A stretch of 64,000 nucleotides of DNA from Victivallis lenta. GTDB lineage: Bacteria; Verrucomicrobiota; Lentisphaeria; Victivallales; Victivallaceae. The position numbers were made by a program, and so were the translations under genes. Shown piece after piece: positions 1 to 64,000 of the stretch. The first letter of the stretch is position 1, and each line of letters opens with the position of its first letter. Below the pieces are notes generated by a model. That model made no database searches, was not told where the DNA came from, and worked only from the letters and a program-made list of their open reading frames with translations. The stretch is from the NCBI RefSeq assembly GCF_009695545.1, contig NZ_VUNS01000024.1, positions 1 through 64,000 on the forward strand, written 5' to 3'.

Positions 1-116
1 TCGCTTTTTAGGACAGCTGATTTACAACAAAGGGGGGCTACTTTTGAGAATTGGTGTGAAATAGATGAAAATGAGGGGGCGTAATCAGAAAATTACGCCA
101 TTTTGAAAATTGTTAG
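1..116 (+). repeat. 3' tail of an insertion sequence, copy A
   Basis: This segment matches 61830-61945 at about 112 of 116 positions in the same orientation. Bases 1-11 end a reading frame (stop TAG at 9-11) that is the last codons of the transposase remnant seen in full at 61672-61840. The rest is an untranslated tail. The next bases, from 115, read AGGACAGGTGTG, a 12-mer that also occurs at 61671 and 63661 beside other IS boundaries. It is probably the right end of an IS whose body lies left of the window. Confidence 0.75.
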
Positions 117-470
117 GACAGGTGTGAGGTAATCATAGGAATCTTATCCGCAGGTTAGGGGGGAGTTTGTAAATTCTACAGGAGTCACGTAATGGGGCTT
201 ATCTATGGCAGCTTGATTTTTGTACATTCAAATAAAGTTTCTGCTCTCGGTCAGGTTATCTCAAAAGCAAACCAGAGAGGAAATATTTACCTTTTTCAAG
301 TCTTGCCAATTGAAAGAAACAAAGCCCATTTGCAGCCATAAAATTGTCATGGAAAAGCGATTGATAGAGATTCCCTTTATAACGACCCAAATGGCATAGT
401 TGCCGCGTTACAAATAACGCATGTTTTTGAAAAAACGTTCGATGTTTAAAAATGCAACAGAGAACTAAAA
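117..470. other. Intergenic stretch, no supported gene
   Basis: No reading frame here has a credible start, ribosome-binding site or recognisable product. A - strand frame that runs in from the manA 3' end is open over 256-460 but is mostly an antisense shadow of manA, and its remainder matches no family I recognise. No clear terminator follows manA on the - strand. Confidence 0.5.
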
Positions 471-1532
471 CTAAAGCCGCGGCGGAAGTGCGAAAATGAT
501 TTCGCCGTTTCCGAGGAATTCGCATTCCATCAGAGCATAAGGCAGAAAGAACGCATCTCCGCGATGCAGTTCCAGTATGCCATCGGCGGTTTTGAGCTGA
601 AGATCTCCGGCGGTTATGACTCCAGCACGATGCATTTTTTCGCGGTTGAAGAAACGGTAACTTGTGGAACATTGCAGTTTCTGCACTTCAAAGTAACAGG
701 CCAGCGAATAAGGAATCAGACGGGAGAGCGAAGCGTCAATTGCTTCCGGCTCCGGCGAACAGCGTTTCCGCAGTTCCGCTTCGGTTTCATTTGCAAAAAT
801 AAAACTTTTGAGCGCCTCCTCTGGATCGGCATTGCTCCAACGTTCCGACTCAGAAAGACGCTGTTTCCCGCAGAAAAATTCCGGTTGTACTACAAGGTCA
901 CTCGGTTCCATCACTTCGATGATCGTACAACCGCACCCGATGGCGTGGGGTGTACCGCCCGGTACGATGAAGCAGTCGCCCGGTTTAACCGTGAGCTTGT
1001 GGAGCATTTCTTTGCCGGTCGGAAAATCGCCGTGACGCGCTTCATCGAGGAACGTTTCCTTATCGAGTTTGTCATTGAATCCCAAGAGCAAATAGGGCGT
1101 TTCGCCATTCACCTCACGGGTGGCGACGACATACCACGCTTCGGTCTTGCCAAATTTCGAGTTGAAATAGCGCTCGGCATCCGGCACGGTCGGGTGCACC
1201 TGAATCGGCAGACGTTCCGCCGCGTCGAGAATCTTCATTAAAAGTACGGCATTCGCGCCGTGCTTGGCAAAGTGTGCTTCGCCAAGCGTGTTGACAGGAT
1301 CTGCAGCAAGATATTCATGAAAAAACTGTTCGCTGCCGTCAGCGGTGATGATCTTGCTCAATCCCTGATTTTCAGCGGGATACTGCGGATTGTTCGCTTT
1401 GGAGGTTGACGCGATCCAGTCCTCGGGAAACGATCCGTCGCACTGCGTTTCTGCCCGACGCAAAGCATCAATGCCGCTACCGCCCTGATAGACACGCCAC
1501 ACCCGGTTCGGGGAAAATTTCACTGCATTCAT
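471..1532 (-). CDS. manA: Class I mannose-6-phosphate isomerase
   Basis: A 353-residue protein of the type I phosphomannose isomerase family, a zinc cupin that interconverts mannose 6-phosphate and fructose 6-phosphate in the cytoplasm. Family signatures are visible: LPIQVHP (metal-binding region) about residue 110, KTEAWYV, and GTPHAIG near residue 200. The length suits the short bacterial/Bacillus-type subclass. An AAGGA-type ribosome-binding site precedes the ATG. The gene is divergent from the glycyl radical enzyme operon and shares its short promoter region. Placing it beside alpha- and beta-mannosidases suggests it feeds released mannose, once phosphorylated, into glycolysis. Confidence 0.93.
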   Translation of the reverse strand: MNAVKFSPNRVWRVYQGGSGIDALRRAETQCDGSFPEDWIASTSKANNPQYPAENQGLSKIITADGSEQFFHEYLAADPVNTLGEAHFAKHGANAVLLMKILDAAERLPIQVHPTVPDAERYFNSKFGKTEAWYVVATREVNGETPYLLLGFNDKLDKETFLDEARHGDFPTGKEMLHKLTVKPGDCFIVPGGTPHAIGCGCTIIEVMEPSDLVVQPEFFCGKQRLSESERWSNADPEEALKSFIFANETEAELRKRCSPEPEAIDASLSRLIPYSLACYFEVQKLQCSTSYRFFNREKMHRAGVITAGDLQLKTADGILELHRGDAFFLPYALMECEFLGNGEIIFALPPRL

Positions 1533-1566
1533 TTAAAAAAATCCTTATTTATCCAAAATACTAAGA

Positions 1567-1595
1567 TTGCATTTTATTTTGTATTATGGTATAAT
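1567..1595 (+). promoter_or_regulatory. Sigma-70-like promoter of the GRE operon
   Basis: TTGCAT at 1567-1572 and TATAAT at 1590-1595 are separated by exactly 17 bases, 36 bases before the GRE start codon. A TTGTATTAT motif lies between the two boxes (about 1579-1587). The same motif occurs at the promoter of the GntR regulator near 29.8 kb, so it may be a shared operator half-site. The surroundings are strongly AT-rich and serve the divergent manA as well. Confidence 0.6.
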
Positions 1596-1631
1596 ATAAT
1601 AAGACAAAATCAAAACACAAGGAGACTTGAT

Positions 1632-3959
1632 ATGAAAAAGACAGAAATTTTTTCCGAAGGAATCGAAAAACTTCTGAAGTGGAAGTTTGCGCAGAAACGG
1701 ATGACCGGCTGGTTCGAGTACCAGGAGTTGAAAATGAATATCCGCGTCAATTACACCGATCCGGATGCGCCGGAAAATCAGCCGGAAATCCTCTGCGAAT
1801 GCGTTCGCCAGATGAAACTCTCGATTCCCGAAGGCAGTGTAATCGCCGGTACGCAGGATGATGCTTTCAGTCCGAGTTACGCCCTCATCAACCCAGCGTT
1901 TCAGATCGAAACTTTCGCCGGATACTGCGATCCCGTAGCAATCTACAACGACATTGAGCCGGACGCTGAATTTACGCGCGAACGGATCGAAAAAGTTCGT
2001 TCTTATTACGGTTCAAGCCGTTACACTAAAGCGCTCAGTGCGGTTTATGAGGCAACCGGTAAACTGACCGAAGAGGTCGCGTTTTTCGTCGAACCGGTGA
2101 CTGGACACACGATTCCCGACTTGCGGCCGATCCTCAGAAACGGCATCGACAACGTGACCGTAGCAGAGAACGCTGCGCCGTTCCGCAAAGCGCTTGAAGC
2201 GGCAAAAGTCCTTGCCGCACGTTACGCTGAACTTGCGGAAAAACTCCAGATCGAACGCGCCAACGATGCCAATGAAGTTGCACGTTTGAAAGAGATCGCC
2301 GCTGCCTGCCGCCGTGTTCCTGCGCAGGGAGCGCGGAATCTTCACGAAGCGGTGCAGAGCGCCGCTCTCCTCTGGCAGGCGATGACGCTTGAACAGGCCC
2401 CGAATCCTTATGCGTTCTCGGTTGGCAACCTTGACCGGATTCTCGCACCGTACCTCGGCGATACGCCGCATGACGAAGCGGTCCAGTTGGTGCGTTCATT
2501 CCTCGCGTTTCTGATGGTCGGCGAGCGCTGCTGGGCAATTTCGCAGAACATTATGGTCGGCGGACGCGATGAAAAGGGCAACGATCTCACGTCCGAAATG
2601 AGTTACATCGTACTTGATGCGTTCTTTGTTTCCAACAATCCCCAGCCTGCATTGTCGGTCAAGCTTCATGCCGGAACGCCGGATGCGCTTTACCAGTCGC
2701 TTGGACGCTTCTTCTTCACGCCGGGGCACTCCACGCCGTCGCTTTTCAATGATGATATGATGTTCCGCATCCTCAAAACCAAGAAGGTCGCTCCAGCGGA
2801 TATGCCAGACTACTCCATCGCCGGCTGTCAGGAGCCGCTCATCATGGGCAAAGAGAGTGCCAACACCACCAACAGTTGGCTGAACCTCGCCAAAGTACTC
2901 GAGTTGACGCTTAACGATGGCAAATCCCTGCTCTCCGGCGAAAAACTTGCGCTCGGTTATCAGGAGCTTGGATACACTTCGTTCAATGCGGTCGCCACCG
3001 ATCTGGAAGCGGCGTTTTTCCGTCAGCTTGACTGGATTCTAAAGCAACTGGAACACGCCGCGAACGGTTGCACGGAAGCGATAGCCATCCAATCGGTTCC
3101 TTTCACTTCTGCTCTGATGGAAGGGTTGAAGAACGGCCGCGACATGCGCGATATCCGTCATCCAGGGGTCACCTACCATGCGAGCGGTTGTTTGATTCAC
3201 GGCCTTGGAGTCGTCGCCGACTCGCTGGTGGCGGTCAAACACGGTTTGGCGGAAATGCCGGACTTCACGACAACGCTACTTTCGGCTCTGCAAAACAATT
3301 TTAAAAACAATGAGGCGTTCCGCTCTTATCTGCAAAACCTGCCCAAATACGGCAACGACGAAGCGGAACCCGATGAAGTTGCCGTACGGCTCTCCCATTT
3401 GGTCAGCGAAAAAGTTCACACATTGCGCAATCCAGCCGGAAATCCGTTTCTGCCGGACTATTCCACTCCGAGCACTCATTTACTTTACGGCTATCACGTC
3501 GGGGCGACGCCTGATGGTCGATCGGCGCGCGAAATGCTTGGTTATGGCATTGATCCTCGCCGCGAAAGCGTGCACAACGGTCGCATCGACCAGATTTTGA
3601 GTGAACGCAAGCTCGCCTTTGGCGATTTCACCGGCGGTTACGCTTCGCATCTCGGTATTTCACCTGAAGTTTTCCGCAACGGTACAACAACCGACGAAAA
3701 GATGAAAATTTTTTCAGAAAAGATCATTAAACCGCTTTTTCGTTTCGGAAATGAAGTAGAAAATGCGCCGTTCTATGTCTATTTTAATATCGATTCAAAA
3801 ATGAATCTGCGCAAAGTACTGGCCGAACCGAAGAAATACGCACCCAACGGCATCTACATCATGCGCATTCACGGGACGTTTGTGAATTTTCTCGACCTTT
3901 CGCCCGCCATTCAAGAAGATATCATCGCCCGTCTAGACGCTGACGAAACAGTCGCGTAA
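1632..3959 (+). CDS. Glycyl radical enzyme, dehydratase-like (PFL/GD family)
   Basis: A 775-residue glycyl radical enzyme. The C-terminal radical loop reads RIHGTF, with Gly about residue 748, followed by the family tail FLDLSPAIQEDIIAR. The active-site loop reads AGCQEP, with Cys about residue 399. It matches the Cys-x-Glu-Pro pattern of diol dehydratases and choline lyase rather than the Cys-Cys of pyruvate formate-lyase. Elimination or C-X cleavage on a hydroxylated substrate is therefore more likely than formate formation. The substrate is unknown. An AGGAG site precedes the ATG. Its activase lies two genes downstream, with a sugar kinase and an epimerase-like protein in the same operon. 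The enzyme would be oxygen-sensitive, which fits an anaerobe. Confidence 0.9.
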   Translation: MKKTEIFSEGIEKLLKWKFAQKRMTGWFEYQELKMNIRVNYTDPDAPENQPEILCECVRQMKLSIPEGSVIAGTQDDAFSPSYALINPAFQIETFAGYCDPVAIYNDIEPDAEFTRERIEKVRSYYGSSRYTKALSAVYEATGKLTEEVAFFVEPVTGHTIPDLRPILRNGIDNVTVAENAAPFRKALEAAKVLAARYAELAEKLQIERANDANEVARLKEIAAACRRVPAQGARNLHEAVQSAALLWQAMTLEQAPNPYAFSVGNLDRILAPYLGDTPHDEAVQLVRSFLAFLMVGERCWAISQNIMVGGRDEKGNDLTSEMSYIVLDAFFVSNNPQPALSVKLHAGTPDALYQSLGRFFFTPGHSTPSLFNDDMMFRILKTKKVAPADMPDYSIAGCQEPLIMGKESANTTNSWLNLAKVLELTLNDGKSLLSGEKLALGYQELGYTSFNAVATDLEAAFFRQLDWILKQLEHAANGCTEAIAIQSVPFTSALMEGLKNGRDMRDIRHPGVTYHASGCLIHGLGVVADSLVAVKHGLAEMPDFTTTLLSALQNNFKNNEAFRSYLQNLPKYGNDEAEPDEVAVRLSHLVSEKVHTLRNPAGNPFLPDYSTPSTHLLYGYHVGATPDGRSAREMLGYGIDPRRESVHNGRIDQILSERKLAFGDFTGGYASHLGISPEVFRNGTTTDEKMKIFSEKIIKPLFRFGNEVENAPFYVYFNIDSKMNLRKVLAEPKKYAPNGIYIMRIHGTFVNFLDLSPAIQEDIIARLDADETVA

Positions 3960-3973
3960 GTTTGAGGTTGAGA

Positions 3974-4924
3974 ATGCTTTTAACTGAAGAGATCTATCAA
4001 GCGCTGTTTCTGGCGGTGCTTACCGGCGAATTTAAACCGGGAGAGCGCTTTCTCACCGAACAGGAGGCGATGACACGTTTCGGCGCGAGCCGCATCACAA
4101 TCCGTCGCGCATTTGCCCGGCTTGAAGAGAACCGTATCATTTCGCGACGCACCAAAGTCGGCGGAGTGGTCAATTCGGCCTTCGGCGCCGCCGAAGGTGC
4201 ATTGCGAACGGTCGGCGCACTTGTACCGATCCGCGATCCTTTCGCCCGCGAATTTCTCCACACCTTGTGTGAGGAATCCGCAAGGCGTGATGCGATTACG
4301 ACGCTCGAACCGGCGGAGTCCGGCGAGGAACAGAACCGCGCGGTGATGCGCCTTGTCCTCCACGGCGTGCGTGATCTTGTGGTGTGGGGCATCGACCGGA
4401 CGCTTGACTTTGATCTCTTTCTGCGGCTCCGTATTCTCGGAGTGAATCTGGTGTTCTTCGACCGGATTCATCCGGGGACGATCGCCGATTACGTCGCATT
4501 GGATAATGCCGAAGCGCTCCGGCGGCTGACTACGCTGGCGCGAAAACGCGGCATCGAACGAATTTATTTTGCCGATCCGGGCAAACTTGATATCGACACC
4601 AGTTGCGAACGGCGCGAATTCTGTTACCGGTACTGCGTGGAAAACAAGATTGATTTTTCCGCTGAACTTCCTGCTGTGTTTCCGCCGAAAAGCGCGATCT
4701 TCGCGGTGAACGATCCGGCAGCGCTGAGTTGCGTGGGATACAATGTCCCTATATTCAGCATTGACGGCACGCCCGAAGCGGCAAAAGCTGGAATCATTTC
4801 CCTGCGTCAGCCGATGGCAGAACTGGCGAAAGCGTGTTTCCGCTCACTGCGCGAACAACGCAAGCTCGGGAATCACTGGCAGGCGCAGGAGTATCGAATT
4901 CCAGCGGAAAGATTGAAAAAATGA
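3974..4924 (+). CDS. GntR-type regulator with LacI-like sensor domain
   Basis: A 316-residue transcription factor. Residues 1-70 form a GntR winged helix (the EIYQALFLAVLTGEFKPGER segment, then TRFGASRITIRRAFARLEE). The remainder resembles the periplasmic-binding-protein-like effector domain of LacI/GalR regulators. I chose ATG 3974, preceded by GAGGTTGAG, over a TTG at 3962. It is sandwiched between the GRE and its activase, whose ATG overlaps its stop (ATGA), so it is co-transcribed and probably controls this operon in response to a sugar. It is paralogous in layout to the regulator at 28709-29746. Confidence 0.85.
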   Translation: MLLTEEIYQALFLAVLTGEFKPGERFLTEQEAMTRFGASRITIRRAFARLEENRIISRRTKVGGVVNSAFGAAEGALRTVGALVPIRDPFAREFLHTLCEESARRDAITTLEPAESGEEQNRAVMRLVLHGVRDLVVWGIDRTLDFDLFLRLRILGVNLVFFDRIHPGTIADYVALDNAEALRRLTTLARKRGIERIYFADPGKLDIDTSCERREFCYRYCVENKIDFSAELPAVFPPKSAIFAVNDPAALSCVGYNVPIFSIDGTPEAAKAGIISLRQPMAELAKACFRSLREQRKLGNHWQAQEYRIPAERLKK

Positions 4925-5691
4925 GAATATTCAACACGGGATACAGTACTGATTTTGATGGTCCCGGCACACGGCTGATTTACTATTTGAAAGGATGTAA
5001 TTTCCGCTGTGATTGGTGTGGCGCTCCGGAGAGCATCTCCCCCGAAACTCAAATACTTCGCTATCCGGATAGAACCGCGATTGCCGGAAGCAATATAACC
5101 CCGGAAGAGATCCTTGAAAAGGTACTGGCTGCACGGGATTTCATCTCCGGCGTAACTTTCGGTGGCGGTGAACCTACACTACAATATCGGGAACTTGCCG
5201 CAACGCTGGAACTGCTCAGGAAAAACAATATTCACACAGCAATGGAAAGCAACGCTTCTACACCGGGGTTCCTGGAACTTGCCGTGATGGTCGACTGGTT
5301 GTTTTCCGATCTTAAGACGCTAGATAAAAACAAGTTCTGCAAACGTGTCAATCCAGATGTCGAATATGTGGAAATTGTGCGCGCTAATCTCTGTTTTGCT
5401 GCAGAGCATCAGTCGAATTTGGTGATTCGTATTCCGGTGATCGCTGGATTAAACGATGAGGACGGGGCGCAAAATCAGCTGCTTGATTTCTGCCGGGAAC
5501 TCAGCGCGCTGCGGCGCAATGGTGTTCTGCATGTTCAACTGCTCCGTCAGCATCACCTCGGGAATGTGAAGTATCAGGCACTCGGTTTGCAATGTCGCTG
5601 TGAAAATACCGAGCCGCCACCACGGGAAAATCTGGAACGTTTTGCTGAAAAATTGAATGCAAATGGAATAAAAGTCTCTTTATTTGGTTAA
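4921..5691 (+). CDS. Glycyl radical enzyme activase (radical SAM)
   Basis: A 256-residue radical SAM protein that would generate the glycyl radical on the upstream enzyme. The cluster motif CNFRCDWC (Cys26, Cys30, Cys33) binds the 4Fe-4S cluster, and TFGGGEP is the SAM-binding GGE motif. The N-terminus (FNTGYSTDFDGPGTR) is typical of GRE activases. There is no cysteine-rich ferredoxin insert between the radical SAM motif and GGGEP. It therefore resembles the compact PFL-activase architecture, although the GRE itself has a dehydratase-like active site. Translation starts at the ATGA overlapping the regulator stop. A longer in-frame start at 4834 would overlap the regulator and is rejected. Confidence 0.9.
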   Translation: MRIFNTGYSTDFDGPGTRLIYYLKGCNFRCDWCGAPESISPETQILRYPDRTAIAGSNITPEEILEKVLAARDFISGVTFGGGEPTLQYRELAATLELLRKNNIHTAMESNASTPGFLELAVMVDWLFSDLKTLDKNKFCKRVNPDVEYVEIVRANLCFAAEHQSNLVIRIPVIAGLNDEDGAQNQLLDFCRELSALRRNGVLHVQLLRQHHLGNVKYQALGLQCRCENTEPPPRENLERFAEKLNANGIKVSLFG

Positions 5692-5695
5692 AAAA

Positions 5696-7015
5696 ATGAA
5701 ACTTACTCTTGGAATCGATTTAGGAACGACCAAAGCCGCCGCCGTCATCGTTGATGAAAAACGCAATCTCCTCGCCGTTACCGGAGCCGCGCACAACGCC
5801 GCGCTTGCCACAGTCGCCGGCGGAGCAGAACAGGATGTCGCCAAGATCTTCGTGTGTGTGGAAAACATCTTGAATCAGTTGCCGGAAAATTTGCGGCGAT
5901 TGATCGCCGCCGTCGGCATTACCGGACAGATGCACTCGGTTTTACTCGGTAATATTTCAACGATTTCACCGCTGGTTACGTGGCAGGATCATCGTTGCGG
6001 CGAAACGATGATCGCTGAATTTCAACAAAAGTCCGGCAGAACTCTGCGCGAAGGCTTCGGTGGTACGACGCTCGCCCGATTGGCTGAAAAGAATGCTCTC
6101 AAGAATTGGGATTTCGCGGCGACGGTCAGCGACTATCTCGCCAGCGTACTTACCGGGAACGACCGGATTTTTACTGATCCCACCCACGCGGCAAGCTGGG
6201 GACTTTATGATGCGGCATCGAGCAACTGGGATTTCAAAGCGGTCGATGCGCTCAACATCCCCCGGACACTGTTGCCGGAGATCCGTCCTTGCGGCGCGGT
6301 CATCGGCAAGGTTTGTGACGATGCGGCAAAACGGTTCGCCATTCCTGCCGGAATCCCGGTGATCAACGCAATCGGCGACAATCAGGCTTCGATTCTCGCC
6401 TCAGGTAACGATTTTTCGCGGGAAATCTACCTCACACTTGGCACAGGCGCACAGCTTTCACTGGTGATTGATGTGTTGCCGCCGGAAATGCCCGAAGAGA
6501 TCGAAGCGCGTCCATTCCCGGGCAACCGGACACTGCTGGTCGCCGCGCCGCTCTGCGGCGGAGCCGCATTTGCATGGCTCGCGGATACGGTCAACACTTT
6601 CCGACGCGACCTCGGCGAGCCGGAACTCCCGAAAGGCGCATTGCTCGACAAGCTTGATGAACTCGCACTTTCCGCCCTGGAAAACGGCGAAGAGGAACTC
6701 GTGATCGCGCCGCATTTCCTCGGCGAACGCTGGAATCCGGCATTGCGCGGAAGCTGTGACGGTCTTTCTCTCGCCAACGCGACACCGGGAAAAATCGGCG
6801 CGGCACTGGCGCTCGGTATTGTCCGCAATCTGAAAGCTGGATTCGCATTTGAAGTTCTCGCGGGAAAAACGCAGATCATCGGTTCGGGCAATGCGGTCCG
6901 GCTTTTGAAGAGCATCCAGTGGGCGATCCGGCACGAATTCGGTCTGGACCTCTTACTTTCTGAAGCGCGCGAAGAGGCCGCCGTAGGCGCGGCACTTCAG
7001 GCCCAGCAATTTTAA
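5696..7015 (+). CDS. FGGY-family carbohydrate kinase
   Basis: A 439-residue sugar kinase of the FGGY family with ASKHA fold. The phosphate-1 motif LGIDLGTTKAAAV is at the N-terminus, ITGQMHSVLL follows, and LTLGTGAQLS plus a C-terminal GSGNAVR segment mark the second ATP-binding half. At about 440 residues it is shorter than xylulo- or glycerokinases, and it is closest in feel to sedoheptulokinase-like members. The substrate cannot be read from sequence. It starts 4 bases after the activase stop (ATG 5696; a TTG at 5684 is the alternative). Its product may be the substrate, or a downstream intermediate, of the GRE pathway. Confidence 0.88.
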   Translation: MKLTLGIDLGTTKAAAVIVDEKRNLLAVTGAAHNAALATVAGGAEQDVAKIFVCVENILNQLPENLRRLIAAVGITGQMHSVLLGNISTISPLVTWQDHRCGETMIAEFQQKSGRTLREGFGGTTLARLAEKNALKNWDFAATVSDYLASVLTGNDRIFTDPTHAASWGLYDAASSNWDFKAVDALNIPRTLLPEIRPCGAVIGKVCDDAAKRFAIPAGIPVINAIGDNQASILASGNDFSREIYLTLGTGAQLSLVIDVLPPEMPEEIEARPFPGNRTLLVAAPLCGGAAFAWLADTVNTFRRDLGEPELPKGALLDKLDELALSALENGEEELVIAPHFLGERWNPALRGSCDGLSLANATPGKIGAALALGIVRNLKAGFAFEVLAGKTQIIGSGNAVRLLKSIQWAIRHEFGLDLLLSEAREEAAVGAALQAQQF

Positions 7016-7024
7016 GGAATATCT

Positions 7025-8005
7025 ATGAAAAAGAAAGAACTTGGCTTTGTCGGCAGTGTCGAGCAACTCGCATACGTCCGCAGTAGTGTGCTTTCGGACG
7101 GGGCGGGACGCGGCAACCGGATCATCGATGTCAACACTGGAGGCGGTTTGCAGTTCACCATCCACCCCGACCGCGGTATGGATATTGTCGAATGCTCGTT
7201 TCTGGGGATCAACATGGTTTACCGTTCCGGCGGCGGCACGCGTTCCCGGCTGGAGTATCAGCCGCTGGGCACGGAGTGGCTGCGCAGTTTTCAGGGCGGG
7301 TTGCTGACCGGGTGCGGTATGCGCAATGCCGGCGTCGCTTCCGGTGAATGCGGTGTGCACGGCCGCCTTTCCAACACCGCCGCCGAAGATGTCTCCGTTT
7401 CCCGTGAATGGGAAGGAGAGCAATATGTGATCCGGATCCGCGGCGTATTGCGTGAATACCGGATGTTCGGCGAAGACCTCCGGCTGGTGCGCAACATCAC
7501 CTGTATCGACCAAAGCAATATCATCACGATCGAAGATGAAGTTGAAAATCTCGCAGGACAGACGGATTATCTGCAAATGCTCTATCACTGCAACTTCGGC
7601 TATCCTCTCATCTCGCCCGCCGTGCGGCTCGAAGCACCGGAACATACGGTTGAAGCCCGGGATGCCGATGCCGCCGCCGGAATCGCCGTCTGGAATCAGA
7701 TGCCCGCCCCCGTACCGGGCGCGGTCGAACAATGTTTCTATCACGATTTCAAAGACACGGCGGAAATGACGCTGAACAACAGTGAACTGAAGATCAAGGC
7801 GACAGTCCGCTGTGATACGGCGGAACTGCCGCGCATGGTGCAGTGGAAACTCTTTGACCACGGCAATTACGTCATGGGGATCGAACCGACTAACACACGC
7901 ATTTCAGGCCGCGAAAATGAGATCGCAAAAAAGATCGCCCGGGCGATCGCTCCGGGCGAAAAGATCAAGTTCCGGATGCAAATAGAATTTGCCTCCACGA
8001 AGTGA
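7025..8005 (+). CDS. DUF4432 aldose-epimerase-like protein
   Basis: A 326-residue protein of the DUF4432 family, a galactose-mutarotase-like beta-sandwich. Visible family features are FTIHPDRGMDI near residue 55, GLLTGCGMRNAG and GVHGRLSNT near residue 95-115, and MLYHCNFGYPL near residue 180, which supplies the His and Asn expected in the sugar pocket. Such proteins act on or bind free sugars, so mutarotation or isomerisation of the sugar entering the kinase/GRE route is a reasonable role. It lies 9 bases after the kinase, is the last gene of the operon, and abuts the convergent alpha-galactosidase gene. Confidence 0.83.
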   Translation: MKKKELGFVGSVEQLAYVRSSVLSDGAGRGNRIIDVNTGGGLQFTIHPDRGMDIVECSFLGINMVYRSGGGTRSRLEYQPLGTEWLRSFQGGLLTGCGMRNAGVASGECGVHGRLSNTAAEDVSVSREWEGEQYVIRIRGVLREYRMFGEDLRLVRNITCIDQSNIITIEDEVENLAGQTDYLQMLYHCNFGYPLISPAVRLEAPEHTVEARDADAAAGIAVWNQMPAPVPGAVEQCFYHDFKDTAEMTLNNSELKIKATVRCDTAELPRMVQWKLFDHGNYVMGIEPTNTRISGRENEIAKKIARAIAPGEKIKFRMQIEFASTK

Positions 8006-9595
8006 TTACACATCCCAGCTCAGACAGGCGCTTTCATCGGAATACCAGTGAAAGCGCTTTTCTTTGCCGTCAAAACGCCAGATTTCCGGAAGCGTATCCG
8101 CAAGCCAATTCACCGGTTCCGCCGCCACATCCTGCCGGGAGGCAACGGCAAAGAGCTGTTTCATTTCGGCAAACTCCTGCGCCGTAAGGCTTCCCGGACG
8201 GATCGAAGCGAAAAACGGCGTACTGCTGCAAGCGAGAAGTTCCGTCCATTGCCGATTTTTCTGCCACGGAATTTTTCCGGTGATACCGACGCAGTCCGCA
8301 TCGACTTCAAAGAACGCCTTGTGCTGACAGAGCCGGAATGCGAGAGAATTCACTCCCATTTTGCGGGTCTTACCCCAGGCGTTGCCGCTGGTATCATCCC
8401 CGATGCGGGCAATGTGCATCAGTCCGGCGCCAAGATGTCCTATTGTGTTGCAACCGAGGATCAATGCACCGTTTGACGCGCCAAGGATCGCCTTGTAAAA
8501 ATCGACGACGATCTCTGCGGAAGTTCTGGAACGGTCCGCAAAGTGCCAATTCTCTTCCGCCGCGAGCCACGGCGTCGCCTCCCAGCCCCAGCGCCCGAAA
8601 ATATCGTTGGTCGAAAAATCGTGCTTGATGAGCTCATAGCCCCAGCCGGAGAGCCGCCGGATGTCCTCTTCGACCAGCGCGATCACTTCGGGCCGCGAGG
8701 GATCGAGCGCCCGGAGATTGGTGTGGTTGCGTTCCGGCAGTTTCCACATTTCCGGAATCGCCGGATCAATGTTCCACAAAGGACGCATCCAGATCCCCGG
8801 CCGGACGCCGCAACTGCGCATTTCATCTGCAAGTTTCTGCATATCAGGATATTTCTCGTTGCCGCATGTCCACGGCCCGGAGTTACCTGGTTTCTGGTGC
8901 ATGATCTCCCAGCCGTCATCGATAACCATGAAAGGACGATTGGCCAGCCCCTCTGAAAGTGAAGCGATATAACGGCTGTCGGCCAGAATCTCCCCGTGCG
9001 AACTGTCGCCGTAAGCGTAATACCAGTTATTTCCGCCGTAGACAGGTGTGCGAAGCGGCAATGGATCACTGCACATGAGTTTACAGAAAGATTTGGCCGC
9101 ATCAAACGGAGTTCCTTTTGGATATTCGGCTGAAACGACCACAGCAACGGCGATTTCGCGCCCCTTCAGGATCACGCCGCGTGTACCGTTGCGGAGGTCG
9201 AGAGAAAGCGTGATCCCGGCAGGATCAATGTTCCAAACCGCCATTGCGCCCGGACACACCCGTACACCGCAACCGGCGGTCACACCGGAAAAATGTGCCA
9301 GAAAATACCACGGCATGAAGCGGTGACTGTCGAACGTCCGCCATTGCAGATCGCCGTAAGCGCGTTCCCACGCGTCGCCGAGAAAGAGCGTTTCCGCAGG
9401 GAATTTATGTTCCCAACGCAACCGCACAAAGGTCACGGGTGTCGTATCAGCAGAAACCCGAATACCGATGCCGGAATTCTCCGGCTTCAATTTCACAACG
9501 ATATCCTCTTTTTGCATTTCCGCAGTTCCGGCGAAACTGAACTGCGCGGATTCCGTAAAAACACAAAGGTGGTCTGGTATCTGTAATTGAAACAT
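8006..9595 (-). CDS. GH36/melibiase-like alpha-galactosidase
   Basis: A 529-residue clan GH-D glycosidase, probably an alpha-galactosidase. An N-terminal beta-sandwich of about 200 residues precedes a TIM barrel. Signature residues are visible: VIDDGWE at the barrel start, ELIKHDF about residue 325 (catalytic nucleophile Asp) and RIGDDTSG about residue 400 (acid/base Asp in an RxxDD context). No signal peptide is present, so it is likely cytoplasmic and would act on imported oligosaccharides. It is the 3'-terminal gene of the - strand run, 35 bases after the transporter gene. Distant members also act as alpha-N-acetylgalactosaminidases or raffinose synthases. Confidence 0.8.
   Translation of the reverse strand: MFQLQIPDHLCVFTESAQFSFAGTAEMQKEDIVVKLKPENSGIGIRVSADTTPVTFVRLRWEHKFPAETLFLGDAWERAYGDLQWRTFDSHRFMPWYFLAHFSGVTAGCGVRVCPGAMAVWNIDPAGITLSLDLRNGTRGVILKGREIAVAVVVSAEYPKGTPFDAAKSFCKLMCSDPLPLRTPVYGGNNWYYAYGDSSHGEILADSRYIASLSEGLANRPFMVIDDGWEIMHQKPGNSGPWTCGNEKYPDMQKLADEMRSCGVRPGIWMRPLWNIDPAIPEMWKLPERNHTNLRALDPSRPEVIALVEEDIRRLSGWGYELIKHDFSTNDIFGRWGWEATPWLAAEENWHFADRSRTSAEIVVDFYKAILGASNGALILGCNTIGHLGAGLMHIARIGDDTSGNAWGKTRKMGVNSLAFRLCQHKAFFEVDADCVGITGKIPWQKNRQWTELLACSSTPFFASIRPGSLTAQEFAEMKQLFAVASRQDVAAEPVNWLADTLPEIWRFDGKEKRFHWYSDESACLSWDV
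8028..8065 (+). terminator. Rho-independent terminator inside the convergent gene
   Basis: A perfect 9-bp stem (GCGCTTTCA at 8028-8036 with TGAAAGCGC at 8049-8057) is followed at once by TTTTCTTT on the + strand. It lies 23 bases after the DUF4432 stop, within the 3' coding end of the opposing gene, because no intergenic space exists between them. Confidence 0.75.
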
Positions 9596-9630
9596 AATAA
9601 ACTCCTGATATTGAAATTCTTAAATTGATT

Positions 9631-10524
9631 TTAACCCAATCGGACAGCAAGGATTCCGGCGAGAATCAGTCCGAGAATCAACAGCTGGCGCGACGAAACT
9701 CGGTCGCACAGTTTCAACGCGGAAAAAAGCCAGAAAAAAATGATCGCTCCGGAACAGCTTATCGCAAAGACCACGCCGGAACGGTGAAATTTCTCCATGA
9801 TCTCCAGCGCCCCGAAAAGGATCCGGTAAGAGAGCAATGCAAGTACGCCCCAGACAATCCCGAGCCCCAGCGTCTTTCGGAGCAGTTCCGGCGCGGGACG
9901 GCCGCTTCGGATCATGCCCAAAGCGTAAAAAAGAGTGGAAACCGTCAGAAAGAGCGCCGATTTCAATGCCGCAGAGGTCTCGGAGCTTTCCACCGCCAGC
10001 AACAGCGCGATTTGTGATAGCCCGCAGGAGAATGAAGCCGCCGTCCCCAGCAGAAGCTCCCGGCCGGAAAGCAGAACACCGGAGCTTTTTTTTTCTTTGT
10101 CTTGTCTGCCGTTGGCAGAAAGGCAGATTCCGGCAACGATCAGCACAATTCCTATTAAATTCCACAAACTGATGATCCCGCCAAGAAAGAGCCCGGCAAA
10201 AAGAAAGGGGAAAATGAAATTTGTCTGCGGCAACGCATAGGCAAGCACTCTGCCGGAGGCTTTCAGATTGTACATCGCGATCATCTGTCCAAGCGAGTTA
10301 AAGAACGCTGCCGCAGTCAGATAAGGCAATAACAGCCGGAGTTCGCCTGCGCTTCCCGGCATCCGGAAACCGAGAGCACACCACGCCAGCAATGCGGCAG
10401 TCGCCGTACCGACCGTATAGAAACAGCAGATCGGACACCCTTTTCGCCGTGCCTGCGCAACCGAAGCCCCGAGCGCCGCCCAGACAACACCGAGCAACAA
10501 TGATAATAAAAAACCTGCAGTCAT
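9631..10524 (-). CDS. DMT-superfamily (EamA-like) transporter
   Basis: A 297-residue integral membrane protein with about ten hydrophobic segments in two repeated halves, as in the drug/metabolite transporter superfamily. Segments such as LLPYLTAAAFFNSLGQ and LWNLIGIVLIVAGICLSA are typical of EamA/RhaT-like sugar or metabolite carriers. A short Lys-rich loop (NGRQDKEKKSS) near the middle separates the halves. It sits 6 bases downstream of a glycosidase gene in the same direction, so a role in uptake or efflux of a sugar or amino-sugar product is likely. The substrate is not predictable. Confidence 0.8.
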   Translation of the reverse strand: MTAGFLLSLLLGVVWAALGASVAQARRKGCPICCFYTVGTATAALLAWCALGFRMPGSAGELRLLLPYLTAAAFFNSLGQMIAMYNLKASGRVLAYALPQTNFIFPFLFAGLFLGGIISLWNLIGIVLIVAGICLSANGRQDKEKKSSGVLLSGRELLLGTAASFSCGLSQIALLLAVESSETSAALKSALFLTVSTLFYALGMIRSGRPAPELLRKTLGLGIVWGVLALLSYRILFGALEIMEKFHRSGVVFAISCSGAIIFFWLFSALKLCDRVSSRQLLILGLILAGILAVRLG

Positions 10525-10530
10525 TTCTCG

Positions 10531-11910
10531 TTATCTTTGTATTTTCAGAATCAATGCACGATGAAAACGCGGCAGAGTGATCTTCCCGTCATGAATTGCA
10601 AGCGCCCCGCGCGTTCCATCCCACGGAGCAAAGAACGATACACCGGAAACTGTTTGTGATGTAAGAGCAGCAAGCGGAATTTCCATTTCGGCAAGCAATT
10701 CGGGAGCAATCCCCTCGTTGAATTCATGCTGCCAGTCATTGCGTTTGTCGCGCAGAAGCCAGAGCTGTTGCGTTCTGCCGGAAAGTCCGTAGAAACGCAA
10801 ACGGCCGGATTCCCGCTGATGCACTGTGAAGTTTTCACGCACAGGATCGACCCCGGCAACCGTTTCGGCAAAGAGCGAAAAGATCTTCCAGTGGTCATGC
10901 AATCCGATATAAAACTGATCCCAGTGCCAGAAGTGTCCGCATCCGGCGACGCCGCAGAAAAACGGCGTGAATACACCGTCAAAAAGAAGGATTCCGGCAC
11001 GATCCTGTTCATAGAGGTGCGAAGGTCCCGAATGGTGATAGGCCGCCGCACCGGTTTCCGCGACAAAGACGGGACGTTCCGGGAAAAGTTCCAGTGTTTC
11101 CCGGGTTGCGTCGGCTTCGAGCAGATCGAGAGCGCCTCGGCAGATATCCAGATCCGCACCGGGTTCGAGATAACGGTGAATCTGTCCGACATCGATGCCG
11201 GGCACACGCCCGACTGCCGCATAGTTGGCAAAACTTTCGAGACAATCGAAGCTCCCGAGGCTCTGCATAATCAGCTGGCGCGGGAAGAGTCGGTGCATTT
11301 CTGCGACCATCATTTCCAGCCACGGCAGCCAGACATTGCGCGGCGCATCGACTGCATTGAGTTCGTTCCAAAGTTCCCACCCCATGACCGCAGGTTCACC
11401 GGCGAACTCCCGGCTGAGGATTTCCAGTTTTTTCAGCAGATTTTTCCGCGGAGCATCTTTGGTAAAATAATCGGTCATATTCTCACAGCTGCCGCCACGG
11501 CTTGTATGATAAATCGGCTGTTGAAACGTGACAGCCCCGGTAAAAAGTTCCCGTTCCTTACGCGGCGTCACTGTCCTGAAATGTTCGAGTGTGAACTTGA
11601 TCCTGACATGATTTTTCTTGGCGATCGCTACGAGAGCTTTCATATTTTCGAGCTTTTCAGCGGAGAACATCCCCTCCAGCTCCGGCTCAAGGTTGAGCAA
11701 GGCAACTCCGCACCAGACCCGGATCAGATTGCCGCCATTTTCCGCGAAATGCCGGATCTCTTTTTCAAACATGGCGAGCGCTTCGCCGTCATCGGTGATG
11801 TAACGCTGAAAACAGAGATTTACGCCAATCGGCAGAAACGGAGCGCCGCTTTCATATTCAAAATAACGCGGATTACACGAACTGACCCGGATAAATTCAT
11901 TATCGAACAT
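10531..11910 (-). CDS. Clan GH-A glycoside hydrolase (GH5-like)
   Basis: A 459-residue intracellular glycosidase with a (beta/alpha)8 barrel. The acid/base motif WELWNELNA (second Glu of the segment, about residue 187) and the nucleophile motif VFVAETG (about residue 285) show the two-glutamate arrangement of clan A. GVNLCFQRY near residue 30 and NLIRVW are typical of GH5-type mannanases and related beta-glycosidases. A C-terminal domain of about 100 residues looks like a beta-sandwich. No signal peptide. The mannosidase-rich setting suggests a beta-mannoside substrate, but family and specificity are not certain. Confidence 0.72.
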   Translation of the reverse strand: MFDNEFIRVSSCNPRYFEYESGAPFLPIGVNLCFQRYITDDGEALAMFEKEIRHFAENGGNLIRVWCGVALLNLEPELEGMFSAEKLENMKALVAIAKKNHVRIKFTLEHFRTVTPRKERELFTGAVTFQQPIYHTSRGGSCENMTDYFTKDAPRKNLLKKLEILSREFAGEPAVMGWELWNELNAVDAPRNVWLPWLEMMVAEMHRLFPRQLIMQSLGSFDCLESFANYAAVGRVPGIDVGQIHRYLEPGADLDICRGALDLLEADATRETLELFPERPVFVAETGAAAYHHSGPSHLYEQDRAGILLFDGVFTPFFCGVAGCGHFWHWDQFYIGLHDHWKIFSLFAETVAGVDPVRENFTVHQRESGRLRFYGLSGRTQQLWLLRDKRNDWQHEFNEGIAPELLAEMEIPLAALTSQTVSGVSFFAPWDGTRGALAIHDGKITLPRFHRALILKIQR

Positions 11911-11951
11911 CGTAAAACCCTTTCTTTATTTTTTATACGGATCGAATTACT

Positions 11952-12477
11952 TCACTCATAACACCCGTTGCCGTCGATGATTTGGCAACGGAAATAACTG
12001 CTGTTGACAAGATCGTTCAAATCCACTTTGCACTGCGTGAGCGTTTCATGCGGTGCAGGACCATCCATGCACTCCGGCTGCAAAATACTCCACCCGTGCC
12101 ATGAATGTGAAATGATCTGCACGGTTTTGCACGCCGTGAATTCCTCGGAAAAGATGCCGTTTTCAAAACTCAACTTCGTAAACCGGGGGGCTGCGTCGTG
12201 TAAAAATTTCCGTTGCGGAGCGCATCAAGCACGCTCTCAAGGCAACCGCTCTTTTGCGCAGATCATCACCGGTGATCGGCAACACATCATATCCATGCGC
12301 CGCATAACAGTCGATGATCGTCTGCGGCTCTATTCCGCCGTCGGAACAGATCGTGTGCGTATGCAGAGCAGCATCACTCGGCAAGAATTCCGGTCGCCCA
12401 GATATCGCGGCGCAGTTCGTTTTCGGCAATACCGTTATAGACGAGACGTTCGGAAAGGCGGCTGCCGTGACCGGCAT
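11952..12477 (-). pseudogene. Decayed PHP-domain metal-dependent phosphoesterase gene
   Basis: Two overlapping - strand frames preserve parts of one PHP-domain protein. The first (12163-12477) contains ALHTHTICSDG and then AAHGYDVLPITGDD, the metal-binding N-terminus of PHP proteins (usually HTHTxxSDG and ITDHD). Soon after, it runs into unrelated residues. The second frame (11952-12173) gives SFENGIFSEEF, then SYFRCQIIDGNGCYE, which resembles a PHP-protein C-terminus. An internal deletion plus a frameshift explains both. The start probably overlapped the stop of the upstream GH gene (TTG near 12389), so it was once the next gene of this operon. ITGDD in place of ITDHD also removes a metal-binding His. 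Confidence 0.55.
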
Positions 12478-14569
12478 TGACGATCAGGTCGAATGCAATC
12501 TTTTTGCCGGAAGCAGGATCGAATCCGATCTCCTCCCACGGGATTGCAACTTCCATAACGAACCCCTTTTTATTGTTGCGCTCCACCGTTTTGCAAAAAG
12601 AAAGCGGTCTGGTATTACTCTTGACCGGACGGCCGTAATTGCGCCATGCGAATTCCGGCGTTTTACCGACATCGGCGCGGATCAAAAGCTGACGGTCTCC
12701 GGGCTGCATGCGTCCGGGAATCGCCGGATTCGCTCCGAGAAAAATCTCGATGCTGTCATCGCCATCGATCGGACAGCGTTTCTGCGGCTTTGCCGGACTG
12801 TTGTCGGGCATATAAACATGGCAATAGAAGAACTTTTCATCCCATCCGAAACGGAATTCGCCCCATCCTTTTTTCGTATGTTCCTGCGTCAACAAAGAAA
12901 CATAGAGCGGTTCTTTGGAAAATGCGGCGTATTTTTTTTCGTCACCGTTCAGCGGCAAGGCATTGCGGACTTTACCAACCTTGACAACCCGGTCGCCGGC
13001 ATAAAGAATTTTGTAAGGCGGCGCGGCAACCGGCCGGAGCTTCCTTTCAATGAGATCATAGACTTTGTTATTCGCCTGGGCCGCGGCATCGGTGAGCACT
13101 TTGTACGGACGGTCGCAGATGTTGAAAAGTCCGGTATTGAAGCGTTCTTCATAGAAACTGCTCCAGCCGCGTCCGGTATTGGATTCATCGAGCAGACAGA
13201 ACCACTGCACACCGACAACACCGGGAGTTGCGGCGGCATTTTCGACATAGCGCCGGTATTGCGCCGCGCGTTCCTGCTGATTCTTCACATTGCGTACTCC
13301 GAAGAGTCCCTGCTCAGGACTGCCGAAGCTCCATTCGGAAAGCATCACAGGTTTGGCGCTGACAGCGGTCATATGCGCCACTTCCTTCGGCAGATAACCG
13401 TTGGTGTAATAGTTTGCGCTGAAAATATCACAGTGTTTTCCCATGGCTCTGATGACCCGGTCATAGCGGATCAGATGCGGCAGGATGCGTTCACCGAGAT
13501 AGAGATGGTCGGGATCGACCTTCTTCAACGTCTTGGAAATGAGTGCAAAATAAGCATCCCAGTAAAATTCTTCAAATGCTTCAAGATCCTGTTTTGCCTC
13601 AGGAGTCCTGGCTTTCAGAACTGTTGTCGCGATCGCGCTGAAATCGGCGAAAGAGGTTTCCCAGTTTTTGTTGAACTGCGCGATTTTGCTGTTATAACGC
13701 TGTTTCATCCATTCGCTCATTTTCTTTTTGGCCGGAATGTTTCCGGTATTTTCCAGAAGCTGCTGCATGACCTGCGGGTAATTGACTTCATTTTCGGTAT
13801 AATATCCGATCAATGCAGGATTTTTGAGAAAGGATTTTGTCCGTGCGGCAAACTCTTTTTCGAGCAGTTCGGCGTTTTGCGGCGCAAAGGGATCGATATG
13901 CCGATCGTTTCCGACCAGCGCGAAACCTTTTTTCCAGTAATGTTCCAGACACTTGGTGAACGCAAAACCAAGTTTATCGTTACCTTCAAAAACTTGCGTA
14001 AATTCGCCAAACGCATTGAATCCGAGATGCCTGAGACGTGTCACGATCTCTTTTTGCCACGCAACTTCATCATAGGAGCCATGCTTGCGGATCCAGTTCG
14101 CCAAATAGAACGAAACCGAATTTCCCCAGCGCGCCTGCTTGAATTTGCTGTCGGCGGTCGGGAGCCATTCATAAAGCTCCTCGCGTCCCTTGACCGGCGT
14201 GAACTCATTGCCCGGCATGGAGCTGCATACGCCGAGATGGAAATAGAGATTTCCCTCTGGATCGACGAGCATGATGCGGCCATTCAAAGCGGCGACTTTT
14301 TCCAGATGGAAAAATCCGGTTGCCGTCAAACCGTATTTTTCCCGCGATCCCGGCAGACTGCCGTAAAAAGTACGCTCCGGAATCGGGAAGGAGTCATAAT
14401 ACGCCTTGTCTTTCGCCATATCGGCTTTCAGCTCCTCTTCAGACCGGACCTTTTCCGGGAATTCAAGATCGACGAACTGTCCGAAACGGTCGATCTGAAA
14501 CTCTGCGCTGCTCAAAACAGCAGCAAAGGCAGATATTCCGAATAACAGAAGTGCTTTCTTCATGTTCAT
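12374..14569 (-). CDS. Secreted GH42/GH50-like glycosidase with CBM9-like tail, paralogue 1
   Basis: A 731-residue protein with a signal peptide (MKKALLLFGISAFAAVLSSA) and a clan GH-A barrel. GRIMLVDPEGNLYFHLGVCS near residue 95 resembles the start of GH50 agarases and related enzymes. YYTENEVN about residue 257 should hold the acid/base Glu, and VMLSEWSFGS about residue 408 the nucleophile. After residue 530 comes a beta-sandwich like carbohydrate-binding family 9 (RFGWDEKFFYCHVYMPD, SIEIFLGA, MQPGDRQLLIRA). The start ATG overlaps the upstream stop (TAATG) with AAGGAAAA before it. It is one of three tandem paralogues. Substrate unknown: agarase-like or beta-galactosidase-like. Confidence 0.75.
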   Translation of the reverse strand: MNMKKALLLFGISAFAAVLSSAEFQIDRFGQFVDLEFPEKVRSEEELKADMAKDKAYYDSFPIPERTFYGSLPGSREKYGLTATGFFHLEKVAALNGRIMLVDPEGNLYFHLGVCSSMPGNEFTPVKGREELYEWLPTADSKFKQARWGNSVSFYLANWIRKHGSYDEVAWQKEIVTRLRHLGFNAFGEFTQVFEGNDKLGFAFTKCLEHYWKKGFALVGNDRHIDPFAPQNAELLEKEFAARTKSFLKNPALIGYYTENEVNYPQVMQQLLENTGNIPAKKKMSEWMKQRYNSKIAQFNKNWETSFADFSAIATTVLKARTPEAKQDLEAFEEFYWDAYFALISKTLKKVDPDHLYLGERILPHLIRYDRVIRAMGKHCDIFSANYYTNGYLPKEVAHMTAVSAKPVMLSEWSFGSPEQGLFGVRNVKNQQERAAQYRRYVENAAATPGVVGVQWFCLLDESNTGRGWSSFYEERFNTGLFNICDRPYKVLTDAAAQANNKVYDLIERKLRPVAAPPYKILYAGDRVVKVGKVRNALPLNGDEKKYAAFSKEPLYVSLLTQEHTKKGWGEFRFGWDEKFFYCHVYMPDNSPAKPQKRCPIDGDDSIEIFLGANPAIPGRMQPGDRQLLIRADVGKTPEFAWRNYGRPVKSNTRPLSFCKTVERNNKKGFVMEVAIPWEEIGFDPASGKKIAFDLIVNAGHGSRLSERLVYNGIAENELRRDIWATGILAE

Positions 14570-16137
14570 TATTTTCCTTTTTCCTTTACAATGGATTCGT
14601 CAATGCTGACTTTTTTCTCGATCAGGTCATAAACACGGCTGTTGGATTCCGCCGCCGCATTGCAAAGCTCTTTGTACGGACGGTCGCATATATTGAACAA
14701 CCCGGTGTTGAGCCGCTCGCCGTTGTAATCATTGAACCCGCGTCCGGTGAGAGCTTCATCAATGAGACAGAACCACTGTGTGCCGATCACATTCCGGTCG
14801 GCTGCGGACTGTTCGGCGTAAAGCCGGAAACGCTTCGCACGCTCTTTCTGGTCGGCAACGTTGACGACACCGGGCAATCCCTGCTCCCGGCAGCCGTAGT
14901 TCCATTCGGAAAGAATGATCGGGCGTCCGGTGAGATTCGCCAGTTTCTGAATCATTTCCGGGTCATAATGTTCTGTGTAGTAATTGGCGCTGAAGACATC
15001 GCAATATTTCCCCATGATCCGATTCACCAGATCATTGTGAAGCTGGTTGGTGTGAATGCGTTCCCCGAGATAAAGATGATCGGGATCGACCTTTTTGAGT
15101 GTCGTGGAGACAAGCCTGAAATAAGTATCCCAGTAAAATTCCTCAAAGAAAGCCAGCGCTTTTTTTGCTTCCGGCGTTTTCGCTTCCAAAGCGGTTGTCG
15201 CAATCCGATCGAAACCGGCAAGCGAGATGTTCCACTCTTTGTTGAAGATCGCAATATTGTTCTTGTAATACTCCTGCATCTTCCGGGCAAACTCCTGCTT
15301 GGCGGAAAAGGTATCGCTCCGCTTGAGCATCTGCGGCATCACCTCATGATAGAAAACCTCGTTTTCGGTATAAAATCCGATCAGTCCCGGATCATTGAAA
15401 TAGGACTTCACGCGGCTTGCAAACTCTTTTTCGAGGAGCACGGCATTTTGGGGATCAAAAGGATCAATCGAACGCCCGGCAGTGATGGAGAATCCTTTTT
15501 TCCAGTAATGCTCAAGACACTTGGTATAGGCAAATCCGAGTTTATCATTGCCGGGGAAAATCTGCGAGAACTCCCCGTAACCATTGAAGCCGAGCCGCCG
15601 CAGACGTTCCACGATCGTTTTCTGCCACTTAACCTCATCATAAGAGCCGTATTTGCGGATCCAGTTGGCCAGATAGAACGATGCGGCTTTCGCCCAGCGT
15701 GCCTGCCTGAAATCACTATCGGCAGTCGGCAGCCATTCATAGAGCTCTTCGCGCCCTTTGACCGTGGTGAATTCATTGCCCGGCATCATACTGCAGACGC
15801 CAAGGTGAAAATAGAGGTTGCCTTCCGGATCGACCAGCATGACGCGACCATCGAGTTCTTCAATCTTTTCGAGGTGGAAAAATCCGGTTCTGGTCAGATT
15901 GTATTTCTCTTTTGAACCCGGCAAACCGCCGTAGTAAGTGCGTTCGGGGATCGTGAAAGATGTATAATATACATTGTGTGCATCGACATCAGCTTTCAGC
16001 TCCGCATCGGAAGTGATCTTATCCGGAAACTCCAGCCCGACGGCCTGCCCGTAACGGTCAACTTTAAATTCCGCGCTGTTCAAAACGACAGAAAACACCG
16101 CGAGAAAAAGCGCCAAAACTGTCTTTGAAAGATTCAT
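14569..16137 (-). CDS. GH42/GH50-like glycosidase lacking the CBM9-like tail, paralogue 2
   Basis: A 522-residue paralogue of its two neighbours. The signal peptide is MNLSKTVLALFLAVFSVVLNSA. The barrel is conserved, with FYTENEVFYH (acid/base Glu about 255) and IILSEWNYGC (nucleophile Glu about 405). It ends at the helix RVYDLIEKKVSIDESIVKEKGK, where the others continue into a 200-residue CBM9-like domain. The domain is cleanly absent; the reading frame is not broken by a frameshift. I chose ATG 16137, with GGGAAG seven bases before it, over an upstream start inside the preceding gene. The stop overlaps the next ATG by one base, so it is translationally coupled. Confidence 0.75.
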   Translation of the reverse strand: MNLSKTVLALFLAVFSVVLNSAEFKVDRYGQAVGLEFPDKITSDAELKADVDAHNVYYTSFTIPERTYYGGLPGSKEKYNLTRTGFFHLEKIEELDGRVMLVDPEGNLYFHLGVCSMMPGNEFTTVKGREELYEWLPTADSDFRQARWAKAASFYLANWIRKYGSYDEVKWQKTIVERLRRLGFNGYGEFSQIFPGNDKLGFAYTKCLEHYWKKGFSITAGRSIDPFDPQNAVLLEKEFASRVKSYFNDPGLIGFYTENEVFYHEVMPQMLKRSDTFSAKQEFARKMQEYYKNNIAIFNKEWNISLAGFDRIATTALEAKTPEAKKALAFFEEFYWDTYFRLVSTTLKKVDPDHLYLGERIHTNQLHNDLVNRIMGKYCDVFSANYYTEHYDPEMIQKLANLTGRPIILSEWNYGCREQGLPGVVNVADQKERAKRFRLYAEQSAADRNVIGTQWFCLIDEALTGRGFNDYNGERLNTGLFNICDRPYKELCNAAAESNSRVYDLIEKKVSIDESIVKEKGK

Positions 16138-16156
16138 TTTTATCTTCCCGGTTGCA

Positions 16157-18343
16157 TCAGTTTTCCAAGACCATCTGCCCCCAGAAATCGCGGCAGCAGT
16201 AGTTTTCCTCAAGCCCGTTCCAGACGAGCTTGTCGCCGCGTTCGTCGTTCTGTGCAGTACTCAGCACAACAGCAGTATCGAAGCGGAGACGTACACCGGC
16301 TTCCGGCTTGATGCCCAGCTCTTTCCATGGAACAGCGAGTTCCATGCTCCAGCTTTTCCCGTCGGCGGAAACCCGGCATAACCGCAACGGCACTTGAGCT
16401 TTATGCAGTGTCGCGCCGTTGACGCACCACAAGTATCCGGGATCATTTCCGGGGGTGGCGCGCACCAGCAGCTGACGGTCGCCGGGTTGCATTCTGCCGG
16501 TCGAAGTCAGATCGGTTCCAAAAAAGAGTTCGATTCCGTCTCCGAGACAGACATGACGCTTATGATTGTTTGTCGCAGGAGTCGTATCCGGCACGGTATA
16601 AAGGATATAAAGGTAATTTTCATCCCATCCGCAAATGAAGTCTGCGGTATTTCCTGTTTTTCCGTCGACCGACCGGCGGAGCACTTCGCCGGGACGGCCC
16701 GGATATTTGGCGCGGTTGCCGTCGATCTTCGCACCCGGTTTGACCTTGCCGACCGTAAGAACATATTTTTCGGCGCGGATCGCTTTAGCTTGCGAAAGTT
16801 CTGGCGGCGTAGCCTTGCCTTCAATCAGATCATAGGTCAGATTGTTGGATTTTGCCGCGTGTGTGATAAAAGTCTTGTACGGGCGGTCGCAAACATTGAC
16901 GAAGCCGAGGTTGAAACGTTCGCCGTTGAAATCCTCCCAACCGCGTCCGGTGTTGGATTCGTCAAGCAGCGCAAAGTACTGGTGGCCGATCACATAGGGC
17001 GAGGCAGCGGCATTTTCGGCGTAACGGCTGTACGCTTTGCCGCGCTCTTCTTGATTTTCCACATTACGGACGCCGAAAAGCCCCTGCTCCGGCGAACCGT
17101 AACTCCATTCGGAAAGCAGAAGCGGGCGGCCGCTGAGTTCAGCCAGACGTTTGATTTCATCGTGCGAAAATTCATCGGTGTAGTAATTGATGCTGAAAAT
17201 ATCGCAGTATTTCCCCATCGCCTTGATGACGGCGGAGTTGTAGGTCTGCCCAATGAGCATGCGTTCGCCCAGGAACAGATGGTCGGGGTCGATCTTTTTG
17301 AGTGTTCCGGCAAGCAGTTTGTAGAATGCGTCGAAAAACACTTCTTCAAATGCCGCCGCATCGGAGTTCGCCGCGGGAGTATTCGCCGCCAGCGAAGCGG
17401 CGGCAACCTCATCGAACGAAGCAAAACTGCTCTGCCAGTTCCGGTTGAATGCGGCAATGTCGTTTTTGTAACGGTCGCGCATCAGCGAAACGAAACGTTC
17501 TTTCGCCGGAGAAGATTTTTCCGAGGCGAGCAGATCGGTGATGACACTGCTGTAAAAGCGTTCGTTTTCGGTGTAATAGCCGATCAATTCGGGTTTGCCG
17601 ATATATTTTTTCATTTTTTGGGCAAAGACTTTTTCCAGCAGCCCGGCGTTGTACGGGTCAAAGGGATCGATGAAATCAGCCGAAACCAGATGAAACGGCG
17701 CTTGTTTCATGTAGCGTTCGAGACAGGCGGTCACGGCGAAACCAGTATCGGCATTGTTTCCGAAGATCGAGGTGAATGCGCCGTGAGAGTTGAATCCCCA
17801 GCGGCGGCAGCGTTCGATCATCTGTCTTTGCCATGCGGCAAGATCGTAAGAACCGAATTTGCGGATGTAGTTCGCAAGGTAAAACGAAACTGTCACATCG
17901 GTGCGCGCCGGTTTGAAAATACCCTCCGCTTCCGGGATCCACTCGTAAATATTTTCGCGCCCTTTGAAACGGGTGAACTCGTTTCCGGGCTGGGTGACGC
18001 TCATGCCGATGTGGAAATAGAGATTCCCTTCCGGCTCGACAAGAACGATCCGTCCACCGAGCTTATCGACTTTTTCCAGATGGAAAAAACCGGTCGCAGT
18101 CAAACCGTATTTTTCGCGCGAACCGGGTAAACCGCCCCAGAAGGTGCGTTCCGGCAACGGAAACGATGCGTAATACGCCTCATCTGCCGCGATATCCGCC
18201 TTGAGCTGTGCGTCGGATGTGACCTTTTCCGGAAAGTTCAAATGGGTGAATTGTCCGTAACGGTCAATCTGCACTTTCGACGGCTCACTTCCGTACGCAA
18301 ACAAAATAAACAGAGACACACATGTACCGAAAAATGTTTTCAT
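16157..18343 (-). CDS. Secreted GH42/GH50-like glycosidase with CBM9-like tail, paralogue 3
   Basis: A 728-residue protein, first of the three paralogues in transcription order. It has a signal peptide (MKTFFGTCVSLFILFAYGSE), GRIVLVEPEGNLYFHIGMSV near residue 95, YYTENERFYS (acid/base Glu about 257) and LLLSEWSYGS (nucleophile Glu about 409). The CBM9-like C-terminal domain (FICGWDENYLYILYTVPD, GIELFFGTDL, MQPGDRQLLVRA) starts about residue 540. It sits 12 bases after the GH38 gene. All three paralogues keep both catalytic glutamates, so they are probably all active, perhaps on different chain lengths or side-chain patterns of the same glycan. Confidence 0.75.
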   Translation of the reverse strand: MKTFFGTCVSLFILFAYGSEPSKVQIDRYGQFTHLNFPEKVTSDAQLKADIAADEAYYASFPLPERTFWGGLPGSREKYGLTATGFFHLEKVDKLGGRIVLVEPEGNLYFHIGMSVTQPGNEFTRFKGRENIYEWIPEAEGIFKPARTDVTVSFYLANYIRKFGSYDLAAWQRQMIERCRRWGFNSHGAFTSIFGNNADTGFAVTACLERYMKQAPFHLVSADFIDPFDPYNAGLLEKVFAQKMKKYIGKPELIGYYTENERFYSSVITDLLASEKSSPAKERFVSLMRDRYKNDIAAFNRNWQSSFASFDEVAAASLAANTPAANSDAAAFEEVFFDAFYKLLAGTLKKIDPDHLFLGERMLIGQTYNSAVIKAMGKYCDIFSINYYTDEFSHDEIKRLAELSGRPLLLSEWSYGSPEQGLFGVRNVENQEERGKAYSRYAENAAASPYVIGHQYFALLDESNTGRGWEDFNGERFNLGFVNVCDRPYKTFITHAAKSNNLTYDLIEGKATPPELSQAKAIRAEKYVLTVGKVKPGAKIDGNRAKYPGRPGEVLRRSVDGKTGNTADFICGWDENYLYILYTVPDTTPATNNHKRHVCLGDGIELFFGTDLTSTGRMQPGDRQLLVRATPGNDPGYLWCVNGATLHKAQVPLRLCRVSADGKSWSMELAVPWKELGIKPEAGVRLRFDTAVVLSTAQNDERGDKLVWNGLEENYCCRDFWGQMVLEN

Positions 18344-18355
18344 GATTTTTTCTGA

Positions 18356-21300
18356 TTATTTTACAAATTTAAAAGTCTTGATCTGATAAGGAGTTATATT
18401 AAAATCAAATATATTTTCTTTCAGCAGAACCGGTGTTGCGCCCTCTTCGACCGAGTTACATTCGACAACCTCGTGAACCGGAAACGCGCAATGAAGTTTT
18501 ACATTGCCGCGGCCGCCGTTTGCCTCGTAGATGCGGACGATGAAGCCGTTGCCGTCCTCGGCCGGTTTGACGGTCTGCACCACAGCGCCGTCATATCCCG
18601 ATAGAGAGAGGAACGAAGCACTTTCGGAAACCGCATCAGCCGGAAGTTTGCCGACGGTCATCGGCGTATTGAACTCCCAGCCGCGCCGGACGATTTCCGC
18701 CGCCGCCCAGTCGCCGCCGTGCGGCACGAGTGAGCAGCTCATTTCGTGATAACCGTAATCCGCCACCGGATCAGGGTGAATCGTGCCGCGCAACAAGCTC
18801 AAGCGCAACGTGTTTTCCAGCACGTCGCATCCGAAACGCGAATCGTTGATGAGAGTAATGCCGTAATTGCTTTCCGAAAGATCCGCCCAGCGCTGAATCG
18901 GAATCTCGAATTTTTGCTGATCGAGCAATGTGTTGCGGTGCGTGGCGCGTTCAAATGCGCCGAACTGTACTTCACACGTCGCACGGGTCGTGCGGATTTC
19001 CAGCGGAAACGCGATCTTGAGAAGCGTATTGCGCACCTGCCAATCAACGCGCATGGCGAAATCCAGCCGTTTACTGTTGCGATAGAAAATAATATCCTGC
19101 TCGAAACGGCTTGCGCGATAGGTGCGAACCACCCGGATCACACCGCGGCAGGCTCCGGATTCGACCACCGACACATGAACTTCACTGTCAAACGGATAAC
19201 GCCGCTTGAAGGAGCTGGATTGCAGATTCCACGCATCCTCATCCTCGGGGCCATCCTGAAAGAGCTGAAGTTCGCCGCCGACCGCATTGGGGGCGAGCAC
19301 TTCGCGCCGTAACTCTTTGTCGTAAATGCGTGTGATATCGCCGCGCTCGTTGAGTTCGACGCGAAGCAGTGCGTTTTCAAGCAATGTTTCACATACTTTG
19401 AATTCCGCATTGTCAACGGATTTTTGCGCTTTTTGAATCGTAAAGTCAATGTATCCCATTGCCGGGATCGCCGCGCCGGAGATCAGCAGTTTTCCGTCGG
19501 CAGTCCGCTGAACCGGAGAGACCGTACCGTCTGCGGCGATCGCTTCGAGTGCGCCATCTCCTGCGACAGCTTCCGCAATAAAGGGATCGCGCCGCTCCCA
19601 CGAAAGCGTGTTGAATACCCGGAGTTTTGCGGATTCGCCAGCAGTGCATCCGAGCTCCGCAACCGTATTGCGGATGGATTGCTGTGCCGTGTCTTTAACT
19701 TCATTGTAGTCCGCGAGCGAACGTGGATAGATCTCGGTGATACTGCTGCCGGGGAGAATATCGTGGAACTGGTTCAACAGCATTGTCTTCCACGCTTTTT
19801 CAAGGTTGAGTTCGACCTTTTTCCCTTCCCACGCCGCGAACACAGCGAGGATTTCCGCCTCGCGGAGCATGGTTTCACTGATGCGGTTCGCCTTTTTGAT
19901 CTCGGCGTGGGTGGTGTAAGTACCGCGGTGAGTCTGCAAATAAAGTTCGCCATCCCATACAGGAAGTTCGGGGGCTTTGCGTTCGACATTGTGGAAGAAG
20001 CCTTCCACCGTGTCAATCCGCATATTCGGCATACCGGGGATGTGGGTCTTGGCGCGTTTGATGCGCTCCATCATCTCCTCGGTGACGCCGCCGCCACCGT
20101 CGCCGTAGCCAAAGGGATAGAGCAGTTCATCATGCAAATCTTTCTGTTCGTAATCTTTCCACGCGGTGTGAAGCTGTTCGGCGGTGATGAAACCGTTGTA
20201 GAAATTAGGCAGTTTCGCAATGTGCGAAAGGATCTCCGAGCCGTCGAGACCGCGCCAGACAAAGAGATGATCCGGAAACGGCTCTTTCGCCTGCCAATGG
20301 AGTTTGTTGGTACTGAAATAACGCAGGCCGCAGCTGACGAGGATTTCCGGCAGCGAGGCCGGATAACCGAAAACATCGGGCAGCCAGCAAAGTTCCGGGC
20401 GAGAGCCGAACTCTTCACGGTAGAACTTCAGACCGTAGAGGATCTGCCGGATCAGCGATTCACCGTTCGGCACATTGCAGTCGGGTTCGACCCACATCGC
20501 GCCGGTGTTCTCCCAGCGGCCGTTCTTTACATGTTTTTTGATCTCCGCAAAAAGTTCGGGATAGTGCTCACGGGTGTAGTCGTAAAGCTGAGCCTGACTG
20601 CACGAAAAGTGGTAGTCAGGAAAAATTTCCATGTAACGGCACGCGGTCGAAAAAGTGCGGCTGCATTTGCGCACCGTTTCCTTGAGCGGCCAGAGCCACG
20701 CCGTATCAATATGGGTGTGGCCAATCGCACAAAGCGTGCCAGATTCCGGGTCGGGGGCGATCTCTTTCATATCCGCTCGGAATTTTTCGAGCGAGGCAGC
20801 AGCTTCTTTGTCGAGTTCCGCACGCGGGAGCGTCAGATTCACGCCGAGCATTGCCTTTTCGAGGGCGGCGAGCATCCGTTTTTTCCGCCGTTCATCATCG
20901 ATGACGCAGGCACATTCGTGGACAAATCCGGTATCGTGGCGGAACGCTTCGACGATGCGGTCGATGCGGTGGATTGCCGCACTGCGGAATTCGCCATGAC
21001 CGTAACGATCCTGTTCGGGCTCAAAAAGCGCATTGGGAACCGAGTTGAATTCCAAAAGAAGTTCCATTTTCCCGGCGCGCGGCACGGGAATACGCATGTG
21101 GTTGATGTCGATTCCGCAGTAGAGTTTTCCGTCGATACGGAGAGCGCCTTCCATACCGCGGAAATCGAAAACAAAATAGAGGTCTTTGAGGTTTTCCGCC
21201 GGAACCTCGGCAACGGTTTTCAGAAAAACCGTTTTGCGTGGAGGAAACATTACCGGCAAATCCGTAGAGTTCCAATCATCATCCCACGTGTAGTCGCCGG

Positions 21301-21409
21301 GAGCGTTGTAATTCGCGGTACGGCAGCTCCAGTGCTCCAACTGCAATGTAGCTTCTACCTCAAGACCTTGAAGCAGTTCCAATTTTTTAGCAATAATCCG
21401 ATCATCCAT
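18356..21409 (-). CDS. GH38 alpha-mannosidase
   Basis: A 1017-residue alpha-mannosidase of the bacterial/vacuolar GH38 type. AIGHTHIDTAWLWPLKETVR near residue 230 carries the zinc-binding His-x-His pair and first Asp. LCWLPDVFGYPASLP about residue 345 holds the catalytic nucleophile Asp, and FGYGDGGGG near residue 430 is also diagnostic. Central helical and C-terminal beta domains follow, giving the full family length. No signal peptide, so it is probably cytoplasmic and releases mannose from alpha-mannosides such as N-glycan or alpha-mannan fragments. Mannose released here could reach ManA (471-1532) after phosphorylation. Confidence 0.93.
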   Translation of the reverse strand: MDDRIIAKKLELLQGLEVEATLQLEHWSCRTANYNAPGDYTWDDDWNSTDLPVMFPPRKTVFLKTVAEVPAENLKDLYFVFDFRGMEGALRIDGKLYCGIDINHMRIPVPRAGKMELLLEFNSVPNALFEPEQDRYGHGEFRSAAIHRIDRIVEAFRHDTGFVHECACVIDDERRKKRMLAALEKAMLGVNLTLPRAELDKEAAASLEKFRADMKEIAPDPESGTLCAIGHTHIDTAWLWPLKETVRKCSRTFSTACRYMEIFPDYHFSCSQAQLYDYTREHYPELFAEIKKHVKNGRWENTGAMWVEPDCNVPNGESLIRQILYGLKFYREEFGSRPELCWLPDVFGYPASLPEILVSCGLRYFSTNKLHWQAKEPFPDHLFVWRGLDGSEILSHIAKLPNFYNGFITAEQLHTAWKDYEQKDLHDELLYPFGYGDGGGGVTEEMMERIKRAKTHIPGMPNMRIDTVEGFFHNVERKAPELPVWDGELYLQTHRGTYTTHAEIKKANRISETMLREAEILAVFAAWEGKKVELNLEKAWKTMLLNQFHDILPGSSITEIYPRSLADYNEVKDTAQQSIRNTVAELGCTAGESAKLRVFNTLSWERRDPFIAEAVAGDGALEAIAADGTVSPVQRTADGKLLISGAAIPAMGYIDFTIQKAQKSVDNAEFKVCETLLENALLRVELNERGDITRIYDKELRREVLAPNAVGGELQLFQDGPEDEDAWNLQSSSFKRRYPFDSEVHVSVVESGACRGVIRVVRTYRASRFEQDIIFYRNSKRLDFAMRVDWQVRNTLLKIAFPLEIRTTRATCEVQFGAFERATHRNTLLDQQKFEIPIQRWADLSESNYGITLINDSRFGCDVLENTLRLSLLRGTIHPDPVADYGYHEMSCSLVPHGGDWAAAEIVRRGWEFNTPMTVGKLPADAVSESASFLSLSGYDGAVVQTVKPAEDGNGFIVRIYEANGGRGNVKLHCAFPVHEVVECNSVEEGATPVLLKENIFDFNITPYQIKTFKFVK

Positions 21410-21471
21410 ATCAAAAGGTATTCCTTTGGCGTTCCTGTCATTGGGTCGTATTTTTTATTCTGAGCGGCCGG

Positions 21472-22344
21472 CTAATCCAGCGAAAACGGACAGGGGTCGG
21501 CAACCAACGTTTGGTCAGGAAGATTCGAGGTTGCGAACTGGTACCACTGATTGCGGAAACAGAAAAATTGTGCAGCGTACCAGTAGCCCGGACCGCACGG
21601 TTCCAACCTTCGCGCATTGGAGTACGGTCCCAGCAGCGAATCCGAGGTCATCACAAAATTACCACCCGCTTGTGGTTCCTTGAGCAGATTTTCGTGAGTA
21701 CAGAACAGTAGCCGATAACGGCCGCCAATGCGATAGATCTGCGGCACTTCCAGTTCTTCCGCAAAGAGATCGTGCCGGACTTCTTTCCCCGGGGACCAAT
21801 TGTACAGATCGCCACTGGTGAAGTGTGCTACCGTCCCCCGCGTTTTCACATCGCCCGTTTTACTTCTGGCACAGAGGAAAAGGTGAAAGCGTCCCTCTTC
21901 TTCCAGCAGAAACGGATCCCGCCAGTGGAGACTTGGACGACTGCCGGTAATGACTGATTCGAACCGACTGCTGTCCAACTCGAGTAATGGGAAATCACGG
22001 CATTTCTCCCAGCGAAACAGATCTTCGGATACGGCCATACCGATTCGTCCGCAAGGCGGAACATTCGCCAGCGAGTGTCCTGTGTAGGCCATAAAATAAC
22101 GGCCGTCATGGTGGAGGACGGAACCTGTCGCCAACCGGCAGTCGTCCCACTCGCCGGCATTTCCTGGAGATAGGACGGCGCCGTAAAACTCCCAGTTTTT
22201 CAAATCTCTGCTACTCGCGTGTCCGATCGACCAGCGTTTGTTCCTGTTTTTAGGACTAAAGAGACAGAACAGATGGACGGTATCCGCCGCTTCGTCCACA
22301 TAAATCCAACCATCCCCCACATCGTGTCCTGGAATCTGAAACAT
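21472..22344 (-). CDS. GH32/GH43-like five-bladed propeller glycosidase
   Basis: A 290-residue single-domain protein with the blade pattern of clan GH-J/GH-F enzymes. SIGHASSRDLKNWEFYG, HWRDPFLLEEEGRFHLF (an RDP motif about residue 140, transition-state stabiliser in GH32/68) and EELEVPQIYRIGGRYRLLF (candidate acid/base Glu about residue 200) are visible. It lacks the C-terminal beta-sandwich usual in GH32 and has no signal peptide. AGAGGAAGAAC precedes the ATG. Whether it acts on fructosides or on another furanoside is undecided. Confidence 0.65.
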   Translation of the reverse strand: MFQIPGHDVGDGWIYVDEAADTVHLFCLFSPKNRNKRWSIGHASSRDLKNWEFYGAVLSPGNAGEWDDCRLATGSVLHHDGRYFMAYTGHSLANVPPCGRIGMAVSEDLFRWEKCRDFPLLELDSSRFESVITGSRPSLHWRDPFLLEEEGRFHLFLCARSKTGDVKTRGTVAHFTSGDLYNWSPGKEVRHDLFAEELEVPQIYRIGGRYRLLFCTHENLLKEPQAGGNFVMTSDSLLGPYSNARRLEPCGPGYWYAAQFFCFRNQWYQFATSNLPDQTLVADPCPFSLD

Positions 22345-22526
22345 CTTGTTCTTCCTCTGTTATGCCGGTAGATCCTGACCGGCAGCAAAAAACGTTATTG
22401 AAAAAGCCCCGCAGTACTCCAATCTCGCCAGACATTTCCCGGCTCGATATAATTTTTTGGGGGGCATGGGCATAGTATTTCAGCGTCAGAGGATTGAGAC
22501 CTTTTACAGTTCACTAAGCATTTTAT

Positions 22527-22556
22527 GCCGGGAGATATGAAGGCATCTCTCCCGGC
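22527..22556 (-). terminator. Stem-loop after the prepilin-type gene
   Basis: GCCGGGAGA (22527-22535) pairs perfectly with TCTCCCGGC (22548-22556). On the - strand the stem follows the stop codon of the prepilin-like gene by 13 bases and is followed by ATAAAATG rather than a pure T run, so termination may be weak. Confidence 0.5.
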
Positions 22557-22569
22557 AATATTTTAAGGA

Positions 22570-23349
22570 TTACCGGAAATATCCCTTGTCCTGATCCTGC
22601 CAGCCGTTGCCTCTTTTCGGCATATACCAGCTGTTCGGATTATTGTAAACATAATATTTTACAGTCGGAGCATTGAGACCTTCACCACTGAATGGATGAT
22701 TGTTGATATCCTGCCACTGCTCAAAAGATTCCCACGTTCCGGAACCGTCACCAACCAACACATTGCCACCTGCACTGGCATGAACTTTACTTTGCGCCAG
22801 ACGAGTAGCTGTGCTGTTCAGTAACGTCATCGGGCAAAAAGCCAATGCTTTAGGACCGAGAGTCTCGCGCTTCGCCATTTTTGTGGCGCGTGTATTTCGG
22901 CTTGCATTGTAACCGGTTCCGCTCTGACCAAGAACATAAACGTATCCGGCAATACTATCGTTGGTATTGGCGGCATCAGTACATTTGTAGATGTGCCTCG
23001 AATTGGAAAGCTGGAAATCGGTTGAATTCGTATAGGATACACTGCCATATCCCTTGAGGAATGCACCGAAGTTGCTATCCTGCCAAAACTGCTGATTGCC
23101 GTAGCTTCCAGGAGGCGCGATCGGATACCAGTCGTTGTAATCAACGGAGTACATTGCCAGCTGTGTTCCATTTTGCTTGAGATTGGAAAGGCACGAAGAT
23201 CTGCGTGCCGCATTGCGTGCTTTCCCCAGTGCCGGCATCAGCATTGCAGCAAGGATCGCGATAATTGCGATAACCACCAGCAATTCGATAAGTGTGAATT
23301 TAGAGTCCATAACTTTGCTGGCCGTAAGTTGTTTTGAGTGATTTTTCAT
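22570..23349 (-). CDS. Prepilin-type N-terminal cleavage/DUF1559-like secreted protein
   Basis: A 259-residue protein. A short basic leader precedes the class III (type IV prepilin-like) signal [20 protein letters not shown], processed by prepilin peptidase between the leader and Phe. The mature N-terminus is a membrane helix followed by [21 protein letters not shown], the pattern found in large DUF1559/pseudopilin families of Lentisphaerae and Planctomycetes. A C-terminal [13 protein letters not shown] segment resembles the H-Xn-DG motif of that family. It is probably a surface-exposed or pseudopilin protein, possibly linked to glycan capture given its neighbours. It is the best taxonomic marker in the window. 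Confidence 0.85.
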
Positions 23350-23465
23350 TTTTTCTTCCTTTCCTTGATGTAAAGATTTTAGTCCCCGGATTCGGTCTAC
23401 AATCTGTCCAAAACGTTTCGTTTATATCGCCCAAACTATACGCTCAAAACAGAAACCGCGAACGG

Positions 23466-24821
23466 TCAGTTAATTTCCTGCATTGAGTGATTACGAGTTT
23501 TTACTAGTTCTGGAATATTTTTTCCGGCATCCAATGCCCGGAACACGGCGTTCCCGGCCGCTTCTCCTGATTGATTCATATTCACCATCACCCGCAATGC
23601 CCCGTAAGCTCCGGCATCAGCATCGATCATGCGTCCAGCCGTAATCAAATTGCGGAATTTTACCGGAATCTGACTCCGCAACGGCCATGTGTAATACGGC
23701 GGTGTCGGCAGAGACGCATTACGCCAGCGTCGTTTGTATGCCGGTTCGCAAGGAGTAAGCAGAATTTCCGTCCCATCCAAATAACGAAAGAGTGTTCCCG
23801 GCGGATCTCGACGGTGAACATCGCTGCGGTAGGTTCCCTTGCCTGCCGCATCCTCGAAAACCTTTCCGCTGAAAAGTTCATCCAGCGTGATCCGGTAAAG
23901 CGAATGGATGTGGCAACTTTCACGAATTCCGGCTAATGATGGAACTGCTTCAATTACCGGACGCGGATATCCGGCTTCACCGACAATATCGGCAACTGCC
24001 CGCATTTGGCGGCGACTCTCGATCTCGATTTCCGTGAGCTCCTTTTGGTTTGAGGAGTCAAGCAATGGAATATTCGTTCCGGCAAACATGTATGTATTGC
24101 TGCAACAGCAGTCTGCCCCCCAAATTACACCTTCTGGCATCTTGTATTTTTCTTTGGCGGCGTGGATCATTCGACCGATCCGGTTTTCCGCCATAATTTC
24201 ACGCGGCCAACGACTGAATTTCACGCACGTCGTGGAAGTCTGCAATTCTGAATTGCGCCAGACTTTACCACCCGCAAACCGTACCAAGTCTGCATCGCCG
24301 GTCGCATCAATGAAATATTTCGCCTTGATAACCGAAAGTCCGTCCTTGCCGGCAATGATAACTCCATCTACGTACGTTCCTTCACCAGAAGTGAGAACAT
24401 CAGCTACCCGCGTGTGCAGAAACGGCAGTACACCGCTCTCGATAACCATTTCATCGAGTTCACAGCAGAGCTCTTCGGTGTTGAGATTCACATACCAATG
24501 CGGATTCTTTTCTTTCCAGAATTCAATAAGGCCGCGCTTTGCCATCCGATCAATGACTTCCTGTGTCAATCCGGTAATGATCTGCGACGAATAGTCCGAA
24601 TTGAAGAGCGAATGCCAGTAACAGACCTGTCCAGCTGTCATTGTGCCGCCAAAACGGTTCTGCGCTTCAATGATCGCACATTTCGCACCAAGCCGAGCAG
24701 CCGTCACTGCGGCGAAAACTCCGGTACAGCTACCACCAGCTATGGCGATATCTACTTCAGCGGAAACAGGAAGTAAACGCGATAGCAATTGTGTTCTCAA
24801 TTTCGTATCTGTATTCTTCAT
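23466..24821 (-). CDS. FAD-dependent oxidoreductase (FAD_oxidored family)
   Basis: A 451-residue flavoprotein. The dinucleotide-binding motif DIAIAGGSCTGVFAAVTAARLG near the N-terminus is followed by an acidic residue at the end of beta-2 (CAIIEAQ). FGGTMTAGQV and YFIDATGDADLVRFAGG are hallmarks of the FAD_oxidored group common in glycan-use loci. AYGALRVMVNMNQSGEAAGNAV at the C-terminus is the second FAD-contacting segment. There is no signal peptide. The physiological substrate is unknown; oxidation of a sugar or sugar-derived alcohol is plausible from the context. Confidence 0.82.
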   Translation of the reverse strand: MKNTDTKLRTQLLSRLLPVSAEVDIAIAGGSCTGVFAAVTAARLGAKCAIIEAQNRFGGTMTAGQVCYWHSLFNSDYSSQIITGLTQEVIDRMAKRGLIEFWKEKNPHWYVNLNTEELCCELDEMVIESGVLPFLHTRVADVLTSGEGTYVDGVIIAGKDGLSVIKAKYFIDATGDADLVRFAGGKVWRNSELQTSTTCVKFSRWPREIMAENRIGRMIHAAKEKYKMPEGVIWGADCCCSNTYMFAGTNIPLLDSSNQKELTEIEIESRRQMRAVADIVGEAGYPRPVIEAVPSLAGIRESCHIHSLYRITLDELFSGKVFEDAAGKGTYRSDVHRRDPPGTLFRYLDGTEILLTPCEPAYKRRWRNASLPTPPYYTWPLRSQIPVKFRNLITAGRMIDADAGAYGALRVMVNMNQSGEAAGNAVFRALDAGKNIPELVKTRNHSMQEIN

Positions 24822-24893
24822 GATAATTCAGGTTTACGGTTATCAATATCGAACTTGTTATTGGTTTTTCTCATAGCTGTTTTTCTGTTGTTA

Positions 24894-26327
24894 TTATTTG
24901 ATTTGTTTTTCAAACGGTGCAACTGGAATTCCCGCCTGATTGACCAAATTCGGGGTTGCCAGACAATCGAATCCGAAACGCAGTGTCATCGGCTCCGGTT
25001 GAGCAGCGGTGACGCGAAGCATATCGTTGTTTTCACCGCAAATTACACCGGTTGCAGCCTGAAACTTGCCATCGCGTCCGGCAGTCTCCAGCCAGTTTAT
25101 CGATTTGCCGTCGCGGGTTTTCAGAACGTTTGCGTTATGGAACGTAACCAGAAGTGTTTTATTGCTTTCACGTTTCACATTCAAAACCGTCGGTGTCATC
25201 ACTGTGGCATCACCCCGGCCGTATTCCTTGTAGAGCACCAGATTTGCCAGCCGCAGAGCCAGCGGCTCCTTGCTCATCGGATGAACCGATTTCGCATCGC
25301 CGCAATCGGTCGTCGAAATCAATTCGGAATACTTGTCTTTATTGACGAAATTTTGTTGAGCCATAAGTACTTGCGGCATTTTATCGTCAAGACTGTCGTT
25401 GTTGTATTCCCACGGCGGAAGCATTACCAGATAGATCGGCAATTTCGGGTTTCTGAAACCGGACCGGAGCGTCCACGCGAATGCCCGCAATTTTTCTTCA
25501 TAACTGATACCGTCACGGTAGTTTTCCTCGCCCTGATACCAGAGCACGCCGCGAATCGTATACGGCAGAATCGGCGCGATCATGCCGTTGTAGATCGCCA
25601 GCGGATAACGCTGTTTTTCCCTCGCCAGTTCCTCTGGCTTCTTGCCCGTGAAGGAACGGACGCTCTTTTCAAATGCGGTACGCACCTGCGCTGAAACTCC
25701 GGCTTTGCGGAATGATTCCGGCGAACAAAACGCTTCAATCCGACCGCCGCCGACCGCAACGCTAATGAGACCGATCGGAACATTAAGTGCCTTATGCAGT
25801 GTCGAACCGACAATGTAACCAACTGCGCTGAACTGTCTTGCATTGTTCAAAGTAGATACCGCCCAGCCTGGGGAAACAAAGGAGTTCTGCGGCATCTGCG
25901 TGAACTGGTGGCAAATTTTCAACACCCGGATTTCCGGCTGATTGATCTGGACAAGATATTTTTTTGCTTCGGTAATACCATCAATGTACCAGTCCATATT
26001 GCTCTGGCCGGCACAGAGCCAGACATCGCCGACGAGCACGTTCTCGAACCATCTTTTCCTATCGCCCTGAATCGTCAGCGTAGCTCCCTCTTTCGAGGCT
26101 GGCATCGGCGGCAGTTCCACCAGCCAGCGGCCGTCTTTGCCGACCGTACAGGAAACCGTGTTTCCCTTGAATTCGACACTTATTTTCTCGCCGGCACGCC
26201 CTTTCCCCCAGACTGCTACCGGACGTTCACGCTGGAGAACCATGTTGTCCTGGAAGACTTCTGCGATTTCCAGCGCGGAAACCGCCCAGCTGAGCCCGGC
26301 AACCGCGATCAACAATTTTTTCAACAT
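24894..26327 (-). CDS. Secreted sialate O-acetylesterase-like (SASA) acetylesterase
   Basis: A 477-residue protein with a signal peptide (MLKKLLIAVAGLSWAVSALE). The SGNH-hydrolase-type block I is LCAGQSNMDWYI, with the nucleophile Ser about residue 109. GVLWYQGEENYRDG is a later conserved block, and the acidic/His pair expected near TTDCGDAKSVHPMSK follows. N-terminal beta segments (VFQDNMVLQRERPVAVWGKG) are typical of the family. GGAGG lies 9 bases before the ATG. Such enzymes remove O-acetyl groups from sialic acid or from plant hemicellulose. Acetylated mannan or host glycans would both fit this locus. Confidence 0.87.
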   Translation of the reverse strand: MLKKLLIAVAGLSWAVSALEIAEVFQDNMVLQRERPVAVWGKGRAGEKISVEFKGNTVSCTVGKDGRWLVELPPMPASKEGATLTIQGDRKRWFENVLVGDVWLCAGQSNMDWYIDGITEAKKYLVQINQPEIRVLKICHQFTQMPQNSFVSPGWAVSTLNNARQFSAVGYIVGSTLHKALNVPIGLISVAVGGGRIEAFCSPESFRKAGVSAQVRTAFEKSVRSFTGKKPEELAREKQRYPLAIYNGMIAPILPYTIRGVLWYQGEENYRDGISYEEKLRAFAWTLRSGFRNPKLPIYLVMLPPWEYNNDSLDDKMPQVLMAQQNFVNKDKYSELISTTDCGDAKSVHPMSKEPLALRLANLVLYKEYGRGDATVMTPTVLNVKRESNKTLLVTFHNANVLKTRDGKSINWLETAGRDGKFQAATGVICGENNDMLRVTAAQPEPMTLRFGFDCLATPNLVNQAGIPVAPFEKQIK

Positions 26328-26341
26328 GCCTCTACCTCCGT

Positions 26342-28681
26342 TTATCTGCCGATTTCTGCGGCATTGAATCCGTTATCCAGTGCGGCAATGGCCGGAAGCC
26401 ATTCGTCGCGGAACTTCCTGAAATCGTAGCGCGGCGTTCCGGTTACTTTGTGGTTGCCGCCACGCGTACCGTCGTCAAACTCCCATTCGATCAGCAAAAG
26501 CTGTTGGTCGGTCGCCAGACAGCGGATACGCGTCAGTTGCCGGATCTCGCCGGGCGCGGCGGTGAATTCGCCGGAGACCAGAACTTCTCCCTGATATGCT
26601 CGAATCGTATAAACACCGCGCCGCGTACGGTTTGAATCGTTGCACATGGTGATCGCCCAATGCCAGTCCGCCGCGTCGCCCGCCATGATGAGAAAGTCAT
26701 TCATGTGGCGTTTGCAATAGTAATACGAGAGTTTTTTGCCGTAATAGTAATCCACAACGGAATCGGAGAAGTGCGGCCAGCAGTCGATCAGATTCCAAAT
26801 CAACATGCCGGAGTATTTCCGGGAGGCGCGGGCGCGTTCCAGAAAATATTGGTTCGCCTCGGCCTGACAGATCTGACTTGCGAGCGCAAACGCTTCGAGC
26901 CCGTCCGGGATTTCTCCGAAAAATTCTGCGATCTGATCGGGAATGATCTGAATGCGGTAGTTGTAATCCATGTTCGGCATGAAGGGGTTGCACGCATGAT
27001 GATACCAGTCGTCGTTATCCCACGGCCAAAGTTTTTCCGCCGGAAGAAATTTCTTCAATGCGGAAACATTCGGACAGGCGTGATAGCCGGTTTCGCTGAC
27101 AAACGAAGTGGTCGCTTTGTAAAAATCGTTCTTGAAATATTCATGCGAGCCCCACAGATGCTGTTCCGGGGCCATGAGACTAGCATCGCGCACTCCGCTT
27201 TCGCGCCCCTTTTTCTGGCACTCCTCCGAAATATAGGGCGAACTCGGCAGATAGACTGCGCCGGGCGCATAGCGTTCGCACACCTGCGGCAGAATTTCGC
27301 GCGTCAGTTTGTTGTGCGCCGGATCACGGTAGCGGCTCCGCATGAAGTAGGTTGCAGAATCGCACTCGTTATCCCCTGCCCACAATGCGATGCAGGCGTG
27401 ATGTCGTCGGACACGCAGAATTTCGATCGCTTCATGTTCAGCTTCCTTCAGGAACGCATCGTCATCCGGGTAAAGCGCACAGCCGTACATGAAATCGTGC
27501 CAGATTAGAATCCCTTCGCGGTCACAGAAATCGTAGAACATCTCATCTTCGGGAATTCCACCGCCCCAGATGCGCAGCATATTCAGATTCGCCTCTTTCG
27601 CAAGTTTGAGAATCTGCGGCATCCGTTCGCGGTCACGGGAGTGTAGAGCGTCGCAGGGGACATGGTTCATCCCCCACGTGCGAATCGGCACGCCGTTGAC
27701 GATAAACTGGAAATCCGGTTCTGGATGATAGGTTGCAACCGGTTTGTATTCAAGTGCTATCGAGCGGATTCCATACATGAATTTCACACGATCGAGAACG
27801 TTTCCCGACGTTTCGTCGCGAATGGTGATCGATGCGTGATAGAGTTTCGGCTCGCCATAATGTTTCGGCCACCACAACACCGGATTTTCAACCCGGATGC
27901 AGAGCGCCTGCTGTGACGACCACGGTCTTTGCTGAACAAACCAGCGGGAATCGCCGCAGACCCCTTCAGTCTCAACGATCAATCCGGCGAAATCGTGACG
28001 ATCGGTTTCAAATTTGCAGAAGAAACGCAAATTCGCTTCGGATTCATTCGCATCACACATCACCGTTGCCCAGTCAACAATCCGGACCGGTTTCAGTTTC
28101 CGCAATGTCACATCACGGAAGATTCCGCCGAGCGGCAGACGCGGCGCGATATCCCATCCCCAAGAATGTGCCGGTTTGCGCATCCGGGTTTGCTCCAGTC
28201 CGAAAGGACAGATATTCACCGCCATCGGCACGAGCGGCTCACTGCGGAACACATTGATCGGCGAGGCGATATGCACCGAAATCGTATTGCACCCTTTTGT
28301 CAGAAATTTGCTGGGATCGAAAACCGCTGGGATCAATGCGTTATGACTATTTCCCACTTTTTCGCCGTTGATGAAAACAGTTCCGTAACAATCGATACCG
28401 GCGAGTTCGAGTTCAAAGTTTCCTTCGGCATCCTCCAGAGTAAATTCCCGTTCAAAGCACCACTCGAATCCCTCGTAGGCATGGTAGGCATTGGAATTTC
28501 TGCCGAAAAACGGTTCCGGCGTCATGCCGGCGCGGCAGAGTTCCAACTCAATGTTGCCGGGAACGGCGGCATCAGCAATCTGAATTGGCCCGTCATGAAA
28601 AATGCCGGGGGCACGGCCGATCACCTCGGGGCGACCGTAAAGCTTCCAACTGCCATTCAGTGAAATATTTTCTGAGAACAT
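26342..28681 (-). CDS. GH2 beta-mannosidase
   Basis: A 779-residue family 2 enzyme with the usual order: sugar-binding jelly roll (SLNGSWKLYG at the N-terminus, YGTVFINGEKVGNSHNA), immunoglobulin-like domain, then TIM barrel. WGMNHVPCD and MLRIWGGGIPEDEMFYDFCD are typical of beta-mannosidases. ALWAGDNECD carries the acid/base Glu (WNGNNE in many relatives), and FVSETGYH the nucleophile Glu. I chose ATG 28681 with AGAAAGG before it over TTG 28702. It has no signal peptide and would cleave terminal beta-mannose from imported oligosaccharides. It follows the regulator gene and precedes the acetylesterase by 14 bases. Confidence 0.9.
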   Translation of the reverse strand: MFSENISLNGSWKLYGRPEVIGRAPGIFHDGPIQIADAAVPGNIELELCRAGMTPEPFFGRNSNAYHAYEGFEWCFEREFTLEDAEGNFELELAGIDCYGTVFINGEKVGNSHNALIPAVFDPSKFLTKGCNTISVHIASPINVFRSEPLVPMAVNICPFGLEQTRMRKPAHSWGWDIAPRLPLGGIFRDVTLRKLKPVRIVDWATVMCDANESEANLRFFCKFETDRHDFAGLIVETEGVCGDSRWFVQQRPWSSQQALCIRVENPVLWWPKHYGEPKLYHASITIRDETSGNVLDRVKFMYGIRSIALEYKPVATYHPEPDFQFIVNGVPIRTWGMNHVPCDALHSRDRERMPQILKLAKEANLNMLRIWGGGIPEDEMFYDFCDREGILIWHDFMYGCALYPDDDAFLKEAEHEAIEILRVRRHHACIALWAGDNECDSATYFMRSRYRDPAHNKLTREILPQVCERYAPGAVYLPSSPYISEECQKKGRESGVRDASLMAPEQHLWGSHEYFKNDFYKATTSFVSETGYHACPNVSALKKFLPAEKLWPWDNDDWYHHACNPFMPNMDYNYRIQIIPDQIAEFFGEIPDGLEAFALASQICQAEANQYFLERARASRKYSGMLIWNLIDCWPHFSDSVVDYYYGKKLSYYYCKRHMNDFLIMAGDAADWHWAITMCNDSNRTRRGVYTIRAYQGEVLVSGEFTAAPGEIRQLTRIRCLATDQQLLLIEWEFDDGTRGGNHKVTGTPRYDFRKFRDEWLPAIAALDNGFNAAEIGR

Positions 28682-28708
28682 TATACAAACCTTTCTGTTC
28701 AATATCGA

Positions 28709-29746
28709 TTACTGCCAGTCTGGAGTACCTTTCTTCCGGTACTCTTTTGCTTTCCAGCGGGAGCCTTCGTTTTGCTGCATACGAAGGCACTCAAAACATT
28801 GTTTAGCCATTTCGAAGATCGGTTGAACAATATTGTATATATTGGACGCATATTTATGTTCCCGAGTGGAAATGGAGTAATATTGTCCCTTTCCGTCGAC
28901 GGCATGATGGATGCACTCCGCCTGAAATGCGTTGGCACAGAATATTGCGCACTCCGCCATATCCGGCAAATTTTGGAAAAATTCCCGGCACTGCTTCTCG
29001 GCTCCGTTTACAAGCATCTCCCTCCATGAAAGCGCAACAATTGAATATGGCAAATTTCGCTCTTGGCATAACTTCACAAAGAAATATTCGCGTTCCTTAC
29101 TAGTTTCAACTTCCAAGCCGCCAGTATTGACAAAAACAAATCGACGAGCGCCATTCACCAACGCTTTGTCGAATAACAACCGGATTGCATGTTCGTTATC
29201 CAAACAAACATAGTCAGCAATTTTACCCGGCATAACGTGGTCAAAGAACACAATATTGATCCCTAGAAGCCGCAACCGTCGGAAGGTTTCAAGATCAATA
29301 TTTTGGTCATACCCCCACACCACGAGATTGCGCACGCCCCCACAGACTAAATCAATCGCAACATTACTTTGGCTAACACTGTCGCTAAATGGCGGAGCAA
29401 GGACAATTAGTGCTTTTTCTCGTACCGCTTCCTGATTCAAACTATACAAGAATACACGAGAGAATTCATGTTCTACGGGTAGTACTGCTCCAAGCATTCG
29501 GATTGGATCGGTCGCGGCAGTCAGGCGCTCGTTCACGATCGTATTACATCGAATTTTACGTCGTAAAATCCCTTTTTGTTCCAAATTCGCATAAACTCGC
29601 CGCACCGTTACTCGACTGACTCCGAAACGCCGAACAGAATCAAATTCGCTTGGAAATACTCCTCCTGGCGGGTACACCCCATGCATGATCTCCCGCGTCA
29701 AGATATTTTCAATTTTCTCAGTCAAACTTTTTTTCATATATTTCAT
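28709..29746 (-). CDS. GntR-type regulator with LacI-like sensor, second copy
   Basis: A 345-residue regulator with the same layout as 3974-4924: an N-terminal GntR winged helix (TEKIENILTREIMHGVYPPG, then RRFGVSRVTVRRVYANLEQKG) and a LacI-like ligand-binding domain (conserved VVWGYDQNIDLETFRRLRLLG, matching VVWGIDRTLDFDLFLRLRILG in the other, followed in both by NxVFFD). The two are clearly paralogues. It is the first gene of the - strand run that includes beta-mannosidase and presumably regulates it. Its own promoter overlaps an inverted repeat, suggesting autoregulation. Confidence 0.85.
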   Translation of the reverse strand: MKYMKKSLTEKIENILTREIMHGVYPPGGVFPSEFDSVRRFGVSRVTVRRVYANLEQKGILRRKIRCNTIVNERLTAATDPIRMLGAVLPVEHEFSRVFLYSLNQEAVREKALIVLAPPFSDSVSQSNVAIDLVCGGVRNLVVWGYDQNIDLETFRRLRLLGINIVFFDHVMPGKIADYVCLDNEHAIRLLFDKALVNGARRFVFVNTGGLEVETSKEREYFFVKLCQERNLPYSIVALSWREMLVNGAEKQCREFFQNLPDMAECAIFCANAFQAECIHHAVDGKGQYYSISTREHKYASNIYNIVQPIFEMAKQCFECLRMQQNEGSRWKAKEYRKKGTPDWQ

Positions 29747-29786
29747 TTATCTTTTTAATGCTTTCGATCAGGAAATTCCCTAAAGT

Positions 29787-29858
29787 AGGAAATTTCCTCC
29801 TCTCATGAATTAATATTGTCTTGTATTATATTATGATACAAGGGAGGGCTGTTGTCAA
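29787..29858 (-). promoter_or_regulatory. Promoter and operator-like repeats of the second regulator gene
   Basis: On the - strand TTGACA (29853-29858) and CATAAT (29830-29835) are 17 bases apart, a near-consensus sigma-70 promoter. The -10 box sits inside an inverted repeat CTTGTAT-N9-ATACAAG (29820-29842), a likely regulator-binding site. Closer to the gene is a perfect palindrome AGGAAATTTCCT (29787-29798), with a similar CAGGAAATTCCC at about 29770. The TTGTATTAT half-site also occurs in the GRE promoter. Confidence 0.6.
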
Positions 29859-29896
29859 TAGTAATTCTACTTTTTTTTAAAAAAATATCTATCTTT

Positions 29897-30178
29897 TCAC
29901 GAAATACCGTCATCCCGAGCTTTCAGATCTTTGATGTATCCAGTTTCCATCGCTTCCGCCGGAAAGAGCCAGAAACAGTCCATGCCAGCCTGCAATACCA
30001 TGAGAGCCTTTGTCGAAGTCAGAAATTCCGGCATGGAGATCAAACCTGCCGCTCTGGTCGCCTGGATGACCTCGGGATCGGTATTCGGAGAGATGACAAA
30101 GGCACCTCCCGCCACAGCCGTCTCCCGCATCTGCTTCACGGTCAGTACCATACCCGCGCTGACCAACAATGTGCCCCC
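29897..30178 (-). pseudogene. KDPG-aldolase-like (eda) internal fragment
   Basis: About 90 residues match the middle of 2-keto-3-deoxy-6-phosphogluconate aldolases: VSAGMVLTVKQM (usually VGAGTVLT), AFVISPNTDPEVIQATRAAG, SMPEFLTSTKA and LFPAEAMETGYIKDLKA. The N-terminal third with the catalytic Glu/Arg and the C-terminal barrel end are missing, and the frame runs to a stop soon after YIKDLKA. No ribosome-binding site precedes a start. It is a gene remnant of a sugar-acid pathway at the left edge of the plasmid-like island, so the island or an earlier rearrangement may have removed the rest. Confidence 0.7.
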
Positions 30179-30410
30179 GGCGTGGCAGTGTGCTGTAGGC
30201 TTATTTATTTCTGCGAATTCATTCCATTTATCTCGGATTTTCCAGACGGGAAACCAGGTGTCCCTCCGTGATTATCACCGAGAAATCTTTGAATAGCACG
30301 AACGTGCTCCCGATTTGAATATTAATATGGAAATCAGATTTCCCGGTTACAGGATCACAATTTCTCATTCCGGGGGCTTATCCGCACATTGTAAGTACCT
30401 TGGCTTTACC

Positions 30411-30507
30411 GGGGAAATGTGTCTTTCAAAAATATTTCCCCCTAATCATGTCTCCTGTGGTTCTGCGCGTTCTGCGATTGAGCGCGCAGAACCAAAAGGA
30501 CAGGAGG
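30411..30507 (+). promoter_or_regulatory. Leader with two hairpins, the second covering the ribosome-binding site
   Basis: The 340 bases between the eda remnant and the first island gene hold no gene. GGGGAAAT (30411-30418) pairs with ATTTCCCC (30434-30441). CTCCTGT plus GGTTCTGCGCG (30452-30469) pairs with CGCGCAGAACC (30483-30493) and ACAGGAG (30500-30506), leaving only an AAAAGG bulge. The 3' strand contains the AGGAGG at 30502-30507 that serves ATG 30512. Folded RNA would hide the ribosome-binding site, so translation of the first gene is probably controlled by opening this stem. Confidence 0.65.
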
Positions 30508-30511
30508 TATC

Positions 30512-31051
30512 ATGAGAAGATCCGAGGTGTACGAAGCGATGAGCCGGGAACGGATTATTTTGTTCCCGACGCTCATACTCAAGCTCGACAGACTGCCGGA
30601 AAGCGATCTGATTGCCCGCTGGCGGGGAACGGTCGATCTGGCAATGGATTACTGCCCGGAGAATCGCCCGGGCTGGATGTCCAAAGTGTTCTGGACGCCC
30701 ACGGCATTGGAAACCGGCAGAGTGATTCTTGCCAAAGAGCAGGCTCATCGGGAACGTGTCCGGCTGCGCTTGCAAAAGCTGGCCCGCTTAAACAATCTCA
30801 AACTCCGAAAATGGGCTTCATGGCAACGGTGTGCAGACAAACGAAAGCTGATTGAAACCCACCTCGCAACTCAGGACCATGATCCATTCTACTGCCGCTG
30901 TATCCAGACACAATTCCTGAATTCCGGTGTCGATCTTGAAGCGCTGCCGGCCTCATATGTCACCCTCTGGTTATGGGAGGCGCTGCCGCCGCCGGAACAG
31001 TCCCTGCCGCTTCCCCGGCCGAAGGCAGCCGCCATACAGGAGGCTGTATGA
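30512..31051 (+). CDS. Unrecognised island protein
   Basis: A 179-residue protein I do not recognise. It is rich in Arg and Leu, with a mainly helical centre (LRKWASWQRCADKRKLIETH region), a Pro/Ala-rich C-terminus and no membrane segment or known motif. A strong AGGAGG precedes ATG 30512 but lies within a stem (see the leader entry). The next gene starts at the ATG overlapping its stop, so the two are translationally coupled. Confidence 0.7.
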   Translation: MRRSEVYEAMSRERIILFPTLILKLDRLPESDLIARWRGTVDLAMDYCPENRPGWMSKVFWTPTALETGRVILAKEQAHRERVRLRLQKLARLNNLKLRKWASWQRCADKRKLIETHLATQDHDPFYCRCIQTQFLNSGVDLEALPASYVTLWLWEALPPPEQSLPLPRPKAAAIQEAV

Positions 31052-31806
31052 AGAACGGACGCCGGACCATCGTCATGGCTCATGTCAATCTCAAGGCAGG
31101 CAGAATCGAATTCCTGATAAAAAAACAGCTCATCCTTCCCGGCAGGAGGCAGCCTCCTGAATTCATATCATTCAGTTCCGAGGAACGCCGGACCATTGGT
31201 ATGGATTCCATTGAATACTGCCTCAACTACTATGATGATGACGTTGCCTATATCTGGCCGACCTACTTCGCCCACATTGCTTCAATCCGGCAGCCGGAAG
31301 AGATTCTGAAACAAATCCTGATCAATGAATTGAGCTGCCGTGTGGAGATCGAATTGACACGAACACTGGAAACCCTGTGCATCTGTGATTTGAGAGAGCA
31401 ATTGATCGGCAAGAACCGGAACATTTTTGAGCAGGTGGAGGAGCAGGAGAATCATGAGGTCGATTTCTTCAAGGGAGTACGATATGAATCCGTTTATCTC
31501 TTCATGCTGCCGCAGGAAGCGAAGATGCAGTTATGCAGGTTGGAACACCCGCACCTGCCGGCCAACCGGAACATGGTTCAGTTGCGGTTCGACCGGTCAC
31601 TGCCGAAAGTCCGAAGCGTGGTTCCCGACAACAGAACTTCTCCGGAGGTTCATTTTATCAGTTCAATTTCACTTCACGGTCAGCCGCTGATCTTTTACTT
31701 CTTCGATGAGATTCTGGCTGACAACGGCAAGCGGCAGATAAAATACCTGGATCAGTACCAATGGCTGCGGCAGATTTATCATGCCATACGGACAAACTGC
31801 CAATGA
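31048..31806 (+). CDS. Unrecognised island protein, coupled to the preceding gene
   Basis: A 252-residue protein with no family I can name. The start ATG 31048 overlaps the upstream TGA and follows AGGAGG by 4 bases. The sequence is a soluble alpha/beta mix with an acidic stretch (NIFEQVEEQENHEVDF) near residue 140 and a hydrophobic C-terminal part (SISLHGQPLIFYFFDEIL) that is too polar overall for a membrane anchor. An AAAAGTG/CACTTTT stem follows the stop and may end transcription. Its size and position could fit the missing PRTRC-A gene, but no JAB motif (ExnHSHP...SxxD) is present, so I reject that. Confidence 0.68.
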   Translation: MKNGRRTIVMAHVNLKAGRIEFLIKKQLILPGRRQPPEFISFSSEERRTIGMDSIEYCLNYYDDDVAYIWPTYFAHIASIRQPEEILKQILINELSCRVEIELTRTLETLCICDLREQLIGKNRNIFEQVEEQENHEVDFFKGVRYESVYLFMLPQEAKMQLCRLEHPHLPANRNMVQLRFDRSLPKVRSVVPDNRTSPEVHFISSISLHGQPLIFYFFDEILADNGKRQIKYLDQYQWLRQIYHAIRTNCQ

Positions 31807-31853
31807 AAATACGAAAAGTGTTTTATCACTTTTACCTGCTCAAGTCTGAAAAA

Positions 31854-31895
31854 GAAAAATCATCTCGGAAGTTTCATTCCGAATCTTGATTTTTC
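31854..31895 (+). promoter_or_regulatory. Intergenic hairpin upstream of the 81-residue gene
   Basis: GAAAAATCA (31854-31862) pairs with TGATTTTTC (31887-31895), and the inner TCGGAA (31865-31870) pairs with TTCCGA (31877-31882). It lies 45 bases before ATG 31940 and belongs to the series of hairpins found before gene blocks of this island. Confidence 0.5.
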
Positions 31896-31939
31896 AGCAA
31901 TGAAGAATCATATTTTACGCCGAACAAGAGGAAAAAGAA

Positions 31940-32185
31940 ATGCTGTCAGCAATTACCAAACCAACGGAACTTATCGTCGATATTCAATTGGAACAACGCA
32001 AAAATCCTGACGGAACCATTCAGATTTTCTACCGCAAATCGGACGGTGTGCTGTACGCCGTCAACGGTTCAGCGGCAAAATTACAGGATGGAGAAGCAAT
32101 CGTAATCTGCAGCGAGTCCGCCCAGATCGCCGCTGCAGACATTACGGCGGAAGCATTTGCCCGCCTCAAGCGAATATCCGCGTAA
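31940..32185 (+). CDS. Small unrecognised protein
   Basis: An 81-residue soluble protein. A GAGGAAAAAG ribosome-binding site precedes the ATG. The sequence predicts a small beta-rich domain (ELIVDIQLEQRKNPDGTIQI, then VLYAVNGSAAKL) followed by a helix at the C-terminus (ITAEAFARLKRI). No homologue recognised. It is separated by about 90 bases from the DUF3990 cassette that follows. Confidence 0.6.
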   Translation: MLSAITKPTELIVDIQLEQRKNPDGTIQIFYRKSDGVLYAVNGSAAKLQDGEAIVICSESAQIAAADITAEAFARLKRISA

Positions 32186-32272
32186 TTCGGGCCGGTATCA
32201 TTTGTAAATATAATTGCAAATGTTATATTGAAGTACCAAAGTTTGCGATATATGGGAAAACAGGTTGCGACA

Positions 32273-32728
32273 ATGATTGTCTATCACGGTGGTTACAGTG
32301 AAATCCGGACTCCGGAAGTCAAACCAAGTCGAAATAATAAAGATTTCGGACCGGGTTTTTACTGTACGAAACTATTGCCTCAAGCAGAGCGTTGGTCAAG
32401 ACGTTTCGATACTCCGGTCGTCAACATCTACGAATACACTCCGAATCTCCAACTGGATATCCTTGCTTTCGACCAGATGACGGAAGAATGGCTGGATTTC
32501 ATCGTGGCCTGCCGAAACGGCAAACCGCATCCGCATGATATTGTGATTGGGGCAATGGCCAATGACCAGATCTGGAACTATGTGGCGGATTTCATCAGCG
32601 GTATTCTGACACGCGAACAATTCTGGATTCTGGCAAAATTCAAGCATCCGACTCATCAGATCGCTTTCTGTTCAGAAAAGGCCTTGAGCTGTTTGAGCTT
32701 TCAAAGCAGTCAGGAGATTGCCAAATGA
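32273..32728 (+). CDS. DUF3990 (ADP-ribosyltransferase-fold) toxin-like protein, cassette A
   Basis: A 151-residue DUF3990 protein. The family signature is clear: MIVYHGG at the N-terminus, KDFGPGFYCTKLLPQAERW about residue 24, VNIYEYTP, and WLDFIVACRNGKPHPHDIVIGAMANDQIW. DUF3990 belongs to the ADP-ribosyltransferase clan, and the conserved YHGG, DFGxGFY and ANDQ blocks resemble the active-site strands of that fold. A toxin or modifying enzyme is therefore likely, though family activity is not established here. I chose ATG 32273 because YHGG must be near the start; ATG 32252 is an alternative. The partner gene overlaps its stop (ATGA). Confidence 0.8.
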   Translation: MIVYHGGYSEIRTPEVKPSRNNKDFGPGFYCTKLLPQAERWSRRFDTPVVNIYEYTPNLQLDILAFDQMTEEWLDFIVACRNGKPHPHDIVIGAMANDQIWNYVADFISGILTREQFWILAKFKHPTHQIAFCSEKALSCLSFQSSQEIAK

Positions 32729-33186
32729 CCGGACGTGAAGATCAGCGGGAAAACGATCTGTTTTTCGTATGTTCTCTGCTCGAATATATCGGACGTAAAA
32801 CCAGAAACCACCGACGTGTCGTAGTCAACGCTCTCGGAATTGAAAAAATACGGCACCTGCTGGAGCTAGCCGATATTTATCATAATGAGAATATGGATAA
32901 ACTATTGGATGAGCTGGTGGAAAAGTGCCACATTCAGCCGGGAACATTCGACAATGTCGCAATGTGCCGCTATTCGTTGCCATCCCACTTCGATATCGGC
33001 AAAGTTTACAAACGTCTGATTGCTGCGGTAGCCCGGGAAAAAGGCATTGATTTTGCAGATGCCTTGGTCGAGGTTTATAATTCGTGGATCGCCGATAAGC
33101 TGGATGACTACAACAGCAGCATGTTTTTTGAAAACCCGGATTATATTTTCCAATCCTATCTGGCTGGGCAGCCGCTGATCTTCTGA
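32725..33186 (+). CDS. DUF3990 partner protein (probable antitoxin/adaptor), cassette A
   Basis: A 153-residue helical protein starting at the ATGA that overlaps the DUF3990 stop. It matches, from memory, a conserved companion of DUF3990: an N-terminal part with FFVCSLLEYIGRKTRNHRR and ELADIYHNENMDKLLDELVE, and a C-terminal part with ADALVEVYNSWIADKLDDYN followed by SSMFFENPDYIFQSYL. The last part parallels the FYRSSLYKQLEREETKVW region of the cassette B third gene, suggesting a shared partner module. A neutralising role is inferred from co-translation only. It converges with cassette B 66 bases downstream. Confidence 0.72.
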   Translation: MTGREDQRENDLFFVCSLLEYIGRKTRNHRRVVVNALGIEKIRHLLELADIYHNENMDKLLDELVEKCHIQPGTFDNVAMCRYSLPSHFDIGKVYKRLIAAVAREKGIDFADALVEVYNSWIADKLDDYNSSMFFENPDYIFQSYLAGQPLIF

Positions 33187-33252
33187 TCCGAATAATTTGC
33201 TTTTGCAAAAGCTGAAACTTCCAATCAAGCAGTTTGTCCAAACGGGGGGAAA

Positions 33253-33666
33253 TTAATCTATTTTTCTGCTTTCGTTCTTCCTGCGTACTTTCACGAATTT
33301 CCAAACATTCGACGGTGATGTTTCGATGCCTTGTCTGTGCAACTCCTCGGCAATCGCTCTGGCACTCATGTGTTGCTCATTCCAGGCTTTCAGTATCCAC
33401 TTTTCATGCGCCGCCAGCTTGCTGTGTCCAGGACCATTCCGTTTATGGCGGGAAAGCCTGTGAAATCCCAGTTCGTAAAGCTGCGCCGGGCTGTAATGCC
33501 AGACTTTGGTTTCCTCTCTTTCCAGTTGCTTATACAGGGAAGAACGATAAAACAGGAGCAACGCCTCTTTCAACGGCATTCCGGTATTCTTTGAAATCAG
33601 ACCGGCAACTCCCGCCGCTTTCCCGGGAATCAGCAAGCGCAAATTCTGCTGGTTTATTTCCTGCAT
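33253..33666 (-). CDS. DUF3990-cassette third protein fused to an HTH domain, cassette B
   Basis: A 137-residue two-part protein. Residues 1-70 (PGKAAGVAGLISKNTGMPLK, then EALLLFYRSSLYKQLEREET and VWHYSPAQLYELG) match a small protein usually found alone beside DUF3990/DUF3791. Residues 78-130 (HSKLAAHEKWILKAWNEQHM, then ARAIAEELHRQG and VWKFVKVRRKN) look like a helix-turn-helix DNA-binding domain. That domain closely resembles the N-terminus of the island protein at 60505 (QSKLTPYRNEILKAWF...). The fusion suggests an antitoxin that also represses. It overlaps the DUF3990 gene by 13 bases and is last in its operon. Confidence 0.72.
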   Translation of the reverse strand: MQEINQQNLRLLIPGKAAGVAGLISKNTGMPLKEALLLFYRSSLYKQLEREETKVWHYSPAQLYELGFHRLSRHKRNGPGHSKLAAHEKWILKAWNEQHMSARAIAEELHRQGIETSPSNVWKFVKVRRKNESRKID

Positions 33667-34151
33667 CGAATCACCTCGCTGCCCGTAAAATTCAAAATCA
33701 AAAGAGACTTTTCCGTATGAAACAAAGTCTGATCGACCAACCGGCGCACTTTCAGCCGTTCCAATAATTCCGCTTTCGAGATCAGGTCATTTTCATACAG
33801 AGCAAAACTGGCGTACACCTGATCGTTCGCAACCGGCCCCGCAACAATATCATAATCATGGCAAAAATCCGGTTGCCGCCGATTCTTCAAAACAAAATCA
33901 ACCCATTCTTCATCCGCAGCTTTGAATGTCCGAACTCGGAGAAAGTCATTGTGCAGAAAATCATCCGGCACATCGTAGATCGAAAGACAGCCTTCGGCCA
34001 CATTTTGCCGGGCAGCTTTGCTTTGGACAAAACGCCGGGCCTGCTCTTCGCTTGAGGTTGTGTAAAACCCGATGCCGAAATCTCCGATCCTGTCGGCCGA
34101 TAAAATTTTCGGCTCCTTGACCGGAATGAGGCCGCCGTGGAATAATTTCAT
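33654..34151 (-). CDS. DUF3990 (ADP-ribosyltransferase-fold) toxin-like protein, cassette B
   Basis: A 165-residue DUF3990 protein, the second in the island. MKLFHGG at the N-terminus, DFGIGFYTTSSEEQARRF, SIYDVPDD, and DEEWVDFVLKNRRQPDFCHD followed by YDIVAGPVANDQVY show the same blocks as cassette A, but overall identity is low, so the two are not recent duplicates. The start overlaps the DUF3791 stop (ATGA). Transcription runs toward cassette A, tail to tail. Confidence 0.82.
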   Translation of the reverse strand: MKLFHGGLIPVKEPKILSADRIGDFGIGFYTTSSEEQARRFVQSKAARQNVAEGCLSIYDVPDDFLHNDFLRVRTFKAADEEWVDFVLKNRRQPDFCHDYDIVAGPVANDQVYASFALYENDLISKAELLERLKVRRLVDQTLFHTEKSLLILNFTGSEVIRCRK

Positions 34152-34369
34152 GCCTGCTCCCTCCGATTGCGAATGAAGGCTTCAATTTCCTCCAAAATGG
34201 CGCGTGCTCCCATCGAGTGCAACACCTCATAATGCTCTAGCAGATATTCAATCACTCCACAGCGATTGAAAAAATCGATCACCTTCTGACCGGAACACCC
34301 CATCTTTGCCTTGTACTCTTCCACGCAGAAAGAGACAAATGCAAGCTTTTTTTCTTCCGATATGCTCAT
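34148..34369 (-). CDS. DUF3791 protein, first gene of cassette B
   Basis: A 73-residue DUF3791 protein: AFVSFCVEEYKAKMGCSGQ, then VIDFFNRCGVIEYLLEHYEVLHSMG split across its helices. DUF3791 is habitually encoded just before DUF3990. It is helical and soluble, with a GGAGG site before the ATG. It is probably the antitoxin or chaperone component of the cassette, but that is inferred from gene order. Confidence 0.83.
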   Translation of the reverse strand: MSISEEKKLAFVSFCVEEYKAKMGCSGQKVIDFFNRCGVIEYLLEHYEVLHSMGARAILEEIEAFIRNRREQA

Positions 34370-34501
34370 TGAAGTCCTCCAGCATTTACTATAAGTCTAT
34401 TATGCCAAAAAACAAGCTGAAAATACGGAATCATATCAACTCTTATTTCTTCTTTTGGAACAGCGCGAAAAATATTAATTTTCGGCCGAGATTTGCGGTG
34501 A

Positions 34502-34539
34502 GGAATTTCCCGGCTGCATCATGTGAGCCGGGAAATTCC
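34502..34539 (+). promoter_or_regulatory. Conserved hairpin before the PRTRC-E operon
   Basis: GGAATTTCCCGGCT (34502-34515) pairs perfectly over 14 bp with AGCCGGGAAATTCC (34526-34539). An almost identical hairpin is at 49910-49947 before the ParB gene, with 18 identical bases on the 3' side (GTGAGCCGGGAAATTCCC). No T run follows, so it is not an ordinary terminator. Confidence 0.7.
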
Positions 34540-34574
34540 CATAACGAAACTCTTGCATAATGGAGTCAGGCAAA

Positions 34575-34646
34575 ATGATCAAACAGAATTTTTCCCAAAA
34601 TTCCCTGTCGGTACTCAAAACTCTGACCGATTGGGTAAAACTTTAA
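34575..34646 (+). CDS. Possible leader peptide before PRTRC-E
   Basis: A 23-codon frame (MIKQNFSQNSLSVLKTLTDW, then VKL) with GGAG nine bases before the ATG. It lies between the conserved hairpin and the PRTRC-E start and ends 12 bases before it. No amino-acid run typical of attenuation is present. It may couple ribosome traffic to the downstream gene or may be chance. Confidence 0.3.
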   Translation: MIKQNFSQNSLSVLKTLTDWVKL

Positions 34647-34658
34647 CTCGGAGGAACC

Positions 34659-35024
34659 ATGAACACCAAACTCTATGAACTGACTAAACAGGGAGTCATC
34701 CGAATGATTCTCCGGCGAGGTGACGACGGCAACTACCTGCTTGGCATCAGCGATGGCACTCACAACCCGCTTTACCTGAATGGTTCGCAGGAAACAATCG
34801 AAAATAAACTGGATCAGGCACTCGCGAACTTTACCGCCGATACCCGAAAGCAGGATATTGCGGATAAGTTGAATGAGGCAGAGGAGGCTCAAGTTGAATC
34901 GCCCCCCGCATCGGTACAAACGCCTCGGAAAACCACTGTGCCGACCTCTGCTTCCGCGCATACGACCTCGCGTACAGAACGCTCCGAAGAACAGATGGAA
35001 TTGGACCTGGCTTTCAACTTTTAA
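34659..35024 (+). CDS. PRTRC system protein E
   Basis: A 121-residue protein. The N-terminal half (MNTKLYELTKQGVIRMILRR, then GNYLLGISDG and ALANFTADTRKQDIAD) resembles PRTRC protein E. The C-terminal half is a low-complexity Pro/Thr/Ser/Ala linker ending in EEQMELDLAFNF. CGGAGGAACC precedes the ATG. PRTRC proteins are encoded together on plasmids and ICEs; the role of E is not established. It starts the E-C-F-B-ThiF series. Confidence 0.75.
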   Translation: MNTKLYELTKQGVIRMILRRGDDGNYLLGISDGTHNPLYLNGSQETIENKLDQALANFTADTRKQDIADKLNEAEEAQVESPPASVQTPRKTTVPTSASAHTTSRTERSEEQMELDLAFNF

Positions 35025-35062
35025 TCGTATCTTACCAATCAACAAAAGAAGGAAAAATTATC

Positions 35063-35269
35063 ATGGCACCCCGCTCATCCTCCCGCATTTTCAGCTACAA
35101 CGGCAAAGTTCTGGAAGATCCCGTTCCGAATGAATCGGTCAAAAAGGCGATGGAAATTCTTTCGGTCATGCATCCGGAATTGAACAACGCTGTCTTGAAA
35201 GGCCCGACTGTCGGCCGGGACGGCGTCAAACATTACAAAATCGAAAAACGGGTGGGAAATTTCAACTGA
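35063..35269 (+). CDS. PRTRC system protein C, ubiquitin-like (Prok_Ub family)
   Basis: A 68-residue protein matching PRTRC-C: RIFSYNGKVLEDPVPNESVK, AMEILSVMHPELNNAVLKGP and a C-terminal HYKIEKRVGNFN. The family is a prokaryotic ubiquitin-like beta-grasp domain known to neighbour E1-, E2- and JAB-like genes. The tail ends Gly-Asn-Phe-Asn instead of an exposed terminal Gly. If conjugated, it would need trimming after Gly, or it acts without conjugation. The stop overlaps the next ATG by one base. Confidence 0.8.
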   Translation: MAPRSSSRIFSYNGKVLEDPVPNESVKKAMEILSVMHPELNNAVLKGPTVGRDGVKHYKIEKRVGNFN

Positions 35270-35451
35270 TGAGAAAAACACTCACCTGGCAGAAGCTGCT
35301 CAAACGATTTGTTACCGAGCGGAAAGAGTATAAAATCCAATTGGCTCATTTTAACGAAAGAAATTCAAGATGCGCCTCCAGCCTGCTTCGTGCGGCAGAA
35401 AACGCCAAACCGGTTTCCATGCCCGGCCACGTCCTGCCGCCCATTATGTAA
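35269..35451 (+). CDS. Small frame overlapping the start of PRTRC-F
   Basis: A 60-residue basic frame whose ATG overlaps the PRTRC-C stop. Its last 82 bases overlap the annotated start of PRTRC-F in another frame. Two readings are possible: a short coupled gene whose translation delivers ribosomes to the F start, or the true N-terminus of F separated by a frameshift. The Arg-rich first 25 residues of F look like an out-of-frame shadow of this frame, which favours a true F start later or the frameshift reading. Confidence 0.35.
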   Translation: MRKTLTWQKLLKRFVTERKEYKIQLAHFNERNSRCASSLLRAAENAKPVSMPGHVLPPIM

Positions 35452-36437
35452 CGTTGCCCTCTTTGGACAAGGTTCAGGAATCCATCGGGACCCGGCAACA
35501 GGTCACGGGACTTTGCCATATTCTGGCGGAGCTCAATACCCTGTTTCCGCTGGAAGGCATTCTTCAGAAAGAAAACAATCCGGCCACAGTCTTATCCATG
35601 GGGATGCGGCAGTGGCTGGAAAGTTTTTTGCCGTCCGATGTTGTTCAACAAATAAGCCTTTCGGTCCAGATTGCCTCTGACGAGGATTTTGATGAGGAGT
35701 TATTCGGAGAACTGCCCCCGGATTACATGGCGGTCACGTTTCAATTGGATCGATTTCTGGATTGCTATTGTCCGTTCGGCAATCTCATTGAAGAGTATGA
35801 AAAGAAATCTCCGGGACTTGGCCGGTATCTGCTGCACATTTTTACAGCCTGTCCGTTCATCATCGGGACGCCGGGCAATCTTTATGAACTGGCCTCTTAT
35901 TGCTGCTGGGAGAATGAAGACGATGAAAGGTCATTCATTGAAGATCGCTGTGCCGAGGAAGTCGCAGCAGGGAATAGCGAGGAGATTGCCCGGGAGTATG
36001 CTGAAAGTCAGGTGACAATCAGATATGAGGAATTTGAGAAAAATCTTCCGTTATGGAGTTTCAGCCGGAAAGAGAATCCGGCTGACTATCGGAAACGCCT
36101 TCCGGAAGAACTGCGGCATCTGGATCGGCTTTACCGGACATACCGTCGCCATAAGTACACCGATAACTTCTGGCCGCGGCTGAACTTGCCGTGCGTCATC
36201 CTGGGGCTGGATCAACCTACATTCGATTTTCTGTGTCATGCTTACAACAGGATCGGCAATGAACAGGTCCAGTATTATGACGGCTGCTACTGCCTGGCCG
36301 GTTTCGGATGCGCTTTTCAGCCGACGAACTCATCGCAAATCCGAAATGCGCTTCAGGAAATCCGGTTTGCCCTGGAATATTTTGGAGCCTGCATCCAATT
36401 TTTACTGCAGCATAGAGAGGAATATCCCAATGATTGA
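35370..36437 (+). CDS. PRTRC system protein F (alpha-helical partner)
   Basis: A frame of 355 residues. From about residue 27 (VTLPSLDKVQESIGTRQQVT, then GLCHILAELNTLFPL) it resembles PRTRC protein F, a mostly helical protein found with the ubiquitin-like, E2-like and E1-like members. Features seen include ASYCCWENEDDERSFIEDRC in the middle and NFWPRLNLPCVILGLDQPT followed by FDFLCHAYNRIGNEQVQYYD near the C-terminus. The only ATG, at 35370, has a weak ribosome-binding site and gives an odd Arg-rich start. Function unknown; scaffolding in the cassette is a guess. The stop overlaps the B gene by 8 bases. Confidence 0.7.
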   Translation: MRLQPASCGRKRQTGFHARPRPAAHYVTLPSLDKVQESIGTRQQVTGLCHILAELNTLFPLEGILQKENNPATVLSMGMRQWLESFLPSDVVQQISLSVQIASDEDFDEELFGELPPDYMAVTFQLDRFLDCYCPFGNLIEEYEKKSPGLGRYLLHIFTACPFIIGTPGNLYELASYCCWENEDDERSFIEDRCAEEVAAGNSEEIAREYAESQVTIRYEEFEKNLPLWSFSRKENPADYRKRLPEELRHLDRLYRTYRRHKYTDNFWPRLNLPCVILGLDQPTFDFLCHAYNRIGNEQVQYYDGCYCLAGFGCAFQPTNSSQIRNALQEIRFALEYFGACIQFLLQHREEYPND

Positions 36438-37146
36438 AGTTCAATATCAGCCTCAGGAACATCCCTATAAGCTCTCACACGCAATCCTTTTCTATCGGAA
36501 TAATCAGGGTACGCTGGCAACGCTGCATAAGATTCGCAACAAACAGTTCATGTCCGGCAAAAGCCTTGACCCTGCCGAGTTGGAGGAGCTGCTGCATACT
36601 CCGAACCAGCAAAGGCACATGAACTACCTGCCGGCTCAAGTTATCGCCTATTCTCAAAACGAAATTCTGTGGTTTGAGAAAAGTGCTGTCCGTCCCATCT
36701 ACTTCAACGTCCCGAAGGAAGAGAAAGAACGTCTTTTTCTGAACCGGATCTCCGGGAAAAAGGTGATCTGGCCCAGTTTGCTTTTCAAAATAAGCCGTAA
36801 TTCGATTTCCTGCTGGGCACTCAAAAGCAACCGGCATCCATTACCCACGACGCAATTGTATTTTGCACCTTTTACCAATTTGTTCTCCGATCAGAAATTC
36901 TGTCTGCCCAATGCGGTTTACAGCAATCCCCCGGACAACCTGCTGAAATTCGCCACCCATGCCGTCGACATCATCTTTCAGGGACATTTTTCCCATTTGT
37001 GCGGCGTAAGGGAGAACACGTCCTATCCGGGCGGCCGGGATCGTTTCTGGGCGGATATGGCCCGGCAGGTCGAACAGAATGCGATCAAAAGTTTTCCGAC
37101 GAAATATCTGCTTCCCATGAATAAAACTTTGGAGAATATCCTGTGA
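36430..37146 (+). CDS. PRTRC system protein B, E2-like (Prok-E2_D family)
   Basis: A 238-residue protein resembling PRTRC-B, classed in Pfam as a prokaryotic E2 (ubiquitin-conjugating-like) family. HAILFYRNNQGTLATLHKI at the start, LPAQVIAYSQNEILWF near residue 70, then TTQLYFAPFTNLFSDQKFCL at 140-160. Cys158 (in KFCLPNA), just after the strand-turn, sits where an E2 active-site Cys is expected; Cys128 is the other candidate. Assigning the catalytic Cys is inference. It overlaps F by 8 bases and ThiF by 4, leaving no room for the JAB-type A gene often encoded in this cassette. Confidence 0.77.
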   Translation: MIEVQYQPQEHPYKLSHAILFYRNNQGTLATLHKIRNKQFMSGKSLDPAELEELLHTPNQQRHMNYLPAQVIAYSQNEILWFEKSAVRPIYFNVPKEEKERLFLNRISGKKVIWPSLLFKISRNSISCWALKSNRHPLPTTQLYFAPFTNLFSDQKFCLPNAVYSNPPDNLLKFATHAVDIIFQGHFSHLCGVRENTSYPGGRDRFWADMARQVEQNAIKSFPTKYLLPMNKTLENIL

Positions 37147-37907
37147 AACACCATACACCGCCTGAATTTCATGAGCAAACTGTTTTTGTCGAGTTGATCG
37201 GCGCCGGGGCCACCGGCTCCAAGATTCTTGCCGGACTCGTGCAACTGCACCATGCCATGCTGGAGCTGGGACATCCGCGCGGACTTCACGTCCGCTGCTG
37301 GGATTTCGACATGGTTTCCCATTCCAACCTCGGCAGACAGCTTTTCACAGAAAGCGATCTGGGCTGCAACAAAGCGGTCTCCTTGATTTCCCGCTACAAC
37401 TATCACTATTCGCTGGAGTGGACTGCGGAACCGCAACGTTTTACCGCAATTCCCATGGGATATCCGGGCAGTGCCATCCTGATTTCCGCTGTCGACTCCC
37501 GCAAATCCCGTTCGGAAATCAATCAGCATCTGCATAAATATCCCAAACCGTATTTGATCGATTGCGGCTGCGGCCGGGACTATGCTCAGTGCGCCATCGG
37601 AAACGGTTCTCCTGAACTGCCTTACCCATGGCAACTCTACCCGGACTGGATCGATCCCGCAAAAGACGGGAAACTGCGCTCAAGCTGTTCCATGGAGGAT
37701 GCCTTAAATCGTCAGGGGCTTTTCACCAACCAGTGGATTGCCACCGCCGTTCTGGAATTCATCTGGCAGCTCTTCCGATTTGGCGGGCTGGATTATTCCG
37801 AATTGTATATCAATCTGCAGACCGGCCGCATGACTTCCCGCCCCATCATGATTCCTCCTCGGAAAAAAGTTGCCGGGAACAGGAAAAAAAGAAAAGCGGT
37901 TTCATAA
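37143..37907 (+). CDS. PRTRC system ThiF-family (E1-like) protein
   Basis: A 254-residue ThiF/E1-like adenylating protein. It has LIGAGATGSK (nucleotide-binding Gly loop, residues 19-27), CWDFD (acidic end of beta-2), HSNLGRQLF (the Asn-x-x-Arg-Gln of E1 enzymes, residues 60-68), an AVDSR loop about residue 117, and a candidate catalytic cysteine at 182 in SSCSMEDALNRQ. The start is GTG 37143 overlapping the B stop. The C-terminal basic tail (PPRKKVAGNRKKRKAVS) could bind nucleic acid. It should activate the C-terminus of PRTRC-C by adenylation if the cassette works as a conjugation system. Confidence 0.88.
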   Translation: MKHHTPPEFHEQTVFVELIGAGATGSKILAGLVQLHHAMLELGHPRGLHVRCWDFDMVSHSNLGRQLFTESDLGCNKAVSLISRYNYHYSLEWTAEPQRFTAIPMGYPGSAILISAVDSRKSRSEINQHLHKYPKPYLIDCGCGRDYAQCAIGNGSPELPYPWQLYPDWIDPAKDGKLRSSCSMEDALNRQGLFTNQWIATAVLEFIWQLFRFGGLDYSELYINLQTGRMTSRPIMIPPRKKVAGNRKKRKAVS

Positions 37908-37919
37908 CATGTTGTTTTC

Positions 37920-37952
37920 GTCGGCGCGGGGCACGGAAGTGACCGCGCCGAC
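37920..37952 (+). promoter_or_regulatory. GC-rich intergenic hairpin after ThiF
   Basis: GTCGGCGCGG (37920-37929) pairs perfectly with CCGCGCCGAC (37943-37952). No T run follows. It lies 62 bases before ATG 38015, with a smaller ACTC/GAGT stem about 37963-37974. It is part of the island-wide series of hairpins between gene blocks. Confidence 0.6.
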
Positions 37953-38014
37953 TTATCAGGGACTCAAAAGAGTACCGGTCAGGGCGGGTAAACTCCAACA
38001 GAGGAGAGAACCTT

Positions 38015-38563
38015 ATGCCGATCAAACTTGATGACCCGAACGCTCTGGAGCAACTGACGGAAAAGCTCAGCAAACGCCGACAGCTTCAGGAGATGATGAA
38101 AGAGGTCAATGCCGTTATCCGCAGCTCCAAAAGCGACGATGCCAAGATCGATTTCATCATGAAGAAATGCGGCAAAAGCCGGGAAGAAGCCCGGAATTTT
38201 CTTCATCCCTCCGAAAGCTGGTGCGACCCGGGATTCGCCGCGTGGGAACTTGCCAACAACAATCAGGAGATCGGCCGCCTCCGCAAGAGAATCCAGGAGG
38301 TCGAACGCTATCGGGAAGCCGCCGCCAGAGCGGAAAAAGAAGGCAATTCGGAATTTCCGTTCGACGGCGGCAGGATCGTGGACAACGTTCCGGCCAATCG
38401 CCTTCAAATCTTTTTCGACAGGAAGCCCGATGCCGATGTTCGGACCAGACTCAAACAGAATGGGTTCCGCTGGGCGCCGAACAGCGGAGCCTGGCAGAGT
38501 TACCGGCACGGGTATACGCTCGACTGGGCCAAACGGGAATTCAATGCCGAGGCAATCCAATGA
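38015..38563 (+). CDS. Unrecognised protein with phage/ICE-type C-terminal domain
   Basis: A 182-residue hydrophilic protein. The N-terminal 110 residues are helical and probably coiled coil (LEQLTEKLSKRRQLQEMMKE, RLRKRIQEVERYREAAARAE). The C-terminal 60 (NRLQIFFDRKPDADVRTRLK, then GFRWAPNSGAWQSYR) match a short domain often seen in proteins of ICEs and phages, usually without known function. GAGGAGAG precedes the ATG. The next gene starts inside its stop (ATGA), starting a string of coupled small genes. Confidence 0.72.
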   Translation: MPIKLDDPNALEQLTEKLSKRRQLQEMMKEVNAVIRSSKSDDAKIDFIMKKCGKSREEARNFLHPSESWCDPGFAAWELANNNQEIGRLRKRIQEVERYREAAARAEKEGNSEFPFDGGRIVDNVPANRLQIFFDRKPDADVRTRLKQNGFRWAPNSGAWQSYRHGYTLDWAKREFNAEAIQ

Positions 38564-39015
38564 CTCGCGTCATCTATTACCGGGAACTGATGTTCGATCC
38601 GACTGTTCCCGGCTGTTTTCGACCGCTGACCCGGCAGGAAATTCAAAAACAGCGTTTGCCTAAACCGGAACCCGTGGATGTGTTCCGCAATGATCCCCGG
38701 GAAAAACTCTGGCTGATGAACGGTCTACCTGATCCTGATGGATGTCTGGCATATGCTCTCGACAGCATCCGGCATTTCTTCTATGGTGATCGGGACAAAC
38801 TGAGCAATATCCTGCTCCGCCATGACAGCCGCCACGACTGCGGAATCGATCTCTATTATGAGATGAGCAACTATCTTCTGGAACGCGAAGCATGGTGCCG
38901 GTTGCTTGAAACCGAACAACTTCACGTCTGCTTCGATGAATTCGTCCGCCCGTTTCGGGATTACATCGCCGAACTCTTTCAACAAATTGAAATCAGGAAG
39001 GAACAAGCAGTATGA
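38560..39015 (+). CDS. Unrecognised island protein
   Basis: A 151-residue acidic protein starting at the ATGA overlapping the preceding stop. It is mainly helical (CLAYALDSIRHFFYGDRDKL, IDLYYEMSNYLLEREAWCRL) with a proline-rich N-terminus. No motif is recognised. The next gene overlaps by 4 bases, so stoichiometric co-translation with its neighbours is likely. An upstream in-frame extension to 38167 lies wholly within the previous gene and is rejected. Confidence 0.68.
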   Translation: MTRVIYYRELMFDPTVPGCFRPLTRQEIQKQRLPKPEPVDVFRNDPREKLWLMNGLPDPDGCLAYALDSIRHFFYGDRDKLSNILLRHDSRHDCGIDLYYEMSNYLLEREAWCRLLETEQLHVCFDEFVRPFRDYIAELFQQIEIRKEQAV

Positions 39016-39353
39016 ACTACAGAACGGTCAGCACAAAATATCTGAAAACCACAACCGAGCAGGAGCTCAAGGTGGAAGTCTATTATGCAAAGGGAGGAGC
39101 GAACTATCTGGCCGGCGGTATTATTCAACGGGGTTATTGGTTGTCCGTCCAACCTGTCTCCCGGTCTGTCTCAAATGGACTCCGAAGCGAATCATTCACC
39201 TTGGGCAGTGGGCTGAAATACTTTCTGAAAGAAACCCGGGCCGACCGGCGCGGGGGGAAAACGGAACGGGAAGCCGTCAAATTGGCGGCGGCTCGTGAGC
39301 AGCTCTTAATCAAAGAGGTCTGTCTGCAGGAAAAGCTCGAACTTGCCGCCTGA
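39012..39353 (+). CDS. Small basic unrecognised protein
   Basis: A 113-residue protein, ATG overlapping the previous stop. The N-terminal half is beta-rich and Gly-containing (ELKVEVYYAKGGANYLAGGI), ending in SFTLGSGLKYFLKE. The C-terminal 40 residues are a charged helix (KTEREAVKLAAAREQLLIKE). Similar short proteins occur in ICE/plasmid gene strings without assigned function. It ends the first coupled string; a hairpin follows. Confidence 0.65.
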   Translation: MNYRTVSTKYLKTTTEQELKVEVYYAKGGANYLAGGIIQRGYWLSVQPVSRSVSNGLRSESFTLGSGLKYFLKETRADRRGGKTEREAVKLAAAREQLLIKEVCLQEKLELAA

Positions 39354-39373
39354 TTTTCTCAAATCGCTTCACG

Positions 39374-39419
39374 TCTGGAACGGAGAATACTTTCTGTTCC
39401 AGATTTTTCTTTTCCAGAC
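39374..39419 (+). promoter_or_regulatory. Intergenic hairpin with two alternative pairings
   Basis: TCTGGAAC (39374-39381) pairs with GTTCCAGA (39396-39403), and the stem extends inward by five more weak pairs. The same left arm, read as GTCTGGAA (39373-39380), can instead pair with TTCCAGAC (39412-39419). The two folds are mutually exclusive and lie 20-65 bases before ATG 39439, so a switch is possible. Confidence 0.5.
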
Positions 39420-39438
39420 TCTATGGAGAATAAATACC

Positions 39439-39897
39439 ATGCACAAACAGACCTTGAAAAATCTGCTTCAATATCACCGCGAGGTCCAATTCAAACAGTT
39501 CTGCAGCGAAATTTTCCCGGACTTCAGGCTTTCCGAATCCTACGGCTACCTGAGCGGAAAATTTTCGCTGTTCCAGTACCGCTTCATGCAATTCCTGTCG
39601 GAGCTGGATGAAGCCCATCTGGAAAATTTTTCCAATGCCATTCTGAAACGCTATGGCAGCGATGAACCGGAGTTCTGCAACATCATGGATTCCATGCAGG
39701 AACTGATCGCGCGGAAACGACGGACGAATCTCCCGGAAGATCAGCGGCAGTTGCTGCGGCTTCAGGCGCAGGCATTGCTGGTGGAGGAAGTGTACCCGTT
39801 TGAAACCAGATTGAAAGCGGACGAACGGGAGATGGAGCTTGCCGCGCTTCGGTCGTTGCTGGAGGAACTGAAAGCCTTTGCCGAGGAATCCTTATGA
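39439..39897 (+). CDS. Unrecognised helical protein
   Basis: A 152-residue almost wholly helical, charged protein (KNLLQYHREVQFKQFCSEIF at the start, DQRQLLRLQAQALLVEEVYP, then REMELAALRSLLEELKAFAE at the end), possibly a coiled-coil dimer. An extended upstream start at 39343 would read through the hairpin, so I chose ATG 39439. The stop overlaps the start of the PAPS-reductase-family gene (ATGA). Confidence 0.66.
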   Translation: MHKQTLKNLLQYHREVQFKQFCSEIFPDFRLSESYGYLSGKFSLFQYRFMQFLSELDEAHLENFSNAILKRYGSDEPEFCNIMDSMQELIARKRRTNLPEDQRQLLRLQAQALLVEEVYPFETRLKADEREMELAALRSLLEELKAFAEESL

Positions 39898-40664
39898 GCG
39901 ATCTCGACCTGACTCCATACAACCTGATTGCACTCTCAACCTCAGGCGGCAAGGACAGCGAAGTGACGATGATCAAAGTTGCCGAAGCCGCGCGGAAGCA
40001 GGGCGTCCTGCAACGGGTGATTGCGATTCACTCGGCAACCGGCGCGGAATGGAGCTGTACGGAAGATATTGCGTCTAAAATTGCAAAACTTTTGAATATT
40101 CCACTATATGTTGTACATCCGAAGTGGACGATTCCAGATTATATCGAACATCGATTGCGCTTCCCGGATATGCGACGGCGTTTCTGCACCTCTTTGAAAA
40201 CATCCGCCATCGACAAACTGCTGCGCAAGTTTTTTCCGGCAACAGCGCCATCCAAAATTCTTTCCGTTACCGGGGAACGCCGGGAAGAAAGTTCCCATCG
40301 TGCCAAATTGTCGGAATTTGAACCCTGCACCCGGCTGACTGCCGGACAGCGCCAGGTCTTTCATTACCGCCCGATTCTGGACTATGAACTCGGAGAGGTC
40401 TGGGAAACCATTCGCAAATCGGAATTGCTCCACCATCCCGCCTATGACATGGGCAACGAACGGCTTTCCTGTGCGCTTTGCATTTTCGCCTGCAACCGGG
40501 ATTTGTGGAACGGCGCCCGCGACCGTCCGGATCTGAAGGAACGATATCTGCGTCTGGAGGAACAGACCGGATTCACTTTTCGGCACAAGGAATCCCTGAA
40601 GCAGATTCTCGCCGGGGAAAAAGAGATGGAACCATGTCCATTTCAAATGAAAAAACAAAAGTAG
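39894..40664 (+). CDS. PAPS-reductase/ATP-pyrophosphatase family protein
   Basis: A 256-residue protein of the adenine-nucleotide alpha-hydrolase fold. The PP-loop is STSGGKDSEVTM (about residues 15-26), followed by HSATGAEWSCTEDI and RRRFCTSLKTSAIDKLL, as in phosphoadenosine phosphosulfate reductase-like proteins. Cysteines in SCALCIFACNRDLW near residue 200 may bind metal or an Fe-S cluster. Mobile elements often carry such proteins; relatives include DndC of DNA phosphorothioation. No other dnd genes are present, so sulfur modification is not claimed. Confidence 0.82.
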   Translation: MSDLDLTPYNLIALSTSGGKDSEVTMIKVAEAARKQGVLQRVIAIHSATGAEWSCTEDIASKIAKLLNIPLYVVHPKWTIPDYIEHRLRFPDMRRRFCTSLKTSAIDKLLRKFFPATAPSKILSVTGERREESSHRAKLSEFEPCTRLTAGQRQVFHYRPILDYELGEVWETIRKSELLHHPAYDMGNERLSCALCIFACNRDLWNGARDRPDLKERYLRLEEQTGFTFRHKESLKQILAGEKEMEPCPFQMKKQK

Positions 40665-40674
40665 GAAAGCATTG

Positions 40675-41073
40675 ATGGAATCGGCAGTCAATCACATCCT
40701 GTTTCTATACTGGAATCATCAGATCAGCCGGAAACAGACACTTGAATATCTGGCTGATATTCCCTCAGATATTCTGGCGGAGTGGATCGACGACCTTGTC
40801 AACCGTGTCAACGAGGCGATGTCGTTCGCCACTCTCGCAGATCGTCTGGATTATCCGGATGGGCGCCCGCTTCCGGCCGGAGAGATTCACGAGCGGATTC
40901 TTGAAGCGGCCAAACGCTTCTGTTTCAAAGGCTCCATCAAAAACTGGACGGCCGGCATGACCATGAAAGCCCGCGATGAAGGACTGATTGAAGATTATGA
41001 ATACTGGACCGCTGAGCGAATCGCCAATGATATGGCGGAGAAGGCCCGGACGGGGAAACGCAAACTTTACTGA
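40675..41073 (+). CDS. Unrecognised helical protein
   Basis: A 132-residue soluble, helical protein (QTLEYLADIPSDILAEWIDD, HERILEAAKRFCFKGSIKNW). The start is ATG 40675 with GGAAAG before it (a TTG one codon earlier is possible). The C-terminus is basic (EKARTGKRKLY). No family recognised. It lies 10 bases after the PAPS-reductase-like gene and is probably in the same transcript. Confidence 0.62.
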   Translation: MESAVNHILFLYWNHQISRKQTLEYLADIPSDILAEWIDDLVNRVNEAMSFATLADRLDYPDGRPLPAGEIHERILEAAKRFCFKGSIKNWTAGMTMKARDEGLIEDYEYWTAERIANDMAEKARTGKRKLY

Positions 41074-41094
41074 TTTTTTCACAGGGAGTAAACT

Positions 41095-41511
41095 ATGAAA
41101 AGACCGATTGAGCTGAAAATGCGTTTTGTCGTCAACTGGACGCTACGCCATTACCACTCCGACCTGAAGCATGATTTTGCATTTATCCAGATGTATGATC
41201 CTGACCGTTTCATTTGGATTACCCATGAATGCGGTACTCATTTTGCCCGCTTTTGGAAAAGCGAAGAACTGCCGGAAAGTGGAAAAAGTGTTCCGTATCT
41301 CTTCGGAACAGCAACCCGCGAGCGGCTTGTCGACAATGAGCTGGAGGCTTTACGCAATTGTTTCAATGAGGCTGTTCACGATTTTTATCTGATCGAACCG
41401 AAAATCGGCACATTCCGGAAAATCCGCCAAAAAGAGGCCGTTGCCATGCTGGAAGAACATACTGAAAATCTGCATAAACTTTGGCAAGAAGAAAAAAGGA
41501 ATGTGGCATGA
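41095..41511 (+). CDS. Unrecognised island protein
   Basis: A 138-residue protein. A CAGGGAG site precedes the ATG. The N-terminal half is beta-rich with aromatic residues (MRFVVNWTLRHYHSDLKHDF, AFIQMYDPDRFIWITHECGT). The C-terminal half is helical (EAVAMLEEHTENLHKLWQEE). The stop overlaps the next ATG. No family recognised. Confidence 0.62.
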   Translation: MKRPIELKMRFVVNWTLRHYHSDLKHDFAFIQMYDPDRFIWITHECGTHFARFWKSEELPESGKSVPYLFGTATRERLVDNELEALRNCFNEAVHDFYLIEPKIGTFRKIRQKEAVAMLEEHTENLHKLWQEEKRNVA

Positions 41512-41822
41512 ACGACACGCAGAAATCAGAAACCGTCACTGTTGAAACGCGACAGGAAGAAACGAAAAAATCTTCAAATATTCTCCGGGAATCCGGCTGG
41601 TATGTTCTGTGGCGTTCCGGGGATTGGTATGTAATCGATTATTTTTCTCCCACGTACACCACCAATATCGGATGTTTTCCCCGGGAAGCTGCCGCCATTG
41701 CCGTTTTTGAACAGGTCAAGGAACAGATTCCCGCCGAAGCGCAGAGAATCGCGTTGAATCATGCGCTTGAACATTTCCCGGAAATCTTCAGAACTCATAT
41801 TCCCTGCGAGATGGATTTTTAA
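41508..41822 (+). CDS. Small unrecognised protein
   Basis: A 104-residue protein coupled to the gene before it by ATGA. After a charged, probably disordered N-terminus (residues 1-28) comes a compact alpha/beta segment with many aromatics (SGWYVLWRSGDWYVIDYFSP, CFPREAAAIAVFEQVKEQIP). Family unknown. Confidence 0.62.
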   Translation: MNDTQKSETVTVETRQEETKKSSNILRESGWYVLWRSGDWYVIDYFSPTYTTNIGCFPREAAAIAVFEQVKEQIPAEAQRIALNHALEHFPEIFRTHIPCEMDF

Positions 41823-41843
41823 TACAACAAGAAGGCGATTGAT

Positions 41844-42551
41844 ATGGAAACAGACCTTTATCACGTATCCAAACAAAGACACCGTATGCTTTTTGACGCG
41901 ATCAAATTCGATGGTTTTTCGCGGATCGACGGTATTGCGGAACCGAATTTCCATCATCTGGCCAATGCCGTCAACGACATGCCTCATATCATGGTCGAGG
42001 ACTGTCTGTCGTATCTGGATTGGTGCAAACGGGAAAATCGGAACGGCTATATGGATGTACTTCATGACATCATGAGCTTTTATTGGGACAAGCCTGCTTA
42101 TCAGCCCCGGCTGACAAACTGGCGCAACCGGGAACGCAATACAACTGAAAGACATGTCTGGAACATTGTCGCGGAAGCTCGGGACAGCGGGGAACTGAAT
42201 GCTCTCGACACCATTCTGGATTATCTTTTGCCCGGCTGCGACCATCAGGAAACACCGCAAGGCGAAAAAACAGTTCTTTCCTGCTATGAATTTGATGACT
42301 GTTTTTGTATTCCGCAGGGTTCTGAAGAAGGCATCTATCTGCACTGGGTGTTGAGGGGGCGGTTCCGGCAGGAACAAAAACGGAATACGGATGTCCATGT
42401 TGATATTGCTTCAATCAAAACACTACAGACGGATCTTGCGGCCTATAAAATCATGGGGGAAGCGGCCGGTGTACTGGAATACTTTTCCCGGCAGTATGTC
42501 GGCAATAACCTGAAACTCTACACGCCGGATGAAGAATTGAAAAAAAGATGA
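41844..42551 (+). CDS. Unrecognised island protein
   Basis: A 235-residue protein starting after AGAAGGCG. The N-terminal part (HVSKQRHRMLFDAIKFDGFS) and the central helix (NTTERHVWNIVAEARDSGEL) suggest a soluble all-alpha protein, followed by a C-terminal part with SCYEFDDCFCIPQGSEEGIY and LHWVLRGRF. No family recognised. It is the last gene before a strong hairpin. Confidence 0.62.
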   Translation: METDLYHVSKQRHRMLFDAIKFDGFSRIDGIAEPNFHHLANAVNDMPHIMVEDCLSYLDWCKRENRNGYMDVLHDIMSFYWDKPAYQPRLTNWRNRERNTTERHVWNIVAEARDSGELNALDTILDYLLPGCDHQETPQGEKTVLSCYEFDDCFCIPQGSEEGIYLHWVLRGRFRQEQKRNTDVHVDIASIKTLQTDLAAYKIMGEAAGVLEYFSRQYVGNNLKLYTPDEELKKR

Positions 42552-42560
42552 TTGATCCGG

Positions 42561-42595
42561 CTGATTTCCCGGCAGCAGGGCGACCGGGAAATCAG
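42561..42595 (+). promoter_or_regulatory. Hairpin before the DUF4942 gene
   Basis: CTGATTTCCCGG (42561-42572) pairs perfectly over 12 bp with CCGGGAAATCAG (42584-42595). It shares the ATTTCCCGG/CCGGGAAAT core with the hairpins at 34502 and 49910. It lies 41 bases before ATG 42637 and has no T run. Confidence 0.65.
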
Positions 42596-42636
42596 AAGAT
42601 AATCCCCCGGCAACCGTAACCTGATTGGAGGATAGA

Positions 42637-43392
42637 ATGAAAGAACTCACCACCGAACAGATCCAAATTGCCGCAGCCAATTATCGGCTGGCACGGCAAC
42701 ACATGACCAATGCCGTCGAAGAACTGCGGAAATTCGTGATCGCCATGACGAACGTCAATGACGGAAAAGTCACCGTTTTCAATCCGTTCGACGAACGCCG
42801 CGGCGGCCTGAACCTGAACAATCTTGATGACCGCGATCTTGCCGACTACCGGAGGCGGCTGGAAAAAGGCTGCTGGCGTTTGCTGCTCAATAACACAGGA
42901 ATCATGGAAGCTGCCACCAGGGATGACCGTTGCAGTCTTGAGGAACAAATCAACAACGGTACTTTCGGAGCATTCACCGAGGAAAGTATCATCCATGTTT
43001 TGCAGGAGCTGAAAGAGACCGAAGGCAGCTTCGTGAAAAATGTGGTCCGGGAAGCATTCCGGTATTTCAGCCCGAATTATGCCAGAAAGGAGCCGATCCG
43101 GCAGAAAACCGTTTACTGTTGCGCCGCATACGGTTCCATCTCTTTTTCGAGCTGCTACACTCCGGCCTGGGAGCTGTTGGAAAAAGCCCTGCTTCTCTTG
43201 GACCGCAAACCGTTGCCGGCCTACAGCGACAGTCTCGTCTGCCGGATGAATGAGGCTGTACAACGCCATCAGCTGGAATTTGAGTGTCCGTATTTCCGGG
43301 CGAAATTTTATGAAAAATCCAAGACGGCCCATCTGACCTTTACCCGGATGGACTTGATCGACACCATCAACGAAATCGGGAGGGCAGCATAA
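42637..43392 (+). CDS. DUF4942-domain protein
   Basis: A 251-residue protein. The C-terminal half, with FVKNVVREAFRYFSPNYARK and especially FRAKFYEKSKTAHLTFTRMD plus LIDTINEIG, fits DUF4942, a domain common in plasmid and phage proteins near DNA methylases. A strong GGAGG precedes ATG 42637. The stop overlaps the next start by one base. Biochemical role unknown. It precedes, by one gene, the giant methylase/helicase. Confidence 0.72.
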   Translation: MKELTTEQIQIAAANYRLARQHMTNAVEELRKFVIAMTNVNDGKVTVFNPFDERRGGLNLNNLDDRDLADYRRRLEKGCWRLLLNNTGIMEAATRDDRCSLEEQINNGTFGAFTEESIIHVLQELKETEGSFVKNVVREAFRYFSPNYARKEPIRQKTVYCCAAYGSISFSSCYTPAWELLEKALLLLDRKPLPAYSDSLVCRMNEAVQRHQLEFECPYFRAKFYEKSKTAHLTFTRMDLIDTINEIGRAA

Positions 43393-44006
43393 TGAGTTCG
43401 ACTCTTCTTCGCAGCATGAAAGCCTATCAATGCCGGGGCGAGCGGGAGATGATCTATGCGTTGATCACCGATACCGCCGAAAGCAATCTGCACCCGATCT
43501 GCTACAATCACTGGCCGATCGCAGCCGGCCGCAAATATGAGGTGATGAAGACGATCTGCCAGATGGCCGCCGATGTATACGGAGGCATGCTCAAATGGCG
43601 CGGCCGCGACTGGGGACGGGATGGCTCCTGTTCCGAGTTCATGACCTATGGCGAGAATACGCTGAAACGCGCCGCCGAACTTTCCGGCCCGGTTCCGGAT
43701 ATCGACTGCTGCAATATTCTCTATTTCAAGGAGGATGATCCCTGCGCCGACATCTTCGGCAACTTTGAACAGATCGGCTATAAGGTTAAAAACTTTTTCA
43801 ATGAAAAGGTGCTGGTAAAAGAACAGCCGACCGTACTCGACCTGGAAATGGCGTTCCGCATCCGGGACCACTACGAATCCTGTAAACGATATGCGCAGAA
43901 AAGCCAAACACTCGACATCGCCAAACTGCGCAAGAATCTTTATTCCACTTCCTACCTGTTTCCGGCACAATACCGCAATGCGTTCAAAGGCTGCGAAGCT
44001 GCCTGA
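43392..44006 (+). CDS. Unrecognised island protein upstream of the methylase/helicase
   Basis: A 204-residue soluble protein coupled to the DUF4942 gene (TAATG). It has an alpha/beta N-terminus (CRGEREMIYALITDTAESNL) and several cysteines (Cys at SECSFM-like and DIDCCNILYF positions), with no clear zinc motif. No family recognised. It ends 29 bases before the giant gene. Confidence 0.62.
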   Translation: MSSTLLRSMKAYQCRGEREMIYALITDTAESNLHPICYNHWPIAAGRKYEVMKTICQMAADVYGGMLKWRGRDWGRDGSCSEFMTYGENTLKRAAELSGPVPDIDCCNILYFKEDDPCADIFGNFEQIGYKVKNFFNEKVLVKEQPTVLDLEMAFRIRDHYESCKRYAQKSQTLDIAKLRKNLYSTSYLFPAQYRNAFKGCEAA

Positions 44007-44035
44007 GCATTGTCATTGGTCTAAAGGGATTTATC

Positions 44036-47000
44036 ATGGAAGCACTGAATTTCGATCTGTTCGACCTTGAGGCGCCGGAAGAATCTCTGGCGCTGCCGTC
44101 GCTGGAGAGCCTGGGCTGGAAGCCTCGCTTCACATCACCCGCCGCACTGAAACCGATTGCGGACATTCCCCGCAGCAACTATCGGATCAGGCCGGAGGAT
44201 GTGCTGTATCCGGCTGGGGCCAAACACAAAATCGCGGCCAACATCACCGCGATCCGGCTTCTGAAGGAGCTGGAACACTCCGGCCGCTCCCCATCGGATG
44301 ACGAATGCCGGCAGTTGATTCAATACTCCGGTTGGGGCGGGATTCCGCAGGCGTTCGATCCCGACCGGCAGGAGTTCGCCCGGGAGTATGAGGAACTCAA
44401 AGCAGCACTGACCGTTCAGGAGTACGTTTCAGCCCGCGCCTCGACGTTGAACTCCCACTACACGCCGAAGTTTCTGATTGAATTTCTGTGGAAAATTGCG
44501 GAAAAGGCGGGGATCGCCGGAGGCGAGTTCGGGGAGTTCGGCGCCGGCGTCGGCCACTTTATCGGAATGATGCCGGAACAGATCCGCGGCCGCTTCACGG
44601 CGGTGGAAATCGACGACATCTCAGGGCGGATCATGCGGCAACTCTATCCGAATGAGCGAATCATCATCGACGATCTCGCCAAAACATTGATTAAACGCAA
44701 TTCGCTGGATCTGGTCATCGGCAATGTTCCGTTCGATCAAGTCGGGCCGCACGATTCGGATTATGTCGGCTACAACCTGCACAATTACTGCATTGCGCGC
44801 GCACTGGACGCGCTGAAGCCGGGCGGGCTGGCGATTCTGCTGACCACCGCCTCCACGATGGATTCCAAGTCGGTCAATGCCAGAGGCAACTTCGCTTCGA
44901 GAGCTGTCTTGCTTGCCGCGATCCGCCTGCCGAATACCGCATTCGAAGAGGTTGGCACCGAAGTGGTCGCGGATATCCTGATATTGCAGAAGGGAGCGGA
45001 AAACAGGGAAAAATTCCTTGAACTCCAAGCGATTGAGACGCCGGATCACACCGGAATCATGCGGGTGAATGAATATTTTGCCACCCATCCGGAAATGGTT
45101 CTCGGAATTCCGTCCAATACCGGGAAGATGTACGGCAGGGGCGGCAGCGCCACCGTCCTGCCGTTCAGCCGGCCGCTGGCGGAACTTCTGACCGTGCCGG
45201 AGCTGGCAGTACAGCAGGTCGAACAGCCGGAGCCCGATCTCTTCGGAGACACCGGAGAACAAACCCTGGAAGTTGAACTGCCGTATCCCATGCGCGAATA
45301 CACCCTGTTCCAGTTTGACAACCGCATCTGGCAGTGCCGCAACCACCGGGGAGTGCTGTTCACCGACAGAAACGGACGGGAGTTTTCCGGCAACGAATGG
45401 CGCAAGCTGGAACACTTCATTGATTTCAAGGAAACCTTGAATACCCTGCTGGCGCTTCAGCTCGATCCGCAGGCCGCCGCCATCGCCATCGAAGGGAAGC
45501 GGGCTCTGCTGAACCGTCAATACGACTACCATGTCAGGCAGTTCGGCCGCCTCAACAACCGGATCGTCCACCGCAATATGCAGGAGGACCCGGATTACCT
45601 GAAACTCGCCGCGACCGAAAACATCCGCAAAGTGGTGGAAACGACGCTTGACGGCATCAAAACGCATAAGCTGGTCTACGAAAAGGGAGACATCTATTTC
45701 AAGCGGACGCAGCACCCGTGGAAAGAACCGGATTCGGCAGAGGACATCGTGCAGGCGGGCCTGATCTCCCACGCCTACCGGCACCGGATCGACATGGAAT
45801 ACGTTGCGGAGCTGGTGAAGCTCGATCAGGCGGAAGCCCTGAAACTGCTGCTGGCCTCCGGCGAGTTTTTCGAGGAACCGGTCACGCGGGAAATCCAGCT
45901 CAAAAGCGAATACCTTTCGGGGAATGTCGTCCGGAAACTGCAGATCGCCCGCGAACTGGCTCCGCAGAACGTCCCGGCGCTGGAAGCGGTGCAGCCTAAG
46001 CCGCTGCGGATCGAGGAGATCGACTTCCAACTGGGCAGTTTCTGGATTCCGCCGGAGATCGTTCAAAACTGGCTCGAAACCTCATTCGAGACCAGATGCC
46101 GGGTATCCTATGCGAAAGCCGAGGACAAATGGTATGTGACGGCAGACTTCGCCGAGCGATACAGCGTGACGGAATTCCAGATCGCCGACTGGAACCTTTT
46201 CCGGCTGGTGGAAGCTGCTCTGAACCTGAAAGAACCGGCTGTGTACCGCAAAGAGTACGATGCGGACAATGAGGAAAAGCTGGTGCTCGACCAGGAGGCG
46301 ACATTGACCGCCCGACGATACAAAAACGAGTTGAAGAACCGGTTCCGCAACTACGTCATGGACTCCCCCGAGGCCGCCGAACAACTGGAAAGTATCTACA
46401 ACGCCATTTTCAACTCCCATGTGACGCGGCAGTACGAGTTGCCCGCCTTCGACGTTTATCCCGGAGCGGTCGACATCGTCAACGGCAGGAAATTCATCCT
46501 GCGGGAGTATCAGAAGCGGGCGGTCAGCCGCTGCATCGAAGGCAACGCCCTGCTGGCGCACTGCGTCGGAGCCGGTAAAACCGCCATCATGGTCACCGGA
46601 GCGATGGAACTGAAGCGGCTCCGGCTGGCGAGCAAAACGCTGATCGTGGTCCAGAATGCGACGCTGCGCCAGTTCGCCGAATTCGCCCCGAAGCTCTACC
46701 CCCACGCCCAAATCCTGATCGCCGACAAAAAGGATCTGGTCAGGGAGAAGCGGAAGCGGTTCATGTCCCGCATCGCGGTCGGCGACTGGGATATGGTGAT
46801 TATGGCGCAATCCTCGTTCGATATGATCAAGGACGATCCCGACCTGGTGGCCCGGCATTATGAAGAGCAGATCGCCGAGCTTGAACAGATCATCGAAGAG
46901 AGCGAAGATCAGGCCACCATCAAGAATGTGGAGCGGCAGAAAAAGCGTCTGCTGAAGATGCTCGACAAGCTGAACGACAAAAAAGCCGAAGAGGATATCA

Positions 47001-49105
47001 TCTATTTCTCGGACCTCGGCATCGACGCGCTGATGATCGATGAAGCGCACGCCTACAAACGCAACTTCTTCCCGACCAAGCTGCAGCGCATCCGGGGACT
47101 TGACCGCAGCGCCAGCCAGAGGGCGTTCTCATTGTGTCTGAAAATCCGCTATATCATGGAGAAAACCGGCGGCCGCAACATCTACTTTTCCACCGGAACG
47201 CCGGTCACCAATACCATTGCGGAACTCTGGAACATGATCCGGTACATCAGCCCCGCAACGCTGGAGGAGTTCGGCATCAGCACCTTCGACCGTTTCGCCT
47301 CGGTATTCTGCGGTGTGGAGGTGGCGCTGGAGCAGGATGCGGCGGGACGCTTCCGGATGATACAGCGCTTCGCCAAATACTGCAACGTGATCGAACTTTC
47401 GAAGATGTTCCGAAGTGTCGCCGACGTGATTCTGGAAGAGGATCTGGCCGGAGTGGAGCGTCCTCCGATCAAAGGGGGCCGTCCCGAACAGGTCAATATT
47501 CCGCGCAGCCCGGTGATTTCCAGATTCATGGACTACCTCTGCGACCTGTACGAATGGTATGAGGATCACCCGGACAAGCGGCTGCTTTCGCATATTCCGC
47601 TGCTGATCTACGGCATGAGCCGCAAGGTGACGATCGATCCGAGGCTGATCGATCCGCGTTTTCAGGATGACCCGGAATCCAAGCTGAATGTCTGCGTCCG
47701 CAATATTCTTGACAAATACCGGACCTATGAGTCCGTCAAAGGGGCGCAGGTGGTCTTTTGCGACCTTTACCGCAATGTCTGCAACGGCGTCGAGCTGTTC
47801 AATGCCTGGCAGGAGATCAAGCGCAAACTGGTCGCCAACGGCATCCCCGCCGATGAGATCGCCGTAATCGGCGATTACAACATCGACAAGCAGAAAGCCG
47901 ACCTGTTCGAGCGGGTGAATTCGGGAGAGGTCCGCATAATCATCGGCTCGACCATGAAGCTCGGGACCGGCGTCAACATTCAGGAACGCCTCGCGGTCGA
48001 ACACGACCTCGACTGTCCGTTCCGGCCTGCCGACGTAGAGCAGCGCAAGGGACGCATCGTTCGTCAGGGCAACATCCTCGAAGAGGTGGAGATCATCCGC
48101 TATGGAATCGAGCAGACGCTTGACGCCGGAATGTACGCGATCCTCGAACGCAAGCAGAAATTCATCAACGACGCGATGAAGGGCCGCAGTTCCCGCACCG
48201 TTCAGGAGATCAACGATGACTGCGCGCTGGACTACGCCAGCTTCTCGGCCGCGATTTCCGGCAATCCGAAACTCAGGCGCAAGGTCGTAATCGAAACCCG
48301 CCTCAAGGAGCTGGATGTACTGGAGTTCCAATACCGGCGGAATCTCCGCAGCCGGCAGGAGCAGCAGAAGGCGCTGGCCCGGCAGATCCCCGAGATGCAA
48401 AAAGAGATCCCGGAGCTGGAAAAATTCATTCAAGCCTATCCGGAGCTCCCGCTCGGAAGCCTTCCGATCTACTACGGCGACCGGGAACTGACCGGGACGC
48501 TGAAAAACAAAATGGAAGTGTTGGACCACATCCTGCGCGACGCTTTCAGAGCTGCCGCGAGGAATAGTTCGTTTGCGAATCCGGAGGGGATGCAGATCAT
48601 GAAGCCGCTGACCATCGGCACGCTCAAATTCCAACTGGTCGCCAAGGGGTGCAGGGGGTGGCTCGATTATGACACCAAGCAGTCATGCGTGCAGTATCAG
48701 TTCGCCGGCCTGGAGTTGCCGAATCTCCCGGTGCAACTGCAGAAAGAAGCGGATGACGCCGAAAAACTGCTCAACGGCATCCGTAATCTCGTCGCGAACA
48801 AAGCCCGGGAACTGGAAAAAAGCCGTCAGGAACTGGCGGCGAAGATCGCCCGGCTCGCCAAGCTCCAGTCAACTCCGCCCGAAGAATTCGACGCGACCGG
48901 CGAACGCAGCGCCCTGTCGCTGGAGCTCGAACAGATCATCTACGAACTCAACAAAACCAGCGAAGGGATGCGCAAACGATATGAATCTGAAGAGGAACCG
49001 CTTCTCTCTGACTACTTTCCCATGCTCGGTAAAGTCAAAGCTCTCGGTAACGTCGAAATCATCGACGGCAGCGAGGAAGATGCGGCAGAGGAAGAGAGCG
49101 CATGA
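44036..49105 (+). CDS. N6-adenine methylase / SNF2-type helicase fusion
   Basis: A 1689-residue protein of the large mobile-element methylase-helicase type (DarB-like). Residues about 130-290 form an adenine methyltransferase domain: EFGAGVGHFIG (SAM motif I, about 167-177) and NVPF (about 230-233, in place of NPPF/NPPY). Residues about 820-1400 form an SF2/SNF2 helicase: AHCVGAGKTA Walker A about 840, MIDEAHAYKR about 1000, STGTPVTNT, and VEQRKGRIVRQG motif VI about 1335. The C-terminal 250 residues are coiled coil. Such proteins protect incoming element DNA from host restriction or modify it. A single Pro replaces the second catalytic position, so methyl transfer should be tested. Confidence 0.9.
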   Translation: MEALNFDLFDLEAPEESLALPSLESLGWKPRFTSPAALKPIADIPRSNYRIRPEDVLYPAGAKHKIAANITAIRLLKELEHSGRSPSDDECRQLIQYSGWGGIPQAFDPDRQEFAREYEELKAALTVQEYVSARASTLNSHYTPKFLIEFLWKIAEKAGIAGGEFGEFGAGVGHFIGMMPEQIRGRFTAVEIDDISGRIMRQLYPNERIIIDDLAKTLIKRNSLDLVIGNVPFDQVGPHDSDYVGYNLHNYCIARALDALKPGGLAILLTTASTMDSKSVNARGNFASRAVLLAAIRLPNTAFEEVGTEVVADILILQKGAENREKFLELQAIETPDHTGIMRVNEYFATHPEMVLGIPSNTGKMYGRGGSATVLPFSRPLAELLTVPELAVQQVEQPEPDLFGDTGEQTLEVELPYPMREYTLFQFDNRIWQCRNHRGVLFTDRNGREFSGNEWRKLEHFIDFKETLNTLLALQLDPQAAAIAIEGKRALLNRQYDYHVRQFGRLNNRIVHRNMQEDPDYLKLAATENIRKVVETTLDGIKTHKLVYEKGDIYFKRTQHPWKEPDSAEDIVQAGLISHAYRHRIDMEYVAELVKLDQAEALKLLLASGEFFEEPVTREIQLKSEYLSGNVVRKLQIARELAPQNVPALEAVQPKPLRIEEIDFQLGSFWIPPEIVQNWLETSFETRCRVSYAKAEDKWYVTADFAERYSVTEFQIADWNLFRLVEAALNLKEPAVYRKEYDADNEEKLVLDQEATLTARRYKNELKNRFRNYVMDSPEAAEQLESIYNAIFNSHVTRQYELPAFDVYPGAVDIVNGRKFILREYQKRAVSRCIEGNALLAHCVGAGKTAIMVTGAMELKRLRLASKTLIVVQNATLRQFAEFAPKLYPHAQILIADKKDLVREKRKRFMSRIAVGDWDMVIMAQSSFDMIKDDPDLVARHYEEQIAELEQIIEESEDQATIKNVERQKKRLLKMLDKLNDKKAEEDIIYFSDLGIDALMIDEAHAYKRNFFPTKLQRIRGLDRSASQRAFSLCLKIRYIMEKTGGRNIYFSTGTPVTNTIAELWNMIRYISPATLEEFGISTFDRFASVFCGVEVALEQDAAGRFRMIQRFAKYCNVIELSKMFRSVADVILEEDLAGVERPPIKGGRPEQVNIPRSPVISRFMDYLCDLYEWYEDHPDKRLLSHIPLLIYGMSRKVTIDPRLIDPRFQDDPESKLNVCVRNILDKYRTYESVKGAQVVFCDLYRNVCNGVELFNAWQEIKRKLVANGIPADEIAVIGDYNIDKQKADLFERVNSGEVRIIIGSTMKLGTGVNIQERLAVEHDLDCPFRPADVEQRKGRIVRQGNILEEVEIIRYGIEQTLDAGMYAILERKQKFINDAMKGRSSRTVQEINDDCALDYASFSAAISGNPKLRRKVVIETRLKELDVLEFQYRRNLRSRQEQQKALARQIPEMQKEIPELEKFIQAYPELPLGSLPIYYGDRELTGTLKNKMEVLDHILRDAFRAAARNSSFANPEGMQIMKPLTIGTLKFQLVAKGCRGWLDYDTKQSCVQYQFAGLELPNLPVQLQKEADDAEKLLNGIRNLVANKARELEKSRQELAAKIARLAKLQSTPPEEFDATGERSALSLELEQIIYELNKTSEGMRKRYESEEEPLLSDYFPMLGKVKALGNVEIIDGSEEDAAEEESA

Positions 49106-49483
49106 CTACGGTCGAAATTCTTTCGCCGTCAATGAAGCGATTTCCTTATAATGTTTTTTATTGGCACTGCAAAGAGTTATTGTATGCTCACAGGCAGTCG
49201 CAAAAATCAAAGCATCAGCGAGTCCCATGCCGGATTTTAAACAGAATTCCTCCATGAAAACGGTCGCCCGAAGCGAGATGTTTTCATCAATCGGCACGGT
49301 TTGAAAGCCCAGCGAGGACAGAAAATCCTTGATCAGCTTTTGCTCGGCCTTATTTCGTGCTCCCTGAATCAGCTCCATGTATGTGACGGCGGAAATGAAA
49401 CGGTCTTCCGCATCGTCAATCACTGCCGCCGCCTTCGGATTGCCGCGCAAGGCCCAGATCAACACATCGGTATCGAAGAGCAT
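49106..49483 (-). CDS. PIN-domain toxin (VapC-like)
   Basis: A 125-residue PIN-domain ribonuclease. LFDTDVLIWAL gives the first acidic residue, SAVTYMELIQG the conserved Glu, and SGMGLADALIFATA the later Asp pair. It would cleave RNA when released from its antitoxin. It overlaps the antitoxin gene by one base. Its stop directly abuts the stop of the methylase/helicase gene on the other strand, leaving no intergenic space. Confidence 0.87.
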   Translation of the reverse strand: MLFDTDVLIWALRGNPKAAAVIDDAEDRFISAVTYMELIQGARNKAEQKLIKDFLSSLGFQTVPIDENISLRATVFMEEFCLKSGMGLADALIFATACEHTITLCSANKKHYKEIASLTAKEFRP

Positions 49484-49728
49484 CAGAAACTCCTCGGCTT
49501 ACGAAGTTCGCGAACATACGCGGAAACATCCTGCATATCTTCACGGTCGGCCCACATGCCGAATGCCGCAAGGTCGGTTGCTTTTATCTTCCTGGCCTGC
49601 TTTTCACCGGCAGGTACGATAACCGCCATCTTGCGACGGCGGCGAGTCAGCGTCACACGCTCATTGCGTTCGAGTGCCGACATGACTTTCTTCATATTTT
49701 TTCTCAGATCAAGGATACTTGCTTCCAT
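49483..49728 (-). CDS. Phd/YefM-like antitoxin
   Basis: An 81-residue antitoxin. EASILDLRKNMKKVMSALER at the N-terminus resembles the Phd/prevent-host-death DNA-binding fold, followed by VTLTRRRRKMAVIVPA. The C-terminal half (MWADREDMQDVSAYVRELRK) would wrap the PIN toxin. I chose ATG 49728, not the upstream in-frame start at 49755, because it sits right after the operator and matches the family start. Confidence 0.82.
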   Translation of the reverse strand: MEASILDLRKNMKKVMSALERNERVTLTRRRRKMAVIVPAGEKQARKIKATDLAAFGMWADREDMQDVSAYVRELRKPRSF

Positions 49729-49740
49729 TGCATACCTCCA

Positions 49741-49765
49741 AAGTGTACATGACAACTATACACTT
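49741..49765 (-). promoter_or_regulatory. Operator-like inverted repeat of the toxin-antitoxin pair
   Basis: AAGTGTA (49741-49747) and TACACTT (49759-49765) form a perfect 7+7 inverted repeat just upstream of the antitoxin ATG. Autorepression by the antitoxin/toxin complex through such a site is standard for this class. Confidence 0.6.
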
Positions 49766-49872
49766 TATTGATAAAAAATCAAGAGAATATTCTTCTCAAA
49801 GTTAATCTCTTCGACATTGGATATCTATGCAGCATCAAAAATATAAGATACAACCCTTTATCTATCATTCCT

Positions 49873-49947
49873 CCGGCGCAAAGCGCCGGGTGGTTGGTCT
49901 GCGAAGCGAGGAATTTCCCGGCCCTGTGAGGTGAGCCGGGAAATTCC
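49873..49947 (+). promoter_or_regulatory. Double hairpin before the ParB gene
   Basis: CCGGCGC (49873-49879) pairs with GCGCCGG (49883-49889), a tight three-base-loop stem. Then GGAATTTCCCGGC (49910-49922) pairs with GCCGGGAAATTCC (49935-49947). The second is nearly identical to the hairpin at 34502-34539 before PRTRC-E. The ParB start is 37 bases further on. Confidence 0.7.
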
Positions 49948-49983
49948 CGACGGAATATCCTCAACGCGAAAGGAAAGCAGAAC

Positions 49984-51516
49984 ATGAACACGAAACTTCC
50001 CGTCAGTCGAATTCAGTGTGAACCGGACCGTACCTACAACAAAGCGGATGACATGCACCTGCGTGCGAGCATCAAAAGCCGGCTGGACAAAGGCCTGAAG
50101 CCGCTGCTGCAGCCGGTCGCGCTGAAGAAGCTGGAAAACAATCCCGATTACGATTATGCGGTGGACGACGGCCGCCGCCGTTTTCTGGCGCTGCTCGACT
50201 TCAAATTCACGGAACTCGAACTCGGTCAGGAGGCGATCCTGATTGACGGCGATTCGGAGATCAACGCCTATCTGGCGAACCAGCATACGAACCTCTCGCT
50301 GGCGGAAGAGATCGCCAAGCTCTATTCCATGCGGGAAAAATTCCCGACGCTGGACGGCCTCGCCGCGGAGATCGGCCACTCTCCGAGCTGGGTGGCGCGC
50401 CGGCTCAATCTGCTGAACCTTTCCGAACTCTGGAAGAAGGCGATGGAGGGCAAGACCTTCGGCTATATGACGGTTTCGCACTACGAAACGATCGCGACGT
50501 TTCCGCCGGAGATTCAGGATAATATTTTCGATTACATCCGCGGCGTCGAGGGCCGGGAGTTGAAAACCATGAGCGTACGCAAATTCAGCGAAACGCTGTA
50601 TGACCGGTTCGCCACGCTGCTGTCGAGCCTGCCGTGGCCGGAAGAAGGGTGCGGCGAATGTCCGGCCTGCCGGGAACGCCGGGATTCCGGCTTTCTGTTC
50701 GCCAATCTGCTCCCCGAACCGCGCTGCATGAACCGGGAATATCTGGAAAAAAAGCGCAAGGAATATGTGGCCGGCCTTGCCGCACAGGAGCCGGAGACGG
50801 TTCTTGTATCGCAGAAGTACCACACTCAGGAAGAGGATGACCAAAAAGATGATGAAGATCCATTGGCGGGAAATCCGGTTCTCGGTCCCGGCGACTGGCG
50901 CGAAACCGACAAACCGGAGGAAGGTGTTCCGGCGATCATCGCGGACGGGCCGCGCGCGGGAACGAAAATCACGATCCAGCGCCCGAAAGCCTCTGAGGAA
51001 GCCGCTCCGAAAAAGAGCAAAACGCTGGCCGAGCGCAAGGAAGCGAAGATGCGCCAGCGCAAACGCAAGGCCATCGACATGCTGATGACCGCGATCAGGG
51101 ATGGCAAAGCCGCGACTCCCTCCCGGACCGCGATTTACCTGATGATCGCCTGCAAAGGGACCAAGCCGGCCTGCGGCAGCCAGTTCGACTATAAAACGAA
51201 AAAGCATGTCAATGCAGCCGGCCTGCCGGACAAAATTCAAAGCTACTGCTCCCTCGATGCGCGGGAACTGACCGCCTCCGGACAGCTCGACGATCTGCTC
51301 TGGAACCGGGTCTGCGAAAATATCTTTTCCGAACTCACGTATGGGCAGAGCGGCCCCGAAGAACCGCGCTGGCAGGAAGCGGAGCTGATTGCTGGGCTGG
51401 TACAGTTCGATCTGGCCAAGGCGCTCGAAGAAACTACCGCCCTGTTGCCCGATCCGAAAGCCTGGGAGGCGTTGGCCAGAGCCGAGGCGAAACAGCCCGT
51501 GCCCCAAGCGGCCTGA
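49984..51516 (+). CDS. ParB-family protein, PRTRC ParB-like
   Basis: A 510-residue ParB/Spo0J-type protein. The ParB N-domain is visible (VDDGRRRFLALLDF about residue 57-70, HTNLSLAEEIAKL about residue 103), followed by an HTH (LAAEIGHSPSWVARRLNLLN, about residues 130-150). A four-cysteine cluster (GCGECPACRERRDSGF, about residue 220) may bind zinc. A charged linker and a C-terminal 150-residue domain follow. A ParB-related protein is a defining PRTRC member, but this one stands 12 kb from E-ThiF. It could act in partition or, as in other PRTRC sets, in an unknown DNA-linked process. No ParA is seen. Confidence 0.82.
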   Translation: MNTKLPVSRIQCEPDRTYNKADDMHLRASIKSRLDKGLKPLLQPVALKKLENNPDYDYAVDDGRRRFLALLDFKFTELELGQEAILIDGDSEINAYLANQHTNLSLAEEIAKLYSMREKFPTLDGLAAEIGHSPSWVARRLNLLNLSELWKKAMEGKTFGYMTVSHYETIATFPPEIQDNIFDYIRGVEGRELKTMSVRKFSETLYDRFATLLSSLPWPEEGCGECPACRERRDSGFLFANLLPEPRCMNREYLEKKRKEYVAGLAAQEPETVLVSQKYHTQEEDDQKDDEDPLAGNPVLGPGDWRETDKPEEGVPAIIADGPRAGTKITIQRPKASEEAAPKKSKTLAERKEAKMRQRKRKAIDMLMTAIRDGKAATPSRTAIYLMIACKGTKPACGSQFDYKTKKHVNAAGLPDKIQSYCSLDARELTASGQLDDLLWNRVCENIFSELTYGQSGPEEPRWQEAELIAGLVQFDLAKALEETTALLPDPKAWEALARAEAKQPVPQAA

Positions 51517-51530
51517 GGATCGAATCCGGT

Positions 51531-51611
51531 GTTGATTTCACCTTGGAAACGCCGCTCCGCCGCCGAAAGGGCGGACGGGCGGGCGTTTCGTCAGTGAAAG
51601 GTGAAATCAAC
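51531..51611 (+). promoter_or_regulatory. Large nested hairpin after the ParB gene
   Basis: GTTGATTTCACCTT (51531-51544) pairs perfectly with AAGGTGAAATCAAC (51598-51611). Inside it GAAACGCC (51546-51553) pairs with GGCGTTTC (51582-51589), and the top is GC-rich with a GAAA-type loop. The whole occupies the gap between ParB and the next gene, whose AGGAGG (51622) lies just outside. No T run follows, so processing, stability or regulation is likelier than termination. Confidence 0.65.
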
Positions 51612-51633
51612 AACCAACCACAGGAGGTGCAGA

Positions 51634-51834
51634 ATGGGTACGAAAATCAATGAAATGACCATGACGGAGATCGTGAACCGCGCGGTGGAGCTCGGCTTCC
51701 CGATGCGCAAAGCGAAGGGCGAAGTGTATTTCCACTGGAACAGCTCGCGCGAACTGGAAGCCTACCAGTTCGTTCTGGAACATGATCCGGAACTGGCGGA
51801 TGAGGATGACGACTATCCGGACGACGCGGCGTGA
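51634..51834 (+). CDS. Small acidic unrecognised protein
   Basis: A 66-residue protein with a strong AGGAGG before ATG 51634. The N-terminal part could be a short helical domain (MTMTEIVNRAVELGFPMRKA). The tail is very acidic (DPELADEDDDYPDDAA). It is 9 bases before the antirestriction gene, so probably co-transcribed. An acidic DNA-mimic role is tempting but not supported by more than charge. Confidence 0.6.
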   Translation: MGTKINEMTMTEIVNRAVELGFPMRKAKGEVYFHWNSSRELEAYQFVLEHDPELADEDDDYPDDAA

Positions 51835-51843
51835 GGTGAAGTC

Positions 51844-52695
51844 ATGCAGGACATCTATCAGGAAATCACCGACCGGATGATTGCCGAACTCGAAAAGGGC
51901 AGGATTCCGTGGCATTGTCCATGGCGCCCGGCAGAGTGGCGTCACCGCAATCTGATCAGCGGGAAACCCTATCGCGGAATCAATGCGATTCTGCTGGCGA
52001 TGAGTCCGTATGCTTCGCCGTTCTGGCTGACCATGCGGCAGCTCCGGAAACTCGGAGGCGAACTGCGTCCGAACGAGGAAGGTTCGGCTGTCGTATTCTG
52101 GAAATTGTTTGAAAAAGACGAGGACACCATATTGCCGGTATTGCGCTTTTATACCGTTTACAATCTCGAACAGACATATGGTATTCCGGCAAAGCACATT
52201 CCGCAGCTTCCGCCACGGGCAATCATCGAATTCAATCCGATCGAAGCCGCCGAGGAGATCATCGCTGGGTATGAGGATTGCCCGCCGATCATCCACGGCG
52301 GCAACAGCGCCAGCTACAGCCCGTCACTGGACCGGATCAGAATGCCCAACCGCGTCCAGTTTGAGAATGAGGAGGAATACTACAGCACCCTGTTTCATGA
52401 AGCCACGCATTCGACCGGACACAAATCTCGGCTGAACCGCCCCGGAATGGAACACATCAGTTTCGGCAGCGAAGTCTACTCCAAAGAGGAGCTGATCGCC
52501 GAAATGGGCGCCGCATTCCTTTGTACGCAGACCGGAATCGAACACGCCACAATCAAAAACTCCGCCGCCTACATCCAGAACTGGCTGGAACATCTGCGCA
52601 ACGACAAAAAGCTGGTACTGCAGGCAGCACAGAAAGCTCAGAAAGCGGTGGATTACATTCTCAAGCCCGTTCAAACGCAGGAGAAAGCCGCATGA
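51844..52695 (+). CDS. ArdC-like antirestriction zincin
   Basis: A 283-residue protein with the two-part ArdC design. The N-terminal ssDNA-binding-type domain (ITDRMIAELEKGRIPWHCPW, then SGKPYRGINAILLAM) is followed by a zincin-like metallopeptidase domain with LFHEATHSTGHKSRLNR about residues 190-205 (HExxH zinc motif). A further SKEELIAEMGAAFLC supplies the third ligand region. ArdC proteins protect incoming plasmid DNA from host restriction during conjugation. It is coupled to the following gene by ATGA. Confidence 0.88.
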   Translation: MQDIYQEITDRMIAELEKGRIPWHCPWRPAEWRHRNLISGKPYRGINAILLAMSPYASPFWLTMRQLRKLGGELRPNEEGSAVVFWKLFEKDEDTILPVLRFYTVYNLEQTYGIPAKHIPQLPPRAIIEFNPIEAAEEIIAGYEDCPPIIHGGNSASYSPSLDRIRMPNRVQFENEEEYYSTLFHEATHSTGHKSRLNRPGMEHISFGSEVYSKEELIAEMGAAFLCTQTGIEHATIKNSAAYIQNWLEHLRNDKKLVLQAAQKAQKAVDYILKPVQTQEKAA

Positions 52696-53195
52696 AAACT
52701 TTCCGAAACTGGACAGCAACGGCCATGTCATTGACTTCTTTCCTCAAACCGGGTGACGAGGTCGATCAGGAGATGGCCGACTACTTCATCAATGCAGTCC
52801 CGCCGAAAACCATGACCACCGACTTGATTCAGCTCGGAGAACCGCACGATCACTTCCGGGATCAAGACCGGAAATACCGTCCGGTCTTTGCCACGCTGAA
52901 GCGGCAGGGAGGAAAATGGTTCTATGCCGGGATATGTTTTTCCGGCCAGTCCGAGCCGGCCCGTCACCATCTTTTCGTAACGCTGGAATCCGAAGTGCCG
53001 GATTTCGGATTCAAATACTATCGGAGTCTATGCAATCCCAAGCTCCAATATTTGCGGGACCGGTTCGGATATTGGCATGGGCTGGATTCCACCGGCAAGC
53101 CGGACGGCCCGCTGAAGGCTGGAATCGTCGTTCATATCTGTAACGCTGGCGGGACACGGATTTCAGAAGAAACCACTCGGCAATGGGAAGTATGA
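52692..53195 (+). CDS. Unrecognised island protein
   Basis: A 167-residue soluble protein starting at the ATGA overlapping the ArdC stop. It has beta-rich segments (YRPVFATLKRQGGKWFYAGI, HHLFVTLESEVPDFGFKYY) and a TDLIQLGEPHDHFRDQDRKY region. No family recognised. A longer frame back to 52521 lies within ArdC and is rejected. Confidence 0.65.
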   Translation: MKTFRNWTATAMSLTSFLKPGDEVDQEMADYFINAVPPKTMTTDLIQLGEPHDHFRDQDRKYRPVFATLKRQGGKWFYAGICFSGQSEPARHHLFVTLESEVPDFGFKYYRSLCNPKLQYLRDRFGYWHGLDSTGKPDGPLKAGIVVHICNAGGTRISEETTRQWEV

Positions 53196-53196
53196 C

Positions 53197-53364
53197 ATGG
53201 GACAAATTTATACTCTGACGGAGCACTGCCCGGAATGCGGCGGTAACGAAATTCAGGTCATCGACCGCATCCTGAACGAGGAAACCCGCGAATATGAAAA
53301 CCGCTGTATCTGCTGGTCGTGCGGACACGACTGGCACGAAACAGAAGAGAACAAAGAGGGCTAA
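53197..53364 (+). CDS. Tiny zinc-ribbon protein
   Basis: A 55-residue protein one base after the previous stop, not conspicuous because of its size. It reads MGQIYTLTEHCPECGGNEIQ, with CPEC near the N-terminus and CICWSCGHDW after residue 35. That gives a Cys4-type zinc ribbon with an additional His. Co-encoding with ArdC-linked genes suggests nucleic-acid or protein binding during transfer. Confidence 0.65.
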   Translation: MGQIYTLTEHCPECGGNEIQVIDRILNEETREYENRCICWSCGHDWHETEENKEG

Positions 53365-53368
53365 TTCC

Positions 53369-53554
53369 ATGTATGCAATCTGGAACATCAAAGCAAGTGA
53401 TATCGCCGCCGAATTGAATCGGTGCGGGACTTATGAGGAACGGAAGATTATCTCCGCTGCCGAAAAACTCGGCTATACCTGTATCGAAGAAAACGGCGAT
53501 ATGCTTGAAGCCATAGACCCCAATGGAGACCGTACAATTATCGCTGAACAATAA
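53369..53554 (+). CDS. Small unrecognised protein
   Basis: A 61-residue protein four bases after the zinc-ribbon gene. The sequence (MYAIWNIKASDIAAELNRCG, then LGYTCIEENGDMLEAIDPNG) predicts a small alpha/beta fold. No family recognised. Confidence 0.55.
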   Translation: MYAIWNIKASDIAAELNRCGTYEERKIISAAEKLGYTCIEENGDMLEAIDPNGDRTIIAEQ

Positions 53555-53577
53555 ATTACTCAAAAGGAAATATCACA

Positions 53578-54537
53578 ATGAGTTATGGCTCTGCTTACAG
53601 CTCGCTGTTTGTCATTTGCAAAACAGTGAAGCAACGGGATGAACTGCTGGCTCGCTTTCAAAAAGAGAAACCGGGTCAGGGAGAGTTTATTGCTGAACTG
53701 CTTTCGGCAAGTTCGCCTCTGTATATCGACATCGATTTCCCCTCTGGTGAAGTATCACGCAATCTCGACAATTATCTTCTGGAACTTGATCGCTGGCTTT
53801 ACGAGAATTTCAACCTCCGTCTGAAAGGCCACTGGCAGTTGGAGGTTGATGACGGCGATTTTCGATGTGAAATCGCGGAAGGAAAAATTTCCGATGCCGC
53901 TTTGAACTGGCTGAAAACCTATACGGTGGAACAGATCAATGACATCCGCAGATATGCCGAAAATATGTATCTGCCGGAATCCACATCTGTGTCTGATGAT
54001 CCGGTGTTCATCTGCCCGAGCTGCAAGACGAGATCAGTCGAGATCGTAATGGTCGACTGCACCGTTTCGGAAGAAATCCATTATCAAAATGGCGAACTGG
54101 TTTATGGTTTTCCGAAAATCCATGACAGTCTGAACTCTCATTACCAATGCAGCAACTGCGGATGGCGGCTCCCCGTCACGCCCAATCCAGTTGACGATGG
54201 CGTCTTGGAAAAGTGGCTGCGGCAGCGACCGCAAACTCCGGATGCTTTTCCGGACTATGCAGAGGAGATGTTCAAGCTCATCCGGAAGACTGGGCATCAG
54301 GCGGTAAAATTCTGCAACTGGCGGTTGGACCTGAAAGTGAAACGGAGTATGCCGCCCTTCTTCCTGCCGGGACTCTGCCCGACAACCTATCCGGATGCCG
54401 ATCCGTCGCTGGATGACGATCTGCGGATGATCTGCCGTGATTTCGTTCACCATGCTCTTGCCTCCGAATGCTGTCAGGAAGCACCGCTGGATAAAACCAT
54501 CTACACAGCCTCTGACATCAACGAGCTGGAACCGTGA
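53578..54537 (+). CDS. Unrecognised protein with a zinc-ribbon-like centre
   Basis: A 319-residue protein with AAAAGGAAAT before the ATG. A central zinc ribbon is suggested by CPSCKTRSVEI (about residue 145) and YQCSNCGWRLP (about residue 185). The N-terminal domain is alpha/beta (SLFVICKTVKQRDELLARFQ). The C-terminal 130 residues carry conserved-looking Trp and Pro but no known motif. A true terminator follows about 40 bases after the stop, so it ends the ArdC transcript. Confidence 0.66.
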   Translation: MSYGSAYSSLFVICKTVKQRDELLARFQKEKPGQGEFIAELLSASSPLYIDIDFPSGEVSRNLDNYLLELDRWLYENFNLRLKGHWQLEVDDGDFRCEIAEGKISDAALNWLKTYTVEQINDIRRYAENMYLPESTSVSDDPVFICPSCKTRSVEIVMVDCTVSEEIHYQNGELVYGFPKIHDSLNSHYQCSNCGWRLPVTPNPVDDGVLEKWLRQRPQTPDAFPDYAEEMFKLIRKTGHQAVKFCNWRLDLKVKRSMPPFFLPGLCPTTYPDADPSLDDDLRMICRDFVHHALASECCQEAPLDKTIYTASDINELEP

Positions 54538-54578
54538 AAGTTTGCTCAAATTGCTGTGGTTCACAATGTATCCGGCTC

Positions 54579-54606
54579 CGGGCGGTTTTATCACCGCCCG
54601 TTTTTT
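54579..54606 (+). terminator. Rho-independent terminator
   Basis: CGGGCGGT (54579-54586) pairs with ACCGCCCG (54593-54600), followed directly by TTTTTTCT. It ends the ArdC-containing transcript. Confidence 0.85.
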
Positions 54607-54613
54607 CTGATGG

Positions 54614-54649
54614 GAGTTTTGTCCCCGCTGGAAGCGAGGGACAAAACTC
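54614..54649 (+). promoter_or_regulatory. Hairpin directly after the terminator, before the PH-domain gene
   Basis: GAGTTTTGTCCC (54614-54625) pairs perfectly over 12 bp with GGGACAAAACTC (54638-54649), with a short inner CGCT/AGCG stem. It is distinct from the terminator just upstream and ends 15 bases before ATG 54665, next to its GAAAGGAAAC ribosome-binding site. Confidence 0.6.
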
Positions 54650-54664
54650 GGAAAGGAAACTTAG

Positions 54665-55165
54665 ATGAACAACAAAAATGAAAAAATCCTCTACCGCGTC
54701 AAAAGCAACCGTTTCCTCTTTGTCGCCAAAGCAGTCTGGAACATCATCTGGTTCAGCATTGGAACCACGATAAGCATCGGCCTTGGAACTCTGCTGCTCA
54801 GTGGAATTCTCGGCTTTCTCTGCAATGACAACAAACTGAATCTGCCGGTCGTTTATCTCGGAGCGATCCTGATTCCGTTGACGATCGCCGTCAGAATCCT
54901 CCACATCATCTTGCTTCGGAAGAATCAGTTTTACACGATCAGCACCCAAAGCATAACCAGCGAAGGCGGGGTACTGATCCGCTTCAACCACACCTTCCGC
55001 CGGAACCAGATTCAAAGCGTAAGTTACACGCAGACCCTGATCCAGCAGCTCCTCGGCTGCGGCAACATCGTGGTCAGCACCGCGGCTTCCAGCCGAGGCG
55101 GAATCATTCTGACCAATATCGATCACGTGCAGGAAATATATAAGGCGATCAGCTATAACCGGTAA
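54665..55165 (+). CDS. Membrane protein with bacterial PH domain (bPH2/YdbT-like)
   Basis: A 166-residue protein. Two membrane helices (AVWNIIWFSIGTTISIGLGT and LPVVYLGAILIPLTIAVRIL) are followed by a cytoplasmic bPH2 domain, recognisable from FYTISTQSITSEGGVLIRFN and QTLIQQLLGCGNIVVSTA. Function in the element unknown. It has its own leader hairpin and is convergent with the XRE-type gene. Confidence 0.78.
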   Translation: MNNKNEKILYRVKSNRFLFVAKAVWNIIWFSIGTTISIGLGTLLLSGILGFLCNDNKLNLPVVYLGAILIPLTIAVRILHIILLRKNQFYTISTQSITSEGGVLIRFNHTFRRNQIQSVSYTQTLIQQLLGCGNIVVSTAASSRGGIILTNIDHVQEIYKAISYNR

Positions 55166-55235
55166 GCAAAATATTGCCGTCCCAGATAACATGTTTTCCA
55201 AGCGAGACAAAGACAAATGGCGCCGCCATAACTTT

Positions 55236-55895
55236 CTAAATGAAAGCGTCAAGTTTCTTCTGTTCTTCGGCAGTCGGAACTGATTTTCCATGTTCCCAAG
55301 CTGAGATTTTTTTAACGGAAACGCCGAGAACTTCAGCAAGCTTGATCTGGGACAATCCTTTTGCTTTCCGACGACTGCGGAGTGTTTCCGGAATACCCGG
55401 CGTTGAGGCTGGTGAAACAATCTCCGGCTCCGAAGTCAGCAAAAACATACCCGGAACAGCCGGCGGTGGCATTTCCTGCCCCAGGCGCACGGTCAGATTG
55501 ACGGAACCCGCTTCCGGCACCAATTGGAAATCTTCAATGGTAAACCGCAATTCAGGATATTGCCGATTTTTCCGATCAACAAGTTCGATAATCTCCTGGC
55601 GAATCATCCGCTGTTCATCCGGTGACAGCCGGGCCTGCTGGAACACGGAATCAATCCGCAACTGCCGACCGGTTACGGCAAGGTTCCAAGCCGTAATGCC
55701 CATTTTGAAAACAATCTCCCGGCCAACCAGATCACATTCCTGACTGTCATCGATATATTCCGGTAAAATCGGCAAACACAATTTGTAGAGAGCTTCTGCT
55801 GTCTGCTTCGATATGATTTCCCGGTCCAGAGCTTCCTGCCGCGCCTCCGCACGATATCTGGCCAGACGCTTGGCCGCTTTATTCTTCTTTCCCAT
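55236..55895 (-). CDS. Protein with C-terminal XRE-type HTH (probable antitoxin/regulator)
   Basis: A 219-residue protein. The N-terminal 150 residues are unrecognised. The C-terminal 50 (LRSRRKAKGLSQIKLAEVLG, then VSVKKISAWEHGKSVPTAEE) form a classic Cro/C1-type helix-turn-helix of the HigA/MqsA kind. The start is ATG 55895 with GAGGAG close by. It lies 11 bases after the HicA-like gene on the same strand, so the pair may be a toxin-antitoxin system with the toxin first. Confidence 0.74.
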   Translation of the reverse strand: MGKKNKAAKRLARYRAEARQEALDREIISKQTAEALYKLCLPILPEYIDDSQECDLVGREIVFKMGITAWNLAVTGRQLRIDSVFQQARLSPDEQRMIRQEIIELVDRKNRQYPELRFTIEDFQLVPEAGSVNLTVRLGQEMPPPAVPGMFLLTSEPEIVSPASTPGIPETLRSRRKAKGLSQIKLAEVLGVSVKKISAWEHGKSVPTAEEQKKLDAFI

Positions 55896-55906
55896 AAAAC
55901 TCCTCC

Positions 55907-56302
55907 TCAAAAGAAAAGTTTGACAAATTCTGCAGTCAGATTTGCTCCGGCACGTTTATCTGACGGAGTGGCTGAAACTGATGTAAAAAATGCGGAGTTA
56001 TCACGACGCAGCTTATAATGTTTCCGGCCTTTGGTTACCCCAAATCCTAATTTTTCCAATGCTGCAATCTGGGATTCTTGTGCGTTCCAACCTTTCAAGA
56101 CAGTGCAAGCCTCATTCCGCAGTGCGGCACGAACACCGATTTCGTGATTTACCGACAGAAGCGCTTCGCAGATCTCCCGCCGACGGCACTTGGTTTCTTC
56201 CGGAATATTCTTGACTTCTTTTCTGATCAGTTCTACCAGAAAATCATGAATTTCTCCTTCACAATATTCAGGAAGGAGTGGTTTTCGCAATAATTCCGCC
56301 AT
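55907..56302 (-). CDS. HicA-like small protein
   Basis: A 131-residue protein. The last 50 residues (LEKLGFGVTKGRKHYKLRRD, then SVSATPSDKRAGANLTAEFV) resemble the small double-stranded-RNA-binding-like fold of HicA toxins, with the His in GRKHYKL at the expected catalytic place. The N-terminal 75 residues are helical and contain CRRREICEALLSVNHEIG. ATG 56302 has GGAGAAGGAAG before it. Assignment as toxin depends on the HTH-bearing neighbour and is tentative. Confidence 0.55.
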   Translation of the reverse strand: MAELLRKPLLPEYCEGEIHDFLVELIRKEVKNIPEETKCRRREICEALLSVNHEIGVRAALRNEACTVLKGWNAQESQIAALEKLGFGVTKGRKHYKLRRDNSAFFTSVSATPSDKRAGANLTAEFVKLFF

Positions 56303-56403
56303 ACTTCCTTCTCCAGTCTTTCCGTCACCCTTACAATTACCCGATAAACACAACAATATATCATTTTTTTCCCAGATTTACAACATTTTTACAATTCCAT
56401 GAA

Positions 56404-56685
56404 CTACTCTTCCTGTTGAAGCAGCCGGATTTTCAGCTTTGTCCCGTCGATTTTCCACACCCTTTCAACCTGTAGGTTCTCGAAGAGTTCCTGTAAGGAT
56501 GTCGGGGAATCGATCTGGACTATGCCATGTTCACACTCGAATGAGAGCGACAGAAAATCCACGGTTGCCCGGATTCTGCTGATATTTTCCCAGCCGATCA
56601 GCAGATGTTCTTGCGACAGTACCAGCCACAGGCGCGGCAGGTGTGTCCCCGGCGCCAGCAAGCTCCAATATTTTTCCTGACTCAT
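56404..56685 (-). CDS. Small unrecognised protein downstream of the relaxase
   Basis: A 93-residue soluble protein, 22 bases after the relaxase stop on the same strand. It has beta-rich segments (LPRLWLVLSQEHLLIGWENI, TVDFLSLSFECEHGIVQIDS). Small genes after MobF relaxases sometimes encode accessory factors, but no family is recognised. Confidence 0.6.
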   Translation of the reverse strand: MSQEKYWSLLAPGTHLPRLWLVLSQEHLLIGWENISRIRATVDFLSLSFECEHGIVQIDSPTSLQELFENLQVERVWKIDGTKLKIRLLQQEE

Positions 56686-56707
56686 CGTTTATTCTCCCTT
56701 CGGTTGA

Positions 56708-59700
56708 TTATAAATCCATTCCACGCCCGGAATCCTTTGGGATCTCCGGCGGCGCCGGAAAACGGGGCTGCGCCCGTTCCGGCGATCTGCTTTTAACGGC
56801 TTTCTCCTTCTTCGGTTTCGGCTTCGATTCCGGTTCCAACTCTTTCTGAGCAGCCTCGCGCTCATTGAGCTTGCGCTTTTCCTCTTCAACCCATGCATCG
56901 AACTCCTCCCAACCCCACGAATTGCGGGACCGTGCTGGAACGCCGACCTTTTCAAGTACCGGCTCCGATTCCAGCTTTTCCAGCTCCGAGGGGTTGTGTT
57001 TTTCTTCCGCATTCCATCTCTCCGAACTATGATGATCCTCCTGAGCGGCTGTTCTTTCAACTCCCGGCTCCGGATCATTCCCGCCATGCTTGCGCTTTTC
57101 CTCTTCGATCCATGCCTCGAACTCATCCCATCCCCATGAACTACGAGAACGGGCTGGAGCATTGTTTTTTCTCACCGCCGGCTTCGGCTCATCCGGAACG
57201 GCGTTTCCCTGACGAATCAGTTCTTTTATGACCGGTTCCGATTCAAGCGGCTTTGGAGGCTGGACCGCCGGAAATTCGACGGCGTGTTCCTTTTCAAGTT
57301 CAAGCAATGTCTTTTCCGTAACGATTCCGAAACCGTATCTGGCATTGCGACTGCGGCGGTCCGCCACTCTCCGACAATAACGCCTTACCCGGGCCGCCAC
57401 TCCCTTCAGATATCTCCGCAACTTCCTCAGTCGCCCTTCCACAGACTTGTACTCTGTATCCGGCCGCTTCTCTGCCGCCAGCAGCCGAACCTCCTCCGGC
57501 AAAGGCCGCCGTTCCGGAACGCGGGGAATCTCCCCCTCATCGACCAGATCATGCACGCTCAGGCGGCATTTTTTATCTTTCAATAACTGTTCTTTCAGAA
57601 ACTCTTTATCCGGACAGTGCAGCGCCATATTCAACCGCCCGCGACTCAGGGCCACATAGAAACTTTTCCGGTCTATCTCCTGCGCCGCCACAACCACCGT
57701 ATCGGCGGTCCGCCCCTGTGACTTGTAGGAGGTTGTAACCCAGCCGGGACTGATCGCTGAGCAGTTCTCCGGAAAATCAACCAGTTCCCGGTCGGTTCCA
57801 TCGGCGTTCAGCAGCATGATCTTTGCCGGATCATCAACGATCCGGGCGAGGTTGCCGTTATAGATTTTCCGGCTTTTCAGGTTGACGCCGAACTGGATCA
57901 CATCCCCCGGGCAAAGTTCCATTTCCCGCAGTTCTCCCGCTTCGATATAACCCGCCGACCGCCGGAGGTGGATCGACTTGCCGCTGGTGAAATGCAGCAT
58001 TCCGTCTGCGATCGATTCGACCACCGCATATTCGCCCGCCTCCGCGATATCCTTGAGGCTGCGCACAAAGGATACCGCCATGCCGGGGCGATAGTTCGCA
58101 GCCTCCGCCAGCATGGCTTTCTCCCACCGCCAACTGCGGAATACCGGCAGCATTCGTCCGGTTCGAGCAATCACTCCGGCCGTCTTCAGCCGTTCGCGGA
58201 CGGCGGAGGTCAGGTTGTCGCACTCGTCATGTGTCGGCGCCACCAGAATCGCCCGTTCGGGAAAACGGCCGTTTTCCGTGAACTCCAGATAGCTCTCCGC
58301 CGCTTTCTTCAGGTAGTCGGATTTCCCTTCATGAATAAAACCGTTCTCCTCGAATGTATCGAAAGCCGCCTGAAAATAGCCGTCGGCACAATAGGCAATC
58401 CCGGCGCGGTAGTTCTCGGACTGCTGCCGACGGATCGTTCTCAGCTCGAAGCGTGCAATCCCGGAATGGTTTTCCAGCAGCCGGAAGAAGTCGCCGCTTT
58501 CAACGGAAGTATGCTGCCGGGCGTCGCCGACGAACAGCACCCGGTAGTCGTTCTCGTTGGCGAGCCGGATAATCTCCGCGCCTTCGCGCAGAGAATTCAG
58601 TCCGCTTTCATCGATGATCACGTAACTGCCCGCTTCCGGTTTCTTTTCCGAAAGCAAAAAGCTCGCGACGGTGCTTGAATACTGAAATCCTTCCCCTTTC
58701 AGCACCTCAACCGCGCTGTTGGTCGGCGCGATCAGGTAAATGCGTTCGAGGCCGCAGCTTTGAAGGCCCCGGCAAAGTTCCTGCAAAGTCGAGGTCTTGC
58801 CGGAACCGGCCACGCCCCGGAACAGGTTGAAACGATCCGGAGAGTTCAGCAGCCCATGAATGATCGCGGCCTGTTCCTGCCGGCTCTCTTCGCCCGGAAA
58901 TGCTTCGAATTCCGGCGCGATGGGAGTAAGCAGATTACGCTGGCGTTCTACTGCTTCAATCGCGTAGAGTTCACGGTCGATTACCTCCTGCGGCGAATAC
59001 CACGGATTCTCCTTCAGCCCTCCGAGGTTGCACAGCTCCGGTACGTGCGGAACGGCCTGTTTCAAAACCTCCAGCTCAACATGGCCGAGGTTCCGGTTCA
59101 GGACCTCACCGAGAATCTTGTCGAGCTTCAGAACGCTTTCGCGTTCGTATAACTGCGGCAGGGCTTCCCGGATCATCCGGACGCAGGTTTCGATATCATT
59201 TCCCGGCAGGCTGCCGGTGTGCCTCCCGGCTTCCCGGACCATCTCATTCAGTTCCCGGCGCTGTTCATCCGAAAGCTGCGAAAGCTGGAACTGCCGCACC
59301 TTCGCCCGGTCGGAAGTTTTCAGCTTGTTTTCGCGGGTCGTCATCGAAAGAAAATTATTCTCCGCGAACGTCGGTTTCCGGCCATGCTCCGCGATGAATT
59401 TCTGTTCTTCGGCCTCAATCTCACGGCGGCGTTTCGAGTAGAGTTCCATCACCTCCGCCGAAACGCCTTTCAGGTCGAACCAGACGATCCGGCCTTTCTC
59501 GTCGCGGTGGTCAACCGTTTCGTAACCGAGTTCCCGGCATTTCCGGGCCAGATGGTTGTGGTAGACCTTCCCGGCGTAGCGAATCGCCCGGCACATCTCC
59601 AGGGCCTCCAGGGCCTTATAATTGCCGTCGGCGTCCTGCGTCAGATTGACCACCACATTATGCGTATGGAGCTGCGGATCGAGCGCACGGCTGGTGTCGT

Positions 59701-60151
59701 GCGTGAACCGCGCATAAAGGAGTTTGCCGGTAAGCTCATAGTTCCGGGTTTTCACATTTTCGCCCGTCCGCACCCGGACCGCGGCCAGATCTTCCAGTTC
59801 GTGCATCGCCGCCTGAACCGCCTCCTCATGGGCCTGAAGCAGCCGGGAATCGAACAATGAAATGATCGATACCGACTTCGGAGCCGCACATTGAAAATCA
59901 AAGAACCGGACGCCTGATTTTACAGTCCGCTGCGTCAGTTTTTCCAGGGTTTTAGGATTGATGTTCCGTTGAAACAAGCTGAACTCCTCCGAACTGACCG
60001 CATCCCACAAATCGAACTCCAACGCCAACCGTCCACACCATCTTCCCTGTACTTTTTCATGCTCCGAATAATAATCATTCGAAGAAAGATGATTCATATA
60101 AAAAGAACGACCATCCCCACGAACAGCCTTAATCTTCGTCATATTGAACAT
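56708..60151 (-). CDS. MobF-family conjugative relaxase/helicase (TrwC/TraI-like)
   Basis: A 1147-residue relaxase. SSNDYYSEHEKVQGRW near the N-terminus holds the tyrosines that cleave DNA at oriT, and DPQLHTHNVVVNL (about residue 160) is the three-His metal site. The helicase half has FRGVAGSGKTSTL (Walker A, about 445), YVIIDESG (Walker B, about 509) and TSYKSQGRTADTVVVA (motif VI). The tail carries two copies of a SWGW-x-EF-x-AW-x-EEEKRK module. I chose ATG 60151 (GGAG upstream) over 60211 because the family begins close to this point. It implies transfer by conjugation, with a helper pore because none is encoded here. Confidence 0.92.
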   Translation of the reverse strand: MFNMTKIKAVRGDGRSFYMNHLSSNDYYSEHEKVQGRWCGRLALEFDLWDAVSSEEFSLFQRNINPKTLEKLTQRTVKSGVRFFDFQCAAPKSVSIISLFDSRLLQAHEEAVQAAMHELEDLAAVRVRTGENVKTRNYELTGKLLYARFTHDTSRALDPQLHTHNVVVNLTQDADGNYKALEALEMCRAIRYAGKVYHNHLARKCRELGYETVDHRDEKGRIVWFDLKGVSAEVMELYSKRRREIEAEEQKFIAEHGRKPTFAENNFLSMTTRENKLKTSDRAKVRQFQLSQLSDEQRRELNEMVREAGRHTGSLPGNDIETCVRMIREALPQLYERESVLKLDKILGEVLNRNLGHVELEVLKQAVPHVPELCNLGGLKENPWYSPQEVIDRELYAIEAVERQRNLLTPIAPEFEAFPGEESRQEQAAIIHGLLNSPDRFNLFRGVAGSGKTSTLQELCRGLQSCGLERIYLIAPTNSAVEVLKGEGFQYSSTVASFLLSEKKPEAGSYVIIDESGLNSLREGAEIIRLANENDYRVLFVGDARQHTSVESGDFFRLLENHSGIARFELRTIRRQQSENYRAGIAYCADGYFQAAFDTFEENGFIHEGKSDYLKKAAESYLEFTENGRFPERAILVAPTHDECDNLTSAVRERLKTAGVIARTGRMLPVFRSWRWEKAMLAEAANYRPGMAVSFVRSLKDIAEAGEYAVVESIADGMLHFTSGKSIHLRRSAGYIEAGELREMELCPGDVIQFGVNLKSRKIYNGNLARIVDDPAKIMLLNADGTDRELVDFPENCSAISPGWVTTSYKSQGRTADTVVVAAQEIDRKSFYVALSRGRLNMALHCPDKEFLKEQLLKDKKCRLSVHDLVDEGEIPRVPERRPLPEEVRLLAAEKRPDTEYKSVEGRLRKLRRYLKGVAARVRRYCRRVADRRSRNARYGFGIVTEKTLLELEKEHAVEFPAVQPPKPLESEPVIKELIRQGNAVPDEPKPAVRKNNAPARSRSSWGWDEFEAWIEEEKRKHGGNDPEPGVERTAAQEDHHSSERWNAEEKHNPSELEKLESEPVLEKVGVPARSRNSWGWEEFDAWVEEEKRKLNEREAAQKELEPESKPKPKKEKAVKSRSPERAQPRFPAPPEIPKDSGRGMDL

Positions 60152-60309
60152 AGCTCCAACACCTTCTTTCAAAAGAAAAAAATCCCTTTTGAAACTCAAT
60201 GTAAAAGCCATAAATCAAGCTTACAATGACCAGACTCATCCTAAACCTGAACACCTGCCCAAGATGTACACTTTTCAAAGAGAAGAGAAAAAATAGGAAA
60301 CGCAATACT

Positions 60310-60419
60310 CCTAACTGTGTTAGGCCGGCAGAAAAAAGCGTTAAATTGCGTTAACTGATTTAACGCTTTGAAAACAGGTACGCCGATAGCATTAAATATT
60401 TTAATGCTTATATGGCGTA
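60310..60419. other. Cluster of inverted repeats upstream of the relaxase (candidate oriT)
   Basis: The 350 bases between relaxase and HTH gene contain no gene but three perfect stems in a row. They are CCTAAC/GTTAGG (60310-60324), AAAGCGTTAAAT (60335-60346) with ATTTAACGCTTT (60358-60369), and a nested TACGCC/GGCGTA (60379-60384, 60414-60419) enclosing GCATTAAA/TTTAATGC (60389-60407). GCGTTAA repeats within the loop. MobF relaxases normally nick at an oriT beside their gene within such repeats. A replication origin is the alternative. Confidence 0.55.
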
Positions 60420-60504
60420 ATTATCTAATCATAAACGAAAAATGACGGGACTTGAAATCCGGTAATCAGCCTGTATAGTATGATGGTTGAAGGAGAAAAC
60501 AGCT

Positions 60505-60849
60505 ATGCCGGGAAAAGAAAGCACACCACCATTCCAAAGTAAACTGACGCCGTACCGGAATGAAATTCTGAAGGCATGGTTTCGGCGCCAGACCTTGAAG
60601 GAGATTCAGGCCATGCTGCAGAAACACGGCGTCACAATCTCCCTGCCGGGGATTTCCCTTTTCATCAAGCGGCACAAGAATAAATACGATCCGAAAGCGG
60701 AACTGCAAAAGAAACGGGTGCAGACAGCAAAAGCCTCACCTCGGAAAAACAGACTACTCAGTTACAGGCGTTGGAGGAAGGTACTGGTCCGCGATTCTTC
60801 CGAAGTAGCCCGGGAATATGACCGAAAGCGTAGATCGTGTCGTCAATAG
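60505..60849 (+). pseudogene. HTH-domain island protein, 3' end replaced by IS insertion
   Basis: A 114-residue frame. The N-terminus (QSKLTPYRNEILKAWFRRQT, then LKEIQAMLQKHGVTISLPGI) is the same HTH type as the C-terminal domain of the DUF3990-cassette protein at 33253-33666. The middle is Lys/Arg-rich. The last five codons (RSCRQ) come from the IS5-family left end. Without the IS the frame would run RTGVI and stop a few bases into the right flank, so the coding loss is small and it may still work. It is divergent from the relaxase across the candidate oriT, a place typical of a relaxosome accessory or repressor protein. Confidence 0.6.
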
Positions 60850-61671
60850 CTAAAAGACCTAAGTCGCAATACACCTGATTTGTACTGTAGCAAGAAACGA
60901 AGCGGTGTTTTTAGCATATCTGGTTGCGACTCCGCGCCAACGTTTTTAATATCATGAATGCATTCTCGACAAGATGCCGTAACTTGTACAACTCCTTATC
61001 GTATTCACGTTGCATTTTGCGATTCTTTCTTGGGGGAATAACTGCCTTCATCCCTGCTTTTTCCGCTTTCTCGACAATTGCGTCCGAATCATAACCACGG
61101 TCTGCCAGAAGAACCTTCGCTTTGATGTTATCAATCAAGGCTTCAGCCTGCTTACAATCCGCTGTGGTACCTTCTGTAATAAGGATTCTGACCGGCATAC
61201 CATACGCATCCACGGCCAAATGTATCTTGGTATTGAGCCCCCTTTTGTCTTGGCCATATCTTGATTTCCTCCACGTGCACCGCTTCCATGTGCATGAACT
61301 TTGACATGACTCGCATCAATCATTAACAACTCAAATTCCGGATTATCAATTAATTCCACAAGAAGATTCTCCCAAACTCCTTTGTCGCGCCAGCGGCAAA
61401 AGCATCGGTGGGTATTTTTCCAATCTCCATAACTTGGCGGTAAATCACGCCAAGGTGCCCCCGTTCGTAAAATCCAAAATACCGCATTGATAAATTGCCG
61501 GTTGTCGCGAGCGTTGCCGCCCCAGGTTCCCTTGCGTCCCGGCAGCAAAAATTCAATTTTAGCCCAAGATTCATCCGATATATCATGTCGTTCGTATGCA
61601 TTCGCCATTTTTCTTACATCCTTTTTTGACGTTTGTATAATATAGCACACATCTATTGACGACACAATCTA
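60831..61671. mobile_element. IS5-family (IS427-like) insertion sequence
   Basis: Terminal inverted repeats TAGATCGTGTCGTCAATAG (60831-60849) and its complement, with one mismatch, at 61653-61671 bound an 841-bp element flanked by TA on both sides (target duplication included in the span). It contains one - strand transposase split in two frames. It entered just within the 3' end of the HTH gene and next to a GGACAGGTGTG motif. Confidence 0.85.
60911..61608 (-). CDS. IS5-family transposase made by -1 frameshift
   Basis: Two frames overlap between 61135 and 61219. The first (from ATG 61608, MANAYERHDISDESWAKIEF) carries WRDLPPSYGDWKNTHRCFCR and MIDASHVKVH with the first DDE Asp. The second carries VDAYGMPVR, LLADRGYDSDA (second Asp) and RHLVENAF (Glu). 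Continuation needs a -1 shift at A-AAA-GGG within CAAAAGGGGG near 61250, after which the second frame reads GLNTKIHLAVDAYG as in intact family members. Programmed frameshifting at such a site is known for this group, so the gene is probably functional. Confidence 0.85.
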
Positions 61672-61840
61672 GGACAGGTGTGATCTGAAGTTTTTATCGA
61701 AGGCCAAGTGGCATTTCTCCACCCTGGTGACATTTCTGAAGTGGAATCTTTTCGTCTATCGGGATTTACTGCAATGGTTGGATCAACCATTCACAAAACC
61801 GCCGGAGCCGGATTTATTTCAACCTGAGTTCGCTTTTTAG
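61672..61840 (+). pseudogene. C-terminal remnant of another DDE transposase
   Basis: An in-frame stretch reads KFLSKAKWHFSTLVTFLKWN, then LFVYRDLLQWLDQPF and a Pro-rich end, closing at TAG 61838-61840. The hydrophobic-aromatic helix after the last catalytic residue is typical of transposase C-termini, but I cannot name the family. The upstream part is missing, cut at the IS5 element. The downstream tail is the repeat also found at window position 1. Confidence 0.6.
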
Positions 61841-61945
61841 GACAGCAGATTTACAACAAGGGGGGGCTACTTTTGAGAATTGGTGTGAAATAGATGAAAA
61901 TGAGGGGGCGTAATCAGAAAATTATGCCGTTTTGAAAATTGTTAG
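61830..61945 (+). repeat. 3' tail of the insertion sequence, copy B
   Basis: A direct repeat of window positions 1-116 with about four substitutions. It holds the transposase stop and the noncoding right end of that IS. The following GACAGGTGTG is displaced to 63663 by the IS110-type element inserted exactly at its junction. Confidence 0.8.
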
Positions 61946-62050
61946 ATACCATGTATAGGTGACAAGCAATTGTCGGAGTAGAAAAGAACTCCTTTGTCGA
62001 GTAACTTTGGAAATTTACTCAAACCAAATTACCGAAAAAGGAGCTCAAAA

Positions 62051-63223
62051 ATGCAGAGAAAAGGTAATGCCATTCGCAGTGAAAGTCAAGTCAAGAACCA
62101 GATAAGTGTCGGAATTGATATGGGAGGCAGTCTCTGGGCAACAGCCGTTCAGGACTGGGAAGCGGGAAAAATGAGTTATTACGGTTTGAAAGACAAGGTT
62201 GATCAAAGCAAAGAGGATCGCGTGTTTGAGCTGGTCACAAATTTGCTTCATAGTGGCAAACGCGTAGATATTTTCTATGAAGCAGGTCGCTATGGCTACT
62301 GGCCAGCTCGTAAGTTGATTGCACTTGGTGCGAATGTTCATATCCTTCCGATCAACAAGTTGAAAGTGATTATGAGTGGAAAGACGATCAAGACGGACAA
62401 ACTTGATGCAAAATTCCTTGCCGCCTTGCACCCCTCGGATCATATACCAACAGTTTACATCCCGTCCTTGGAAGAGGAAGGTCGTCGGGATGCGGAACGA
62501 GAATGGGATCGTATCAAAAAATCAATAGATCGCGTAAACGCTCAAATGATTTCTTTGATAGAACGCACACCGTTGCCAGGTTTTAAATCACACCGGACGG
62601 CGGTAGAGTGGCGCAAGGCAATTAGAAAATGGTCGAAATTGCCGGAATGGGCAGAATGTCCCAGCTTGTTGTTGCTTCGGCTTCCCAATTTGCTTGCCGA
62701 ACTGGAGTTGTTCGAGAAAGAACTGGCTGGTTGGAAACAGACCATCCAGAAATTCCAGAATCACGATGAAGAAACTTCCAAACAAAATGGCAACACTGAT
62801 TCGACGGCAGAAACGGTCAGAAAATTGCAACAGTTTAAAGGTGTCGGAGATCGTTTGTCACGGCACTTGCCTTGGGAGATCGGAGATTTTCACCGTTTTG
62901 CCACGGGAAAACAATTTGCCGCATTTTTCGGATTGACACCATGTCCATATGCCAGTGGGACAATGAAAAGAGATCAGGGAATCAGCAAAGCCGGACGCAA
63001 AAGTCTGCGAAAAATGGCGATTGAATGTGCATGGCTGTGGTATCGCTGGCAACCGGAAAGTTGGTTGACAAAAAAATGGAAAGACCGCCTTGCGCAAAAA
63101 GGACGTAGTCGGAGAACCGCCATTGTCGCGCTCGCACGTCAGTTGATGGTTGCGTTGTGGCGATATGTGGTTAAAGGCGAAGTTATTGAAGGGGCGATTA
63201 TTAACAAACCAATTGCAGCATAA
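62051..63223 (+). CDS. IS110-family DEDD transposase
   Basis: A 390-residue transposase/recombinase. The RuvC-like N-terminal domain has VGIDMGGSLWATAV (first Asp), IFYEAGRYGYWPARKL (Glu) and TIKTDKLDAKFLA (Asp pair). The C-terminal Tnp domain has QFKGVGDRLSRHLPWEIGDF and QGISKAGRKSLRKMAIECAW, the latter with the catalytic serine of the family. AAGGAG precedes ATG 62051. It is full length and apparently intact. Confidence 0.92.
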   Translation: MQRKGNAIRSESQVKNQISVGIDMGGSLWATAVQDWEAGKMSYYGLKDKVDQSKEDRVFELVTNLLHSGKRVDIFYEAGRYGYWPARKLIALGANVHILPINKLKVIMSGKTIKTDKLDAKFLAALHPSDHIPTVYIPSLEEEGRRDAEREWDRIKKSIDRVNAQMISLIERTPLPGFKSHRTAVEWRKAIRKWSKLPEWAECPSLLLLRLPNLLAELELFEKELAGWKQTIQKFQNHDEETSKQNGNTDSTAETVRKLQQFKGVGDRLSRHLPWEIGDFHRFATGKQFAAFFGLTPCPYASGTMKRDQGISKAGRKSLRKMAIECAWLWYRWQPESWLTKKWKDRLAQKGRSRRTAIVALARQLMVALWRYVVKGEVIEGAIINKPIAA

Positions 63224-63662
63224 GCTTATGGTGAATCAACTCGTTTCACCTCCTGGTCTTCGAAAGATGCCGTAGGAAAGGTTGAGAAATTCACCGCCAT
63301 TTTAAGGAGAACGAAAGGATATTTTTGAACATAGAGGCTACTCGACAAAACTCTTGGTTGCGGATTGCATCCGACACCTTAAAGATAGAGACCTCGAATT
63401 CACACGTTTTTCGCATGTGGCATATTATCGGCGAATGTCTGGAACGTTCGCGGTCGATGGAAGGTTGGGAACGATGGCTTACCCGCTGCCGGTGTGAAGT
63501 GCTAGAAAATATCTTTTGAAGAACAGAAACAGAGATACAATAAGTTTTGATTTTAGCAAAAAACGACACCTATGGTTACATGGGTAAGGGGAATTACGCT
63601 TCGAATATAAGAAAAACTGGAAAAAAGTTACAAAAGTGGCTTGACAAAACCTAACATGGAAG
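63224..63662 (+). ncRNA. Candidate bridge-RNA region of the IS110/IS1111 element
   Basis: About 440 bases of the element lie after the transposase. A 64-codon frame within it (63325-63519) has no family match and a poor ribosome-binding site. IS110-family elements encode a structured bridge RNA in their long noncoding end, on the 3' side in the IS1111 subgroup. The position fits, but no secondary structure was computed. Confidence 0.4.
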
Positions 63663-63681
63663 GACAGGTGTGGGATTTTTT

Positions 63682-63942
63682 ATGAAACTCAATCCGTTTG
63701 TTATGATGCGGGAGGAGTTTGACGGAACCGGAATCGTGTTCGACCCCGACCGCAACAAAGCAATTTCACTGAATTCCACAGGCGTCGCCGTCTGGAAGGT
63801 TCTCGCCTCCGGCGGAACGGAAGCGGACGCAATCCATGCGATTCTCGCCGAATTCTCCGACGTCACGGAAGCGCAGGCGAAACAGGATGTTGCGAAGTTT
63901 TTCGGCGTTCTGCGTGAAAAAGGCCTGCTGACCGACGAATGA
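63682..63942 (+). CDS. PqqD-like peptide-modification chaperone
   Basis: An 86-residue protein resembling PqqD-family RiPP recognition proteins: GTGIVFDPDRNKAISLNSTG, then VAVWKVLASGGTEADAIHAI and FFGVLREKGLLTDE. Such winged-helix domains bind precursor peptides. I chose ATG 63682; an in-frame GTG at 63670 is possible. The region just upstream is the IS110 junction, so the native promoter or ribosome-binding site may have been displaced. Together with the next gene it begins a host locus beyond the window. Confidence 0.8.
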   Translation: MKLNPFVMMREEFDGTGIVFDPDRNKAISLNSTGVAVWKVLASGGTEADAIHAILAEFSDVTEAQAKQDVAKFFGVLREKGLLTDE

Positions 63943-63946
63943 TCTC

Positions 63947-64000
63947 ATGATCTTTTATACGGGAAACAGTATGAAAGGCGTTTTCGCGCCGGGCGACACG
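63947..64000 (+). CDS. Start of an S24/S26 signal-peptidase-like protein (partial)
   Basis: Eighteen codons before the window end read MIFYTGNSMKGVFAPGDT. GNSM followed by F-x-PGD is the nucleophile-serine region of type I signal-peptidase-like (S26) proteins, here right at the N-terminus, as in small soluble S24/S26 proteins encoded beside PqqD-like genes. It begins 4 bases after the PqqD-like stop. Confidence 0.6.
   Translation, partial: MIFYTGNSMKGVFAPGDT

Follow-up and report, generated by a model that had tools for sequence, protein, structure and literature searches.

A small C-terminal residue, Gly or sometimes Ala, is considered a requirement of E1/E2 systems. The closest described relatives of the locus studied here are the PRTRC cassettes, the 'fourth operon type' (row 6d) of Iyer et al. 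2006 (PMC1779556), which correspond to the NCBIfam families TIGR03734-TIGR03742. In that description the JAB protease (protein A) was stated to be always present in the cassette (PMC1779556). Although PRTRC has been described since 2006, we found in the literature no established function for it and no PRTRC biochemistry. Two other systems are comparable in part. In CBASS, bacterial E1/E2 chemistry acts on a protein C-terminus, as is predicted from the genes for the locus studied here, but there E2 and E1 are fused in Cap2, which acts on a cGAS with a Gly or Ala end, and Cap3 serves as an isopeptidase. When the terminal Gly was changed to Ser, Val, Arg or Trp, the Cap2 thioester and conjugation were abolished, and only Gly or Ala worked (PMC10097602). 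In microcin C7, MccB is a ThiF-like adenylating enzyme, as is predicted for the ThiF described below, and its substrate MccA likewise ends in Asn. However, MccA is a heptapeptide, and MccB carries a peptide clamp, works without an E2 partner and forms no thioester.

The window, a stretch of 64,000 nucleotides, comes from the 99.9% complete genome of a Victivallales (Lentisphaerota) bacterium. Profile searches and comparison with relatives showed that the E, C, F, B and ThiF genes at 34659-37907 are a genuine PRTRC ubiquitin-like operon, in which the genes follow the E-C-F-B-(A)-ThiF order of annotated plasmids (Table 1). An initial annotation had proposed such a Ub-like/E2-like/E1-like cassette in this lineage. 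All the genes that it listed were found, the tight coupling and the 4-base overlap of B and ThiF included, but it had missed the small gene X and the PRTRC-ParB-like gene. The start of B was ATG 36430, giving an 8-base overlap with F. The cassette sits on an integrated mobile element. Like the described PRTRC systems (PMC1779556), it combines a homologous ubiquitin-like protein (Ubl) C, an alpha-helical F, an E2-like B and an E1-like ThiF, in equal gene order and on mobile DNA. It differs from them (PMC1779556) in being without A and without D, in a Ubl that ends in Asn and not in Gly, and in its ParB-like gene, which lies 12 kb downstream and far below the family cut-off (TIGR03734, 33 bits against 278.6). 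The E protein had no match in the profile library of Pfam/NCBIfam-type families. The PAPS-reductase family, present in the neighbourhood, is also found close to plasmid PRTRC loci.

Table 1. Features of the cassette and its surroundings in the window.
Feature	Position	Strand	Evidence or relatives
PRTRC E-like protein, 121 aa	34659..35024	+	homologous to gene immediately 5' of C in L037, L042, L074, L038
PRTRC C, ubiquitin-like, 68 aa	35063..35269	+	Prok_Ub PF14454, TIGR03738, beta-grasp model, tail comparison
Small gene X, 60 aa	35269..35451	+	position kept in PRTRC cassettes
PRTRC F, alpha-helical; exact start uncertain	35370..36437	+	TIGR03742 E 5e-11; PF14456 above cut-off
PRTRC B, E2-like; Cys158 at 36901-36903	36430..37146	+	PF14460 79 bits, TIGR03737 109 bits
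PRTRC ThiF, E1-like; Cys182 at 37686-37688, Cys143 at 37569-37571	37143..37907	+	TIGR03736 210 bits
Conserved neighbour, weakly DUF3560-like	38015..38563	+	homologues adjoin ThiF in L074, L042, L037
PAPS-reductase-family protein, conserved neighbour	39894..40664	+	PF01507; homologues in L074, L037
Large helicase, 1689 aa, element backbone	44036..49105	+	homologues in L042, L038, L074
ParB-family protein, distant PRTRC-ParB relative	49984..51516	+	TIGR03734 E 2e-8; iterative profile E 5e-80
TrwC relaxase/helicase of mobile element	56708..60211	-	PF08751 E 5e-67

The core proteins fell into the families that had been proposed for them. C scored 46.6 bits against Pfam Prok_Ub (PF14454, cut-off 25) and 45.5 bits against NCBIfam PRTRC_C (TIGR03738), just below the cut-off of 45.95, whereas the C protein of the related locus L042 scored 51.3 against the same family. 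F and B matched alpha-hel2 (PF14456) and Prok-E2_D (PF14460), respectively, above cut-off and TIGR03742 and TIGR03737 below it, and ThiF matched PRTRC_ThiF (TIGR03736) with 210.5 bits against a cut-off of 144.75. Structure prediction gave C a beta-grasp fold. A Foldseek search with this model returned nothing significant, and with a second-look aligner SUMO, ISG15 and ubiquitin reached Z ~5, the same level as other beta-grasp folds. No solved structures matching C or B by sequence were found, and the structure model of B was too poor for use. ThiF keeps the P-loop, the catalytic Asp and Cys182. The two candidate cysteines named initially both lie within conserved motifs, Cys158 of B in that of the E2 (Cys at that place in 27/27 aligned B proteins) and Cys182 of ThiF in that of the E1, where it was invariant in the alignment, also in the Asn-ended clade described below. 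Purifying selection acts across the operon (pN well below pS). We are close to certain that the cassette is a JAB-less PRTRC relative.

Neither the JAB isopeptidase (A) nor the actin-like D had been recognised in the 64 kb, and the cassette had therefore been called incomplete. The absences were borne out: the PRTRC_A, Prok-JAB and Pfam JAB profiles gave nothing above cut-off in the island or in the whole genome, and PRTRC_D had no match in the genome at E<=10. A weak PRTRC_A candidate at C18:72001 (E 0.02, 15.6 bits) was rejected as a piece without a Pfam match. The word incomplete did not hold, because the same JAB-less order was found in 10/10 Lentisphaeria genomes with the system, the window's included, and JAB-less cassettes were also found on plasmids of Pseudomonas, Aeromonas, Alteromonas, Photobacterium and Deinococcus. 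Without A, the order E-C-X-F-B-ThiF recurs in the remaining Lentisphaeria and on plasmids, those of Pseudomonas and Alteromonas among them. The JAB-less cassettes of Pseudomonas plasmids (NZ_CP138358.1, NZ_CP047261.1) and Alteromonas (NZ_CP013931.1) resemble the window in reading ParB/E/C/X/F/B/ThiF with a C of mature length, but their C ends in Gly and their ParB adjoins E. Since A is missing in many relatives, JAB is not a defining feature of the family as sampled here. The JAB-less form is a common form of PRTRC, and the loss of JAB is not the novelty of this locus.

The C protein ended in RVGNFN followed by two TGA codons, in agreement with the VGNFN end without a free Gly that had been noticed initially. 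Its terminal codon, AAC (Asn, 35264-35266), stands where the family has its terminal Gly. Among 31 tabulated C proteins, 27 had this Gly; those of the window, L042 and L074 had Asn, and that of L038 had Arg. An Asn terminus was present at four loci in three genomes when L105 was included, a second copy in genome G410 that was read only after the E1 pattern described below had been seen. The Asn is kept at the protein level, with codons AAC, AAC and AAT in the window, L074 and L042, and the Asn clade was monophyletic with a support of 100/100. In contrast, the near relative L037 ends in KVGNFG. The genomes are draft assemblies, which could allow for a sequencing or assembly error, but the relatives refute this reading, given that Asn is found in three separate genomes and in a second copy in one of them, with both AAC and AAT codons; we consider it practically excluded. 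Readthrough of the C stop was rejected because of the consecutive TGA codons. A -1 frameshift joining C to X was also rejected: a slippery-looking A AAT TTC is well placed in the window but missing in L042 and L074.

The initial annotation had argued that C would not be processed without a JAB protease and would either work without conjugation or borrow a host protease. Some PRTRC C proteins do extend past the Gly (L032, L033, L058, L060, L093 and L094), but all six of these cassettes encode A. A tail past the terminal position was found in 0/21 JAB-less and 6/10 JAB-containing cassettes (Fisher p 0.0003, kinship ignored). JAB-less cassettes encode C at mature length, so the argument about processing does not follow. 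The window's gene, too, specifies a C of mature length that carries no propeptide for removal, the Gly being substituted and not extended. A borrowed host JAB is also unlikely, because none was found above cut-off in the genome. That C is a precursor awaiting such a protease is therefore very improbable.

The E1 had changed together with the tail. Residue 143 of ThiF was Asn in 28/28 systems with a Ubl that carries the Gly and Cys or Val in 4/4 systems with a Ubl that lacks it. It thus tracked the Ubl terminus in 32/32 systems from a sample without Bacteroidota, a link based on two independent evolutionary events (the Asn clade and L038). In the Asn clade the Gly to Asn change in the Ubl was found together with G23A, N143C and G220E in the E1. 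The E1 and E2 cysteines were unchanged although the terminal Gly was replaced, both in this clade and in the neighbour with Arg. A terminal Asn with an E1 changed in step is an unusual feature of the window's clade. The earlier suggestion of a distinct branch is supported by these two features and not by the loss of JAB.

The reading that we favour is an active JAB-less PRTRC variant with an E1 adapted to a non-Gly terminus, for which we put the chances at about even. ThiF would adenylate the terminal Asn of C, after which C would be passed to its Cys182, move on to Cys158 of B and then reach a target. The tail pocket of the E1 may have been reshaped for a non-Gly residue; it is position, rather than a structure of the family, from which we infer the role of residue 143. 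As no JAB isopeptidase was found in the genome, conjugation would run in one direction or be undone by an unrelated enzyme. The requirement of CBASS Cap2 for a Gly/Ala end (PMC10097602) counts against the proposal, since standard chemistry should leave an Asn end unconjugated. Alternatively, the clade's system could work without covalent attachment or be drifting, with C as a non-covalent adaptor and ThiF and B keeping other roles. The terminal Gly has been lost in two lineages (the Asn clade and L038 with its Arg), and in CBASS conjugation is lost with a terminal Arg (PMC10097602), which would fit. However, both cysteines are kept, selection on the entire operon is purifying, Asn is conserved over four loci and the E1 changes track the tail, so we regard this alternative as rather unlikely.

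The contrast between RVGNFN in the window and KVGNFG in L037 also has a parallel in microcin C7. MccB, a ThiF/E1 relative, converts the terminal Asn of MRTGNAN by way of a succinimide to an N-P adenylate, and with Gly in place of the MccA Asn the enzyme is diverted to an acyl-adenylate, which is captured by thiols as a thioester (PMC12250964, PMC13255007). ThiF could likewise activate the terminal Asn of C, giving a succinimide and then an N-P adenylate (or isoAsp), in which case C would end up tagged with a nucleotide and would not be a Gly-linked modifier. The lineage would then have swapped the modifier's Gly for Asn, with N143C as the compensating change, and so shifted to another C-terminal chemistry, with the Ubl itself as the modified product, a scenario that we judge improbable. 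MccB was among the PDB matches of the ThiF profile, but ubiquitin E1s were favoured over it. The N-terminal peptide clamp of MccB (~90 residues) is absent here, as the P-loop of the window's ThiF begins at residue 20. Cys182 and Cys158 of the E2 are invariant, whereas no thioester is formed by MccB. Only the terminal Asn of the likeness to MRTGNAN is found clade-wide; a Gly three positions before the end is also frequent among C proteins that end in Gly, and none of the other matching residues is conserved. We thus consider MccB-like chemistry improbable, and less likely than the adapted E1.

Whichever chemistry applies, a natural clade with both catalytic cysteines kept, an Asn-ended Ubl and a matching E1 change, together with its Gly-ended near relative L037, provides a ready-made pair for asking what the terminal Gly does. 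The comparison also indicates that PRTRC commonly operates without its JAB protease where C is encoded ready-made. The idea that E binds a beta-clamp through its C-terminus (ELSLF in L038) was rejected, as the motif is not conserved. The cassette further gains a small, previously unrecognised gene. X had no Pfam or NCBIfam match; its start overlaps the C stop and its end overlaps the F start, and it showed 37-42% identity within the clade with pN<pS. Neither B nor the E1 of the Asn clade found relatives among viral contigs, and a broader E1 profile found three Gly-ended cassettes there.

The PRTRC cassette on contig NZ_VUNS01000024.1 of the Victivallis lenta genome (5.5 Mb, 99.9% complete) comprised the five genes E, C, F, B and ThiF. 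The initial annotation had taken C as ubiquitin-like, B as E2-like and ThiF as E1-like, and profile libraries bore this out with matches of C to Pfam Prok_Ub (46.6 bits), of B to Prok-E2_D and of ThiF to PRTRC_ThiF (210 bits). F matched alpha-hel2, and E had no match in the profile libraries and has homologues at the equivalent place in the cassettes of relatives, the nearest named of which were Victivallaceae and Lentisphaeria MAGs. The predicted structure of C (pLDDT 79) had the beta-beta-alpha-beta-beta order of the beta-grasp fold, and the model scored modestly against SUMO, ISG15 and ubiquitin (Z ~5), level with other beta-grasp proteins. Almost every cassette inspected had a frame of 53-76 codons at the position of the small gene X, in a range that took in several phyla and extended from Lentisphaeria to Cupriavidus, Burkholderia, Pseudomonas and Photobacterium; the annotations of several plasmids call it 'hypothetical'. 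X belonged to no Pfam or NCBIfam family, was 37-42% identical within the clade of the window with pN about half of pS, and is probably an unrecognised cassette member.

Features of the cassette and the surrounding element
Feature	Position	Remark
Conserved flanking gene	30512-31051	
Two DUF3990 genes	32228-32728 and 33654-34369 (-)	between upstream conserved genes and E
PRTRC cassette	34659-37907 (+)	E, C, F, B, ThiF
X	35269-35451 (+)	60-codon frame between C and F; ATG overlaps C stop, end overlaps F start; missed in the initial annotation
Conserved flanking gene	38015-38563	
ParB-family protein	49984-51516	distant relative of PRTRC ParB
ArdC-like antirestriction gene	51844-52695	of the cassette-bearing mobile element
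TrwC relaxase	56708-60211	of the cassette-bearing mobile element
IS110 transposase	61994-63223	of the cassette-bearing mobile element

The reported lack of a JAB protease held for the whole genome, in which the PRTRC_A, Prok-JAB and Pfam JAB profiles gave nothing above cut-off and PRTRC_D, the actin-like member, gave no match at all. A PRTRC ThiF occurred in ten Lentisphaeria genomes, including that of the window, and in every one of them the cassette lacked PRTRC_A; the 11 ThiFs of these genomes formed one clade (support 98/98). Plasmid cassettes without A were found in Pseudomonas, Aeromonas, Aliivibrio, Alteromonas, Pseudoalteromonas, Photobacterium and Deinococcus. In single-query counts of redundant records, 367 plasmid records matched ThiF, 141 of them from Pseudomonas, and one A query matched 122, for which the listed genera did not include Pseudomonas, Vibrio, Aeromonas or Deinococcus. 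The JAB-less cassette is therefore a known kind and a common form, its absence of JAB being ordinary, and the rule that a JAB domain unfused to E1 is always encoded by an adjacent gene (Iyer et al. 2006, PMC1779556) no longer holds. Divergent PRTRC_A-like JAB genes (46-58 bits) occurred in other Lentisphaeria (L082-L086, on G227:C39, G236:C69, G203:C382, G390:C318 and G410:C302), had a divergent ThiF some 2 kb away in genomes G227 and G236, and seem to represent a separate JAB-containing system.

C ran past its Gly in 6 of 10 JAB-containing cassettes (AGAKG|ADAQV, AGAKG|AHARI or about 60 further residues) vs 0 of 21 JAB-less ones (Fisher p 0.0003, uncorrected for kinship). Thus, JAB-less systems encode a Ubl of mature length, and the concern in the initial annotation that C would stay unprocessed without a protease does not arise. 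An exact Gly end was present in 17 of the 21. C ended in VGNFN in the window, IGDFN in L042 (genome G410), IGDDN in L074 (G398) and VGTFR in L038 (G046), and a Gly-ended relative, L037, had VGNFG; as the terminal position was unchanged, Gly was substituted rather than extended by a tail. The Asn codons differed (AAC, AAC, AAT). L105, a second G410 cassette outside the 21 that was examined once the E1 pattern was known, also ended in IGDFN, a weak independent test given ~85% DNA identity to L042. The Asn end is thus based on four loci from three genomes, in a sample drawn outside the Bacteroidota. The E1s of this group formed a clade (support 100/100) that included L073, whose C lay off its contig.

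Three E1 sites distinguished the Asn clade: G23A in the P-loop, N143C and G220E. Residue 23 was Gly in 24/24 others of the alignment and residue 143 was Asn in 23/24, the sole exception being L038, with Val and the Arg-ended Ubl. Among 32 systems with both parts read, a count that takes in L080, whose C protein is that of L036, 28 combined Asn143 with a Gly end and 4 combined another residue with a non-Gly end. Because only two independent events were involved, the rough branch-based chance was ~1 in 1000 instead of the naive 1 in 30000. In E1 enzymes the 'LDSGTMGTKG' loop lies near the Ubl tail, and residue 143 aligned with the Thr of this loop in UBA6 in a profile alignment. Judged from these sequences, the Asn-ended Ubl with a covarying E1 is a new variant of PRTRC. 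E1 Cys182 and E2 Cys158 were retained in every aligned cassette, and the genes C, X, F, B and ThiF all had a pN far lower than their pS (for B and ThiF, window vs L042 only).

It is established which components the cassette has and how they are ordered, that the cysteines are conserved, that the Ubl has mature length and ends in Asn, and that E1 covaries with the Ubl end; the most likely working would be conjugation. ThiF would adenylate the terminal residue of C, which would form a thioester at Cys182, pass to Cys158 of B and be attached to targets without a dedicated deconjugating enzyme. This route is uncertain because C ends in Asn, whereas CBASS Cap2 accepts only a Gly or Ala end (PMC10097602). 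A ThiF-like enzyme facing a terminal Asn is also the situation of MccB, where the activated Asn gives a succinimide and an N-P adenylate and an Asn-to-Gly change in the substrate leads to thioester chemistry (PMC12250964, PMC13255007). However, the MccB peptide clamp is missing from the window ThiF and both cysteines are present, which argues against full MccB chemistry on C.

The two conserved flanking genes, a PAPS-reductase-family gene, a gene for a 1689-aa helicase and the ParB gene recurred beside the cassette in Lentisphaeria relatives. Carbohydrate-related genes lay on either side of the cassette region, which reads as an integrated mobile element. The DUF3990 genes, of which one has a DUF3791 partner, resemble inserted modules of toxin-antitoxin type, and both L042 and L074 lacked them at the equivalent place. 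The plasmid PRTRC or PRTRC-like loci L035, L058, L062, L063, L069 and L071 lay within ~5 kb of a dnaN (sliding clamp) gene carried on the plasmid, which in L063 sat between ParB and E; the Ub-like system may thus have some connection with the clamp. Lentisphaeria-type cassettes were also present in IMG/VR 'viral' contigs (L079, L080, L081); since L080 and L081 encode a C protein identical to that of Lentisphaerae GWF2_44_16, these contigs may be plasmids or integrated elements, not viruses. Two genomes carried two PRTRC cassettes each, G410 (L042 and L105/L046) and G426 (L072 and L073), the latter with one of the Gly-ended type and one with an Asn-type E1.
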